64,000 nucleotides of DNA. Source: Sarcocystis neurona (lineage: Eukaryota; Apicomplexa; Conoidasida; Eucoccidiorida; Sarcocystidae). Made by a program: the position numbers and the translations under genes. The stretch is from the NCBI GenBank assembly GCA_000727475.1, contig KL647308.1:1054001-1118000 (forward strand). The letters are read 5' to 3'. Under the pieces are notes generated by a model. It saw only the letters and a list, made by a program, of their open reading frames with translations. It searched no databases and had not been told where the DNA came from. Shown here piece by piece: positions 1 through 64,000 of this stretch (position 1 is its first letter; each line of letters opens with the position of its first letter).

Positions 1-210
1 GTGTGACGTGGCGTAGTACACGTACGTGTATCTGCAGACGTGCGTATGCGGGAGACAGGAACGAGTGATGGCGGTGGGGACTTCGTTTTGTCGTGCGACT
101 CAGTCGACAGAAAGGGGAAGGGGGTTTTGTCTGTGTCTGAAATTTTTTGCCGAAGCAGAAAAAGAAGAGGAAACGCGGGGCGACTGTGTGCTCTGGTGGC
201 TTGTTCGCAG

Positions 211-3200
211 GGCGTCCCAAATCGGCGTCATTACACCCTACGATGGACAGCGGGCGCATATCACGTCGCTTTTCCAGCGGCAGAGCAGCCTCGGGCAGGC
301 GGCTTTTGCCGACCTGGAAGTGGCGTCGGTTGACGCCTTTCAGGGAAGAGAGAAGGACTTCATTCTTCTTTCTTGTGTGCGGTCGAACAACATGACAGGT
401 AGGTGGCCGGGCGAGGTGTTCTGCCGTCAGCTTCGTACGAACCCGGCGGCAGCGACGAGCAGCAGGAACGTGTGACTTCCATGTACACACACGCGCACAC
501 AGCAGCTTTCTTTGCGTCCCTGTCTGAAAGGCCTGAAGAATTCTTCGCCAAGTGCAACCGAGGACTCTTTGTGGCAAGGGGGGGCGGGCGTGCACGTATT
601 CCTTCTGTCTGCACGTATGTGTGCAATCACATAAATATGTGGGTGTGCAGACGTGTTCACACCGTGGCGAACTTGCGCGCGGGCGGAGGCGTGGCAGAAA
701 GACGTGTGTGTGAGATGGAGGAAAATATCTCCATTTGGTCGCAGTTCACGTTTCACCCGCTGTTCCCCAGGCCAACGTGCGAGAACCGTTGACCACGGGA
801 AAACGGTCATCTACTCTCCTTTTACACACTGCCAACGTCGTCCACCTTGGTGGGGATGTGCGTGATACATATGCATTTATATGTGTGTATATATACAGGT
901 AGAGCGAGAGAGAGACAGAGATCTGTGTTTGATCAAAAATCCAAACAATTTATATATATGCATATATATATAGGTGTATATATGTGGCCGATGTACGTAC
1001 ACCGCGGGTGACGTCGTGAACGCCGGGAGCAGGTGTCTTTTCGGCTCGTCGGTTCATCGGCACTTTATGCTGCTGTGGTCGCGTCTGTCCTGCGAATTTG
1101 TCTGTCTCTGCTAGGGCAGAACGAACACATTTCCCTCTTCCTAGGGCGGAACTTCTGCCTTTTCCTAGCGCGGGAAATGGGGATGTGTGTGTCTGAGGGT
1201 GTGCGAGTGTGGGGTGGGGCCTCTTCGCAGCGTTTGTCTCGCGGTGCCGGCCGCAGCGTCGGTGGCGGCTGCTTGGGGAGTCCTCTGCTGTCCACCGCAG
1301 CGCGTTCTCTCGCGGGTGTAGTCCGTGGCGTCGTTGAGATACAAATTCTTCCTCGAGGCAACGGCCGGAAAGCCACACACATGCACACGTGTGTATATAC
1401 ACGTGAGAGAGAGACAGATGTAGGGGCTGCAGTAGATGGGACGCAAACAAAGGAAGAGTCACGCGAAGGAAAATGTAGGCTCCCCGTAATATCACCTGCG
1501 TAGCGTCAGGAAGGCTGAAGTCCTCCTGTCCTGGGAGGCGACTCTCTGTACGCTGCGCTGCAATAGGTGGAAGCGAGGGGGAGCAAAGGCACACACATGT
1601 GCGAGCACTTCCTAACATATAAACTTCAGCGTGTGCACTTGTAGAACGGATCTGTTCGTCAGAAGAAGCGACGACTACCACACTGTCTTCCTTTTTATGT
1701 ATATAAATACGTATATGTATGTGTGTGTGGCCAAGCGAAGGAGGAGGGACAGAGGCAGGCAACCTGAGAAGAATTCTTCGCGCCTGTGGACTTGCTTGTC
1801 GCAAGAAGCGACGACTACCACCACGGTATCCTTCTATCCCTGTATCTCTGTGTCTGTATAAATACGTGTGGATGTATGTGTGTGCAGCCAAGCGAAAGAG
1901 TAGGGACAGAGGCAGACTACCTGCGGGGGATTTTCTTGTGCGTGTCTACATGTGTCCATAAGTGTGACGGAAGGCGTTGTAGCGGGAGCCGGTGGAGAAG
2001 GCATGACAGGAGTTCTTGCTGTCGTTCTCTTTTGATCTTGCTGAGCAGCGGTGAATTTCCCCTTGCGTGGAGTTGTGTGATTTCCATGGGGCAGGAATTG
2101 GGTTTCTGGCGGATGCAAGACGGTTGAATGTGGCCCTGACGCGGGCAAAGTATGGACTGATAATATGCGGCAACGCTGCGGTGTTGGCAAACTACTCCCC
2201 TCCGCCTCCTCGGCCCCCCCCCGCGGCGGCGACAACAAGCGCAGTTCTTCTTGGGCAGCAGCAGCAGCACGCTGGTGCAGGGACGACGGCGGGCGGGGGG
2301 GCACCAAGCGACGGCGGCGTAGTAGGCAGCGGCAACGGCGCCTTGTGGGGCGGACTGCAGCAGCAGCAGGTGGCTGTGGGGACAGGAACAGCGTCAGGCA
2401 ACGGCGCCGGAGCAGGGCCTGGGCCGCAGCTGCTGTGGGATCCGGTCGGCGGCGGCGCTTCTGCTGCACCGCGGGCGGCACCGACCGCCGCAGACGCTGC
2501 TGCAGCAATCACCTGCGTTCCCGAGCCGCCAATTTGGCGACTGCTGATCCACCACTTTCTTCGCTACGACCTCGTTGTCGACGGGCCGCTGAGCAACTTG
2601 AAGCCGACGCGTATCCAAGTGAAACTGCCGCCCCTGTCGTCGTACTACGGCAGTCCTTTTTACGGCGGCAGCGCGCAGCAGCAGGCGCTCGCGATGAACA
2701 AGACAGCTGCAGAGGCAGGCGCAGCAGGCGGCAAGAAAGACTCGGGTCGAAACAAAGCCAAACGCAAGGGCACCACGCGCTACGAGGTTACTGACGGTAA
2801 GATCCACCTTCTAAATATAAAATATGTAGATTTTCCGTCGAAGACACCGACGCGCGCAGGCCAGTGCCTGCGACACTCCAGGCCGCGTGATCCGCTTCTC
2901 TCAAGTAGACGGCGACGCAGGAGGACCGGCGTCTGCTGCGTGAAGCAGCTCGTGTTCCACCCGCACATTTCACCGGGGGAAAGGGGGGAGGGGGGGAAGG
3001 AGAACTGCTCGCTGACACTTTTTCTCTCTTACGAAACTCCGGGACTCTACCCATGACACCGACAGACATCGACGAGCACACAGCAGCCTGGTAATGTACG
3101 TCAACGCGGTGTACAGACACCCCACAGGGCACTTTGGCGAGAAACGCAGAAAGAGCCTAGTGTCCGTCAGATGTTCAGGGAAGAGAAAATAGTGCCTGCG

Positions 3201-3583
3201 AACTTTGGTTTTTGAGAGACAACCTGTACAGTAAACGCTACCAATATAGTGCGCAGCAACTGCTTGGTTGGTGTCTCGCTCTTCTACGCCGTCGAAAAGG
3301 CATATAATATCGCCTGAATACTGAGAGGCGGAGACGTTCGGTGAAGGGGAATGGGAAAATGTTAAAAGGCTTGTAGGGTGAAGTGAAGAGGACAAAGTAG
3401 AAATTCTCTTCCCGAGCAGCCCAGGATTACTTTGCCCCCACAGATGCGCTATACTACCCTGCAGACATCATTCTTTTCTAATCTCTTTGTCTCTCTTTTT
3501 CTCACCTTATGCGTATACATGTATATATGTATGCGTGTGTATATATAGGTATGTCTCACCTTGTGGTTGCGTGTGCGTGGTAC

Positions 3584-3623
<40 letters not shown>

Positions 3624-4304
3624 NNNNNNNNNNNNNNNNNNNNNNNNNNNNNNNNNNNNNNNNNNNNNNNNNNNNNNNNNNNNNNNNNNNNNNNNNNNNN
3701 NNNNNNNNNNNNNNNNNNNNNNNNNNNNNNNNNNNNNNNNNNNNNNNNNNNNNNNNNNNNNNNNNNNNNNNNNNNNNNNNNNNNNNNNNNNNNNNNNNNN
3801 NNNNNNNNNNNNNNNNNNNNNNNNNNNNNNNNNNNNNNNNNNNNNNNNNNNNNNNNNNNNNNNNNNNNNNNNNNNNNNNNNNNNNNNNNNNNNNNNNNNN
3901 NNNNNNNNNNNNNNNNNNNNNNNNNNNNNNNNNNNNNNNNNNNNNNNNNNNNNNNNNNNNNNNNNNNNNNNNNNNNNNNNNNNNNNNNNNNNNNNNNNNN
4001 NNNNNNNNNNNNNNNNNNNNNNNNNNNNNNNNNNNNNNNNNNNNNNNNNNNNNNNNNNNNNNNNNNNNNNNNNNNNNNNNNNNNNNNNNNNNNNNNNNNN
4101 NNNNNNNNNNNNNNNNNNNNNNNNNNNNNNNNNNNNNNNNNNNNNNNNNNNNNNNNNNNNNNNNNNNNNNNNNNNNNNNNNNNNNNNNNNNNNNNNNNNN
4201 NNNNNNNNNNNNNNNNNNNNNNNNNNNNNNNNNNNNNNNNNNNNNNNNNNNNNNNNNNNNNNNNNNNNNNNNNNNNNNNNNNNNNNNNNNNNNNNNNNNN
4301 NNNN

Positions 4305-4342
<38 letters not shown>

Positions 4343-6622
4343 TGTACGCATGTTTCCCTAGCAAGTTCTTTTGCAGCAACAAGTTTTTTCTCTCGACACC
4401 TTCCGTAACTTCCTGACACACTCTTCCGAGTCCCTTGAGTATCCACTTCTTTTCCTCCATATACACATATGTAGATATATATATGTGTGTAAAGCGTATA
4501 TCTATGTTGTAGAGGTACGCGTGTCTCTGCTCGTTTCTAAAGTACGTGTTGCTATATGAACTCTCGCCATTTGCACAAGTATCCTTCTAGAACGAGGGTT
4601 CGATTCTAACTCCACATATATATTACGTGTATATATGTTACTGCACAGGTGTATGTGTGTTATATGTACCGTGTCACGTAGATTGTTTCGGCGTGTCCAG
4701 CGATTTGATTTTACGACGTGTCTGTGTGTACCTCTATATCGGGCGTTCCACTTCATCGTTATATATATATATATATATATGTAAACAGCTGTCTATCTAT
4801 GTCAGTGTGCGTGGACGCAGAAGTATTTGTTACCAGGTGGACCCTCTGTAGTCGTCCCCCGTATGAATTTCTCGAGTTTCTTGGGTGTCCTCGGTTAGGT
4901 AGTGGCAGAGAAAAAGTGTCTTGCCTGTGCATCTCTTCCTGGCAAGTCGTTCCTCCACGCACCAGAAAGAGACGGACGCGTCGTTTAGGCAGAAGCAGCT
5001 AGCCGCATGCGTACATGCAACCGACAACGTTGTATCTTCGCCAGTGTGCTGCTGCTTCATTGCAACGCCGGTGCCTTCTCCATCCGATGTTACGTCATTT
5101 CTTCTGCACTTCTCGGCCTGTCTCGTCCACCGGCACGCTGTGTCCGCGGATGTGAAGCCCGACCACGACTCTCTTCTCTTCTCCTTCGACGCCTTCTGCG
5201 TGTCCCTTTTGGCGGTGCCATGACCGCCTGCAAGAGTCCGCGGTCTGATGTGTCTCGCGTGTGTGTGTATGTGTAACCTTCTCCTTCTGCAACCTTCGGT
5301 ACGACCTCCCTTTTGTAGAGGAGGAAGGAAGCGCCGGGGTGAGGTGCTGCTGCTGTCAACCTTCTTCGTTGGTTCTTAAAGTGTGTGTCTCACGAATACG
5401 CGGGTGGTCAGGAAGGGAAGCTCCACTTCTTTTTGAACAGTTTTATCGGAGGGACACAGAGGGGACGGCAGCTTCTGACAAGAGAAGCACGACTCGTTAT
5501 AGATGAATCAATTGCTGGTAAAAAGTCACCGGGCATGCAGTACCAGGTTCAGTCCGCTCAAGTACACGTGGGAAGGAAGGTGTTCGTCGTCGAGCACGGC
5601 GACGCAGATGCAGCGAGGGATTGTGGATTACTTTGTCGGGTCGTGTGGGAGTAATTGCCGAAGGAAAGACAGTCCTTGCTGTTGTTCTCGTCAAGTGTCT
5701 GCGCACTTGGTGAAGTTCTGGCAAGTTTCTCCGTTTCCTTCCTGACTGGCTGCTCTGTCTCTGACTTGACGTATGTACAGAGGAGCTGCAAGACTACAGC
5801 CGCAGTCTTCCGCAGGCTTACGTGACGCCGCCGACTGCCCTGCCTGCCACAGCAGCGGTGCCTAGTCCTGGGGCGCTCTATCCTTCGCCAGCGTGCGCAG
5901 CGCTGCTGAGCGCAGAGCGGGGTTTTCAGCCGTTCCCTACTTCGTCGTCCTTCGGATATGCGTCTTCGCAACATGATAATCTCTACCTTATCAACAGCGG
6001 CGGCACCAATATGTTGGCTGCCCAGACGCCGGTGGCCGGAGGTGCGACTGCTGCAAGTGGCGGCGCGCGCAACGAGGAAGCTGTGGCTCTGCAGCAGCAG
6101 CAGCAATGGCAACAGCACCAGCAGCAGCAGTGGCACGAAGCCTCTGCACCCGCGTACAGTCGCCTGGCAAATGTGGCCTCGTATTACGGCGCCCCGGCTG
6201 CTGCTCTCTTCCCTGGAGCAGCGGACGTGAGTCGCAGCAGTGCTGCAGCGGCAGCAGTGGCTGCCGTGGACGCCGCTGCGGACCAGCTGCATGCCCTCAG
6301 TCTCGGCCACCAGGCCAAAGTCGACGCTTCCCTCTCCCCTCGGGCCGCAGCAGCAAACCAGAACACGCGATTGGGGGCGGCTCAAGCGGGCGACGAGGCG
6401 GGAGACGGCAGGGCCAGCACCTCGCACAAGGCAGCAGCAAAACAGAAGAAACGCACCACCGCTCGTCTTCCACAACAAACTCTCGCCGCTGCAGCGGGGG
6501 CAGCACTGCAAGAAGGAATCCAAGTAAACAATCCCTTCTACCAAAGTGACAGAGTGCCCGTCCGGGAAACGCACCTGGGCTCCGTTTTCTCCTTCTCACC
6601 GTCCACACGCACACACACATAG
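211..6622 (+). CDS. UPF1: RNA helicase UPF1 (nonsense-mediated decay), 3' part
   Basis: UPF1 is the ATP-dependent superfamily 1 RNA helicase that triggers nonsense-mediated mRNA decay in the cytoplasm. Three exons are visible: 211-398, 2095-2796 and 5781-6622. Their phases join without a break into 576 residues plus stop; the 5' part lies left of the window. The first exon carries the RecA2 signatures GVITPYDGQR and VASVDAFQGREKDF (helicase motif V region). The second starts with GIGFLADARRLNVALTRAKY (motif VI, arginine finger). The conserved end of the helicase core, IWRLLIHHF...VVDGPLSNL, follows after a low-complexity insertion of about 110 residues. The third exon is an Ala/Gln/Ser-rich tail. 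The splice sites read CAG|GTAGGT, GGGGCAG|GA, GACG|GTAAGA and TACAG|AG. Motifs make the family certain. The 3' end is less certain: the stop sits at the edge of a (CA)n run, and a donor-like GTAAAC at 6524 could lead to another exon. Confidence 0.9.
1664..1940 (+). repeat. Tandem duplication of about 140 bases in a UPF1 intron
   Basis: The segment starting AGAAGCGACGACTACCAC at 1664 recurs at 1804. Both copies then contain ATAAATACGT, a GTATGTGTGTG run, CCAAGCGAA and GGGACAGAGGCAG at the same spacing, so the period is 140 bases with moderate divergence. It lies in the intron between 398 and 2095 and has no coding sign. Confidence 0.8.
2197..2522 (+). other. Low-complexity insertion inside the UPF1 helicase core
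   Basis: Between the residues that follow motif VI (ICGNAAVLANY) and the next conserved helix (PIWRLLIHHF) lie about 108 extra residues rich in Pro, Gly, Ala and Gln. In human and yeast UPF1 these two blocks are separated by only a few residues. The reading frame stays open and no good internal GT-AG pair removes the stretch, so I treat it as translated. Confidence 0.75.
3592..4338. repeat. (TA)n microsatellite with an assembly gap
   Basis: A (TA)n run enters the gap on the left (3592-3622). The gap is 681 N (3624-4304), and a second (TA)n run leaves it (4305-4338). All of this is within the 2,984-base UPF1 intron. The true content and length are unknown, and translations reported across the N run are meaningless. 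Confidence 0.95.
4761..4780. repeat. (AT)10 microsatellite
   Basis: Perfect AT dinucleotide run in the long UPF1 intron. Confidence 0.9.
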
Positions 6623-7302
6623 TTATTTGTGTATATTCGTCCATGTGTGTAGGCATCAATAGATGGTAGCGAGACATGAACACAGAAACCTCTACATATA
6701 CGTTTATACGTGTATGTATCGACGGATATCTGCAGATATCGGGGACATATATGTATCTATACGTGTGTGCTATTTGCAGATGAAACGCAACAGCTTTATG
6801 AGTGCGTATACGTGCATATATGGACGAGTGTCTGCAGGTGAAAAGCATTTGTGTGCATGCTTGCCGTCGACGGGAGGGACTGCATGACGGCACACGCTCT
6901 TGCCTCTTAAGTGTTAGAAACGCTTAATTTTCTTCGGAAAGGTGGCGCCACCCGGAGACTCCCACGCGATGGTTGAAGGACGTGCCTTAACTTAAACATT
7001 TGGCAGGGCTCGATTCCTCTAAGCTGCCGCATTGCACACATGCCGCCGCCCTCTGCGAAGTTCATAATGACTTTCTTTGCACTTCCTTTTCTAGCCTAAG
7101 AGCCGCAGCTGCTGCCGTGCCTACCCCTGCTGGAACCGTAGCGTCCTCACGCCGCAGGCGAGAAGCATTAGCAGCTGCGTAAACGCGCATGGTTTGCCAG
7201 CCGTGACACCTTCGTATTACCTCCGACTTCAGCTGCATATATACACATGCGTAGTAATTATTAGGTCACCAGGTATACGTAAAACACGTAAGCACGTGTC
7301 TA
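6623..7302. other. Non-coding stretch downstream of UPF1
   Basis: This is TA/TG-rich simple-sequence DNA after the UPF1 stop. The only open stretch of interest is around 7098-7182, an Ala/Arg-rich reading ending REALAAA and stop. It could be a 3' UPF1 exon if the donor at 6524 is used, but I cannot establish matching phase and homology. Confidence 0.4.
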
Positions 7303-7510
7303 TCCACAAGTGTATATACAAACGTATGGGGGTTTGTAGGCGTCTGTGCCGCAGAGTGTGTCTGTATATGTGCGTCCAGGTGAGTCCACAAGTGTGTATA
7401 CAAACATATGGGGATTCGTAGGCATCTACGCAGAAGAGTGTGTTTATACATGTGTATGTGTGTCCAGGTCTACCCACCAGCATGTGTAGAAGAATGCGCG
7501 GCTTTGTCGG
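7303..7510 (+). repeat. Minisatellite, unit about 83 bases, 2.5 copies
   Basis: CCACAAGTGTATATACAAAC at 7303 recurs as CCACAAGTGTGTATACAAAC at 7386. Each copy continues with ATGGGG, a TTTGTAGG or TTCGTAGG block, a CGCAGAG-type block and GTCCAGGT. A third, more diverged partial copy begins near 7475. It is intergenic and shows no coding potential. Confidence 0.75.
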
Positions 7511-8219
7511 CGTCGGGTACACGTGTATATTACGTGAGTGACTCGGTTTACCCATAATAAAGAGAGAGAGAGCAGGCTTGGCTGCAGCACCGACGTCGGA
7601 GCGAGCGCTGTGCTGCTGCCGGCGGAAGATGTGTCGCGACGTGCTGCTGCGCGTTCCTCGTTCTGCTGCGCCTGTTAATACTGGCGTTTTGACGCCTTTA
7701 GCAAAGAGAGTGGACCCGCCATGGTGGGAACCGTGTGAAGCTGCAACAGAGGGGCTGCAAAACTTGTTTGCGGTGTCTGCGTGTGCGGCGGAGAATTCCA
7801 CCGTCTGACGGCTTCAGGCATGGGCTGTTGCTGCGGATATCAATTTTTAGTTAAAGAAGGGGAACGGAGTGACCCGTGACGTTGCAATCGCCGGTGATTG
7901 TTTCTCAACTTCGCACCTGTGGTTATGTGTGTTCGGGTTTGTATGCTTGCACGTGCATACGTCTGTATGTGTATGCATGTATGTACATATGTGTAGATGT
8001 ATACATGTGTAACTGTATACAGGTGTTTGTGTGTATAGATCTGCACGTACATACCTGTAGATACGTCTGTGTATGTGTACGCCTGTGTATATGTGTGCCT
8101 CTCGCGCTGCTGGCGTGTGTGTGCGGTGCGACTTGCAGCAGGATGATGACACGTTTACTTTCGTCGGCAGTCAAGTCGGCTTTTGAAAAGGGGAAGGGCA
8201 ATCGTTGGTTAAAACGCTT

Positions 8220-9700
8220 GACAACTTGAAGAAACCGCAGCCGCAGCAGCGGGACTGCGTTTGTTTTAGCTGCGCCGACGACACCGATGCATGCACTCAG
8301 TTGTCACTCACTCTGCTGCAACAGCAGCAGCAGAAGCGGCGCGCGCTTTGTAGGGTGAGTACGGCACTGCAGCGCGTCGGAGGTACTTTGCACCGTCCCT
8401 GCGGGCGCAGCAGAGTCGCGCTTCGCCGTAGCGACGGCAGCAGGTCCATTGCTGCTCTGGGCAGAACTGCAGCGACAGCGCAGCACAAAACTTGGATAGG
8501 GCGGCGTTCTGTCCACAGCAGTAGCGACGGTGAAAGAGCTGCGGGAGCTCAGGTGCCGGGGAGAAGAAATTTGCAATGTCCCGGCAGCAGCTGTGGCTGC
8601 TGCAGAGAGAAGGGCCTGGGTGGGGCAGCGCAGCGTGCCGCTGCTGAATCCCGCGCTTGCCGGTTTTTCTTGAGACACCAGGAACTGCGGGAACTGCCAA
8701 ACTGAAGCAGCAGGGAAGGCAGCAGCAGCGACGGCAGCAGGGTCACTGACAGCAACGGGAGCAGCGACGGCAGCAGAAGCAGCGACAATAACAGGAGCAG
8801 CGACAGCAACAGGAACAGCGACAGCTACGGGAGTCCCGACGACAGGTGCTGCTGTTGCTGTAGCATTCCTCCGGCAACTCTGCTGTAACACCGCCGAAAG
8901 AACGTCTGCTGACGCCGTCGGAGTAGAAGAAATTGCCCGAAAAATGTGGAGGGCGACAGCAGCAGTCAAGGGTCGTACGTATGTGCTGATACCGCTGCAG
9001 CTTCGGCAACAACAAGAGCCGGAGGGCAAGAGGATCTCTGGGTGCATGCAGAAGACCAAGGCACTGCAGGGGTCGTCACAGCAGCAGCCGATCAGCAGCA
9101 GCTGTTCTCAATAATACGCTTGCGTCGCAAGCTCAGGTGCCTGCTGCAGCACGGCAGAGCCAGCAAGTAGTGCAAGGTTCGCAGAAGAGAGAAGGCCAGT
9201 AGCAGTGAACACTGACACACCCGCAGCTGCCGCGTAGTCTGCTGCGCTACGAGGGAGCTCCTTGGTAGTGAAAGTGGCGACCGCGAGTGTCTCTGCGAAT
9301 TGAAACTCGAGCTAGGGAACAGTAGGATACTTCGCACGCCCCACGTAATGCAGCAGTACTGCAACTGGGCGGCGACAACAGCGGCTCAACCTGCTTTCGT
9401 GAAGGCGCTGGTTTTTCTTCTTTGCCCACTCGCAGCAACAACGCGGCTGGGCCCGCGGCACAGGAGAGGGCAGCAACGGGTCGGAAGCAAGGCAGCGACG
9501 GTAACGTTTTGCCGATGCTGTTCAATATCTGTGATACACCTCCTGAGTAGGCGTGCCCTTGTTTTATCGCGACGAGAACTCCAGCAGCAAAGATCAAAGA
9601 ACAGCTGTCGCGGAGGCGTCGGCAGCAGCAGTTGCCGCGGAAGCGGTCCCAGCAGCAGCTCCAGCTCAAGAGGCGCGCGGGTCATTCGTGTAACACCAAA
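8220..9700. repeat. CAG/CTG-rich low-complexity block, possible gene relic
   Basis: Dense CAG, GCA and AGC triplets keep several frames open on both strands. The most protein-like reading is on + at about 8735-9112: Ala/Thr-rich, then charged (for example GVEEIARKMWRAT), ending in TAA. It has no upstream ATG and no recognised domain. The minus strand gives an Ala/Val-rich open frame over 8304-9059 that is also unrecognised. This could be an exon of an unannotated gene, a pseudogene, or repeat expansion alone; I cannot decide. Confidence 0.5.
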
Positions 9701-10170
9701 ACAGAGGAGACACTCTTAGCTATGCTGCACTCGTGGCGGTGTGCAGTAAGTGCGTAGGGTAAATCGGGACGAAAGCGTATACGTGAACGGTGCGGCGGCA
9801 GTCCTACTAGGGCTGACACTACTCCCCCAGGGTGGACGCCGCACTGCTACTGTTAGTCTTCGTCTCCAGCCGGTGTTTCTGAGGCGATGGCAGTGCTCGT
9901 TGCTTCAGTGTTGAACGCTACGATAGAAGGACTCACGAAGAACGCCGTAGTCTTCTCTCTTTTATTGGGACTGCGAACAGCTGTGTAGGAACAGAGCTCA
10001 TGATTGCAGAGGCTACCGCACCTGCAGTCACAGGCCCTGCTGCTGCTTTAGTGCCGGCTGTCCTGCTGAAATGGTGGGTCCTACTACTGTGTAGAAAACG
10101 GGGTAAAGAGGGAGCAGTGACACTTTACCTGCTTTCTCGTGCGTCATGCGGAATACACAGGTGAACGCCG

Positions 10171-10758
10171 CTCACTTCGCTTCGTAGGCGCAGAAAGGTC
10201 TCCGCTGCTCCGCACAATTGTCCTTTATCTTCTGTTAAAAGTGAAGCCTACTGCCGTGTGGGCGGGGACATTGTAACCAGTGCAGCAGCAAGACTGCTAG
10301 GACACCGGCAGTAAGTGCCGCGCGTGGACAGCAGAGCGACCTTGCACAGAATCGATGCCTTAACGGCAGGCTTGATACACGGACATTGAGAGAGAAAGAC
10401 AAGCTGTATTGCAAACTGTAGAACACCAGCAGCAGAGGGTGCAACTTAACAACGTACGTGGTGCCGCGAGCGATTGTTGAGCACGGGGCTACGACATGCC
10501 CACTGCACGCGTTTGCTTTTGAGGGCCACAGCTGTGTGCTGCTGCTACGCAGTGCGACAAAATTATTTTTGGTTTAGCCCTAGCTACGCAGATTGTTTCG
10601 ACAGCCGATACCCTCTGTTTCAAACATGTTTTGCACTTCCAGCTCCGTCACCAAGTCCAGTTTTGCTGAAGCTTTTAGTAGGCTTCACTTTTGCAAAAGA
10701 TAAAGGACAATTGTGCGGAGCAGCAAAGACATTTCTGTGCTTACGACGCGAAGTGAGC
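10171..10758. repeat. Inverted repeat, arms of about 82 bases
   Basis: The left arm (10171-10252) and right arm (10677-10758) are reverse complements at roughly 85-90 percent identity. They share blocks such as CTCACTTCGC, GCTGCTCCGCACAATTGTCC and AAAAGTGAAGCCTACT. The spacer is about 424 bases. No transposase, terminal CA or TG dinucleotides, or target-site duplication was seen. It may be the remnant of a mobile element or an inverted duplication. Confidence 0.8.
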
Positions 10759-13204
10759 TTCAGCACGCAACGATTGTGGAACCGGTCAGCCAAAGAAATA
10801 ACTGTGCAGGAGTTAATAACTGTAGGTAAATCCTGCGTACATAAAGAACAGCCTGTAGGGCAGTGGAGAATTCGCGGAAAAGGTGCAAAAGGAGTGTATG
10901 GTGGATGTCTGGCGAGCAGCTGCAAAGGAGTCTGAGTGCCAGCGCAGCAGCGCCAGGAAACCAGCCCCAGCAACGAGAGGATCAGAGGCATATATAGTGA
11001 CATTCTATTGGCAGCGGCGCTGCAGCGCGAGTGGAATCACGTAGCAGCTGGAAGAAGGGGAGAATACCGGCTGCAGCAGCAGCACCGCTGCACGCCACCG
11101 CCGCAATCAAAATAACCAAAACCGTGAAAACGAAGCACGCCGCATGCTGGCTACACATTAAGGGCTTTAGTTCAGTACGGCATTCCGGAGTAAAGAAAGC
11201 TGGAGCTGGTGTTGAAAGCCGAACCGAAGTGAAGGGAAATTTCTGGAAGCAGCAACCATTTTCACATGCTTGTGTGCTTTCGAGGAACTGCAGCGCCCTG
11301 TTGTGCGACAGTGTACACTGGTGCTTGCAACTGGCACGCGGAGAGGTGCTGTTCGATACATCTGAATCAGCGATGCCGTGAAGCCGAGAGAAGGAACTAG
11401 TGCGCAGAAGCGCTTCAATGCGTTGTGCACGTTGGGACGCACAGAGGTGCTTCTTTATTGGTACTTTTCGTTATTTACGTGCCTGTGCCCCGTATATACG
11501 AGAAAAAAGTATGACTATGTTTCGTTCGTACATGCGCCAGGTGTTTCCACTCAAGTACGTAACGCCAAGACGACTGGCAAGACGAAGTACTTCACGCTAC
11601 ATCTCTCGTCTAATAAAATTGAAAGGACGGTATTTACTGTTTTTAACGAAGTCAAATCACGAGCGAAGGCCCAATTTGCTCGTAAGAGCCATGGGAAACT
11701 TTCGAAGATAATGGGACTACTATCGTTTGCACGCAGTTGTGTGCATTATATACACAGAAGCTTGCACGCTGAGCGTGGACGACGCACGTATGTTTTTCTT
11801 GGAGGCGGGTGTGTTGCACGTGGTAGGAAGACTTTTTTATGCACAGGAAGAAGAAAGTCTTCATAGTGCGCAGTGCGGTGAGGACAGCTAAAGGTTGTTG
11901 TAAAGTGAAGAGTCGACTTCTGTACACGTATAGGCTTGATTGCTTAGCAATAGGCACGTCCACGCTCATTCATGTACAGGCGTGCGGAGGAGCCAAAGGA
12001 CGTCGGAAGGGTGTCAGAATCGTGAGAGCAGGACTGTCGTCAGCGGTGAACGGATTTTCTTCGTACGTTCCGTGTCCACTTGCATGTGCCGGCAGACGGG
12101 TAATAACTCGAAGTGCAGTACACTGGCAACTACGCGCAGTTATGCACGTATCTGCGTTGCGGATCTGTATCCCGTGCATACGGAGTTCCATTAGATACTA
12201 CAGTGAGAGACGACGTTTGTATCTTTGCCGTGGCACGAGCGACCGTGTTGTTGGATACCCAGGTAAATACATCCACATGCAACTGCCATTGCACATGAGC
12301 TTTACACTCACTCCCGAAAGATGAGGCGAGCAGCACATACACTCAAGAAACTGCCTGCCGAGGCGAGGGGTAGTGCGGTGCGGAGAAAATTAAATATGCA
12401 GGCGTTCTTTCCTGCAGAGAAAGGTAGTGTGGTGCGCAGATAATTAATCATACAAATGTTGTAATGTATGCCACGGCTATGCATGGGCAGTGTTGTTGAT
12501 GCTCGTATAATTCACCTGTTGAAGAGTTCCATCAGATATTTAATTAAGGGCTTATAATAATCGACCTCCAGTCTACACATCCGGTGATCAACCTGCCGTT
12601 GTGCTCATTCAGTGTGGACCCCTCCACGCTATACACGGATGCTTTCTCTGATGGAAACCTGGAAGAGGAAACACTCGTTCCTTCTTTGGTCCCCCGGACG
12701 CACCAGAAAGGTGAATTACACCGGAAACTACGACTCGACACTAAAACGGAGCTTTACCAGTACCTCTCGGCGCTCCTTCATACCTGACTGTATTCAGGAA
12801 CCACCTCGTTCGCAGAAGCTGTTTCTGCGGGTTCTCTATATACTCGTGGAGAACTACCCGCAGTATTTTTCGGCGCCACGTGCTTTCCGGTGCACGCGTG
12901 TATTCTATTCATGCCTTGGCGACCCTTGAACATACATGGCCTGTGTGCACCCATGCGTGAGTACTCTACGCATCTGCAAACACGCACGTATCCGTACACC
13001 TGTAGAAAGGTAAAGACGGAGAGCTGGAGCAGAACACAGGCAGAGGAGGACACAGCGAGCTTTACACGTGAGCAGATACGACGCCTACACATGCACCATT
13101 ATTACATATATGCGCACGTGTACGAAGGTTGGAATGGGCTTCCAGGTAACCAACATCAAGTTCTTTCCAGAGTCCTCGCGGGCAAATCTATGCCGAGACG
13201 CACC
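10759..13204. other. Gene-poor stretch
   Basis: Only short open frames without ATG starts, conserved motifs or convincing splice partners are present. Nothing here can be supported as a gene. Confidence 0.5.
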
Positions 13205-14394
13205 TTAGTGCGCAAGCGTGCCTATGCCTCCTGGTGCAAGGGCGTCGGGCCCACCTATCTCGGCTTCGAGTTCATCGAGCATCATATCTCCCCTCCACGC
13301 GCGTTCTGCTTTAAGAATCTCAGTCTGCAGTTCTTCTTCTGAAATAGGCAACTGTTCGAAAACAGATTTAACGAATTCTGGCTGGTTTTCATAGCGCTGT
13401 ATATTGGGAGGTCGTCTCCCGTGAACACGGCGCTGAGTGCTGCCCACCACTACGAAATTTTCACGGTGTTCGATTACTTCTCCTGCAGCAGCGCGCGCCT
13501 CTTCCATCAACTGCGTAAGCGTTGCGCTACCACCTGCCGCGCTGCCTCTTTCTTCTGCGTCTTCTTCTTTCCCACTTAAGCGCCGCTGCTGAGCCCGTTG
13601 CCGCTCTGCCTCTTCCTGCTGCTCCAGCTGCTGTCGCTGCCGCTGCTGCTGCTGATTCAGCTGTTGCTGCTCCCGCCTCCGCTGCTCCTCGTACGCACGC
13701 TGGTAATTCTTCGCGCGCTTCTCCGCCTTAGCTCGCGGGCGCTTCGCGTGCAGACGAGACGAAAAAAACGCAGGCCTTTCCTTCACTTCCTGCTGCTGCT
13801 GCACCAACAGAAGATATCCAGGTCCTGCCCCCGCACCACCCCCAGTGCCCGCCCTGTTGCACTTGACCCAACAGTTCTCGCGCGCAATGTTATTTATAAA
13901 TGGTGTAGCACTGCTTTCGCCTCTCCTGAAAGTGCTACACGTCTTCTTGCAGGATGTGTCACTATGAAGAGTACGACTACAACCAGTCCAGCCACTACCC
14001 CCAACACACGCACAACGCCTACTCGCACCTTCACCCCTCCCCCTGCGCGTCTTAGTATCGCTTCCACCTGCTCTCCTGCGTTCAGAACTCTTCTTAATTT
14101 CGACAAGCGGGCTGTTACATATCCATCTCCTGTAAAGATCTAGTGGTGCGGTTGTGTGGTGCACTATCTCCACATGTGTTCCACAGGTGTATGCGTACCG
14201 GCAGATACGCGGCTCGTGGTGAGATACTGCGTGGTTGGCCTCTGCAGTGACAGATGGCGGCTGCACCAGCAGCAGCCACGACGACGGAAGCCTGCGTCTG
14301 CTGCAGCGCCGGCGCTTTCCCTGTGTCTGTGGCAGCTGCCCTCTACGATACACACGGGGATGTACATATCGTTGCCGATCCCTGCCCACGTCAT
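13205..14394 (-). CDS. Hypothetical single-pass membrane protein with Gln/Arg-rich coiled coil
   Basis: I propose three minus-strand exons: 14394-14199, 14129-13912 and 13798-13205. They join in phase to 335 residues. The introns are 69 bases (GTACGC to TTTACAG) and 113 bases (GTGCTA to TTGGTGCAG). The middle exon encodes one strong hydrophobic helix, with core VVRVLGVVAGLVVVVLFIV, followed by basic residues. The last exon encodes a long Gln/Arg/Glu-rich coiled coil and then a more ordinary acidic tail with PEFVKSVFEQLPISEEELQ, ending GTLAH and TAA at 13207-13205. The last exon is the best supported. The frame is also open for about 36 codons above the proposed ATG, so the start may lie farther upstream. 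I do not recognise the family. The layout suggests a membrane-anchored protein with a soluble coiled-coil domain; this is inference. Confidence 0.5.
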
Positions 14395-15496
14395 TGGTGC
14401 CGGTGCAGCGCCTTTCCTGCGCTGGGAGTGCTCTCCATGACCACCTGTTGCTGAGCGAAGGGACGCAGCTGTTACACCTCTGGAACTCTTGTCCTGTCCT
14501 TGTCGCTAGCGCCGCTGTTCCTGTCTGCGCTTCGACGGGCACTGCACTTTCCATATTATGCCTGGACACTGGTGGCGGCGAGCAACATCCGCCTACGGTC
14601 GTACCTTCTTCTCCTGCGAAAGACGGGACTGCGTCACGCAGAGCACAAAGACTGCGTTGTGATACAGCTTTGTGCGTGTGCAGCTGCTTGTGACCTAGGC
14701 ACGTACGCTTACTGTTGCTGCTGCTACCTTGCGTCGGAAAATACGGGCGCAAATCAGTCGCAACTCCTGCACCAGCTGTATGTGTCCGAGTCATCGCGGC
14801 AATTGCAGGAGGACGCTCAGCAGTCAGCACTGCAGCACAACACGTGGGAGCGCGACGTGCGTTCAAAGCAACGGCAGACACAAAGACAAGCGCCATGTCA
14901 AACATGGCACAAAGCATCAGTAACTGCACCAGACACACACCTCGAAAAGGCGAGCCACGTTGCCATTGTTTTGACGTTCTATAAGAGCAGGGGCGGCTAC
15001 GCCAACTATGGGTATCGTCCTGCTGGGATACGTGAAGGATCCCTGCTGCTGCAGCTGCAGCTGCCGGGTACGTCGTCGCAGTTATAGCAGGCGTCCTTGC
15101 TGTAGTTCTACAGGCTACAGCTACTGATGTGGCTGCTGTACCTACGAAGCTCTCAACAAGAGCTTCGGTGGCCGCCACTCCTATTCCACCTGCTGCCGGG
15201 TTAGGAAGCACATTCCCTGCTCCGGTGGTGTCCCTGTTGCCTGAAGAGTTTAAACTAGCAGCTGCAGAACCCAGGGGTTGCGTGGAAGCTGTAGTTCCTG
15301 CTGCAGCGCTCGTAGACGACCTGCTACATAGATACGAAAGAGCGCTGACGGCTTTTATTCTGACGATTGCGGGACCACCTAGTAGTATCCTAGAAGCTCC
15401 TGCGCTAACCATCACTGCTTCGAAAGTAACCATATGAGGTCGCTGCGTATTGAGCAGTATCGTTTGGGGCATAAAAGCGGCGGCGTCCGATTGCAG

Positions 15497-15750
15497 AAGC
15501 AACGGAGGTGTGGAGGAAAAGGAGAGCAGCTGTAGCAGCTTACCGCAAGTGGCGTAGTTCGGCCAGTGTTTTTCATTCTCATTTGGAAAGCCACGCGCGC
15601 AAACGGAATGCTCCGCACTTATTTATAGCGGAGAAATTTGCCGATGCAGAACGTGTTTACGCAGAGGGACGAAAGAGCCTCGGCACGAAAGACGATGAGA
15701 AGCGGGAGGCCATGCTACGACGTGCCTTAGACCACAAAAAGGAATGGTAG
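15497..15750 (+). CDS. Orphan terminal exon, charged helical protein
   Basis: After TTGCAG at 15491-15496 the frame reads an ordinary-looking peptide to TAG at 15748-15750. It contains AAVAAYRKWRSSASVF and then a charged helical stretch with HLFIAEKFADAERVYAEGRK, ending ALDHKKEW. It has mixed composition and no CAG bias, unlike its surroundings, which is why I take it as real. No ATG begins it, so upstream exons are needed. An open + frame at about 15040-15437, with a hydrophobic segment near its start, is a candidate, but the phases I could test do not join. No known family was recognised with confidence. Converging transcription from the minus-strand gene at 13205-14394 is not expected, since the two are divergent neighbours. 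Confidence 0.45.
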
Positions 15751-18700
15751 AGAACTAAAATACTTTGGACATAGCGAGGGATAGATGTGAGGTCAACTGC
15801 GTGCGCGAAATAATCGGTCAACCCTAGTGAAAGATGAGACGGTTGGTGAGCACACGGTACACATAGCACGAGAGCTTGGGACGAACAGAGCTGCAAATAG
15901 GGAACCGTACGTTAAGTTTGTGCTTCAAACTACTGAAGGTCTAAAAAAAGGGGAGGCCAGTGCACACTAGCATTGCAACGTGGTCCTCGGCGGTGAAGGA
16001 GCTGGTGTCAGGAGAGGCGAAAGACAAAATACGCAGGCAATGAGGTGAAGCAGGGCGACTTTAACCAGCCTCGTCCTGCAGGATCTAGGGCTGAAAGTTG
16101 TTCGCGAAGAAAATCACATAAATTCGCGCGTTTTACGAGGCGTAACACCGAGTTAGCGCAGGAAGACATATTACGTGAATTAAGTGTGGGACCTTTTACT
16201 GCCGCCGGACACACCCAGAGAAGACCTCCTGCTAGCCTGGGCAACAACGACATAAAACAACGCCACCAGTGAAAAAAGCAACAGTAGGACAAGTTGCAGG
16301 AGCAAGGACATTGCGGGACGAGGAGGAACAGAGCACTTCAACATTCGACGTGATGAGCCTCGAATGCTCCAAGACCAGCAACATCGGCCGCACCTGCGCT
16401 CTCAGAGGAGCTGTCATCGCAGCAGGAGCCGCGAGAGCTAGGAGAGTAAGCGTTTACACATGTGGAGGCGCAGCTGTACTGTATGCCGACGCGTAGTGAT
16501 GCGGAAAAGCACGCAGAAAGCAGCAGGGAAGGCCGGGTGATCCACGTGAGCACGCTTAATGTGCAGCATCAAACTCCGGTTGGTGACGAAAAAGTTTCAC
16601 GTGCAACAACATGCACACACGAAGGATAAGAGAATGAGTGAGGTGTGAGATACGAAAGTATGTAAAGAGCAACAATCGGGTGCCCAGATGAGGGCTAAAA
16701 TGTACAAAGAACAAAAGCAGAGCCAGCGGCAAGACAAGTGACGGGTTGTGGGCCCTGTAGAGCACGACAGAGAGGAACGTGATTGTCGTCCCACGGAAAG
16801 CGTGGAAAAGGGGGTGGGACCTGTAGAAAGGAATAAGTAAATTCTAAGCGGCGCAGCAAACAAAATCAAAACAAGCCAAGTTATCGAAAATAACCTGCGA
16901 GCGCTGCCAGCCGTGTGCGATTGGAGACAGCTGGAGGAGCTGTTGCATGACCAGCTGCGGCGTCCGATGCTGTCTCTGACCCCGGCCGCAGCAGTCAGTG
17001 TACCTTCAACAAGTGGTGCTGCCGGTGCTGTTACTGTTGCTGCTCTATTGCTGCGGGCTCATTGCTTGCTCCGTTGGTGAGATGCCACACTCACCAGAGA
17101 AGTCTCCAACAGCAGGCATTACTCCGAACTGGTTATTCCAGACAATCACGAGCATTCACCTTCGCACCTGGTTTTCGATACCTACTATACGCACATCAGG
17201 CAATTAATGACTTTTCAAACATTGAAAGTTTGTCAACGTATAGTGTGCGTACAACGGGTTTGAACTGTACGGGACATCGGATAGACTGCCCTGAACACGC
17301 AGTTGACATGCATCCCAGACTGATACGTACCTACCACATCTACATTGTATATTCACCACACTTGTATCAGGCATGATTGTGCACGTGTGGGTATGGATTT
17401 CCAGTGGACATGGGCTCTCTCGCGTCTTCTACATAGTGTCGTCGGTACTCTCCGTGTGGGCTATTCTTGCTCTGTGGCACTCAATACACACTACGATTAT
17501 AGTGGCACATGAAACCGTGTCTGCAGTATGTACAGCGTGTTGCACGTTGTTCCGGTGTGCCTACACTGTGTTTGCAGTGTGTATACACCCTATTTGTAGT
17601 GTGCGTGCAGGGGAGTGCACTTTTCGCAAATCATCTTTCCATACTAGGTACACCATACTAGCAGGTGACGTATGTGTATTTGCCGTGCGTTAGGAGGAGG
17701 GTCTTCTCATCTGCCTCGGCAGCACAATTAAAGCTACTGAGTTCTGCGGAAGCAATACTGCGCCGCCCATGGTTCTGTAGCGCAGAGCGACTGCTGTCTG
17801 CAGAGCGACTTCACGTGAATCACTTTTTCTTCACACTTTCAAAAATGCATACTTGAAAGGTGGTTCTCGGCGGGTAGGTTTTGATCGTCTTTATGAGTAT
17901 CTGGGGTGCGCAACGAAATCTGTTGTCCTGCCGCACGTTAGAAATTTTTCCGTGCACAGCTGATTCAGAGCGTTACGTACCCGCGTGAGAGACGCGACAC
18001 GCACTAAAGGTACCCCAAAGGGTCAACCTTCAGTCTCACGAGTGAACGTCTCCGTGATAAATCCTTAGGAATACAAGACGTAAAGGGAAGGGGCTGTCGG
18101 AAACAACTTCTTTTCTGTGGGTTTTAACTGAGGCTGGAAGTCTGCAGCATGTCACGCTTCATTCCCCCAATATGACTAATGAGGGCTACAGTATATAGCA
18201 CGCGGAAAGATCTATCTTCCCAAGAATTAGCAGAACGGAACTCAGATGTGCCATTCTTGCATTGGGTGGTGCTTCAATGTCGAACGAGCAAGGTCACCGA
18301 AAGACGCAATGACTACATGCATGCGCCTACGCATCAACATAGATTACATAATCAACGTCTTCGAGACCGTCTCTGCTTCTCCTTGAGGATCTGTGGAATC
18401 CGAACCTCCACTACAAACCTTAAAATATACAAGAACACTTCCTCGCACACCCAACTAGCAACTGAAAAGTCTTTGCAGCCGTACACGTGTGGGTGTGCAT
18501 TAACATCTCTATGAAGAGACTCGAACAACTGTTGCCGTTTAATGTGTGATTCTACTCCTCTTGCAAGCCGAAGGTGGAAGAAATGACATGCACCACTTCA
18601 CCTCGTGTTACTGCGTGTAACGGATGCTTAAAGCTGACCTGCTGCACCAGATCCAGTAATTCATTTAAATAGCTCCTCGTGCGCGCACCTTTTCGGCACT

Positions 18701-19657
18701 GTACACTGTGCAGTCTGTCTTTCGTAGTTCCAGGTGTGCATATCCTTTATACTGTATGTGTGCTACTAGCAGAGTAAGGAAGATCTCCACCCAGCGGACA
18801 GAGTGGGAGACGAAGACGTTTAGACCCTTTTGGGAAAGTGTGAACAAGTACATGCTGTATCGTGGAAGCTGGGACGAAGTACGGTCTTATTGTGAAAGTG
18901 TGTTATGGAAGCTTTCAATCATGTTATAGCAATTTACAGGGCAAACTGTGGCCTCCCCGGTGAACAGCGAAGCAGGCCGCAATCAAGCAAACCGAAGCTG
19001 GGACACTGAGGCACACACGCATCTCTTTAATTCATCTGTACCTGCGTTGTTGGCAACGCAGGTGCAGACTGCATCTGCTCAGGTCCCCGCTTTTTCGCGC
19101 TATCCACCTCAGCAAGGTTAAAATTATGTGCAACCGCGAACAGGGCGTTTCCAGTGGCGACGGAGGCTCAGGTCACCAGGTCGGGTAGTCGTCAACAGCC
19201 GAATATACGTGTGGCAAACATCTAGTTCGAAAGTTGTGTCCGCTTTGTGAATTGCCTCCATTCCAATGTAATTTCAGAATTTTGCTGTGTGATCTTCGGC
19301 GTGACTAACATTTCCCTGATAAAACACTACACGCAAATGTAGATATCCAAGCGCATCTGTAGCGACTGTGCGCCATAAAATATATTATTTAGTGTGCACA
19401 CTCGTACGTGGATATACTTATATGTTAACACATGGACGAAGCGTTTATTTGCGTGTAGGAGATTCATTCGGAGTGTATGCAGGGGACAACCATTATCCAT
19501 CGAGTTTCCAATCAACCATATGATGAGGGACATACCTCATAGTAAAGTGAACTTGTAGGCGTCTTTCCGCAGAATGGAATTTGCAATTACACGCACACGT
19601 ACACATATATGTAAGTACGGGTTCTTATAAGGAGTATGCGCGTCCACTTAGGGAAAC

Positions 19658-19692
<35 letters not shown>

Positions 19693-22600
19693 CACACGTG
19701 CACGTACGTGTGTATGCAGATGAACGTTACGCTGCCGCCGTGGAGGAATTTGTCTACAGCTTTCCATCTGTAATATTCTATATCTTATTGGAAACACTTT
19801 GCATTGAGATCGTGTAGCTCCTGGACTCGGGCTGCATCACGGGGGAAGAATCTGATTGAGGGATTATTGTGCACGCATTTCTACTATTTCCCATTTTCGT
19901 GACGTAGAATAAAATCTTGTCTGCAATTGTACGGAGACGTGAGCACCAAGCAAGTACTTCTGCTTCCTGGTCGAGTCAACTCTGTCCGAAGGCAGCAGTG
20001 CTGCCGCCCTCCTCCTATTGCTGCGACATTTTTCTGTTTATTCCCGCTGGTACCACAACCGCAACTGAATGCAGCGTTCCCCACTCCCCCGGCCAGCGTG
20101 TCTGTTCGTACCCGTGTGAGGCTTGTAAGAGCAAGCCTGGTGTGCTGGGTGACTGCTGCTGTGCTGGGCTTTTCATTCTCTGTTACTGCTACTCTGTTTG
20201 CGCTCCTTGGCATTGCCATTGCTAGCTCTTAAAAACCCTTAGGGCTCCCTCGCGTTTGTTGCTTCTCAACCTGAAATATGCGAAAGTTTCCATGTACCGT
20301 TACGCATATCCTTGCTAAGTGAGAGTTGACCTGCAGCTGTTTAGGAAGGGGACGCATGCGATGAGACAGACTGAAGACTCAGGCTCCCACTTGCTGCCTT
20401 CGGTGAACTGGCACGTCTGCTCATTTATCGTAGAACCGGTCACTCGAATGATTCCTTTTTCAGGGTCTCTGTCTCACTTGCGTCGCACGAAGGAAAGGTA
20501 TCATGCCCCAACAGCGACTAAGTTTTCCTCCCACAAAAATGTTGAAACCCGTCCGAGAGACGCAAGAGTGGATATGCCCGCGAGAATTGAATAGCTGAGC
20601 ACACTTGCAATTAAACTTAAACCTCGGAAGTACGCACGGAAACTCCGCACGAACGCACACACTCGCCTATACATAGCTATGCGTCGAGAAAGCACTTTCA
20701 ACGGCGTCCTACATTCTTAGAAGGACAACGGGAAGTCAGCGATTTACCCGTTGGCGTACAGGGAGCCACTGGCTATTTTGCAGAAGATTCTTGCACACCG
20801 CGTAGCGCTGTAGTACTGCCGAGTACCAGTAACAACCGCAGACACAGGCGTGTGCGTCCGTGTACACATATACTACACGTAAGTGTGTATACACGAAAAA
20901 TAGAAGTATACGAAGTTCCACTTTCCGCCGCCTGTCAGATTCACAGACGCTTCTGAGTGTTATCCTCCGCATATGTGCTTCTTCTCACTACTGCACCTGG
21001 GTTTCAACCACCCACTGTCCTCAGCCACTCCTTGCAACTGCACCTCCGAGTACGTCGTGGTGTATCAAGTTTTGGGTGTAGGGTAGCATCGGCGCGCCAA
21101 CGCACCTGTACACTGGGAAATTTCTATGATTTCAGTTCATCCACTTTGAACAAACATGCGCTTTTGCCGGATGCGTGTGTACGCAGTTATCTCCTCATGC
21201 GTCGTCTGCAGAAAAGTCCTGTTGCATCTATATATTGGTGTACATACACGGCCATATACGTTGGTCAGCATACATAGGATGCATGAGGATATGTCTATAG
21301 ACCGCGCAAATACGTGCTGGTTGATGGGTGTTCACCATTCACGTCCCCCGCTGCTCTGCTTCGTTTCCTCCTTTCCCACCCTTCACTTATCGTCGTTTAC
21401 AGGATACAAATGACAAAACAAGGTCTTTTCTGGCCGTTAACCGCGTAGAGTGGCGGTCACGGAACGCTCGAAACAATACTATTACGTGAATCGAGTCGAA
21501 GACAGCGGGGTCAAGACAAACCTCCACCCTCCCTCCGTATGCGGGTGGGCGGCATGCACACGGTAACTCCGACGGTGAGGCTGAAGAGTTTGCTAGATAC
21601 TCTCCAACACATACTATCACATATCATGGTTTCAAATTAAAATGTCAGTTTTCTCCGCCACATTTTCATGCGTAGACCGCATCTTGTGCAGCGCGTCCGT
21701 TCTGTTCACCCCTGTTCTTTCGTGTGTCGCTGGTCCAATCTCCTCTCTCGTAGGAAATAGTATGATGTTCGTCCGGATACAAAATTACACACTCTGACCA
21801 TCACTTCGTTACGCATTCCGTCCTCACGCTTGTTCCTCTGGACAATTTGTTCTGATCCACGGGCTGCAGTGCTTTCTGACAGACGCCTACTGACACCCGG
21901 CTGCCCCGCGACGCAACTGTGTGGGTTTATGTGTGTGTGTGTGTGTGTACCACGTATTCATAAACGTATACATATACATCTATGTACGGACCACCAGTAA
22001 AGAGTTGTCATCTCTCTCGACACCGTGACGGCTCTCTTCTGCCATACGTTATTTTTTACCGGATATGTGCACTTCGGCTTCCTTCTTCGACCCAGGTTCT
22101 GGTATTGTCTCCTTTCACGCGCGCTCCTCACTTTCTTTCCCTCAATCTCTTAGAGGGGTACCCTTATTCATTATTTTTCTTTTCAGCTCCAGTCTTTCTT
22201 CGCTCTTTACTGTTTTTATGTTAAGGCGATCACTGTCACATAGTGGGTATCTGCACGAAGCATGCTTTTTGTGACGGGCAAGCGACACCGCTCTGTCACT
22301 CGCCCAAAACGACACACTTGCGTGCACTGCTGCTGCTTCCTACGGAGCGAGCGCAAAAACACCATTTTCTTGACATATTTGTTTCACTTTTCGAATTTAA
22401 AATCTCCACGGCCCATCGGCGAGCTGCATTTACGTGCATTATTGGCCATACACACGTACGTTTATGCACCTGTATGTGCTTACCTGTCTACCTGTTTACG
22501 CATTCGTCTCTTTCTGTCTCTCTCTGTCCGTATGCAGGAGGAGTTCCCGGTGAAGATTTACATACTTACGATCGAGTGACCGTTTCACTCGAAAGTTCCA

Positions 22601-23414
22601 CGTTTCTTCGACGAAAAGCTGTATGTTGCCGCATGGTTTCGCGCTTCTCTTGTTTCCTGCTGGTCGAATTTCCCCCTTGCGTACTGCTGCGACGATGCTG
22701 CTTTCAAGGCTTCGCAGTACCCTCGCTGCCACTTCATCTGTAATGCGACTCTTTTCGATAATCCACCTCATAAACAGAAGCCTGTACTTCAGCGACAGCA
22801 ACAGCCTTGAATGAGAACGCACAGACAGCAGGCTTCGAGCTCCGTTTCTAGAACTTCAGACTGTCGACAATGTCACTGCAGACACGGGAGAAAACATCCG
22901 TGGCAGCAGTCAGGAATCCAACGCAGAGCAGAATTTACCGCACAGGACGAGATAGGCTGCAGCTGTCACACTGCCAGCGCGAATTTGCCCACCGCTGCAG
23001 TAGGAGGTGAGGTGCCACATGATGGCGGAAAGCATCTACAGCAGCGCCAGAGAATTTAAGGAGGACGACACTTGCATCAAGAAGTGACACAGTAACAGCA
23101 GGTCCTACGAGTAAAAAGTGCCAACGCGAGGTTCAGTACCGATGGTAATATATTCGCTGTGGGGTGCCGAAACACGCGCGGCTCACGCGACTCCACTGCA
23201 CCCGCACCAGCGACGGTTCCCGCCCTAGCAGAGCCTGTTAAGGGATAAGGCAGCACGAAAGACAGCAGCACAGTGAATGTGTGCAGCCACCAGCAGCACG
23301 TCCAGCTGCAGGAGCAGCAGGTGCATAGCTCTAAGGGCTGCCCTCCCTGTAGCAGCAGCTACAGCACCTGTGCTAGTAGGTTTTCTGCCTCTGCTTCCCT
23401 CTTAGAAACACACA
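15751..23414. other. Gene desert before BRCA2
   Basis: About 7.7 kb contain only short open frames lacking ATG starts or motifs. Landmarks are (AT)n at 19661-19688 and (GT)n near 21930-21948. An open frame at about 19980-20232 ends in a hydrophobic C-terminus but has no ATG. The 3' part (about 22800-23414) becomes CAG-rich and presumably holds the BRCA2 promoter and leader, but I see no recognisable promoter element. Confidence 0.45.
19661..19688. repeat. (AT)14 microsatellite
   Basis: Perfect AT dinucleotide run in the gene desert. Confidence 0.9.
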
Positions 23415-26400
23415 ATGATAGAAGACATCGGGACAGACTCGGGTCTCACAGGAGACGCCTATACGGACTTCTTATTCCACGACGCCTTCTTGGAAGAGGC
23501 CGAAAAACCATTCGCTTCGGACACTGCTTTTGCACCGGGAACTGTTGCAGCGGGGACTGACGCCGTCGTCGCTGTTGAAGTCCCTCCTATGCATAGAGAC
23601 GGTCTTGCCTGTGGCTCTGCTGCTGGAGCGACTTCAATCTACAGCTGTGCTGCTGCGCCTAGGCATATTGTTGCCGCTTCTTCGGGTGACACCATCCCGA
23701 GCACTTCTGCTGCTGGTACTCTTCCTCCTCCCACTGCTGCTGCTGCTGCGGCTCCTGCTCCGTCTACTCCGCCGAACAAATTTCCGTCGCAGGGTCGCGG
23801 GTGGGGCCTTCGCGTGCATCCTTTAAACGCCTGTCAGCCTGCCGCCGACAGCGCTGAATGCAGAGAGGACAGCAGCAGCAGCACGGGCAGTTCCTATCTG
23901 AGGTTCTGCAGCAGCAGCTCCACCACGAGCAGCAGCAGCAGCGTGAGCAGCGACAGCAATTACTCGAGCATCTGTGGGAGCGATGCGAGCAGCGCAAGCG
24001 CTCCACGTGGCAGCATCGCCAGCGGGGGTCCCAGCAGAAGCAGCAGCGCGTCTAACACGAAGACAAGGAATAGTGCTGACCACACGTTCAGCCCTGATTC
24101 TCGGGGCTTGCAATGCAGAGGCGGCAGCAGTCATGGAGTTCAGACTCAGACAGGGACTTCACCTTCCCGGAATTCTAAAGGCGACGCCTGCTGTAGCGTC
24201 GGGCATTCAGGAAACGATCTTCCGTCTGCTTCCTGTATCTCCTCTTCGAAGGAGACGGCACGCGTGCATCTTTCCACACCACAGCCGCAGCAGCATCCCC
24301 CTCCTGCACGAGTCGCGCCTGAAACTAGGATTGCTTCATCTTCGTCGTCTTCTCCTCCGCAGCCTTACTGTTCCCGTACGCTCCCTGCTGCCGCAGGTCG
24401 TCTCTCCAGTCTTACCCTCCCCGGCGCCACTGCGATGGATAATTCTCAAGCACACCTTCAGCTGCGCGAAGGGACACCGCACGTAGCAGTCAATTCCATC
24501 CCTGCGGTCCTTGCAAGTTCGCTTCATCGTCCTGCTCCTGCCTCTCCTCTCTCTACTGGTGTTGGTTCCACATTTTCTTCGCCTGCTTCTATCTGTCGTC
24601 GTCGTTTTCGTGCAGCAGCTTCCCCTCCGCCGGCTTCTGCTACTGGCGCAGCAGCAAATGTTCCGCCGCCCGGTGCAACCGCTTCAGCTCCCGCTGCTGC
24701 AGTCGCTGGGCGTTCCTCCGCTGCTGATCGTTCCGCTTCCGCTTCTCCTCGTGCTGCTGTTACTTGTGTTTCCTCGGCTGCGTGCAGTTCTCCTGGACAC
24801 CGCTGCGCGCTGCCCCAAGCCGATGTAGCCGGCCCCCTTGCTGCTGCTGCTGCCCCGATTGTGGGACGCGCCGAATACCGCAGTCCCTATAGCAGCAGAA
24901 ACAGTAGCAGGACATCGTCGCTCTTCCGTCACAGCTACTCACGAGAGTCAGGCGTGTTCTGCTGCTTCTCTCCCTCAGCCGAAGTCGACAACCCTTCTTG
25001 TTGCTCTTCTCCTGCACCAACAGAAGTCGAGGCTGCAAGTCCGTATACGCCCTCACCCCGCACCCCACACACGCCGTTGCTGCAGCAGCAACAGCAGGAC
25101 CAGCGGGACGGGGGGAGGCTGCCGTCAGAAGAGCAACAAGGAAGCCGACAGCACGAACAGGTCCGACAGCAGCAGGAGTTGCAGCCGCAGCAGCAGCAGC
25201 AAACACAGCGACCTACAGAGCTGAGGATGCAGCACAGAGGGGAGGAGGAAAGACTTCTGCAGCTGCAAGAACAGCAACAGAGACAGACATCGCCGCGTCC
25301 GCAGCAAGGGGGGTGGAAAAAAGCGGGGCACCAGACAGATGGACAGCAGCATCAGCACGAAGGTCGCCACCAGCAGCCTGAACGACTGCAGCAGCATGCT
25401 CAAAGACCGCAGCAGGAAAAGGAAGGACCTGCACCACACGCGCAGCAGTCGAGTCACCAGGCCCCGCGTCCATCCCCGCCCGAGCAGCTCCAGCAGCAAC
25501 ACGTCTTTGAGAGTGAGGATCAAACGGGCTCTGAGAGACGTTCCCGTGGACAGCAGCAGCAGCAACGCATGCACGTGCAGCAGCAGGAGGGACACGTAGT
25601 CCACCAGCAGGGGGAGTTACAACAACAGCGTGCACAAACAGAGCGAGAAGGGCGACGAGTTTCGATCTACCGAGGTCAGCAGAAGCAGCTGCTGCATGTG
25701 CAGCAGCAGCAGCATCAGCCACAGCAGCAGCCGCGCCCGCAGGAGCAACAGCTACCGCCGCAATTGCAGCAACAGCTCTCCAGACTCTTAGGAGGAAGAC
25801 AGCAGCAAACACAGCAGGAGCAGGAGCAGACTCAGCAGCAAGCATTCGCCTTTGACGTACTATCACGTCCGCAGAAGCACCTGTCGCTGCACGTTCAACA
25901 ACAGGAGACGCAGCGACAGCTTCTCGGCGCGCACCAGCAGCAGTACGTGGTATCGCAGCAGGAGCATCAGGAGGGACGACATTACGAACAGCAGCAGCAA
26001 CAGCACGAACAGAGGCGGCTCCACGGGTGGCGGCAGCAGCTCGAGTCGGAGCGGCAGGACCAGCAGCAGGAGCAGCGTCAGCAGCAGGAACAGCGACAGC
26101 AGCAGAAGCAGCGTCAGCAGCAGGAGCGGATTCATCAGCAGGAGCGGAGTCATCAGCAGCAGCAGCGGCCGCAGGAGAAGCAGCAGGGACACCTTGAAAG
26201 GCGTCTAGAGCAGCAACGGCAGCGACGAGACAGCACTGGAGAGCAGCAGCAACCGAGTGTATTACGTGCACCACGTAGACAAGTACAGCAACTGCTCCGG
26301 CAGTCTGAGCAGCAGCGACAGGATCAGCAGCAGCAGCGACAGGGTGAACAGCAGCAGCACACGCAGGCTGTACTACAAGCCTCCCTTTTCAATCTTCCAC

Positions 26401-29400
26401 ACGTTGGGGAAAAGTTGGAGTCCTTCACGCTCCCTTGTGAGACGGAAGAATGGCAAGAACTTCTTTCTCTCTCTCAGCCGGTCGCAACAATGGCTGAGAA
26501 TATCGAGGAAGATCCTTCAGCAGACAAGAGCTTGCCTAAGGATGACTGCGACGTGGACCCCCGCAGCAGCAGCAGCACGACACTCAGCAGCAGGAGCCAC
26601 GGCGCGGCCTCCAGCAGCAACAGTCCATCAAGTAGTAGCAGGCGCAGCCACAACACGGCCACGGCCCGCGGCGGCCGCACGACAGCCATCACCAGCAGCA
26701 GCAACAGCATTAACGTGACATGCAGCAGCAGCAGCAATGCGACCGGCAGCAGCAGCAGTAGCGCGATCTGCAGTATCACAACAACAACCAGCAGCAGTCG
26801 TTGCTGCTACACGGACTGTAGCAGCAGCAGGAGGGCCTACGAGACGCCGTCGAGGGACGGCACCAGGAAGCTCGAGAGCAGCACCAGGAGCAGCACACGA
26901 TGCAGCAGCAGCAGCAGCAGGACATGCAGGAGTCCTCCGAGGAGTGTCCCCCAAGGCACTGACGTTCTGCGGTGGAGGAGTAGCAGCAACACCGTCCTGA
27001 GTAGCAGCAGCGCTCCTGCGTCTTCAAGCGAAGTCTCCTCCACAAGCAACACCAGAAACAGGGGAGAAGACGACCGCCCGAGCAGCAGCAGCAGCAGCGT
27101 GGACGTCCATGAAAATCTGGCATACCGGCTTCTGTACATCGGTACACCAACTTGCTCCTCACGTGCAGAACCGTCACCGCCACAGCAGGCGGTTTCGGCG
27201 GGAGTGCAGCAGCAACAGCAGCAGCAAACACTCGCGCCTCCGCAACAACAGCAAGAGCTGCAGCAGGGCGAACAGCAACGTCCACGAACGCACCACGTCG
27301 CGCCTGGGCCACGACAACGCCAACAGCAGCACCGCGGCATGCCGCAACAAATACAGCTGCCTCACCGACTGGAACAGGTGGGTAGGTGCAATGTTAAGGA
27401 TATGGACTGGCCTTCGAGCAAAACACAGCAGCAGCACGAGGAACAGCAGCAGCGGCAGCAGCGACAGGAGCAGCAGCAGCAGCAGGAGCATCTAGAAGAA
27501 GATAAACGGCATCCCTGGAGTGCGCTTTCTGAAGAAGAAGATCTGCTAGTGGCCCTCGACTTAGAAGAAATCAATGCTGCTGTAGACGTAGACGATACAG
27601 ACGCCGAGCCACACCAACAGCAGCAGCGGCAGCGGCAACACAAGCAATCCCAGCAGCTGCAGCAGCACCAAGAGCAGTGGACACGACAACAACAACAGAA
27701 CTCGCAGCAGCAGCACCGTCCACAGCGGTCGCCTACGAGACTTGCACAAGAGCCGCCTCAGCGGCTGTCACCTGAGCAGCAGAGCGTCCCACAGCATTGG
27801 TCCCTAAATTTTCAGAGAGGGGGCTTTCTCCGACAGCTGCGGCATTCCCAAGCGTTAAACGCAACAGGTCAAACGGAGCGACAACAACAGCAGCAGCAAC
27901 AACCACTGGGCGCGGAGCAGGAGAAACAACGGGACTATCTCTGGCAGCCGCAGCAACAGTCGATCGATCCGCAGCTGGTGGCGCAGCAACAGCAAGAACG
28001 GCAGCTGCAGCAGCGACAGGAAGAGCAAAACTGGCGTCAGCAGCAACAAGGGCAGCAACAGGAAAGACCAGAGGAGAGACACCGGCAAGAAGCCCAGCAG
28101 AAGCAGCAGGAGCCGAAGCGGGAGCAGGGGCAGCAAGAAGTGGAGCCGCAGGAACGACCGCCGGGAACAGACGGAGACGCAAGGCCCACGTATACTGGCT
28201 TTGCCTTTGCTTCTGGGCGTCCTGTGCTGCTGACGGATGAAGCTCGTCGGCGAGGGAGGCTACAGCTGATGCAGCTGCTCGGAGAAGAGCCGGAGCAACT
28301 GCCGCTGCCACAGCTCAGTCGCGTCCAGCAGCCTCCGCGACGCCGGCTGCTGCTGCAGGAGCCACACACGCCTGACAACACCAAACGTATCAGCAACTTA
28401 CGAGCGACACACGCAAAATTTTCTTTATCTGTTGCTCGTGAAAGTGACGACGCCGACAAAAAGAACTCTAGTAACCCACTTGCTGCTGCTGCCACCTGTC
28501 CTGCTGGCGGGGCCTTTGCCGGGCACGCAGGCGCTGTCTCGCTGTGTTGTACGGCGGCTGCTGCTGCTAAAGGACGGCTTGTTGACAGGCCGGTGGTAGG
28601 TCGAAGCGCAGCCCTGGGTGAAAGAGGAGAAACAGAAGCGATGGAACAAGGTGGTGCGTCAGCGTCCTCAGCATCCCTTGTTGCGAGTGCAGCTGAGGCA
28701 GCAGCAGGAGCCGCAGGGCCAGACACCGCGGCAGCAGGAAGGCTACGAGCCTCTGCGGCAGCATTAGCGCCACCAGGCAGCCCGGGGGCTTCACAAATGC
28801 AGGGGGGACTGGCAGCAGCAAATACAATGGCAGCTTCTGCGGAAACCTCTTCAGCAGCCTCGGGGCTGCCGGAGGGGAGTCCTGCAGATACACCGGCGGC
28901 CGCGGCGAGAGCTGCTGCTCAGTCTCAAGCCTTCGTCCGGGCAGAAGCAGCAGCACCAGCGGCGACAACACCAACGACAGCAGCAAAGGCAGCAGCAGTG
29001 CCGGAAGCAGCTGGAGCAGCAGCACTGGCAGCAGCAGGGGCACCAGCAGCAGCAACGTCCACTGGAGCCGCAGCAGTGACAACAGCGGGGACAGCCGCAT
29101 CACCAGCAGCAGGGGCGGAAATAACATCAGCAGCGGGGGCAGCAACAGGAGCAGTTACAGCAGAAACGTCCGCAAGAAGGACAGCAGCTACAGCGGTGGC
29201 AGAGGCGGCGGCATTGACGACAGGCGGAGTTGGTGTGGAGGAGAAGAACAGCGGGTTTCGACTTGCTTCTGGCCGAGCGGCACCTGCCCCGAGCGCACAC
29301 GCGCGTCGCATGGCTTTGCGACTGTTTCAGCAGACAGAGACTGCAGGCCACCGCCAAAGAACTGATGCTCTTGCCCGGTCGTCAACGGGTTTTGTCGCCC

Positions 29401-32400
29401 CGCGGCAAGTGAGCCTTCCTGATGCGCGCGCTGCTCTTCCTGCGGTTGCACCCTCCGTACGACTCCGGGGCTCCACGAGGTCAGCAACAGACGCAGGATG
29501 GCACTCTTCACGACCTGCTCCTGCTGCTGTTGCTTGTGGAGCAGCGGCAGTGGAGGCGGCAGCAGCAGCGGAACAGCAGGCGTCGGTCTTGACAAGGACG
29601 ACGGGGAGAGGAGCAGCTGCCACAGCGCCAAGGGCAGCAGCTATAGCGGTGGAAGGTGGTGGACAGGCAGGCGGTGCAGTGGCAGCAGCAGCGGCGGCGG
29701 CAGCTCCAGGTCCAACTAAGGCAACAGCAGCAGGTGAAGCAGGTGAAGGAGCAGCACGCCATTTGGTAGTTGCTGCGAAGGAGACAGCAGCAGGAACAGC
29801 ACGTGTGTCTCGTCAGGCCTCGAGGTCAGCTCAAGACGCCAACCCGCGGCAAGCGTCTGATTACCTGCAACAGCAGCAGCAGCAGTCGCACGACGCGCTG
29901 CAGTACGACCAGACAGCAATACGTCTCTGCAGCAGTGCAATGCGAGAAACACCGCTCCGGCTTCCTGTTGTGGGAAGCCATACGAAGAATAGCAGCGACA
30001 GTAGCTATGGCGTGAGCTCGTCGTCGAGCGACAGCATCAGCAGCAGCAAAGGTTGCCTCGACAGCGGCTGCAGCAGCGGCGGCAGGCACCTCAGCGGCAC
30101 CGCCAGCCCCAGCAACAGTAGCAGCAGCTGCAGCAGGAGCGACAGCAGCACATACAGGAGTGACGTCCCGACGGACCCAGACTCAATGCAGGGGCCGCAG
30201 CAGCAGGCGACAGCCTGCGAAGAGGCGTGGTGGGAAGAGGAGGACTGGGGCAATATCAACCTTGAGAACGACAGCGCGTGTTGCGCTTCAACTGCGCCGT
30301 TGAACAACAACAACAACAACCCATGCTGCAGCGGGATACCAGAGTCGAGCAGGAGCGCCAGCAACAGCAACACTCCGACGGGGAACTGTAGCCGCAGAAC
30401 GTCGTCGGCTGCGTCAAGGGAGAGCTGCTGGCATCACGACGCGACTGTCTGCAGCACCAGCAGCAGCGTTGTTGCGGACAGCGGCCTGAGTTCTTCAGGT
30501 AGCGACCCGAATTGCAGCACCTCTGCGGTGGCGAGCAGCACCAGCAGCAACGACAGCAACGGGTCTTTAAGCTGCAGCAGCAGCAGCAGTTTTTCTGCCT
30601 TCGGGACGTGCAGCAGCAGCACCTTGGCCGCATGCGGCACCAGCGCGAAAAGCTTGTTCCGGTTTGCTTCCGGCCGCGACGCAGTAGTAAGTGAGTCTGC
30701 CCGCAAAAGAGCCCGCCTGATATTTGACGAGTTCGAGCAGCAGCCTCAACCGCAGTGGCTGCGGCAGCAGCACAAGCAGCACCTAGGTGTGGGACCGGTG
30801 CAGCAGGAGAGTCATCACCTCGACGCACGACAGCAGAGGAGGGGACGCGAGGCGCAGCACGAGCAGCCGCGGGCCTTGCAGCAGCAACAGCCGCACCGGT
30901 ACGAAAGCAAGCAGCAGCAGCGGTTGTCGTGCGGTCAGCCGAAGACAGGCGCTGCCTGCAGTGCTGTCTCGACCCCCTCTGCCTTCTCTTCACGAGAAGC
31001 AAAGCTGGCACTTCCTAAGTTTTGCGACCCCACACACAGCAGGAAGTTTGCCCTGGAGGCGGTAGTACGCGACGCCAGCAGCGCTGCAGACGGCCAGGGT
31101 GGCGCGTGCGACTGCGGCAGCGACCCTTCGAACCAAAAGACGTGGCGGAGCGCCAAGCCTGGCAACGAAGCAGGCAGCAGCACTTTCGCTCAGCAAAGCG
31201 ACAGCAGCAGCAGCTGCTGCAAGACGGCGCCCCAAGAGGCCGCGCTTGCCTTCCTGGACGAGGAAAGGACCCTCTGCAGCAGCACCAGCTGCAGCAGGAG
31301 CGCCTCCGAGTGCGACAGCACCGGTGGCAGGAGGTCGCCAACGCGCACCAGCTCCTGCAGCAGCAGCAGTGGCGGAGGCGGGAACCGCAGCAGCGACGCT
31401 GGCTACGGTATTGGCAGCAGCAACACAGCTGGTTGTAATAGCAGCAACAACAGCTATCAAAGTGGTAAGAGCACCACAATCAGTCGTCGATAGAAAAGAG
31501 ATACAACCCACAGCCGCTTCCAGTCGATACGTCGCAGCAGGGCGGACTGCACCAGCAGGGCGGACTGCAGCAGCAGCGCGGAATGCAGCAGCAGCGCGCA
31601 CTGCAGCGGCCGTTGTGAAAGAAGAAGCAGGGCAGAGCTTGCAGTCAGAGTGATACTAGCGGCGAGTCGCCAGGGGAGACGGAAGAACTGCGTCCGTAGC
31701 GCAGAGCGCAGGATCGCAGACGGTGCTTAGAAACAACGTCGCTGGCGGTAGCTACTGTTCGTCTTCTCTTACCGAGCGAGATCTTGAACGAAAGAAAGCG
31801 CTGCCCTACCTACCACCAGCAGCCACTTCAAAGCAGCGCGAGCGTGTGGGGTCAGCGCAGCAGCAGATTGTTGCAGAGCAGCAGCCGCCGCGGGTAAACA
31901 AGCGAGCAACGTTGTTGTGCGCAGCAGGTGATCAGCAGCAGGTACCTTGGAGCCGTGTAGCGACTTGGAGTAGGCGACAGCGCCTCTCCTGTCACCAGCA
32001 GCAGCAGCGGGAGCAGCAGCAGCAGCGGAAGCAGCAGCAGCAGCGGGAGCAGCGGGAGTCGCGACAGCAGCAGCAAGAGCAGCAGCGACGGCAGCAGCAG
32101 CAGTTCCCCCGCAGAAGTGTGATATCTCGTACTTCCAGTGATTTCGTAGAGACGTGCAGAAAGAGAGGCAGAGACGCCCCCTTCTGCGTCACTTGTGTGC
32201 AAGCGCGACGTCCACTGGGCAGAAAGAAATGCCAATATTTTTTGACGCGGGCTGTTTGCTTGTTGCTGCTGCAGCACCACCCCAGGACGCAATAGCGACA
32301 GTAGAGCGAGTCTCCGCCGTCGGTCTCTGGGAAGAGACGGGAGGCGGAGACGACGAACGGAGACGGCTAAAATCTTTTTCGACGAAGGCAGCCAACAGAG

Positions 32401-35400
32401 CAGACGGTCTTGCTATTGAAGCGCAGCAACCGACTGGTGATGACGCAGGCCTGCTGCTGTTGCCCAACAACGCCGAGACCGCTGCCAGCCCACGCACCTC
32501 GCCTGCAGCGACATCTCCTGCGTCGTTTCCTCTTGTTGATACTCACACAAGTGCGTGCCCTGCTGTGGCCTTGTACAACGCTTGCGCTGCTGGTAGCGGG
32601 AACTGCAGCAGCGGGGCTGGTTTAAATTCTCGCGTAGATGCGGCGCAGCAGCATTCTGCTCCTGTTTCTCTTGCTGCTGTCCCGGCACTTCTGGAGACTG
32701 CGGCCGGTAAAACGACGCCTGACATTGTTGCAGCAGCAGAACGAAACGCAGGAACCGGGAGAACAGAGGGAGCAGTGACTTGTGTCGCTAGGGGAAGCAG
32801 CACCGCCGCCAACGCTGCTGCTGCTCCTGCCCGCCGGTGCGCCGCCTCTGCTGCGACCACAAACCACTCACACGCCGACGCGGCTCCTGCTGCTGGCGCC
32901 GCCGCTCCTGCTGCCCCTTCTTCTGCCGCTCCTGACGCCGTTGCTGCCTCTCCCGCTGCCACTGCTGCTACCGCAGCTGCTGCTGCTGATGCGGCTCGGG
33001 GTACCGGTGCAGGGGCCGCGCCTGACGCTGTGGCCGTTGCCTGTGCTGTTGTTTCTGCATCTGCTACTGTTGCTTCCGCCGCAGGTGCTGATGCTGCACC
33101 TTGCTCAGCTCGTGAGTTTGCAGTGCCTGCAGGAGGTTTTTCTTTTGCTTCAGGCCGAAGAGTCACCATCAGTTCGGCAGCGCGAGAAAAAGCACGACAG
33201 CTGCTGTGGCTGGACGGCCTGGATGAATCTGTTCGCAGCAGGAGGTGGGCCGGGAACAGCAGCATCTGCAGTGAAAGCAGCAGCAGTAGTGGCATGGGCC
33301 CTGGCAGCAGCAGCATCAACAGTAGTTGTAGCGGCAGCTGGAGCAGCAAAAGCAGCCGTGCGAATGCCAGCGGCAACAAGTCGGAGTGGGAAGGGCTCTG
33401 CAGCTCGTCAGGCAGCACCGTCGGCTGGGGAACGGGCAAGAGCACCTGCAGCGGCTCCACGGGCAGCAATGACATCAAAGCGAAGCACTGCAGAGACACG
33501 TGCAGCTCTGCGGACTACTCCTGCGTCTCTACTGCAAACGCCTGCCTGAATTTTGACTGCGTCTCATCCACCGGCGTTAGCTGCGGTAACAGCAGCAGCT
33601 GCTGCATGCGTCTGGACGTGCCCTGCGTTGGCACAAACAGCACAGATGGTCCACAGGTAAGGCCTCTGCGATGCGGACAGCAACCGGGTGAGCCGCAGCA
33701 CCAGCAAAACGCTACTGAAGCTGAACGCAGCAGTGGTTTGCTGCTGCAGCTGGACGCACCGCAAAGCTGTTGTCCTCCGGGTTCCCTGTGCCCTGGCGGC
33801 GCTGCTCCTGCTGCTGCTGGTGACGAGGCGGAAGCGGACTCGGTAGCGAGAAGCGCAGCAGGAAAGGCCAACGCAGCAGCAGGGGTAGAAGACAGACCAA
33901 GTGCCAGCACAACAGCACTACTCGAATACAAAGCACGCGCTGCTGCAGCAGGAGCAGCAGCATCAACTGACGCAGCGGCAGACGTCCAAGCAACGGCTGC
34001 AAGTTCATCAGCTCCTAGAATGCATTCTGCAAGACAGCCATCGCAGGAGTGGTCTACAAGAGCTGCTCCACTTTTCTTGGCCGAGGCCCCACTCGTAGCA
34101 GCGACGACGGCGTATCCTGCTAGTGCTCCTGCTGCAGCAGATACGTCAGTCTTCGCTGCAGAGTCGGGCGCCTCTGTCTGTCAGTCCTGCTCTCTCGTTG
34201 AACTGGGTACAGTTCAGAGCGAGCTAAGCAAGGCGTGTGGCGCGTGCGCCTCTTCTGCTGAAGAAGCTACCGCAGCAGCAAAAGACACAGGTAGAAGCCT
34301 CGAGGCTGGTGTCGATGCCTTGCGGCAGCAGGCAGCCGTGTGCAAAGACGTGGCAGTCTGCACGCCGCCCTTAGCAGCAGCAGGCGAGGCAGCACGCGCC
34401 ACCAAGCAGGGCGCGACGCAGCCGCCACCGAGTGACGCAACAGCAAACACCCCATCAGCAGGAGAAGCGCCACGTCCCGCAGCGGCTCCCGCAGAGCGTC
34501 CGTCAACCTGGACGGCTTCTGTTCTGAAGGAAGAACGCAAGCTGCAGCTTCATCTCACGGCAGCGTTGCCAGCAGCAGCAGCATCAGCAGCCGTGGTGGT
34601 GCCTTCCACAAAACTCTGCCGAGATCTGTGGGAGGCTTTTGCGCGGCCCCTAGAGGCGGTGCTGGAGCAGGACCATGAGCAGCGGCGGCAGCAGCAGCAG
34701 GACACCTGCTACGTGACGATGGGGGGGGGCCGCCGGAGAGCACTTTCACCCGTTGCAGAGACTCTGCTGGACCCGGATTCGCTGACGCACGGCGGTCAGC
34801 AATCGCGAAAGCAGCTCTGTGTCTTCGCTTTCAGCGAGCAAAGTCGAGGACGATGTCGCTGGGGGGCCGCAGCAACCGGTGGGGCCGCAGCCACAGGTGG
34901 GGCCGCAGCGACAGAGACGTTAGCGGAAGGAGCAGAAGAAAGTGTAACAAGGACACCGCAGCTAACACGCCAGAGAAACCCAGCAAAGAGTGAGATGATA
35001 TCGTTGAGAGTCCGCTGCAAGCCAGTACAGAGAGAAGAAGCCCTGTTCGCGGCCGCACAGCAGTCGAAAGCAGCGGTAATAAGGCACAGCAGAGCCGCAA
35101 GTGCGGTGCCGAGCGGGGGAGTGCACCTGCTTGCTCTGCCCTACGAGGTAGCGAAGCGCTGCGATCCTCTGCGGTGTCAGACGTACGCTGCTGCACGAAA
35201 ATATCTGCTGCTGTGGCCTTCGCAGCAGCGGCAAAGTGGTTGCAGCAGCAATGTCACGGTGGCAGGGGCGCAGGAAGTCTACTACATGCTGCAGACGTAC
35301 CTGCTCCTGAAGCAGCTGCACAAACAACGGGCCAAACAAAACCCGGGCGTCGAAGCAGGCCCTGCACCGTTCTACTCCTCATCCTGCGTTTTTTCAGCAG

Positions 35401-38400
35401 GGACAGCAGCAACCGCCTGGCCTACAGCACCGTCCGTAGCAGCTGCTATCTCTCCAGCAGCGTCAGTAGTACCACCTCTTTACACAGCAGCAGCGTCTCA
35501 TCCTGGCACCCCCTCGGCCCGTCCAGAAGCACCTGATGACGCAAGAGAAGCTTCCGGTGAAGCAGAAGTCAGAATGGCTTCAACGGACATGGGGCGTCGT
35601 GCTGCAGGGATCGACTGCAGCAGCCTGGTTCCTGCTGCTGCTCCTGCTGGCGATTGTAGACACAAATTTTCTCTCCTTCCTTCACACAGCAGCAGCGACA
35701 CAGTGTTTCCTCTTCGTGAACCGATGCGCCTTTTGCAGGCGCTGCACCAACAAAAGCAGCCCCAGCAGCCAGAGCAGCAGCAGCAGCAGCACCGTCACCA
35801 ACAACAGCAGCAGAACATGCAGGAGGCGCAGCTTCCCACGCTTGCAGGAGAGCAAAGAAGCGAGAATCACACCGGACGGAGCATAACGCCACTGCTGGGC
35901 GAGCACCGTCACCGCGACCCTCCACAGGTCGAAGGACAGCAGACTACGTGGGGAGACGCTTGGCGGCGCGAGCCTCATGTCCAACAGCAGCAGCAGGAAC
36001 GCGCACTGCAGCGTGGCCACATACGTGCACTGCAGCAGCTTTTCGCGGAAGCTGCTCCGTCAAAGACGTCAAGGTTCGACAACTGCTGGGTAGAGCACCA
36101 CTACGCATTGCTGTGCTGCAAAGCGACGCAGCAGTGGATTTACGAGTATGGACGGCGGCTCTATCAAGCACCGACGTTGCCAGGCGCAGGAACAAGCGAC
36201 TCTCTGACAACAGCAGCAGCTGCTGCCTCTTCCATGCCAAGCAAGGCAGCAGCTGACGCTGTCTCTGATGCAGGAACAGCAGCTGCAGCAAAAGCTGCCC
36301 TAGGCTGTTCACAATTTTCGGCGACGGCTGGCAACTACGTACTGCCTCCTCGCGACGTGAAGCAGCAGTGCCTGCCGACACGTCCGTTGCTGCCCAAGCA
36401 GCAACAGCAGCAACCACATACAGGTGAGGAACACGTGTCGAATGAAGCCACTTTTCCTCAAGAGTCTGGCAGTTTCAACCACTCGTGAAGATGCTGCAGC
36501 AGCCCTTGCTTCCTCTCCTGCGTTTGCGGCCTTTGCTACGTATGTGCTGCCTCTGCGGCGTGTGGGGTTTTTGCTGCCTGCGCCGCCTGTGTGCTGCAGT
36601 CGGCGGGTCAGTGACGTGCCCGCCGTGTCTCGATCCTATTCGGCTGCTGCGGCAGCTGCTGCTACGCATGGAGCTCGAGACGGACGGCAGCAGTCTCCTG
36701 GACAGGAGCAGCAGAGCGGGCCGCAGGAGAGGCCGCCCGGTGATCCACAGCGGCAGAAGAAGCAACTCGGACGGCAGCGGCGTTGCTGAAGGTCGCGGCA
36801 ACGATGCGATCTGCCCTGACGCCAAAGGCAGGTCCTTGTGCCTTACTCGCTCGGAGGGGGCCAACAGCGCGAGTTCAAGCCCGTGTGGGGAACAGCACAG
36901 CAGGAGCAGCAGCAGCGGCGTGCGGTCAGTCCTGCGACGGGTTTGTGAGGGAGACACGAGTCCTGCTGTGCCGATGGTGCTCGAAGTGCTCGAGTTTCTT
37001 CATGTTCGCGACGGCTTGCTGCCCACTGCTGTACAGGAGGAAATTTTCTCCCACTCGTCAGCACCACTTTTCTCCCCTCCCTCTCCGGGCGCCTTGCTGT
37101 CGCTGCTTCTGTCAGACGGCTGGTACGTTCTGCCAGCTGACGTTGTCGACCCCGTCCTTGCCTTTCCGCTGCTCCGAGAGGTCGCCAACGCCCACCGCAG
37201 CAGTCCCGAGGGCTGCAGCAGCACCAGCACATGCTGCCTTTGGGGAGCCTTCGCAGGCAGCTGTGCCTGCAGCAGCAGCAGCGGCAGCAGCACTGGCGCG
37301 ACCAACGGCAGCAGCAAGGCACGTAGAGAAAGCGGCAGTGACCTGTTCGTGCGGGGTGCTCACTTGAACAGCAGCAGCGGATGGAGCGACACACGCAGGG
37401 GCAGCAACGAAAAGAGTGGAAGCGCCATATCACACACATTCGTGTACAAGTCCTCTTTGCTGCCTTCACGGCTTCGTTATCGTCGTTTGTTTGTACAGGG
37501 CGCACTCCTGCTTCGCTCTGAAGGGCAACAGCAGCAAAGTAGTGGCAGCGACGGCACATGTCCACTTGAGAATCAACTCGCCTCTCCCCGCCTCTTGCTC
37601 CACGCTGGAAACTGCCGCCCTGCCTGCACTGCAGCAGTTTGCTCGGCTTCTCCGTTTGCCCCTAATATTTCTTGTGAGGGAGCTACGAGAGCAGCGAGGA
37701 ACGCGTCGAATTTTCTCTTTCGGCTTTCTATGGGCAACTCCCGTCCTCTAGGCTTCTGCTTCGTCTCACAGCGTCCTTCATGCATACAGCAGCCAGAAGG
37801 TCAGGAGGCGCGTCTGGTGCCTCTCGCCATACGCTGCCTGGGACGCGGCAGCAGCCTCAGAAACAACTGCGAAGTCGGACTCATTGACGTAGTGGTGCTG
37901 CGACGCTTGCCTCTGCGCTACCGCGTGCGGTTCCCTGCTTCAACAGCCGAAACTGAAGACCAAGAAGATGACGCACAAGCAAGTGGTAGTGAAGCAGCTT
38001 TGGACGAGCAGAAAGACGAGGAGTTGTCGCGTTCTGCTGCTGAAGCTGGCGCAGCGGCTTCTGGCGGTGGTGCTGCTGTCGCTGCTGCCGCTCGCGCAGC
38101 TGCTCAGAACGCAGCAGCAGCAGAAGGCGGGACCGCAGAGAGCTTGATTATGACAGAAGGGGAGATGGTGGCGTGGTTGCAGGAGGAGGAGGAGAGAATT
38201 GCAGTGGACAGAGAAGCCAAGTGGGAAGCGCTGCAGCAGCAAATCAGCAAGGCAATCCAAAGACGTCGGAGCACGAGACGACGCAAGCGGAAGACTCTCC
38301 CTCAATATGACCGGAGAAGGCGGCAGCCGCGGCACAACAGCGACTCGCAGACAGACACGCGCTCAGCCGGAGGCAACCAAAAAAGCGACGGCGAGGAAGG

Positions 38401-41400
38401 GTCAGAGTCCGGAAAAGAAGAAGAAGAGGAGTCTGCAGAAGACGACGAAGTGTCCGAGCTGCTGCGGGAGAAAGAGAGGCTACTCGAGCGCTGGCAACGC
38501 GGAGACGCAGATAACAGAAGCAGGGCCGAACCGCAGATGCAGCTCCTTGTCGTAGACGCGATTGTGTACATACGTCTGCTGCAGGCCGGTGCTGCTCACC
38601 ACCGAGCTGCTGCAGCACTTACCCTGGAGCAGGGGGCAAAGAAGCAACCGCAGCAGGCGGAAGAGGAGCAGCAGCGCAAAAGACAGCCGCGGCGGCAGGG
38701 GCTTTCCCCGAGACGACAGCAGCAGAACGGCGCCCATCGACAGCAGCGTGACCAGGAACGGCGGGAAGTGCTATCACAGCAACAGACGGAGCAGCAAGAT
38801 ACACAACAGCCGCACGCGCAGCAGCTTCCGCAAGACGCCCAGCAGCCGCAGCCGCGGCAGCAGCAGCAAGAAGCACATGCACTTTGCCCCCACCCTTGCA
38901 GCGTGCCACTGCAGCAGCTACTTGTGTCCTCAACACAGCTTGATGCGTGGACACTAGAAGAAGGGCGCCCAGCAGCAGCCAGGTCACAGAGCGCAGCAGA
39001 GGCTAGTTGTAAGGCCGCGCAGGAGTGGAGGGCCGTCGCAGCAAACGCTCCTTGTGGAAGAGACGCTGCAGCAGGAGTTGAAACGCAGCTAGGCACAACA
39101 TCTTCTCCAGGAAAAGAAGAGCAACAGCTGCTCCGTCTCAGACGGCTGTTTATGAAGAGCATGTGCTGGCTGGTACTTTGCGGCAGCATGGCCAATTGCG
39201 AGGAGGCGCAGGAAATGAGGGAAGGCGAGCGCCTGCGTGTTTCTTCTCTGCAGCAGCTCGCGCCTCCATCTCCGCTGCCTACGCACCAGCAGCAGCGGCA
39301 ACCGGGGGGCCACGAAGTGCCACACCCGCAGGGCGCGGAGACGGCGGAAGCACTACAAGAGGCACTTGCGGCAGTCGGAAGGGAAGAAGCTCGTTTGCGC
39401 AGGGCTCTGCAGGGACGGTGTCGACTGCTACTTCCTCGGCTGCGTACTACAAATGGGTAATAGCTCAATGCTCTTGCGGCGGCCTTCCTCTTGCAATACC
39501 TATTATCTCGAAGAAGCGGTGTCTGCGGCGCTTCTCTTCTGTAGACCGACGGGGCTGGGATCTTCACTGCCTCCACCGCAGTAATGTCGTCGTATACAGG
39601 GACGCAGCTTCGTAGTAGCTGACAGCAACGCAGCGAGTCTCTCTGTGCGCAGGAGGGAAAATTCCCTGCTGCTGATCTGCTGCAGTCTCTTTTAAAATAG
39701 TCGCTCCGAATCCTGAACTCCCGTTGCTTCCACTCGGCGTCGATACGTGTGTGTGCATCTGTGATTGCTACAACGCAGGTGACCCAGTCTCTCCGTCTCG
39801 CTCTATCTAAGTAGTGTATATAAGTAGGTGTGTGTGTGCGTCTGTTATTGCTGCTATACGGGTCTCCCTTGCTCTCTGTCCGGCTCTATCTAAGTAATAC
39901 ATATAAGCAGATGTGTGTGCGTGCGTCTGTTACTGCTGCTATACAGGTGGCTCTTTCTCTCTGTCTGGCTGTATCTAAGTAATGCATATAGGCGGATGCA
40001 TGTAGACTTACACAGCTGTCCAGCGGTCGCTGTGGCGACTTGATACTCGTCCATACATAGAGGCAAAAAACTGATACTGCTTGTTGCGCCTGGCTAAGCA
40101 GCGATGCGTAGTCATGCAGTACGTGCGCCCGCTCACAGAACGGTGGTTTGGCGATGGCATTTCATCTTTTTCTAAAAGCTGTCCACACAACAAAAGCAGC
40201 AGACGTCTGTGGACAGGGACTGCTCCTTCCTCCCGGCCCTTCTCCTCCTGCTCCTCTTGCGTCGTAACTGCACAAAAAGCGCGCCGCTGCTGCTGCTCCT
40301 GCAACTCCTGGCGCTGCTGCTGCTGTTCCTGCTGTTGGGCCATCTCCTGCTGACCTGGCTGCTCCTCCTGCGTCTCTCACTCTCGCTCCTGTTGCTGCTG
40401 CTGCTGCTCTCATTGTTGCTGCGGTTTATTGAAGGTCGGGCCCGCCTGCAACTCCTGCATGCAACTGGTTCGACGTCTCTTGCTGCCACTTTGGTGTTCC
40501 TGCGGGTTCTGCTGCTGGAGTAATTCCCAGAGGTTGTTGCGCCGCTACTTATGACCACTGTTGTTGCGGGCGCGCTTTGTTGCGGCACATGTCTATACAT
40601 ATTACGTCTGCTGCCAATGCGTGCGACAGGGTCAGTGAGCTTCTGGAGACGTAGTACTGCAGGTGCAGCAGCACCAGCCACCGCGAAGTCAGTCTGCCCT
40701 GTTGCCACTCGTGCTACGGCACAATGTCGCCGTGCGCTTCTGCTGGCGCGTTTTCCGCAGCTGACAAGGGCAGCCCTAGCCGTTCTGCCGTCTGCTACTG
40801 TGTCTGTGCTGCTTCTTCCCACTGCGGCTCCTACGGATGCTCCCAGCGACTAGTGCTTCTCAGGGCAGCGTGCGGTGTATATATATATATATATATGGGC
40901 GTGTGTGTGTTTTGCAGGTCCGCACTGCAGTACGTTCGCATGCAAGAATTGTCTCCTACGCTTTTGGAGGGCAGCAACTATCCAGAGAGTAGCCCGCTGC
41001 AACAACAGCCTCTGCTGGTACAGCAGAAAAGGGATTCCTTTCAGAGTTACGTCGGTTGCGGAGGGAATGCTAAAAGTATCACCACACCACCAAGTACAGG
41101 AGCGGAGTCTCCTGCAACTCCAGCGGAAGCAACTAGCCCGCGAGGACATGCAACCCTGGTTCCTTACGCTCTAACATCATCATACTTGCGTGTGTTTACG
41201 GCGTGTGCTCCATTTTCTCCTGAATGTGGACACGACTTGCCTGCCGCTCTGTCTGCCAGTGTCGCTCCTCTGACTCGCACCCTTGTTGCTCCACTCGTAT
41301 CAGCTGCCGCTGCAGCGGGGCCTGCGACAGCAGCAGCAGGGGCAGCTGCTGCTGTTTTGCCTCCACGTAATGCTCTTTTGCACATGGCAGCTCCTCGCAA

Positions 41401-44278
41401 GTGTGGTCTCTCCAGACGGCCTGCTGCTGCGCGTGGTGCAGTTGCCGGTGCCGCCGCTGTGGGTGGGCCGGCAGCTGCTGGCCCGGCTGTCGGCAAAGCG
41501 GATCTTGCTGATCGTTCACACCGTCACGAGGCAAGCGGCTTCTGTCAGACTTCTTCCGTTCAAAGAGGAAGGGCGTCGCAACTGCGTTGTCGAGTCTATG
41601 CCTGTTACCCTGTTGATGAGACCCGCAGCAGCAGCGCAGTGGTACGTGTACGAAGCAAGTTTTCAGGACAGCGCCAGGGAATTTATCTTCCTCTGCCATT
41701 CACTCTGCCCCTTTTCGTAATGCGAGCTGCTGTTGGTGAAACGTTGCCGGCGATGCCCCTGCAGCAACAGCGGAAGCGCGGGTCATGTTGCGTGGAGCAG
41801 CAAAGTGTCACAAGCAACAGGATAGAGAGGAGAGAGGGCCACAGCTGTGATATAGAGGAGGACGCGCTGACAGACCTAGCGCGAGTGGCTACATCTGCGT
41901 GCGTCTGCCCGAGCGAAATGCTTCTGTCTACCCTGCGCTGTCCCGCCTTATCGATTCAACATTTCGCGCTCCTGTCCCGGTATAATCCGGCGCCTCAATG
42001 CTGGTGTGGCAGGCCGAGAAAACACGTTGTCCCGCAAGTTAGCAGCAGCGACTCGCGGGCCGATAGCACCAGCATCCAAGCTGACGCGGACAGTAACGGC
42101 GACGCGGCCGATAGAGTCCACACCAGGCGTGGCAGCGTTACTAATTTCATTGGGGGTTGCAGCAACCTGGGCACCAAGGAGGAGGACAAGTGCAGGAACA
42201 GCAGCAGGAGCAGCGAAAGCGTAGCGTCAGCGCAGAAGACGACTTGCGACCGTGAGCATCAGGAAGTGGAGAGTGCAGGAAAGGAGGGGGAAGAGGTGGA
42301 GAAACATGGACCGTGTTCTCCAAAATGTAGTAAAAGAACGACTTCTGCCGCACTGATCACGCCGGCTTCACTTTTACATACAGCTGTTAGCTCCAGAAAC
42401 GAGTTGCCTTCTGCTTTTCCTTCCCTGAGCAATGACACTGCGGCTGTTGCGTATCTGGGCGTGCAAAGCGGCATGAAAGGCTTTGCTTCATGTCACGCAG
42501 AGGCAACAGTATCGAAGGAGGAGGCGGTGGCAGCACAGCACGTCGAAGTATCAATACAGCCACCGTCTCCAGTCGGCTTAATGTGTGGAGTTCCGTACGA
42601 CATCGTAGGCATATTGATGGCGGTTGAGCAGCAGCTACCGCAGCAACCGCTTTGCAGCGGCAGGTTTGAAAGAACACCGACCGCGGTAACCAGAGATGCA
42701 CCTGGCGCAAGCGCCGAGCAGCAACTGCAGCACCAGCTTGAAAGAAGGGAAGGGCTGGTGGTTTTTTTAATGACGTTGAAGGGATGCATTTGTTGCGTGC
42801 GGCTACGAGGTTCGGATTCTGTCACTACAAGGAAGAACGACAACAGACACAGAAAAAACACAAGCAGCGGCAAGAATACCAGATCTGAGGGCTGTCCACA
42901 GATCTCACGTTGCCTGCAGACACTCCTGAAACTCAGTGAAACCAGCCGCGAAACTGGCAGACTGCCGAGGAGAGCGAAGCCCTGGATAATAGAAGACGTA
43001 GAAACTAATAACGAGGCGCTTCGGCGCTGGTGGCTCGTTCAGGCTGCTGGAACTTCCGATGAAACGTGCCTCCGATCAGAATCGCCCGACCAACAGCGAC
43101 ACGCAGTGGCCGAACAGTATACACAACGGCGCTGCACGCTACCTACGCATACACAGAAACACGAGAATGCACACCAAGAGCAAAACGTCCTGGCAAGCGT
43201 GCAGCAGGACCGTCAACTGCAGCGGTTCTGCGAGGCGCCGCAGCACGGCCAGGGGCAAGAAATAAAGCGTCTTTGTCTGTCGCACCTTGGTGGCGCAGAA
43301 TCGTCATGCGTAGCTTTGCGGTGGCTGGTGGTTCAGCATGTGGAATACGAGGGAAGGGATGACTTTTTTGGAATTTATAACTTCTCGGCTGCTGCAGCGT
43401 TTGTTACCCTTACTTGCGGCACGACAGCGGTAGCCCCTGCACCAAGGGTTTGCGGCTCTCAAATTCACGGCTCATCTCTGCAGCATTGCTCGAGATCGCA
43501 ACTTACGCGTCCCGCTGCCTCTCGCCCACCAGAACCTGCCACCGACTCTACGGAGATACGGTGCATCACACAGTCTGCTTCGCGTCCAGCTCCTGGTGCT
43601 GCCGGCCCCTTCGGTGATGCCGCTGTTGCTTCTTCCACCGACCTCGCTGCAAATAGCAGCTCTTGTACAAAGCCCACCGCGGGCGGCTTACCGCTGGATA
43701 CTGCTCCACGTCCACTTTCACGTGTGAAAAGCGAATCGGGAGTCGACGCTGCTCCGGACTGTGTACACGGCGCTGCTGCAACGAGTAGAGCCCTACGTCC
43801 GTGTCCTGCGGCTGCAGTCGTCACGAATACGAAACTAGGGAATGATAGAACATCTCCGATCACCTCCTGTGCGCTAGCGAGTCGCAGGAGGCACCGCATT
43901 AGAAAAGCACCTGACAATCTATCCAAAGATTTCGAGGCGGACAAGAAAGCTGCACGCAACCATACCGACGATGGACGATTCCTGCCGTATACTTACAGCA
44001 GCAGCGTCCGATCTACAGAGGGAAGCAGCTCCACATTGCCACACCTGTGTAAGGTAGAGTTAAACGCGCTATTCAAAAGAGGCGGTGGTGGTGCTGCGGC
44101 CGATGGAGACGAGCAGACCACTACAGGGGAGAACGCGCTCTCGGCAGAATACCTCTCACGTGTAATGCAGCAACTAAAAGTGGCACGAGACACAGTTGCT
44201 GTTGCTGTTGCAAGCAGGAGCTGCTGGAAATACAGACACGAGTTTGCAAACGAATTACTTTCGACTTCAGACTTCTGA
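23415..44278 (+). CDS. BRCA2: Giant BRCA2 homologue (RAD51 mediator of recombination repair)
   Basis: BRCA2 loads RAD51 on single-stranded DNA during homologous recombination in the nucleus. I join four exons: 23415-31464, 32275-36423, 36600-39456 and 40918-44278. The total is 18,417 bases, divisible by three, giving 6,138 residues plus TGA. The ATG follows an in-frame TAG at 23403. The junctions are AGTG|GTAAGA to GCTGCAG|CA, ACAG|GTGAGG to GTGCTGCAG|TC, and ATGG|GTAATA to TTTTGCAG|G; phases agree at all three. Four BRC repeats (FxxASGR) begin at residues about 1595, 1948, 2415 and 2972. The C-terminal half matches the BRCA2 DNA-binding region: helical (WVEHHY at 3955), OB1 (SDGWY near 4240), Tower, OB2, and OB3 from about 5573. 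Long Gln, Ser and Ala tracts separate these blocks. The identification is secure. The first intron is the least certain, because 31723-32295 holds another open CAG-rich frame that could be an extra exon. Human BRCA2 has about 3,400 residues. Confidence 0.9.
25080..26390 (+). repeat. Poly-Gln-rich CAG tract cluster in BRCA2 exon 1
   Basis: The BRCA2 frame reads CAG in register as Gln, interrupted by Arg, His, Glu and Leu, for over 430 residues. No domain was recognised. Other in-frame clusters are Ser-rich at 26560-27080, Gln-rich at 27190-28150, Ala-rich at 28470-29790, Ser-rich at 29990-30640 and Ser-rich at 31180-31440. Confidence 0.9.
28191..28290 (+). other. BRC repeat 1 of BRCA2
   Basis: The sequence reads GFAFASGRPVLLTDEARRRG, then an LQLMQLLGEE helix. 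It matches the BRC consensus F-x-x-A-S-G-(K/R)-x-V-x-(V/I/L)-(S/T), with the second hydrophobic module less canonical. In characterised BRC repeats the FxxA motif inserts Phe and Ala into the RAD51 oligomerisation pockets. Confidence 0.88.
29253..29335 (+). other. BRC repeat 2 of BRCA2
   Basis: The sequence reads GFRLASGRAAPAPSAHARRM, then ALRLFQQ. FxxA and ASGR are kept, but the hydrophobic residue after GR x is Ala and the centre is Pro-rich. This is probably a weaker RAD51 binder than the others; that is inference. Confidence 0.8.
29388..29435 (+). other. Possible degenerate BRC-like segment
   Basis: About 45 residues after repeat 2 the frame reads GFVAPRQVSLPDARAAL. It resembles a BRC repeat that has lost the Ser-Gly and one position of the core. 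The spacing Phe-Val-Ala-Pro-Arg-x-Val is suggestive, but chance resemblance cannot be excluded. Confidence 0.3.
30657..30745 (+). other. BRC repeat 3 of BRCA2
   Basis: The sequence reads FRFASGRDAVVSESARKRAR and then LIFDEFE. Both BRC modules are recognisable: FxxA (FRFA) and a second IFDE module corresponding to LFDE of human BRC4. It is the most canonical of the four. Confidence 0.9.
31465..32274 (+). other. Proposed BRCA2 intron 1, CAG-rich
   Basis: The donor GTAAGA (31465) and acceptor TTGTTGCTGCTGCAG (ends 32274) have compatible phase. The intron is 810 bases. An open Gln-rich frame at 31723-32295 inside it could be an alternative exon, but no conserved motif supports it. Confidence 0.5.
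33138..33225 (+). other. BRC repeat 4 of BRCA2
   Basis: The sequence reads FSFASGRRVTISSAAREKAR then QLLWLDGLDE. FxxA, ASGR, V-x-I-S and K-A-R are all in consensus order. It lies in the second exon, after the proposed intron at 31465-32274, which supports joining that exon to the same gene. Confidence 0.9.
34980..36210 (+). other. BRCA2 helical domain (DSS1-contacting region)
   Basis: The strongest match is NCWVEHHYALLCCKATQQWI at about 36081-36140. It corresponds to the WVYNHYRWI segment near the end of the helical domain in animal BRCA2. Upstream blocks such as SLRVRCKPVQREEALFAAA and LPYEVAKRCD probably belong to the same domain, split by Ser/Gln insertions. In other eukaryotes this domain contacts the small acidic protein DSS1. 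Confidence 0.75.
36424..36599 (+). other. BRCA2 intron 2 (176 bases)
   Basis: The donor CAG|GTGAGG at 36424 and acceptor GTGTGCTGCAG ending at 36599 both have phase 1. Removal joins the end of the helical domain to the CLDPIRLLRQLLLRMELE segment, which matches the helical-to-OB1 transition in animal BRCA2. Confidence 0.8.
36620..37945 (+). other. BRCA2 OB1 fold
   Basis: The blocks occur in the same order as in animal BRCA2: LLSDGWYVLPADVVDPVLA (the LTDGWY strand), RRLFVQGALLL, FRLSMGNSRPLGFCF and CEVGLIDVVVLRRLPLRY (the GCVDVIIQRAYPIQW strand). Ser and Gln insertions sit in the loops between strands and leave the strands intact. Confidence 0.88.
37946..38530 (+). other. BRCA2 Tower-like region
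   Basis: Between OB1 and the first OB2 strand is a charged helical segment with EGEMVAWLQEEEERIAVDRE and then a basic and acidic stretch ending LLREKERLLERW. Position and helical character fit the Tower, the pair of long helices that protrudes from OB2 in animal BRCA2. Sequence alone cannot show the three-helix tip. Confidence 0.6.
39747..39994 (+). repeat. Minisatellite in BRCA2 intron 3, three copies of 83-85 bases
   Basis: The anchor TATCTAAGTA or TATCTAAGTAAT recurs at 39804, 39887 and 39972. Each copy also has GTGTGTGCGTCTGT, TGCTGCTATAC and a CTCTCTGTC block. Copies 2 and 3 are closest to each other. Confidence 0.8.
40008..40343 (-). CDS. Antisense open frame nested in BRCA2 intron 3, hypothetical
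   Basis: It starts at a true ATG (40343) and runs 111 residues to TAA. The N-terminus is Gln-rich (from CTG repeats read on the other strand) and the C-terminal 60 residues have mixed composition with RSVSGRTYCMTTHRCLARRN. Only a short open stretch lies upstream before a TGA. It could be a small gene or a chance frame; there is no recognised domain. Confidence 0.2.
   Translation of the reverse strand: MAQQQEQQQQRQELQEQQQRRAFCAVTTQEEQEEKGREEGAVPVHRRLLLLLCGQLLEKDEMPSPNHRSVSGRTYCMTTHRCLARRNKQYQFFASMYGRVSSRHSDRWTAV
42580..43460 (+). other. BRCA2 OB3 fold
   Basis: VPYDIVGILMAVEQQ matches the EVDLIGFVVSV strand that opens OB3. LVVFLMTLKGCICCVRLRG matches the following strands, and LRWLVVQHVEYEGRDDFFGI matches the late LQWRPESKSGLLTLF region. 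The remaining 270 residues to the stop at 44276-44278 are mixed, with a basic patch RRRHRIRKAP (about 43890) that could act in nuclear import. Confidence 0.85.
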
Positions 44279-45307
44279 TGTGTACGAACAAGCTCTACAG
44301 TGATTCGTATAGTGTTTGCTGATTCTCCGTTTACGAAATTATAAGCAGATACATCCAAGGTATCGCTTGTCAAAGGGATGCGAAGGTGGGTCGCGAAGTA
44401 ACTGCTTGACTCAATTTGGACGTGCTGCCAGCTGCACAACTAGAATTTGCGTAAGTTCTTTTTAAAAAATGCACCTGTGTGCACCCTCTGTCACATACGC
44501 GCTCTAATAGTGTGCAGTACGACATGAGTGATAGGATGCGGTAACTCATCCGCGAATCGCATTCATAAATACATGTACGTGTACATGTGTATACACAAGC
44601 AGGTGCAGGCATAAGCAGGAATAATATACTAGACATACATCTGGAGTACGTGTAGCTGGGGTGGCTACGATCACTAGGGGTCGTAGAACGCTTCACGTCG
44701 TCACTGTTGCTGGCGCAGTGCAGCAACCGATGCTTTCGATCTCATCAGATGAACCGACCAGCTCGATATGTGATGCTTTATAATAGACACAGATATACAT
44801 CCTATGCATATTTATATTGTACAAATATATACATATATATATATATACGTAGGCACCTCAGTTGCATCTACATGAAATCCTACGTACACGCGCGTTCTCC
44901 AGATGGAATCGATGCGTGCAATTCTATCGTTTTTTGAATGTACCAATTAATCTTTGGCAACAAATCATGAACTGACCAGCTTTCACGGTAATGCTGCACA
45001 TGGACATTGTAGCTATGTCGTGGACGAATCGGCCATGTTGATACACATTTCGAACTTTCAAGTCATCTATACGTAACTCCAAAGCATAAGGGGAACCTTA
45101 TGAGCATAGTCGTGCATTTGTTCCCAGACTAATATCCGTCTTGTTGAGTCAAGTGTACTGCAGTGAACTTTCCTTACTGACGAGCTGATGAAGGCCCATG
45201 CAGCCACGCTAAAAGGTAGAAACTTGAATTGTGATGCAGCGACTCCCTCATTCAAGTGAGGAAGCACGGCAAAGAACATGAACCCTTTCTGACGTGTCTA
45301 TGTAGAT

Positions 45308-45503
45308 GACCACATAGCAAATGAAAGAGTGCGCGAAACGATGAAGTGGGTAACGCATCTTGCTACAGTGTAGATTTTTCTTGCAGAAGGCGACCACATC
45401 AGCAATCGAAAATCACATAGCAAATGAAAGAGTGCGCGAAACGATGAAGTGGGTAACGCATCTTGCTACATTGCTGACCACATCAGCAATCGAAAATCAC
45501 AGG
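45308..45503 (+). repeat. Overlapping local tandem duplications
   Basis: A 57-base block starting CACATAGCAAATGAAAGAGT is present at 45311-45367 and again, identical, at 45414-45470. A 26-base block starting GACCACATCAGCAATCGAAA is at 45392-45417 and 45476-45501. The two overlap, as expected from replication slippage or microhomology-mediated duplication. Identity suggests a recent event, or an assembly artefact. Confidence 0.95.
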
Positions 45504-46020
45504 ATAGTAGGAGATTTGAAGCTTGCTGCGTGTTTAAAAGCTTTTAGTGAAGTGTGCACATCCCTTCCGCAAAGGCTTCCTTCAGTCCCCGGTACCCAGC
45601 TACTGCACAGCGCTACGGTCGCCTCCTAACAAATATCATAATCTGGAGGCGATATTACACGTAACCCATACGTGTGTGGGTGTGGACTGCTCCAGCTACT
45701 TGGTTACATATTTGAAAGTATGTTTGTGCAGGTGTTTCCTGGTCAAAGCGGATGTCATGCAGAATCGGTGGTGTATCCGCATTTCTGATTGCCCGCGCGA
45801 TTTTTTCTGTAGAGGTTGCTGCATGTGTGAAGTCCTCACCGGAACTCAGGAATTGCCATGCTGCATGTTTAAGTTATCTAATGATAGTTCCTAGATCCAG
45901 GTGACTCTTTGGCGCAGCTGTACCGCGCAAAATGCCAGTCCTGTCACATACAGGCGTCCCGTGACATAAACAGGGGTGGGTGCCCGTCAAGGGGGATAAG
46001 TGAGTTCCAGTAGTACTTCT

Positions 46021-46163
46021 CCGTGTGTGCGACTTCACGCACGTCGGTTTAAGCCCTTCTGCAAAGTGCTGGTGGGACTTTGAGGATAGGTGGCAGCCAA
46101 AGCAGCGATGCAACTACCCGAAAGCCGGCATAGAGAGCGCAGCGACGTACACACTATCACCAT
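46021..46163 (+). repeat. Diverged direct repeat, copy 1
   Basis: Shares ACTTCACGCACGT, AAGCCCTTCTGCAAA, GGACTTTGAGGAT, AAGCAGCGATGCAAC, AGAGCGC-type and ACACACTATCAC blocks in order with the copy at 47044-47183. The first copy carries a small insertion after GAGGATA. Confidence 0.9.
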
Positions 46164-47043
46164 CTGTGGTAGTGACCGGCACAGCCCGCCTTTACAGTAC
46201 GCCAGTGCCTTTACCCAGACGCACCACACAGGCAAGTTCCCCACAATTCCTGAGGACTCGAACATTTCGTGTGTTACCTACGTATACACCGTTTGCCGAC
46301 ACCGTTGCAACCTACTGGCTTCCACGTCTAGTAGACTAGCTCCTTACGCATAAAGCGGAAGCCCTACAAAAATTTTGTTGTCAGAAAACTGGATAGTTTA
46401 GCGAACATCACACTGGACCTTGGGCAAGGACACGAACATGTCTCCTCATCACATACCATTAATATTTATCGCGAAGTGGAGTAGTAGAACTAGTGCTGCT
46501 CTACACAGGGGATGGTTTAAACGGCTGCCGTGGCCGCATCCTGCTGCGTAGGCAGTAGAGAATAGAGAATTCACGAACCACGTGCGTACTGAGCGGTAAC
46601 AACCTTATATTCCTGTCTCCGGAGGGGCAAAATAGCGAGGACACAAGACTGTTTTTCATACCACTCTGATAAGACTACAGGACAGCACTAATTTCTGACC
46701 CAGCCCAGAGCACACATTATGACCGGCGGGGTCACCGGTAAGCCGTAGTAATCTGCAGCTGAAACTGATTCGGCGCACCTGTGACGAAATACGCACATAC
46801 GTGTTTGTCGAAACGAGTGAAACTTGTGTTGATACACGCGTACTTTACTACCTTTTGCAAGGCAGAGGATCTGGAGGCACTGGTACATCTTCGTGCACAG
46901 CAGTGAAAAACCTTACGCAGTGGGTGACTAACCATCTATCACGTGCTTTAATCAGTCTCGTGCAGGTCCTCTTGTAGTCGTTCACTAAATATCCGGGAGC
47001 TTCGCGTAAGCAAATGCGTGGCCGTTTTCTCTCGGAGTACCTT

Positions 47044-47183
47044 GCCGTGTGTGTAACTTCACGCACGTAGGTATAAGCCCTTCTGCAAACTGCTGCTAGG
47101 ACTTTGAGGATGGAAAAGCAGCGATGCAACGACCCAGAAGCCGGCATACAGCGCGCAAAGAGTTACACACTATCACTGTCTCC
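47044..47183 (+). repeat. Diverged direct repeat, copy 2
   Basis: Second copy of the 46021-46163 element, about 1,020 bases downstream in the same orientation, with roughly 80-85 percent identity by eye. No open frame is shared between the copies, which argues against a conserved exon. Confidence 0.9.
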
Positions 47184-49917
47184 ACCGTCATACATGTTTA
47201 TCTCGTATATATTTACACACATATCTTGGACGTGTCCTCTATTCATTCAGTTGTATACACATTCTTGTACAGTTTTAGTGCTTGTAAGTTTATCGTCGAA
47301 TATTGCTCACCGACATTCACACGTACGTAGTGGTCCTGCATTACAACGTGCTGCCTGTGAGTGAGTCGTGGCGTCTGTAGGGCTGCAGGAAGACACGGAG
47401 ATCTCTGCAGAGGTACGAACAGTTTGTTGGTTGGACTGTGGGCCAGGGTGCAGGTGTACAAAGTAAAACGGCACGCCCAAGATCGTTGGAAGAAATTGCG
47501 GGTGTTCTGCTTCAGCAGGCGCGTACTACGTCGCGCATACCCTCAGGGAGCTTCGATAACGTACCAACTGCGCTGGAGTGTACGTGGTAGTGAAGAATCC
47601 GTAAAGCTCCGTCACCGCTTGACCAAAGGAAACATTGTTTCGTAATGTGTGCGTTTATCATATTGCTGCAGATCACCTACGTGTGCTTCCGAATGCTGCA
47701 AATGCATTCCATTTTAAGGAGAAAATACATTCCGGCGTCGGGACACTCCGGACGCGCCGGGCGTCAGCAGTGTTGCGCTGGCGCAGTGCTCAGCCCTACT
47801 AGCGGCGGAGCTAGCTAGACGAGTAGTCATATCGGAGACTCCTGTGTAGCGGCTGATCCTGATTCGCTCGCTGCTCTGCAACTACACCTCCCTTGTGTGC
47901 ACTTTTTTCCCGTCTTAGTTCGGTCGTTCTCTCCATAGTGCTCGTATCTCGTCGCGAACGGCCTTTACGTATGAACACCGTGTTACCTCTCTTTTCGCGA
48001 GCGCTGTCCCTTGCATCTTTCCGTCGAGCGGCGTATTGGGTCTCTTTCCACGACTGATGCCGGGCAATAACACCGTACTCGTCTGTTTTCTCGAAATGCT
48101 ACGGGGTCAGTTCCCGCGTTTGTCTTACTGTATTCTTGTAGGAATATCTGCCCAACAGTACGTCCTACGGCGTAGCTACAGGCACTGATGTGTGTAGATG
48201 TCAATGATGTTCACCGGATGTATCCGCTATATCCGCCCAACACCCACTGGCGTGCGGACGATGCCACCACGTGTGTGCTCACGCTGCGTGTCTTTATCCT
48301 TGTCGTCCGTCGGTGAAAGAGGTTCGCGCGTCTGAAGTCTGTGGCACGGTGGCCGTTCCGGCGACCGCTCCGGCTTCTTCCAGTGGAAACGCTTGTGCCG
48401 ATCTAACTACTGCTGACTATCTAAAAAAAGTATATTTACGCCTGTATTCGCATGTGCACATTCCCCAAAGACGCCAGACGAGGTGTCGCTTCCAAGGTGT
48501 CTTATGGGGGCAAACGTGTTTCACTTGTACAACTCGTGCAGTCCGTACTGCTTGTCGGTTGTATAGGCCACACGGTTCAATAAGGCCACAGGGACGCGTC
48601 AGCCCGTCAATTGGCTGCCGTTCTGATGTGGCAGGTGCCCCTCGCCCTCCAGGGGCAACAGTGTAGTTTTTCGTCTGTCCGATCGTGGATGCGTCCCTAG
48701 CGTGCACACCGAATCTGGGAAGGGTGTACGGACTTGCTGTCCGTGTATTACAAATATGTGGGCTCGCAGCCTCCTCGGCTCTTTGTTTCCACGAGTACCC
48801 CTGGACTGAAAGCTGACTGAACGTTACTTTCTTCTCTGCAACCCCCATGCGCCGAACGAGTACATCTGACGACGAAGGTGAAAAACGAAACGCGCGTGCG
48901 TTCGTAGGTGTTACATGAAGTGCACCCTGTCGGCACGCGGCCGTGACTTGCTCGAGAATCGGGGCGGCGTTTAACTGCATAGCTGGGTGTGTATGTGAAG
49001 TTTGCGATTGGGACCTTACGTTACGCGTAAGCGTCCACGGTGCGGAACCTTCACACAAGAAGTCCAACTCGGAGTGCCAGTTGGTGGCAAAGAAAAACTT
49101 TGTGTTTAGACACTCTATGAGTCAATGTTCGGAGCCGGTCTAACCGGAAATTCGATTTGTTATCTAGCAAGGACACTACTACCTGTAATTTATGTTTCTC
49201 ACATGTCGTGAGGGTACACCAGCTCCACGCACTGGATTTCGAATCTCTGCACTCACGCTTGATCTTCGTGTTCACACTGGTTCGTTTTTCTCTGTTGTCT
49301 TCTGTCTCGAGCGTGTTCCAGACGGTTTAATTCTAATGTGTGCATACTCGTACACATAAGAAAGGGAGGCCGCCGTACAAATTCAGGTGTCAATCAATGC
49401 GGATATTTGAATGTACATCCAGGCGTTGGAGTAAATTAGTATGAAAGGAATAGTGCAGGCTCTTTCTGCGCTGCGGCAGAAGCGAGCACGTCTACCTCAT
49501 TGTTCATTCTTCTTGCTTCTTGAACTGTTTCAGCGCCGGGGAACCGTTCTGTACGCACTGTACTCCCCGGTGTAACCTGCCCCCCTCCATAATCTCTCCG
49601 GCAACAGTATCGGGCATTCTCCACTAGCGGAGCTCCTGACGCGAACTTGTTGACATTTGTCCCGGCGCCGATATACCAGCATGTCGTTGTCTGCCTTTCG
49701 ATGGTCGCGCAAGATCATAAGTACACAGTGAATGTTTTCCCTCGTGGGCGTGTATGCAAATGTGTTGCCACCGTCACATAACGCAGGTTTCGTCACGAAC
49801 ATATGTGGGGACGCGCTTCGTTCTCAGTAGGCTGTGCGAAGCCACAGACAATTGCGAGGTCTTTGTGTACCTCAGCTCGGGTCCAGCCCCAAGTGAGAGT
49901 ATTTATCTTGTGCACGC

Positions 49918-52900
49918 ATGGCGTCAAAGGCTGCAGGAGGGAAGGAGGGGGCGGGAGCGGGGCGGCAGAAGCCGAAGGGCCCCCAGCGACAATATTCAGC
50001 AGTAGAGCTGGGGTCTTATTTAGTCGGTTCCGTGCTGTGGATCCGCGAGCCTCAGGAGGAGGCGATGTATGTGAAAGGCGTGGTGAAAAGCATCGAAGGA
50101 CAGGAGCTGCAGGTTGATATTGACGGGAAGTTAGAGAAAGTCGGCGTAGACAGATGCCTCAATGCAAATGTGGGAATTGACCCGGTCACCGTAGTTGACC
50201 TTGCAAAGCTGCCACATGCCAACGAGGCATGTGCACTCGAGGTCATACGGGAAAGATACGTCAGAGATCAAATATACGTAAGGGCTGGGACTGCCGAAGA
50301 AGCACGCGCTAGTGTCTAGGCTACGGAAGTCTGCCTCTGCATTTGTGTATACGCATAGAGGTTTGTGTACGACTTGGCTATTCTGCACGTCTTTCGCACA
50401 GGAATTTTGTGCGTATGCAGAAAGACAGTGGCTGCCACACTTGTTCTCTTGTGTGCCGGCACGTCCTACTTGGCCTCTCACAGGTCACAGGCATTAAATC
50501 ATGGCCAAAGACATAAAACTGCGTTACAGCAAACATGCATCCGCACAAATATATGTATCTATACAGAGAGGAGTCGCTGAAGAAGGTAAAACTCTACGAT
50601 TGTCCAGATGTGCTGTGCACGCCGCGACAGTCAGTTTCACGTACGAGTAAGGCTAGAGCCACTCCTCCCAGTCGGGTACCATAGCTCGCCACCGCTCTGC
50701 ATTGTCGGAGATCCTCGTGTTCTCAGATCACCACACCGACATTTTTGTACAGACACAGATTTGCATTTCCGCGTGGGACGTTTTCTGGTGCTTACGCCAG
50801 TATTCTTTCACTGTGTGTGTCTACACGCAGGAGGTTTGCATGCTGCAACATATGCGTGCACGCATACGTTTTATGTGAATGTACGTGTGAACCTGCCCCG
50901 TTGCCTCAACGCCTGGCACAGATTTGCAGCGTGTGACGTATAAAGGGGCAGTGTCTGAAAATTGCATGGTATTTGTTTCCAGACCTACGCGGGCAGACTG
51001 CTCATAGCTATGAACCCGTTCAAGCTAATTCCCGGTCTCTACGAGCCCACTACTATCACCAAATACCAAAATGCCGACACAACGAGGGGTTTTCCAACGG
51101 AAGTGCCGCCACACACCTACGCCGTAGCTCAATCTGCAATGGACATGCTGCGGATTACCAAGGAAAATCAGTCATGTGTCGTCAGTGGTACGCTGATCCA
51201 CTGGAAGAGCTGTAACAAGTTAACACAACAGCCGCACTTAAGCTGCCAGACCGCCTTTCAAACTGCAGAGGGATAAAATGTTGAACAGCGCTGACACCCC
51301 CGCATGGGTGTGTGTGAAGATGCTACTCTGCGAGGACCGGAGCGGGCGATTTCTCTGCTCCTCTGCTGCCAGTCACACCCGGTGATGCCACATGTGTTGC
51401 TATTTTATTACTGGGCACTCCGGTAGCTCTCCCGTGTACTTTACTTCCTAACATGTATATATATATACATACATCTATACGCGCATTATCCCATCTCTCG
51501 TTATATTTGAGAGTTACTTTTGCAGTTACCCGTGAGGCCGCTGCGTTGTTTCTCATTGGCAGTGGTTGACGAAACTGCAGTCGAATAGGTGAGTGTCTGT
51601 CCCTTCCAGAACAGAAACCGAAGCAGTGCAACACTTCTGCAGACAAAGCGGACGTAGAGAAAGGCTCCGCCTACGCAAATAACAGAGCCTTGCTGCCCCT
51701 GGACTGTGAGACCCCTTGTCCCTATCAGTTACACTAGCAGCAGCAGCAACTGTAACTTGGACCCTCCCGTTACGTACCCAGCTAATGAACAGCGTAAATT
51801 GATGGGACTATCGCTGCGGGGACCTTCGGATCGCAGCATTACGCGTCCTGTACATTATAGAGGAAGGAGAAGTTGCGAGACGAGTACGACGCTGCACCTA
51901 CGATACTGCAGGGCGTGCAGTCCTGAAACAATCGCATTACTCGCGACAGCTAAACCAGCAGCTGCAACAAGATTGAAGTAGGCCTTCCCCAGTGCGCTGT
52001 GCCTGCGAAACGTACCAGGCTCGAGAAGGAAGCACTGCCAGCAGCAGGGAGCAGAATGCATTCACAAGACGCCGCCGCCAAGAGACCGGAGCACACCGGT
52101 GTACCTGTACCAGCTGCTGCCGCGAAATTTCTCGCGGCAGAGTGGAACGGCAGTAGGAAAAAACGCGTATCATCAAGGCAAATGTGTTGCCTGCGATCGA
52201 CCCACAAGCAGCTCTTTTTGGTCGGATTATCTGCAGCGAGAAAGAGGGTTAGAGCGGCTACATGTGTGAGATGGTGTTACACGCAAAGAAACAGGCCTGC
52301 TGACGTGCCGCGCATTAATGCCTCTATAGCCATCGCATAAGGCTCTTTGCTTCCTCGTGCGAGCATTGTGCCTTTGCAGGGGAATCTGGCGCAGGAAAGA
52401 CGGAGACCGCGAGACAGTTGATGCAATATTTCGCCACGTCGAAGACGGGCTCGGGAGGGGAAAAAATACAACAGATCATTCTAGGTGCCAATCCTCTGCT
52501 TGAAGCCATTGGAAACGCGAAGTAACTTTTCTCAGCTGGCGTTCGTCTGTGTCTCACTGATAACTATTCTGATTTGTGTTGCCGCAGACCGTAGCTCTTT
52601 TGCAAACGCTTGTCGCGTACAGCCTTTACTGCAGCTGGAACATATCAACACGCGACTATGACGAAGTCCCCTCTGTCATGGTACACAGAAGAAGAGGCGC
52701 CTGTTTTCGGTGCTGCGTTGAAGTGCCTGCCATACGCTACCTCTGCATTACTCTTACACTTACATGTATATGTGTATGCAGGCGAATGTGTAGTTGTGCG
52801 TATGTTGTCTAGAATCCGATGCCACGGTTCAACGCAAGTGGTGCGTATAGTAGACACCTCTCCCCTTCACGGCGCTGCGTGACCGGGTTAAGATTGGCTT

Positions 52901-55900
52901 CTGCGTCCTGTACTGGCCTGCAAAAGAGGCACATTACCGACGCAGCTGTGTGTGCTGAATTTTGTTGAGGTGGAGAGGTGCTACGAAGAAGGAAAGATAG
53001 GCCGAATCCTGCAGAGGCCTGCTGGGGGGGACGGGTGGTTATATTTGGATGGAGTAATCTCAATTCTTGCGTCCCAAAAATCACTTCTTCAGCAAACCGG
53101 TCAGGGAGTGAAGATCAAGTTCGGTGTCACTACCTTTACGTTTTCTCCCTGCTTGCTGATTCCCGAGAGGTCGACTGTATGCGGCTGGTACCACACAATA
53201 ATCTGTACATACTTGGCATTGTCACTCTTTTACTGATACTGCCCACGACTATTTCAGGGATGACGGGGTCACTAAAGTACTTGGTATCCTCTTTCTCGTT
53301 GGACGTTCACGCATGCCATGCATCACGCATATGTGTATACATATACGATGCATGTACGCATATGTATATATATATATATACGTGTGCGTCGATACACACG
53401 GTGTGCGTGCTCCACATATAATAATTCTGCGTGGGCATCACGGACAATGTACGGATCAGAGGTGCGCGCCTACATAAAGTTGTCAGGAGTTCTGTTTGAA
53501 GACAGGGAACAGACGTAGCATGCAACAAGTCGGCGGTGAAATCGAGTGACCAAAACGCATATACAGCAGGTAGCGCGACACTTCGCCTTTTTTTCAGTTG
53601 AACTGTTGGCATGCACTGGAAGAGAATGCTTGGCTACAGGGAAGTTTGGCTAAGACGGTTTACTTCATCTGCACATCTCTTCTCGTAGAGGGCAAGCGCA
53701 AGCGAGGCTACTGTCGTCTTTCGAAAGGTACTTACATATTGAGACCGTAGCGCAAGAGGCAAACAGGGTACGCGAGCCAGAGAATGAAGTTGTCAAGAAT
53801 ATGAAGAAGAGATTCTAGATATTTTATACGTTTTCCTCTTTTTTTTACCTTCTTCCGCCTTTCCTCCGTATTTTCTCTCTGTTGGATGCAAGTCTCTGAA
53901 ACCTTGACGTCTTCAAACTGCGGTCGGATCCCTCTTCTTGCCGTCGCCTATGTGGAGTGCGCAACTTTGCTGCCGTTCTCAGAACGCTACGCAACAATAA
54001 CTCGTCACGATTCGGAAGATTTATAAAACTGGACGTGGCGGCGGCCGGAGGAATTCACGGGGGAATCATTGCGAACTACATGTTGGAACTGTCTCGCATA
54101 GAGTTTCAAGGACAAAACGAGCGAAACTACCACATCTTCTACCAGATGTTGAAGGGCCTGACGCCCGACGAGCTGCAGAAGTGTGCGATGAAAAAAGCCG
54201 AAGAGTACGAGTTCCTCAACAAGTCCGGCTGCTACGAAGTGGAAACTGTCAACGACCTCAAAGAATTCAAAGAAGTCCGTGAACAGCTGCAGTGAGTCTC
54301 CCTGTCGCAGTGAGGTAGCTACGTGTTTTCCGACTCCGCCTAGTGGGAGGTGTTAAAACTGAAGAACAGCTCACGTTCTTGCCCACACATCAATACACAC
54401 GTATGTGACCTGAGTCAGGGTCGCGCGCGCTCCACGGGATGGTGCGGTGGAACCACGCGACACCGTTGTTTGTCGGGTGGGCGGCGTAGGCGTCCAGGCC
54501 CTGGACTGAAAACCCACGCAAGTATGCAGACACACTTACAAATACATAGGTATATATGTGTGCTTGCACGTCTGAACTATCCTTCTGTGTACACGCGCGT
54601 CTCTTCCCATGTCGACAGGAAGATGTGTATACTGTCTCACCCATACAGCCGAGAATAGACTCACCAGAGAAAATGGCAGTGGAACCGGGAATGGGAAGAA
54701 ACCTCTTCACTATAAGGGAAAATTGCCCACCTACTAAACGTAGGCAGCCGCTCAAAAAGTGTAGGTGACACATTCAGGCGACAAGAGGCACGTCGACCAC
54801 GGGATGAGAAATGTTCCTTTCCCTTCAACTCTGGTCTGCAGTTGCATTCTGCCCAGTACTTGTAATGGCGATCCACTCGCCGATGTGCAAGAATCGCTTT
54901 GTGTCACTTTCTGAAATCTACACGTGACGCACTTGTTGGGCGCTGTTTTTCTAGTCAGATATGTACACGCACATCATTCTGTACGTGCCCATAGAATACG
55001 GACGCAGGTGAATTCCATACGCATCTTCGTTGCTCCTTCGAGAAGCATTCTGAGAGTTCATGGCGTCTCTTGCAACGTGCGCACGTGAGCGGCCACCTTA
55101 GCAACTGCTTAAAGCATGGCAGCAGCAGTCGCAGTCGTGCGTTATCGAACAAGTGCCGAGGCTGTGAGTCCCGTTGCAGCCTGTTGTACAAGCCGGAAGA
55201 GGAACTCGATTACTTCAAGTGCCTGTCCGCCGTGCTTATGGCCGGAAACATAAAGTACAAGAATATCACTGCTATGGGAACGGACAAGTGAGACGCAAGC
55301 ACGTGCTGCGACTAGGACACAGTTCACGTTTCTGCATACTGGAGCTATGTGTGTGACTCCGTACGTTTCGATCAAAGAGGCAACTCTACTGTCTGCACTG
55401 CTCCCTCCTTTTCTCTCGGACTAAGCCAACACAAACCGGTGCTCTTGGCATGAGGACGCTGCCTCTGCGTTTTCTTCGTGGGGCAAGATCAAGTGTATGT
55501 TTCCTCCTTGAGGGCCTGAGGAGCAGTACCCGTCTCCGTCTACGTATTTCTCAAAGTCCGCTGTGCTGCCGATCGTTTTCCCTATGTAAAACAAGTTTTC
55601 TCGCAGTAGAGGAGCTGACTACTGTGTGTGAATAAACTTATGTAGATGACGTTTTCCTCGTGCGTGACAAGAGCGTGAACGCAGTGCACTCTTTCCTGCA
55701 CGGCGGCCAACACAGGTACTTCTCGCGCATCTTTGGATAGACTCTGTACGGGCGCCGGCCGCCAGCAGGGCAGCACCAGCAGCTGCAGCAGCACCGAATC
55801 GGCCCGCTTCCCGCACCACAGAGGTGCATCTCCAGTTGTTCTGGAAGTAACGTAGCACGCGTGCTCTCTATGCGAAATGCATTCCGAGGAAGAAGCGACT

Positions 55901-58900
55901 CAGTTCCCTACATGCGCGAGATTTGTCGCCCCTGCCTGGCAAACAGGAACCAAAGATATTCGCCTGTCGCTTTTGGTTTTCACTTCGAATCTGCGCCGTG
56001 TGCTTCACGCACTTCCGTACGCAGATCGCTTGACTTCTCTCTCTTTCTCTGTGCTTCACAGGGTTTTTTCGCTATGTGTGTCCGCTTGTAGACGTACTCG
56101 CTCCACACCGGTAGACAGCAAGCAGACAAAAGGGCTACCGCTGAGTCTTTTGCTGAGGCGACTTCGGCAGCCTGCGCTGCGACCCACTGTACCACCAAGA
56201 AGACAACTACCGAGAGAGGGAGGTAGTACCCTTTTCGACCGTGGCATACCTATAGATGGTCCCTGCAATGAGCTGCAGTCGCTGGGAAGGAGCAACCTGT
56301 CTGGCTGTACGACAAGACGGCGTCGCGGACTGAGGAACTCTGTTTAAACGGGGTCAAACACGAAATCGTACTGCCTGCGTTGTGCGTCTGCGTCGCAGGG
56401 CAGCCCAAGTGGTGAATGAGGGTGACTTCGCTACGATTGCAACGCTTCTGGGAGCTCCACAGGCGGCGTTAAACGAGGTAAGTTCGCAGTAAATTACAGG
56501 AGCAACGGTGGGGCAGCGGCAGGTGTGGACAACAGGGACGGATGTACAAAGCTAGCGTACAACAGACCGATCTCAGAGGAGGAACCCGTGCTCAGGGACG
56601 CATCAAAACTGTGGCGAAGTGGCCTACCAGGTCTTCGTCGTCTTGCGTGAAGACATCCGCACCGCAGATCCGCATATAAGAAAACGTATGTTGATGACGG
56701 CACACGTACCGGTATATGGCTGTGTACACGTACATTCATACGTACACACATATAAATACAAATGTACATGCATGCACGCGTCCACATACATACATATATA
56801 TATATATATGTATCTAGATTCATGTGTAGCTATTTGCACGTCATAGAAGAGATGCCACTACGTAGACTGCGTCCTTCTCGCTTCGGATTCAGTAAAAGAT
56901 GTATGAGGGTCAGGAAGCCATGCCCGCGGATATCCTCTTTTTCTGAACACGAGTTTGGCTACCCAAGCAGCCAGAGTGTGTTGGCTAGGTAAACTGTTGA
57001 TCATGCTTGAGACTGTAGGGCAGCAGACCAAGGGAAAAATGCCCGTCGGAGAAGTCTGCATATATGGAAGCATGTGTTAGGAAATGTGGGTACCTGCCCT
57101 CTGCACTTGGCTGCTGGACCTTGCTGCGGTGCAGGCGATTACTGTCAACATCGTCGAAGTTCGCGGCACCGTTATCAAGTCCCCACTTTCGGCCGAGCAG
57201 GCGACAATTATGATTCGCTCTATGGCGAAGGAGCTCTACAGCACTCTCTTTGACTTTATCGTACACAGCGTGAATCGCCAGATTAAATTCGACGACGAGA
57301 ATCGACCCTGGATTGGTGTAAGGCTTCCATCTCTGCGCCTCGGCTTCCATCCCCTACTTCTCTTACTTCCCTCTTTATCGATGAAGACGCTCCCCTGTAG
57401 CGATGCAACGTGCTTCTGCCTGTGTATGTGTGAGAGAGAGCGAAGTATACGACCGAAAGAATCCTCATGCCTCCACACAGCATTTAACACTGCGCTGCAT
57501 TTTGTACAGACATAAGGAATCCTTTCGACGATGCTCGTACGCACTCGACGCTACAAAGGCACGTAGAAACACATGCACGCGGACCAGCTCGAGCTACCCC
57601 TATGTAGATATGCATGTTTACGCACATATCTATATATATATGTAGAGAGAGAGAGAGCACCTCGAGCTATCTCTGTCTCCCTAAATCTGCACATGTACAT
57701 ATATATGTGTGTGAATCTTGTAAGACGCAAGGGCTACTGCATTTCAGAAAAAGTGCATCAAGCGCGAAGAAGCGAATTCTTTCGGTCGAACTCCCTCCTC
57801 AACCCAGAGAAAAAAGAGTAGAGGTAGTTGACATACTCTGTGGGCCCTGTGAAGTGTGGTTTCTCTTTTTGAAGCCTCCTTCGTAAAGTGACAGGCCTTT
57901 TCAAGTCGACACGCACACTCGGCGTCGTTTTGTTGCTCCCTGAAACCGCATGCCTTTCACACATGCTAGTGGCTGCCTCGGCAGGTGGGGTAAGGCGACG
58001 CCGCAGCTTCTCCTCGCACACGCCTCATCCAGTGACTTCGTCTTTCATGTTGTCCTCTCTACGTCAGCGTTTGCGCTGCAGTGGCGTTACCGCTGTTGTG
58101 TTTGTGTGTGTGTCAGATTCTCGACATTTACGGTTTTGAGTTTTTCCAGAAGAACTCTTACGAGCAGTTTCTCATCAATTACGCAAACGAGCGGCTGCAG
58201 CAGTTCTTTATCCAGCAGGTCTTTCAAGCCGAGGTAAGGGGAATCAGTATATAGGTGAAGAGTGCGCAGAGACGAGGTCCATATATACGTATATCCTGTG
58301 TGTTGAATAGCTATGAGTTTGCCAATTCGATAATAGAGAAAACAGGCTTGATTGGCTTCGAGGGGTTTTCCGAGCTGTACATTTCTTGTTTGCTGGCCTC
58401 TTACAATCACTGGCATTCTTCGTGAGGAAACTGCTGCATTGGGGTGGCGTTACGATATCTTGTGAAGAGGGTTGTTCGAGACTGTCCAGACAGGAGAACA
58501 GGTCCGGTCACGGTTGCCGTCTTCAAAATACAAAAGTCATTCAATATGTTGCAGCAACCGCAGTTGACTAAGCCTTGAGCGGCGTGCTGGACCTGTTGCC
58601 GTCTAAAAAATATGGGATACAGTTGCTGGGCTGCTGCTTCTTTCGCAGAAGATTGATACTGCGTTCTCAAAACCCCGGATCTACCCCTACGCCTATCGTC
58701 GAGTAACGCGCGAACATGTCGCTGTCATTCACTGCCACACCACGCGTGACGGCCTTTGCCGTGCATCTATGTGTGTGTGTGTGTTTGTGTGCACGTACGC
58801 ACCCATACATATAGATATTCATTCGTATGTATATGTATTTGTATACATCTTTTTGATGCCAGACATAGGTAGCACGTCTTCACCCGCCTGATAGCAAAGC

Positions 58901-61900
58901 CCCCGTCTGATGCTCTCTTGGCGTCACACCACTATCTCTGACGACTGCGGCCGTTTTTCCACCTGCCGCCGGGCACCAAAGAGAGTAGAGCCTGCACAGG
59001 GTAGGTGAACAAACTAGCAGCTGCGTCCAGAGTCTTCATGTGTGTTTTTTTCGACCGAAGTTGCTCTCGTCGTCATACCGTCTACGGTCACGCGCACGCA
59101 GGCGGAAGGGAGGGGATGGTTGGACGGTATCATTCAGCAATGGAGCACACATACAACGCAGCATTTCCTCAGTCTCCGGGCGAAAAAAACAGCCACAGAC
59201 CGATGAGTCAGCGTTCGTGCGTGCGCTGCAGCAGTTGCTGTGCACGTCGACCTGGGGCCGCTGCAGGACACACGAGGCCGTAGAATAGCGGCGCTACGTG
59301 GATAGCAACAGCCGCCGACGTGCACCCGTGCGTAAAGAAGCAGGAAAAATTCGTATGTAGGAAGAGACGGATGAGAGAAAGTTGAATTAGGCCAGCCGCG
59401 ACGAAGCGTTTTTCGCCCTGGGACCGTCTTTGTTGCAGCACACGGCTATCAGTGTAGTGCGTGGGGAACATCAGGGACGTGTTTCGTGGAAATGCAGAGG
59501 AAGTGTGCAGCGACAGCTTGACCGGGCAGACAGGAAAAAGAACTGGATTCTAAGGATCGGGTGTGCCTCGTAAAAGGTTGCGGGTCCGCGAACGTGATAC
59601 ACATATATATATACACACATAAACGTGTGTACGTATCCGTACACAGCTTCGTGTACGTATACATATATACCTATACATATATATATATATATATGTGTAT
59701 AGGGAGAATCACCTTCTTGTATGTTTCCAGAGACGCAGGTACAAATAGGTGAGATAAAGAGCGAGTTTGAAAAAGGTTTAACCTATTCACCTAAAAATAC
59801 TGCACGTTCTGTGTTTGCGCGCTTCTCTCAGAAAGTTGAGTACGAGGCCGAGGGGATCGACCACTCGATGATCGTCTACTCTGACAACGCAGAAGTGCTC
59901 GAAATTTTTGACAAGCCCAAGGCAGGCATTTTCGCTTTCCTTGAGGAACAGTGTCTCATTCAGACCGGTGCGCACATGTGCACAGGAAGTAAAGTATCGA
60001 GCGCAGGACCGTCTAGAGGGTCTAGGATAAGGTGTGCAGAGCAGTGGAGGTGAACGCAGAAGGATAGGCGCCGCGCCCGTCTGTCTCCTTCGCAACTTCC
60101 TCGGTCCTTCCTTTGTTCACTCCCGTCCACTTCTGAGGCCCTTGTGCCGGGATCTGTCCGCGTTGTGTTTTGGGGCAAGACAGAGAGGCCGCAGCCGGCC
60201 CAGCCGCGCACACACTGCTCTCTGCATTACTTCAGACGCTGTCGGACGGCCACAATGTTTCGCTGATTCCCCGCGGGAAAAAAAGCCGCCACGCTGAGAA
60301 GCACACATCTCTGCTTCCTTCTTGCTTGCGTTTGTGTGATGTTTCGTCGTCTGTGTTGCAGCAGAATATTCTCGTGGCGCCTGCCGGGAGAAGCGTCGCT
60401 TCCAGTGCTAGACACACACAGTGTGCACGTATATACATATATATACATATGTATAAGGATGTGTATGGGTGGAAGCACTTTTTTGTATATTTCCAGAGAC
60501 AGAAGCATGAATGGACCTGTCTCTTCAGCTGTCTGCGCGATGTATTCTCTTCTTCTGTTGCCTCAAGTAAAGTGCGTCCCGCATAGACAAGCGCAGACAA
60601 TTGCGAACGAGGAGACAGGATCGTGCGTTACTTTGCGACTGTTTACAACGCATTCTCCTCCACGGCTGTCTGGTGTACTTCTACCGCATCTGAGCGGTGC
60701 CTACAGCGTTCGCGAGTTGAGGCCCCGTGCAGCTTGTAGGCAAGCATGTATAGCAAGCCTACTCATTTCCACGGGCGCACGAGGTTGACTTAGCGACGAC
60801 TGCGTTGCTCTGGTCTCCCGAGCTTCCTGCTGCTGTCTAAGACAGAAGCTTTCAGTTTGTGCATGCGTACGTGCTTCATCACGCCTATCGAGGAAGAGCT
60901 ACAAATATCTATCTATATATATATATATGTGTGTGTATACGAGTACACATGTACACTTGTATAGGTGCAAGCGGAAGCCCGTTTCACTTCTGTTTCTGCG
61001 AACCCGTGGCTGCAGGAACAAGCGAGTCCTTTACGGCGGCTTGTCAGAAGAACATCAAAAATCCGAACTTTCAGACGCCGAAGGGAGATGCGCGACTCTC
61101 TTTCATCGTCTGCCACACCGCTGCACCTGTTACATACGACACGACGGAGTTCGTTCCGAAGAACAAGATGCGGTAGGCGTTGTAGCAGCGACGCTGGGGT
61201 ATGTGAGTCTGCGTGCTGCCGGTCGAGCTAGGACTGAGGGAAACAGCCTCGCCTACGTTCTCCACGGTTGCTTGCCACGGGCAAGGAGCTAGTTGTTCTC
61301 GTGCAGAGCGCCACCGCAGCGCAGGAAAAGTCGGCTCACGTTAGAGTGCTAGACATACGAACCAAAGTAATTGCACTCCACAGGCGCGCGGTCGCTCTCT
61401 GAAATTTTTCGACTGCTGAAACAAAGATACAGAGCTGTCCAGTTCTACGGGCGTTACATCCCCGTGAAAAGTTCCGAATGCTGTTTTGAAGGAATTTCTA
61501 TCTGCAACGGCAAGGCGTGGTTTGCAGAAGAACCAAGGCCAGTAGTCGCACCTCCACATTTTAGGAACAGACTCTGCGGGCTTTTTTTGACGGCCAGAAC
61601 TGTTCTAATGCCCCAAGCCCGCACACAAATTCAACGACATATCAACGTGTCTCCCTCTTACCATTAGAAAGACTGAAAATCGAGTGACAGAACGCTGTCT
61701 AGATAACTAGGTGCCCACATATATAGGCATATATGTACAAATATCTATGTTTATATATGCCTGCGGTTACTTAACAGTATACATACATCCATGTGTACGT
61801 ATCTCTCTCTGTTTCTCTCTCGCTCTCTGTACGCATATATATTTTTGTATCGAAACAGCTGAATACGTATCCCCAAAAGAACCACCTGCTATTGATGTAC

Positions 61901-64000
61901 GTATACATATATAGGTGCACACATATATAGAAAGGCATAGATAGATAGATAGATATAGAATAATAGGCATAGGTGGATATAGATAAATAGATATATGTAG
62001 ACACACGCAAGCAGGAGGGTCTACCTACATCGACAAGTACAAATAACTACATAGATAGAGGTAAGACTTTATATAATTAGATGTAGACGCAGGGATAGAG
62101 AGGTAGATACATAGATAGGTAGACACATCCGCATTCGAGCAGCGGAAGACACAGAAGCAAGGCGCTCCTCCCCTACAAGCAGACACACAGAAGTTGCGGG
62201 CCCAGTGCAAATGCAGTTGTTTACACTTGTGCGTGCAAATACGTGAATTCATTTTCTCCAGTGTACAAGTGTCTGAGTACGACAGTGGAACCTGTTGGGA
62301 AAACGCCGAAGACAGCAGCGGTAGCGGCGCGCTGCAGCTTCCCTTTTTTAAAGAATTTAAAAGAGACGTGCGTCTAGTGGGTTGTGTAGGAGCGCAGCGG
62401 GCTACATGTCACCGCCGTTCTTAACCGTCAAAACGACGGCACCTGCAGTTGGGGGGTCGGCGGCTTGCACGGGGCCCATGACTAAGCTGGCGAGCAACTC
62501 TTCTTCTCTCTCGTGTTACAGACTGAGAAAAAAGCAAGGACTTTCTGTCTCACGGTAGATTCAACACACACTCACACACACACGCGCATGCGAGAAAAGC
62601 TGAGATTCCTATCCCCGCTTGTTTCTGGCTGTTCCAACGACTTTTCATTTTCATGTAAAGAGCTCGTCCTTGCCTCGCGGGACCGTGGGCCATGGCCCCG
62701 TGTCTCAGGAAAGCACCTGTCCTATCATCCTAGAGCTTAGGTAAAGCCTGCGTCGCTCAGCGTTCCGTCGAAGGGAGAGGACCCGCGATTTTTCTCGAAC
62801 CGCACCCTGCTTTTTCCAGTGTCATCTCGCGCAAAAGCGTCGCACTTGTTGCGTATGATGTGTGTGCAGGCTGCCGAACGAGCTGCTGCTTGTGTTCAAG
62901 TCTGCGACAAACAGCTGCATGAAAGGGGCCTTCGAAAACGTCGAGATACCGGACACGAAGAACATGCGCGGTAAATTCGTCGGTTCCAAGTTCCAGAAGT
63001 CCATGACGGGTCTGATGGTGACGCTCAAATCATCGCACGCACATTTCGCTAGGTGAGAGTAGTGCGGAGCTGCAACGGCGCCGTAGATCTACACAGCTAC
63101 GTCCGCAGTGGTGTTTACGAGGGAAGAGGTGACGCGTGCTTCGATTCACAGTCGCGCACACCGAAAGACCGAGCGAGTCACAAACGGACCAAGCCTATTC
63201 ACGATATCTTCGCATGGCGGCGAAAAGAAAAGTAACAAGATACCGAGCAGAATGGTTCGCGGGAAGATAGACACGCGGTTGGACGACGTGGACCGCGCAG
63301 GTGCAGAAGGAGGCACTTGTCTGTGTAACACCGCATTGTCGAGAAAGCCGCTCTCCGCGTTCCCTGTGCACAAGCCATTTACACCGCGTGCTGTGTATTT
63401 GCACGTTTCTCGTATGCGGATGTGTTGGAGGCTGGAGGGAGAGCCGTGCTAACAGGAACGTGGACCTGCAGGACAGGCAATCAGGCGACAGGTGTCTGCG
63501 CGAAGTGATGTCGAAGAGAGCGCAGTGCTGCTTGCTGCACTCCGACACAGCAAATGCGTTGCTGCCGCAGACACTCTGCCGTCGTGAGGCGCGGTTTTAA
63601 ACTCCTCTAATTCCCGACAAAGCGTAGCTGCTGCTTTCGCGTTGTCGGTGGAAGCTGGCTCGCACGTGCTGGCGAGCAGGTGATCCTGCCTCAAGATGTG
63701 CACACGTCAAAATCGACACGCACACACACACAGACACGCACACTCGAATCCACACACATACAACACACGTGTTAACATGTAAAGGGCAGGTGTTCACCTA
63801 GCTGTTTATTCACAAGATGTAACTGTGTGGGAAGCAGCAGCCCTCCCGTCCACCAGCTTCATGGCAGATACTGCGCCGACGTGCAGGTAAGGACACGCAC
63901 GCGCAGACGTGCCGCTCTACCGCCTCTACGCGGCTGCGTGGGCGTATATACGCGAGTGTATATTGCACAGCGGGGCGGGTAGTCGTAAGACTGCAGCTTA
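49918..64000 (+). CDS. Class XIV-like myosin heavy chain, motor domain (3' end outside window)
   Basis: Actin-based motor ATPase. Eleven exons join in phase: 49918-50277, 50983-51187, 52380-52521, 53983-54291, 55180-55287, 56399-56477, 57135-57317, 58117-58233, 59832-59967, 61016-61172 and 62870-63052. They encode 659 residues, and all introns are GT-AG. The ATG (MASKAAGG) follows an in-frame TGA at 49894. In order: an SH3-like N-terminus, P-loop GESGAGKT (residues 189-196), switch I NNNSSRFG (240-247), ERNYHIFYQ, switch II DIYGFE (465-470), relay [19 protein letters not shown], and [15 protein letters not shown]. It ends at SSHAHFAR, just before the usual C-I-K-P-N block, which I do not find in the last 950 bases. 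The LPHxN and DQIY pattern at the end of exon 1 is shared with apicomplexan class XIV myosins such as MyoA. The exact subtype is undetermined. The presumed TEDS residue is Thr413. Confidence 0.92.
52380..52521 (+). other. Myosin exon 3: ATP-binding P-loop
   Basis: Opens with the last two bases of a split Gly codon, then [20 protein letters not shown] and ends at GNAK. It is preceded by TGCCTTTGCAG and followed by GTAACT. The motif is the Walker A of the myosin motor. Confidence 0.95.
53983..54291 (+). other. Myosin exon 4: switch I
   Basis: Begins after GTTCTCAG. It restores Lys and then [18 protein letters not shown], the switch I that senses the gamma-phosphate, followed by [15 protein letters not shown]. 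It ends before GTGAGT. Confidence 0.95.
58117..58233 (+). other. Myosin exon 8: switch II and relay helix
   Basis: A phase-0 exon of exactly 39 codons with [18 protein letters not shown], bounded by GTGTGTCAG and GTAAGG. It carries the switch II motif that couples ATP hydrolysis to lever movement. Confidence 0.95.
59675..59696. repeat. (AT)n microsatellite in a myosin intron
   Basis: AT dinucleotide run between exons 8 and 9, one of several TA-rich simple repeats in the myosin introns. Confidence 0.85.
61937..61960. repeat. (ATAG)n microsatellite in a myosin intron
   Basis: GATA/ATAG tetranucleotide run within the 1.7-kb intron between exons 10 and 11. Imperfect GATA-type repeats continue to about 62130. 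Confidence 0.85.
63053..64000 (+). other. Myosin intron 11, continuing past the window edge
   Basis: Starts with the donor GTGAGA after SSHAHFAR. A (CA)n run lies near 63719-63737. A short open stretch at about 63837-63889 ends in CAG|GTAAGG and could be an exon, but it does not match the expected myosin block after HFAR. Confidence 0.5.

Follow-up and report, generated by a model that had tools for sequence, protein, structure and literature searches.

In BRCA2, a disordered tether carries short motifs that bind RAD51, and a single folded domain binds DNA; the human protein carries its motifs as BRC repeats of the FxxA type. In BRCA2 systems described elsewhere, RAD51 is bound by the BRC motifs, single-stranded DNA is held by the OB core together with DSS1, and loading of RAD51 accompanies the departure of RPA (PMC8301801). 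Among apicomplexans, BRCA2 has been described in Plasmodium, Toxoplasma and Cryptosporidium (PMC2408642, PMC4853372, PMC9270840). The candidate BRCA2 of Toxoplasma gondii, TGME49_243265, which comes from a relative of Sarcocystis neurona within the Sarcocystidae, is described as a single large protein with BRC-like repeats upstream of one OB1 fold (pfam09103, residues 2505-2619; PMC4853372). Plasmodium berghei Brca2 (PBANKA_1343400) is reported with three BRC repeats, for which a two-hybrid assay showed interaction with PbRad51, and the knockout failed to advance through sporogony (PMC9270840).

We analysed a window of 64,000 nt from S. neurona (positions 1054001-1118000 of one contig, in a genome of 122,989,501 bases and 74 contigs) and found a gene that is real and very probably this genome's BRCA2. 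With a probability of roughly 0.8, we read it as a BRCA2 orthologue, the only one found, which has BRC repeats, the end of the helical domain, OB1 and the start of OB2 in order, with coding filler between and inside them, and a length of 5,019 or 6,138 aa. The layout resembles that of the T. gondii candidate, whereas the repeats number four here against near 16 BRC-like repeats in the description of that protein (PMC4853372) and 6-8 in an account of apicomplexans that includes T. gondii (PMC2408642). Compared with the published description of TGME49_243265, OB1 lies ~1,700 residues further along (near aa 4,237). With human and mouse BRCA2 (mouse 1miu, rat 1iyj; for the human BRC repeats also PMC8301801) the protein shares FxxA-type BRC repeats followed by helical, OB1 and OB2 parts in that order, but those proteins have eight BRC repeats, and the tower and OB3 were undetected here. 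A small number of repeats is shared with P. berghei Brca2, while filler of the coccidian Q/S/A type, which is heavy here, goes unmentioned in the part of the P. berghei account available (PMC9270840). Among the titles and abstracts listed for BRCA2 with Eimeria or with Sarcocystis, none described such a gene.

Overall structure of the gene

Four long open frames lie on the forward strand of the window, at 23406-31493, 32142-36488, 36446-39460 and 40655-44278; all features below are on this strand. Joined as four exons from an ATG, they yield a spliced model of 18,417 nt, which translates into 6,138 aa and a stop with 0 internal stops, and the phases at the junctions 31464/32275, 36423/36600 and 39456/40918 agree (1, 1 and 2). 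The original prediction of four exons with agreeing phases and a total divisible by three was thus borne out. Its length of ~6,100 residues fared less evenly, because the model does translate to 6,138 aa but the join of exons 3 and 4 is weak and a length of 5,019 aa has to be taken seriously. The longest open frame has 2,695 codons, whereas the maximum in 200 simulated sequences, 100 matched in 3-mer and 100 in 6-mer content, was 605. Over the 2,683 codons of exon 1 the coding frame contains 0 stops, whereas the remaining two forward frames of the region contain 40 and 73 and its three reverse frames 37 to 58.

Exon 1 (23415..31464, within the open frame 23406-31493) starts with the ATG, is rich in Q, S and A and carries BRC repeats 1-3. 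It ends in a mediocre donor (score 4/7) and is followed by intron 1 (31465..32274, 810 nt), which begins with GTAAGA, ends with TGCTGCAG and has stops in all three forward frames. This intron houses most of a stop-free frame of 211 codons whose codon bias resembles that of the exons. It may therefore contain an additional exon of at least ~70 codons, in which case two introns would flank an exon in the open frame 31660-32295. Exon 2 (32275..36423) is rich in A and S and holds BRC repeat 4 and the first half of the helical domain; intron 2 (36424..36599, donor CAG/GTGAGG) sits inside that domain, and exon 3 (36600..39456) provides the helical end, OB1 and the start of OB2 and then a Q-rich region. 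The proposed intron 3 (39457..40917, 1,461 nt), which contains a tandem repeat of 85 bp x 2.9, leads to the proposed exon 4 (40918..44278, stop codon 44276-44278), which has a weak OB3 candidate and could be a separate gene. Without exon 4, the protein would stop at the in-frame TAA TAG (39458-39463) behind exon 3 and have 5,019 aa; with exon 4 its length is 6,138 aa.

BRC repeats upstream of the core

The predicted four FxxASGR repeats were confirmed by shuffling, since the protein contains 4 copies of the motif F..ASGR, while 2,000 shuffles gave 0.0075 on average. A wider motif, F.[FTLS]A[SG]G[RKN], gave the same 4 matches and no others in all six frames of the whole window. Repeat 1 (GFAFASGR..., 28197..28277, aa 1595-1621), repeat 2 (GFRLASGR..., 29253..29336, aa 1947-1974), repeat 3 (LFRFASGR...IFDE, 30654..30734, aa 2414-2440) and repeat 4 (GFSFASGR..., 33135..33215, aa 2971-2997) start 352, 467 and 557 residues apart. 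Repeat 2 is longer by one residue and is the weakest copy: a profile made from copies 1, 3 and 4 returned its own copies at 47-50 bits, as it must, copy 2 weakly at 2.8 bits, and nothing else. By a published rule, the second RAD51-binding tetramer of a BRC repeat has two hydrophobic residues, any residue and D, E or Q, 17 residues past FxxA (PMC10684384). Read by eye, repeat 3 fits exactly (IFDE) and has both tetramers at the canonical spacing, repeat 2 (LFQQ) is one residue late, and repeats 1 and 4 show no strict fit, which makes one of the four strict and two of the four lenient.

Repeat 4 reached 19.4 bits with PF00634 (cut-off 20.3), and repeats 1-3, searched singly against Pfam, gave no match. 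Among PDB sequences, the best match of repeat 4 was a BRC peptide of human BRCA2 (8c3n_B, E 0.24) and a three-repeat profile ranked a human BRC peptide second (E 1.3), while repeat 3 returned nothing relevant. The search of the genome with a BRC-family profile gave no match, and its controls likewise gave none.

Landmarks of the DNA-binding core

In the core, Pfam BRCA-2_OB1 (PF09103) matches at 36926..37144, a match that exceeded the cut-off of 25.6 bits in three of six cuts of the piece (26.2, 26.5 and 26.2 bits) and fell below it in the other three (24.4, 24.7 and 22.0 bits). It was the sole OB1 match listed across the 123 Mb genome, and it covers only about positions 1-60 of the 123 in the profile (1-59 for the match given here). 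Nine blocks of mouse BRCA2 were placed on the 6,138-aa protein and scored against 1,000 shuffles; the mouse and rat DNA-binding domains were taken from solved structures (PDB 1miu, 1iyj), found with a human sequence as bait. The helical-end block was best placed at aa 4076 (beaten by 0 of 1,000 shuffles), the OB1 block at aa 4237 (3 of 1,000) and the OB2-start block at aa 4492 (4 of 1,000), and these three significant blocks are collinear and in the correct order. Ungapped mouse-rat profiles placed the same three blocks, with 0, 0 and 6 of 1,000 shuffles scoring better. The end of the helical domain corresponds to CLDPIRLLRQLLLRMELETD (36626..36685, aa 4076-4095), and the block at the OB1/OB2 junction to NCEVGLIDVVVLRRLPLRYRV (37865..37927, aa 4489-4509).

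The first helix of the helical domain found its best place in the whole protein at aa 3955, in the correct order and without significance (438 of 1,000 shuffles), and the stretch there, WVEHHYALLCCK (36087..36122, aa 3955-3966), is a weak candidate for this helix. Four blocks (the second parts of OB1, OB2 and OB3, and the tower) were placed elsewhere. For the second part of OB1 the place was significant and yet wrong (aa 2014; 2 of 1,000 gapped, 6 of 1,000 ungapped), which marks a limit of the block-placement test. After removal of the insert, the helical family PF09169 was the only family listed, with 14.1 bits, or 12.6 when the piece was cut longer (cut-off 25), whereas untrimmed spliced pieces gave no match to it and 0 of 5 scrambled or reversed helical controls matched. 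Because this match spans the junction of exons 2 and 3, it supports their splice, which is the best supported of the three junctions, the other two being without independent support.

For the tower and the second half of OB2, whole and trimmed pieces gave no match to a BRCA2 family and the mouse blocks stayed at the level of shuffles. No Pfam family match to OB3 was obtained in 12 whole or trimmed pieces of the exon 4 area, and the search of the genome with the OB3-family profile returned no candidate, as did its controls. The OB3-start block, DVVGVVVSV, was best placed at aa 5580, within exon 4 and in the correct order, but higher scores came from 166 of 1,000 shuffles across the whole protein, from 100 of 2,000 in a restricted region and from 529 of 1,000 without gaps, so the stretch at 42587-42628 (aa 5576-5589) is a weak OB3 candidate. 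Since fungal BRCA2 without OB3 is described (PMC10684384), the absence of OB3 would not exclude membership in the family. The order of helical, OB1, OB2 and OB3 motifs given by the original prediction therefore stands for the end of the helical domain, for OB1 and for the first part of OB2, but is not established for OB3; the check that it proposed, Pfam profiles run on the spliced translation, placed OB1 over the cut-off in those three of six cuts, left the helical and BRC families under threshold and gave no match for OB3.

Pieces of the DNA-binding domain from the window had no BRCA2 match among PDB sequences, and a structure prediction of OB1 from the single sequence, without relatives, gave a mean pLDDT of 34.6 and no usable model. 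Searches over ~520 to 7,160 aa returned no homologous protein from a database whose coccidian coverage was not established, and the absent homologues consequently say little.

Low-complexity filler in the tether and the core

Low-complexity windows hold 49% of the residues, against 6% after shuffling (68%, 47%, 45% and 13% in exons 1 to 4), which agrees with the predicted thousands of repeat-coded residues between the functional parts. Together Q, A and S make up 36% of the residues. The filler is mostly of low complexity without long runs: the longest homopolymer run is 8, the longest N run is 6, and Q, A or S runs of at least 7 occur three times in 6,138 aa. Homopolymeric-repeat (HAAR) proteins are defined in PMC9131526 by runs of at least 7 of A, S, Q, L or N, and the three runs (Q, A and S runs were scanned) bring this protein only just within that definition. 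In exon 1, 76% of the Q codons are CAG and 48% of the S codons are AGC, so calling the filler CAG-derived was fair, but the tracts are degenerate and have no long pure runs. Runs of CAG-class triplets make up 7.7% of the exon bases, compared with a mean of 1.59% and a maximum of 7.06% in the background (22 genome pieces of 10 kb, of which 20 were used and two were dropped for Ns). In the same genome, two RAD51 open frames are without low complexity and one of four nearby myosin exon frames has some (17%), which indicates that the BRCA2 gene was harder hit than those.

CAG-type repeats in coccidian coding DNA are already described, for 30% of the proteins of E. falciformis and 57% in an E. species, and homopolymeric amino acid repeats are documented for Eimeria (PMC4287421, PMC7564333, PMC9131526). 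Unlike the Eimeria homopolymeric-repeat proteins, the gene here has short, degenerate runs. Its genome, too, looks like that of Sarcocystis or a close relative and unlike Eimeria, with 20 matches to the SRS/SAG surface antigens (PF04092) and 0 to PF11054, the TA4 family of Eimeria, in a search that had no positive control. The gene encodes a known kind of protein at an unusual size reached through a known kind of repeat, and as such filler is a known coccidian habit, the surprise is one of degree; the load of filler in this gene is unusually high and extends into the folded part that binds DNA. Between the helical, OB1 and OB2 landmarks there are 94, 86 and 161 residues beyond those of mouse, the 94 being the least certain because its first landmark is the non-significant helix. 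The core from helical domain to OB2 has 537 residues against 196 in mouse (2.7 times), and these ~340 extra residues between landmarks mean that filler also lies within the folded core and not only between domains. The core insertions most likely sit in loops.

Alternative readings of the locus

There is nearly an even chance that BRCA2 stops at the tandem TAA TAG after exon 3, at 5,019 aa and without OB3, and that exon 4 belongs to a separate downstream gene, possibly from the ATG at 40940. The tandem in-frame stops overlap the donor of the 1,461-nt intron 3, which scores 3/7, and it is this overlap that suggests an end at 5,019 aa; five assignable donors of RAD51 and DMC1 in the same genome score 5, 6, 5, 5 (or 4) and 6, all above 3. 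Exon 4 is without a match to the OB3 family, and an ending of this kind has counterparts in the OB3-less fungal proteins (PMC10684384) and in P. berghei Brca2, for which the description gives two predicted OB folds (PMC9270840). On the other hand, the phases of exons 3 and 4 agree, the acceptor at 40917 looks good, and the mouse OB3 block finds its best, if not significant, place in exon 4 in the correct order. Codon bias of the gene type from ~40.9 kb also speaks for exon 4, yet it is compatible with either reading, as its onset suits the acceptor at 40917 and the start codon at 40940 alike. Since the bias is also high at 40.2-40.5 kb, a non-coding-looking stretch of intron 3, as well as in a different frame of intron 2, it is weak evidence on exon 4.

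Three further readings concern what lies upstream or whether the locus is BRCA2 at all. Exon 1 could be a separate BRC-repeat gene, with BRCA2 proper, one BRC repeat and the core in <3,500 aa, starting near the ATG at 32229; the 4/7 donor of exon 1 and the coding bias of the frame in the 810-nt intron 1 favour such a split. We consider it unlikely, because three of the four BRC repeats lie in exon 1, directly upstream and in the same orientation, the phases agree, the acceptor TTGCTTGTTGCTGCTGCAG of intron 1 is pyrimidine-rich, and the T. gondii candidate is described with repeats and OB1 in one protein (PMC4853372). It is still less probable that the low-complexity stretches are mostly stop-free introns, spliced out to leave a protein of ordinary size. 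The RAD51 gene of this genome does have an intronic-looking, in-frame stretch of ~130 codons without stops, so that openness alone is no proof of an exon, but most of the filler could be removed only by many in-frame, stop-free introns, and the stop-free coding frame of exon 1 contrasts with the 40 and 73 stops of the other forward frames and with the stops in all three forward frames of intron 1. The open frame might also have arisen by chance in CAG-rich DNA, its BRC-like motifs being a coincidence, as CAG-class repeats would be expected to reduce stops in several frames. This last reading is scarcely credible: neither the 3-mer nor the 6-mer simulations (100 runs each) ever exceeded 605 codons, and the matches to the helical end, OB1 and the OB2 start are collinear. 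In practice, we rejected it on the OB1 Pfam match, the simulation maximum and the ordered mouse blocks.

Proposed working of the protein and its partners

A BRCA2 orthologue at this locus would have partners in the same genome. A profile search with PF08423 found RAD51-like and DMC1-like genes, told apart by reading, and the single DSS1-like match scored 28.3 bits, under the cut-off of 32.2. The RAD51 of this genome retains the YARA motif, a stretch that we take to form the FxxA-binding pocket in human RAD51. In an alignment by eye, a leucine presumably occupies the position of M158 of human RAD51. The same position is reported as altered, also to leucine, in P. berghei RAD51 (PMC9270840).

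From its family membership and the RAD51 partner in the genome, the protein probably functions as a RAD51 loader. Its BRC repeats would bind RAD51 through the FxxA pocket, its DNA-binding core with DSS1 would hold single-stranded DNA, and the protein would load RAD51 onto RPA-coated single-stranded DNA in the manner of BRCA2 proteins elsewhere. Most likely, the filler is neutral, serves as flexible tether and surface loop, and arose from the slippage-prone CAG-type repeats of coccidian genomes, later degraded by point mutation. Its tolerance may follow from the way in which BRCA2 works, through short motifs spread far apart along a disordered chain. More tentatively, and with the odds leaning against it, we propose a working BRCA2 of ~6,100 aa, in which repeat-coded sequence has expanded both the RAD51-binding chain and the loops of the helical-OB core and the four BRC repeats form a RAD51 tether of very long reach.

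The gene can be seen as a natural experiment that stretches both the tether and the folded core. The original prediction had called it a natural test of the amount of disordered spacer that BRCA2 can accommodate, which is reasonable and can be extended, given the extra sequence between the landmarks of the folded core as well. The gene could serve to ask whether the length of the tether matters when RAD51 is loaded, and into which loops of the OB core extra sequence can be inserted. As a minor observation on the partner genes, the only site listed for the sixth donor, at a RAD51 junction, has a score of 4 and lies 22 nt further on.

Stop-free frames and exon assignment

The RAD51-like gene of the same genome (outside the window at G000:C1:9370500-9375500) seems to contain an intron-like stretch of ~130 codons, positioned against human RAD51, that is both in-frame and stop-free. 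Because of this stretch, a stop-free frame alone does not prove exon status in this genome.

Surroundings of the BRCA2 gene

Within proposed intron 3 of the BRCA2 gene, an 85-bp unit is tandemly repeated 2.9 times (39747-39990). Downstream of the gene, Pfam matches mark a multi-exon myosin heavy chain gene (49903-60050, + strand), which carries two PF00063 matches on the + strand, one of 120.8 bits at 53900-54292 and a second of 35.3 bits at 57081-57512, while the myosin N-terminal domain match at 49903 and a further match at 59703 are weaker and sub-threshold. In the open frame at 2055-3056 (+ strand), PF13087 matches over profile positions 166-194, the last part of the AAA_12 domain (38.1 bits against a cut-off of 27). 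On the strand opposite to the BRCA2 gene, an 805-aa open frame (13205-15622, − strand) includes a Q-rich stretch; its MAT1-like match is weak and, at 13.5 bits, falls short of the cut-off of 25. Near the window start, AT dinucleotide repeats flank either side of a run of 681 N (3624-4304), which is either an assembly gap or a masked stretch.

Outside the window, five of the 20 listed matches to SRS/SAG surface-antigen domains fall in one 7,628-aa open frame (G000:C4:15764-22528), and this domain array is unusually long.
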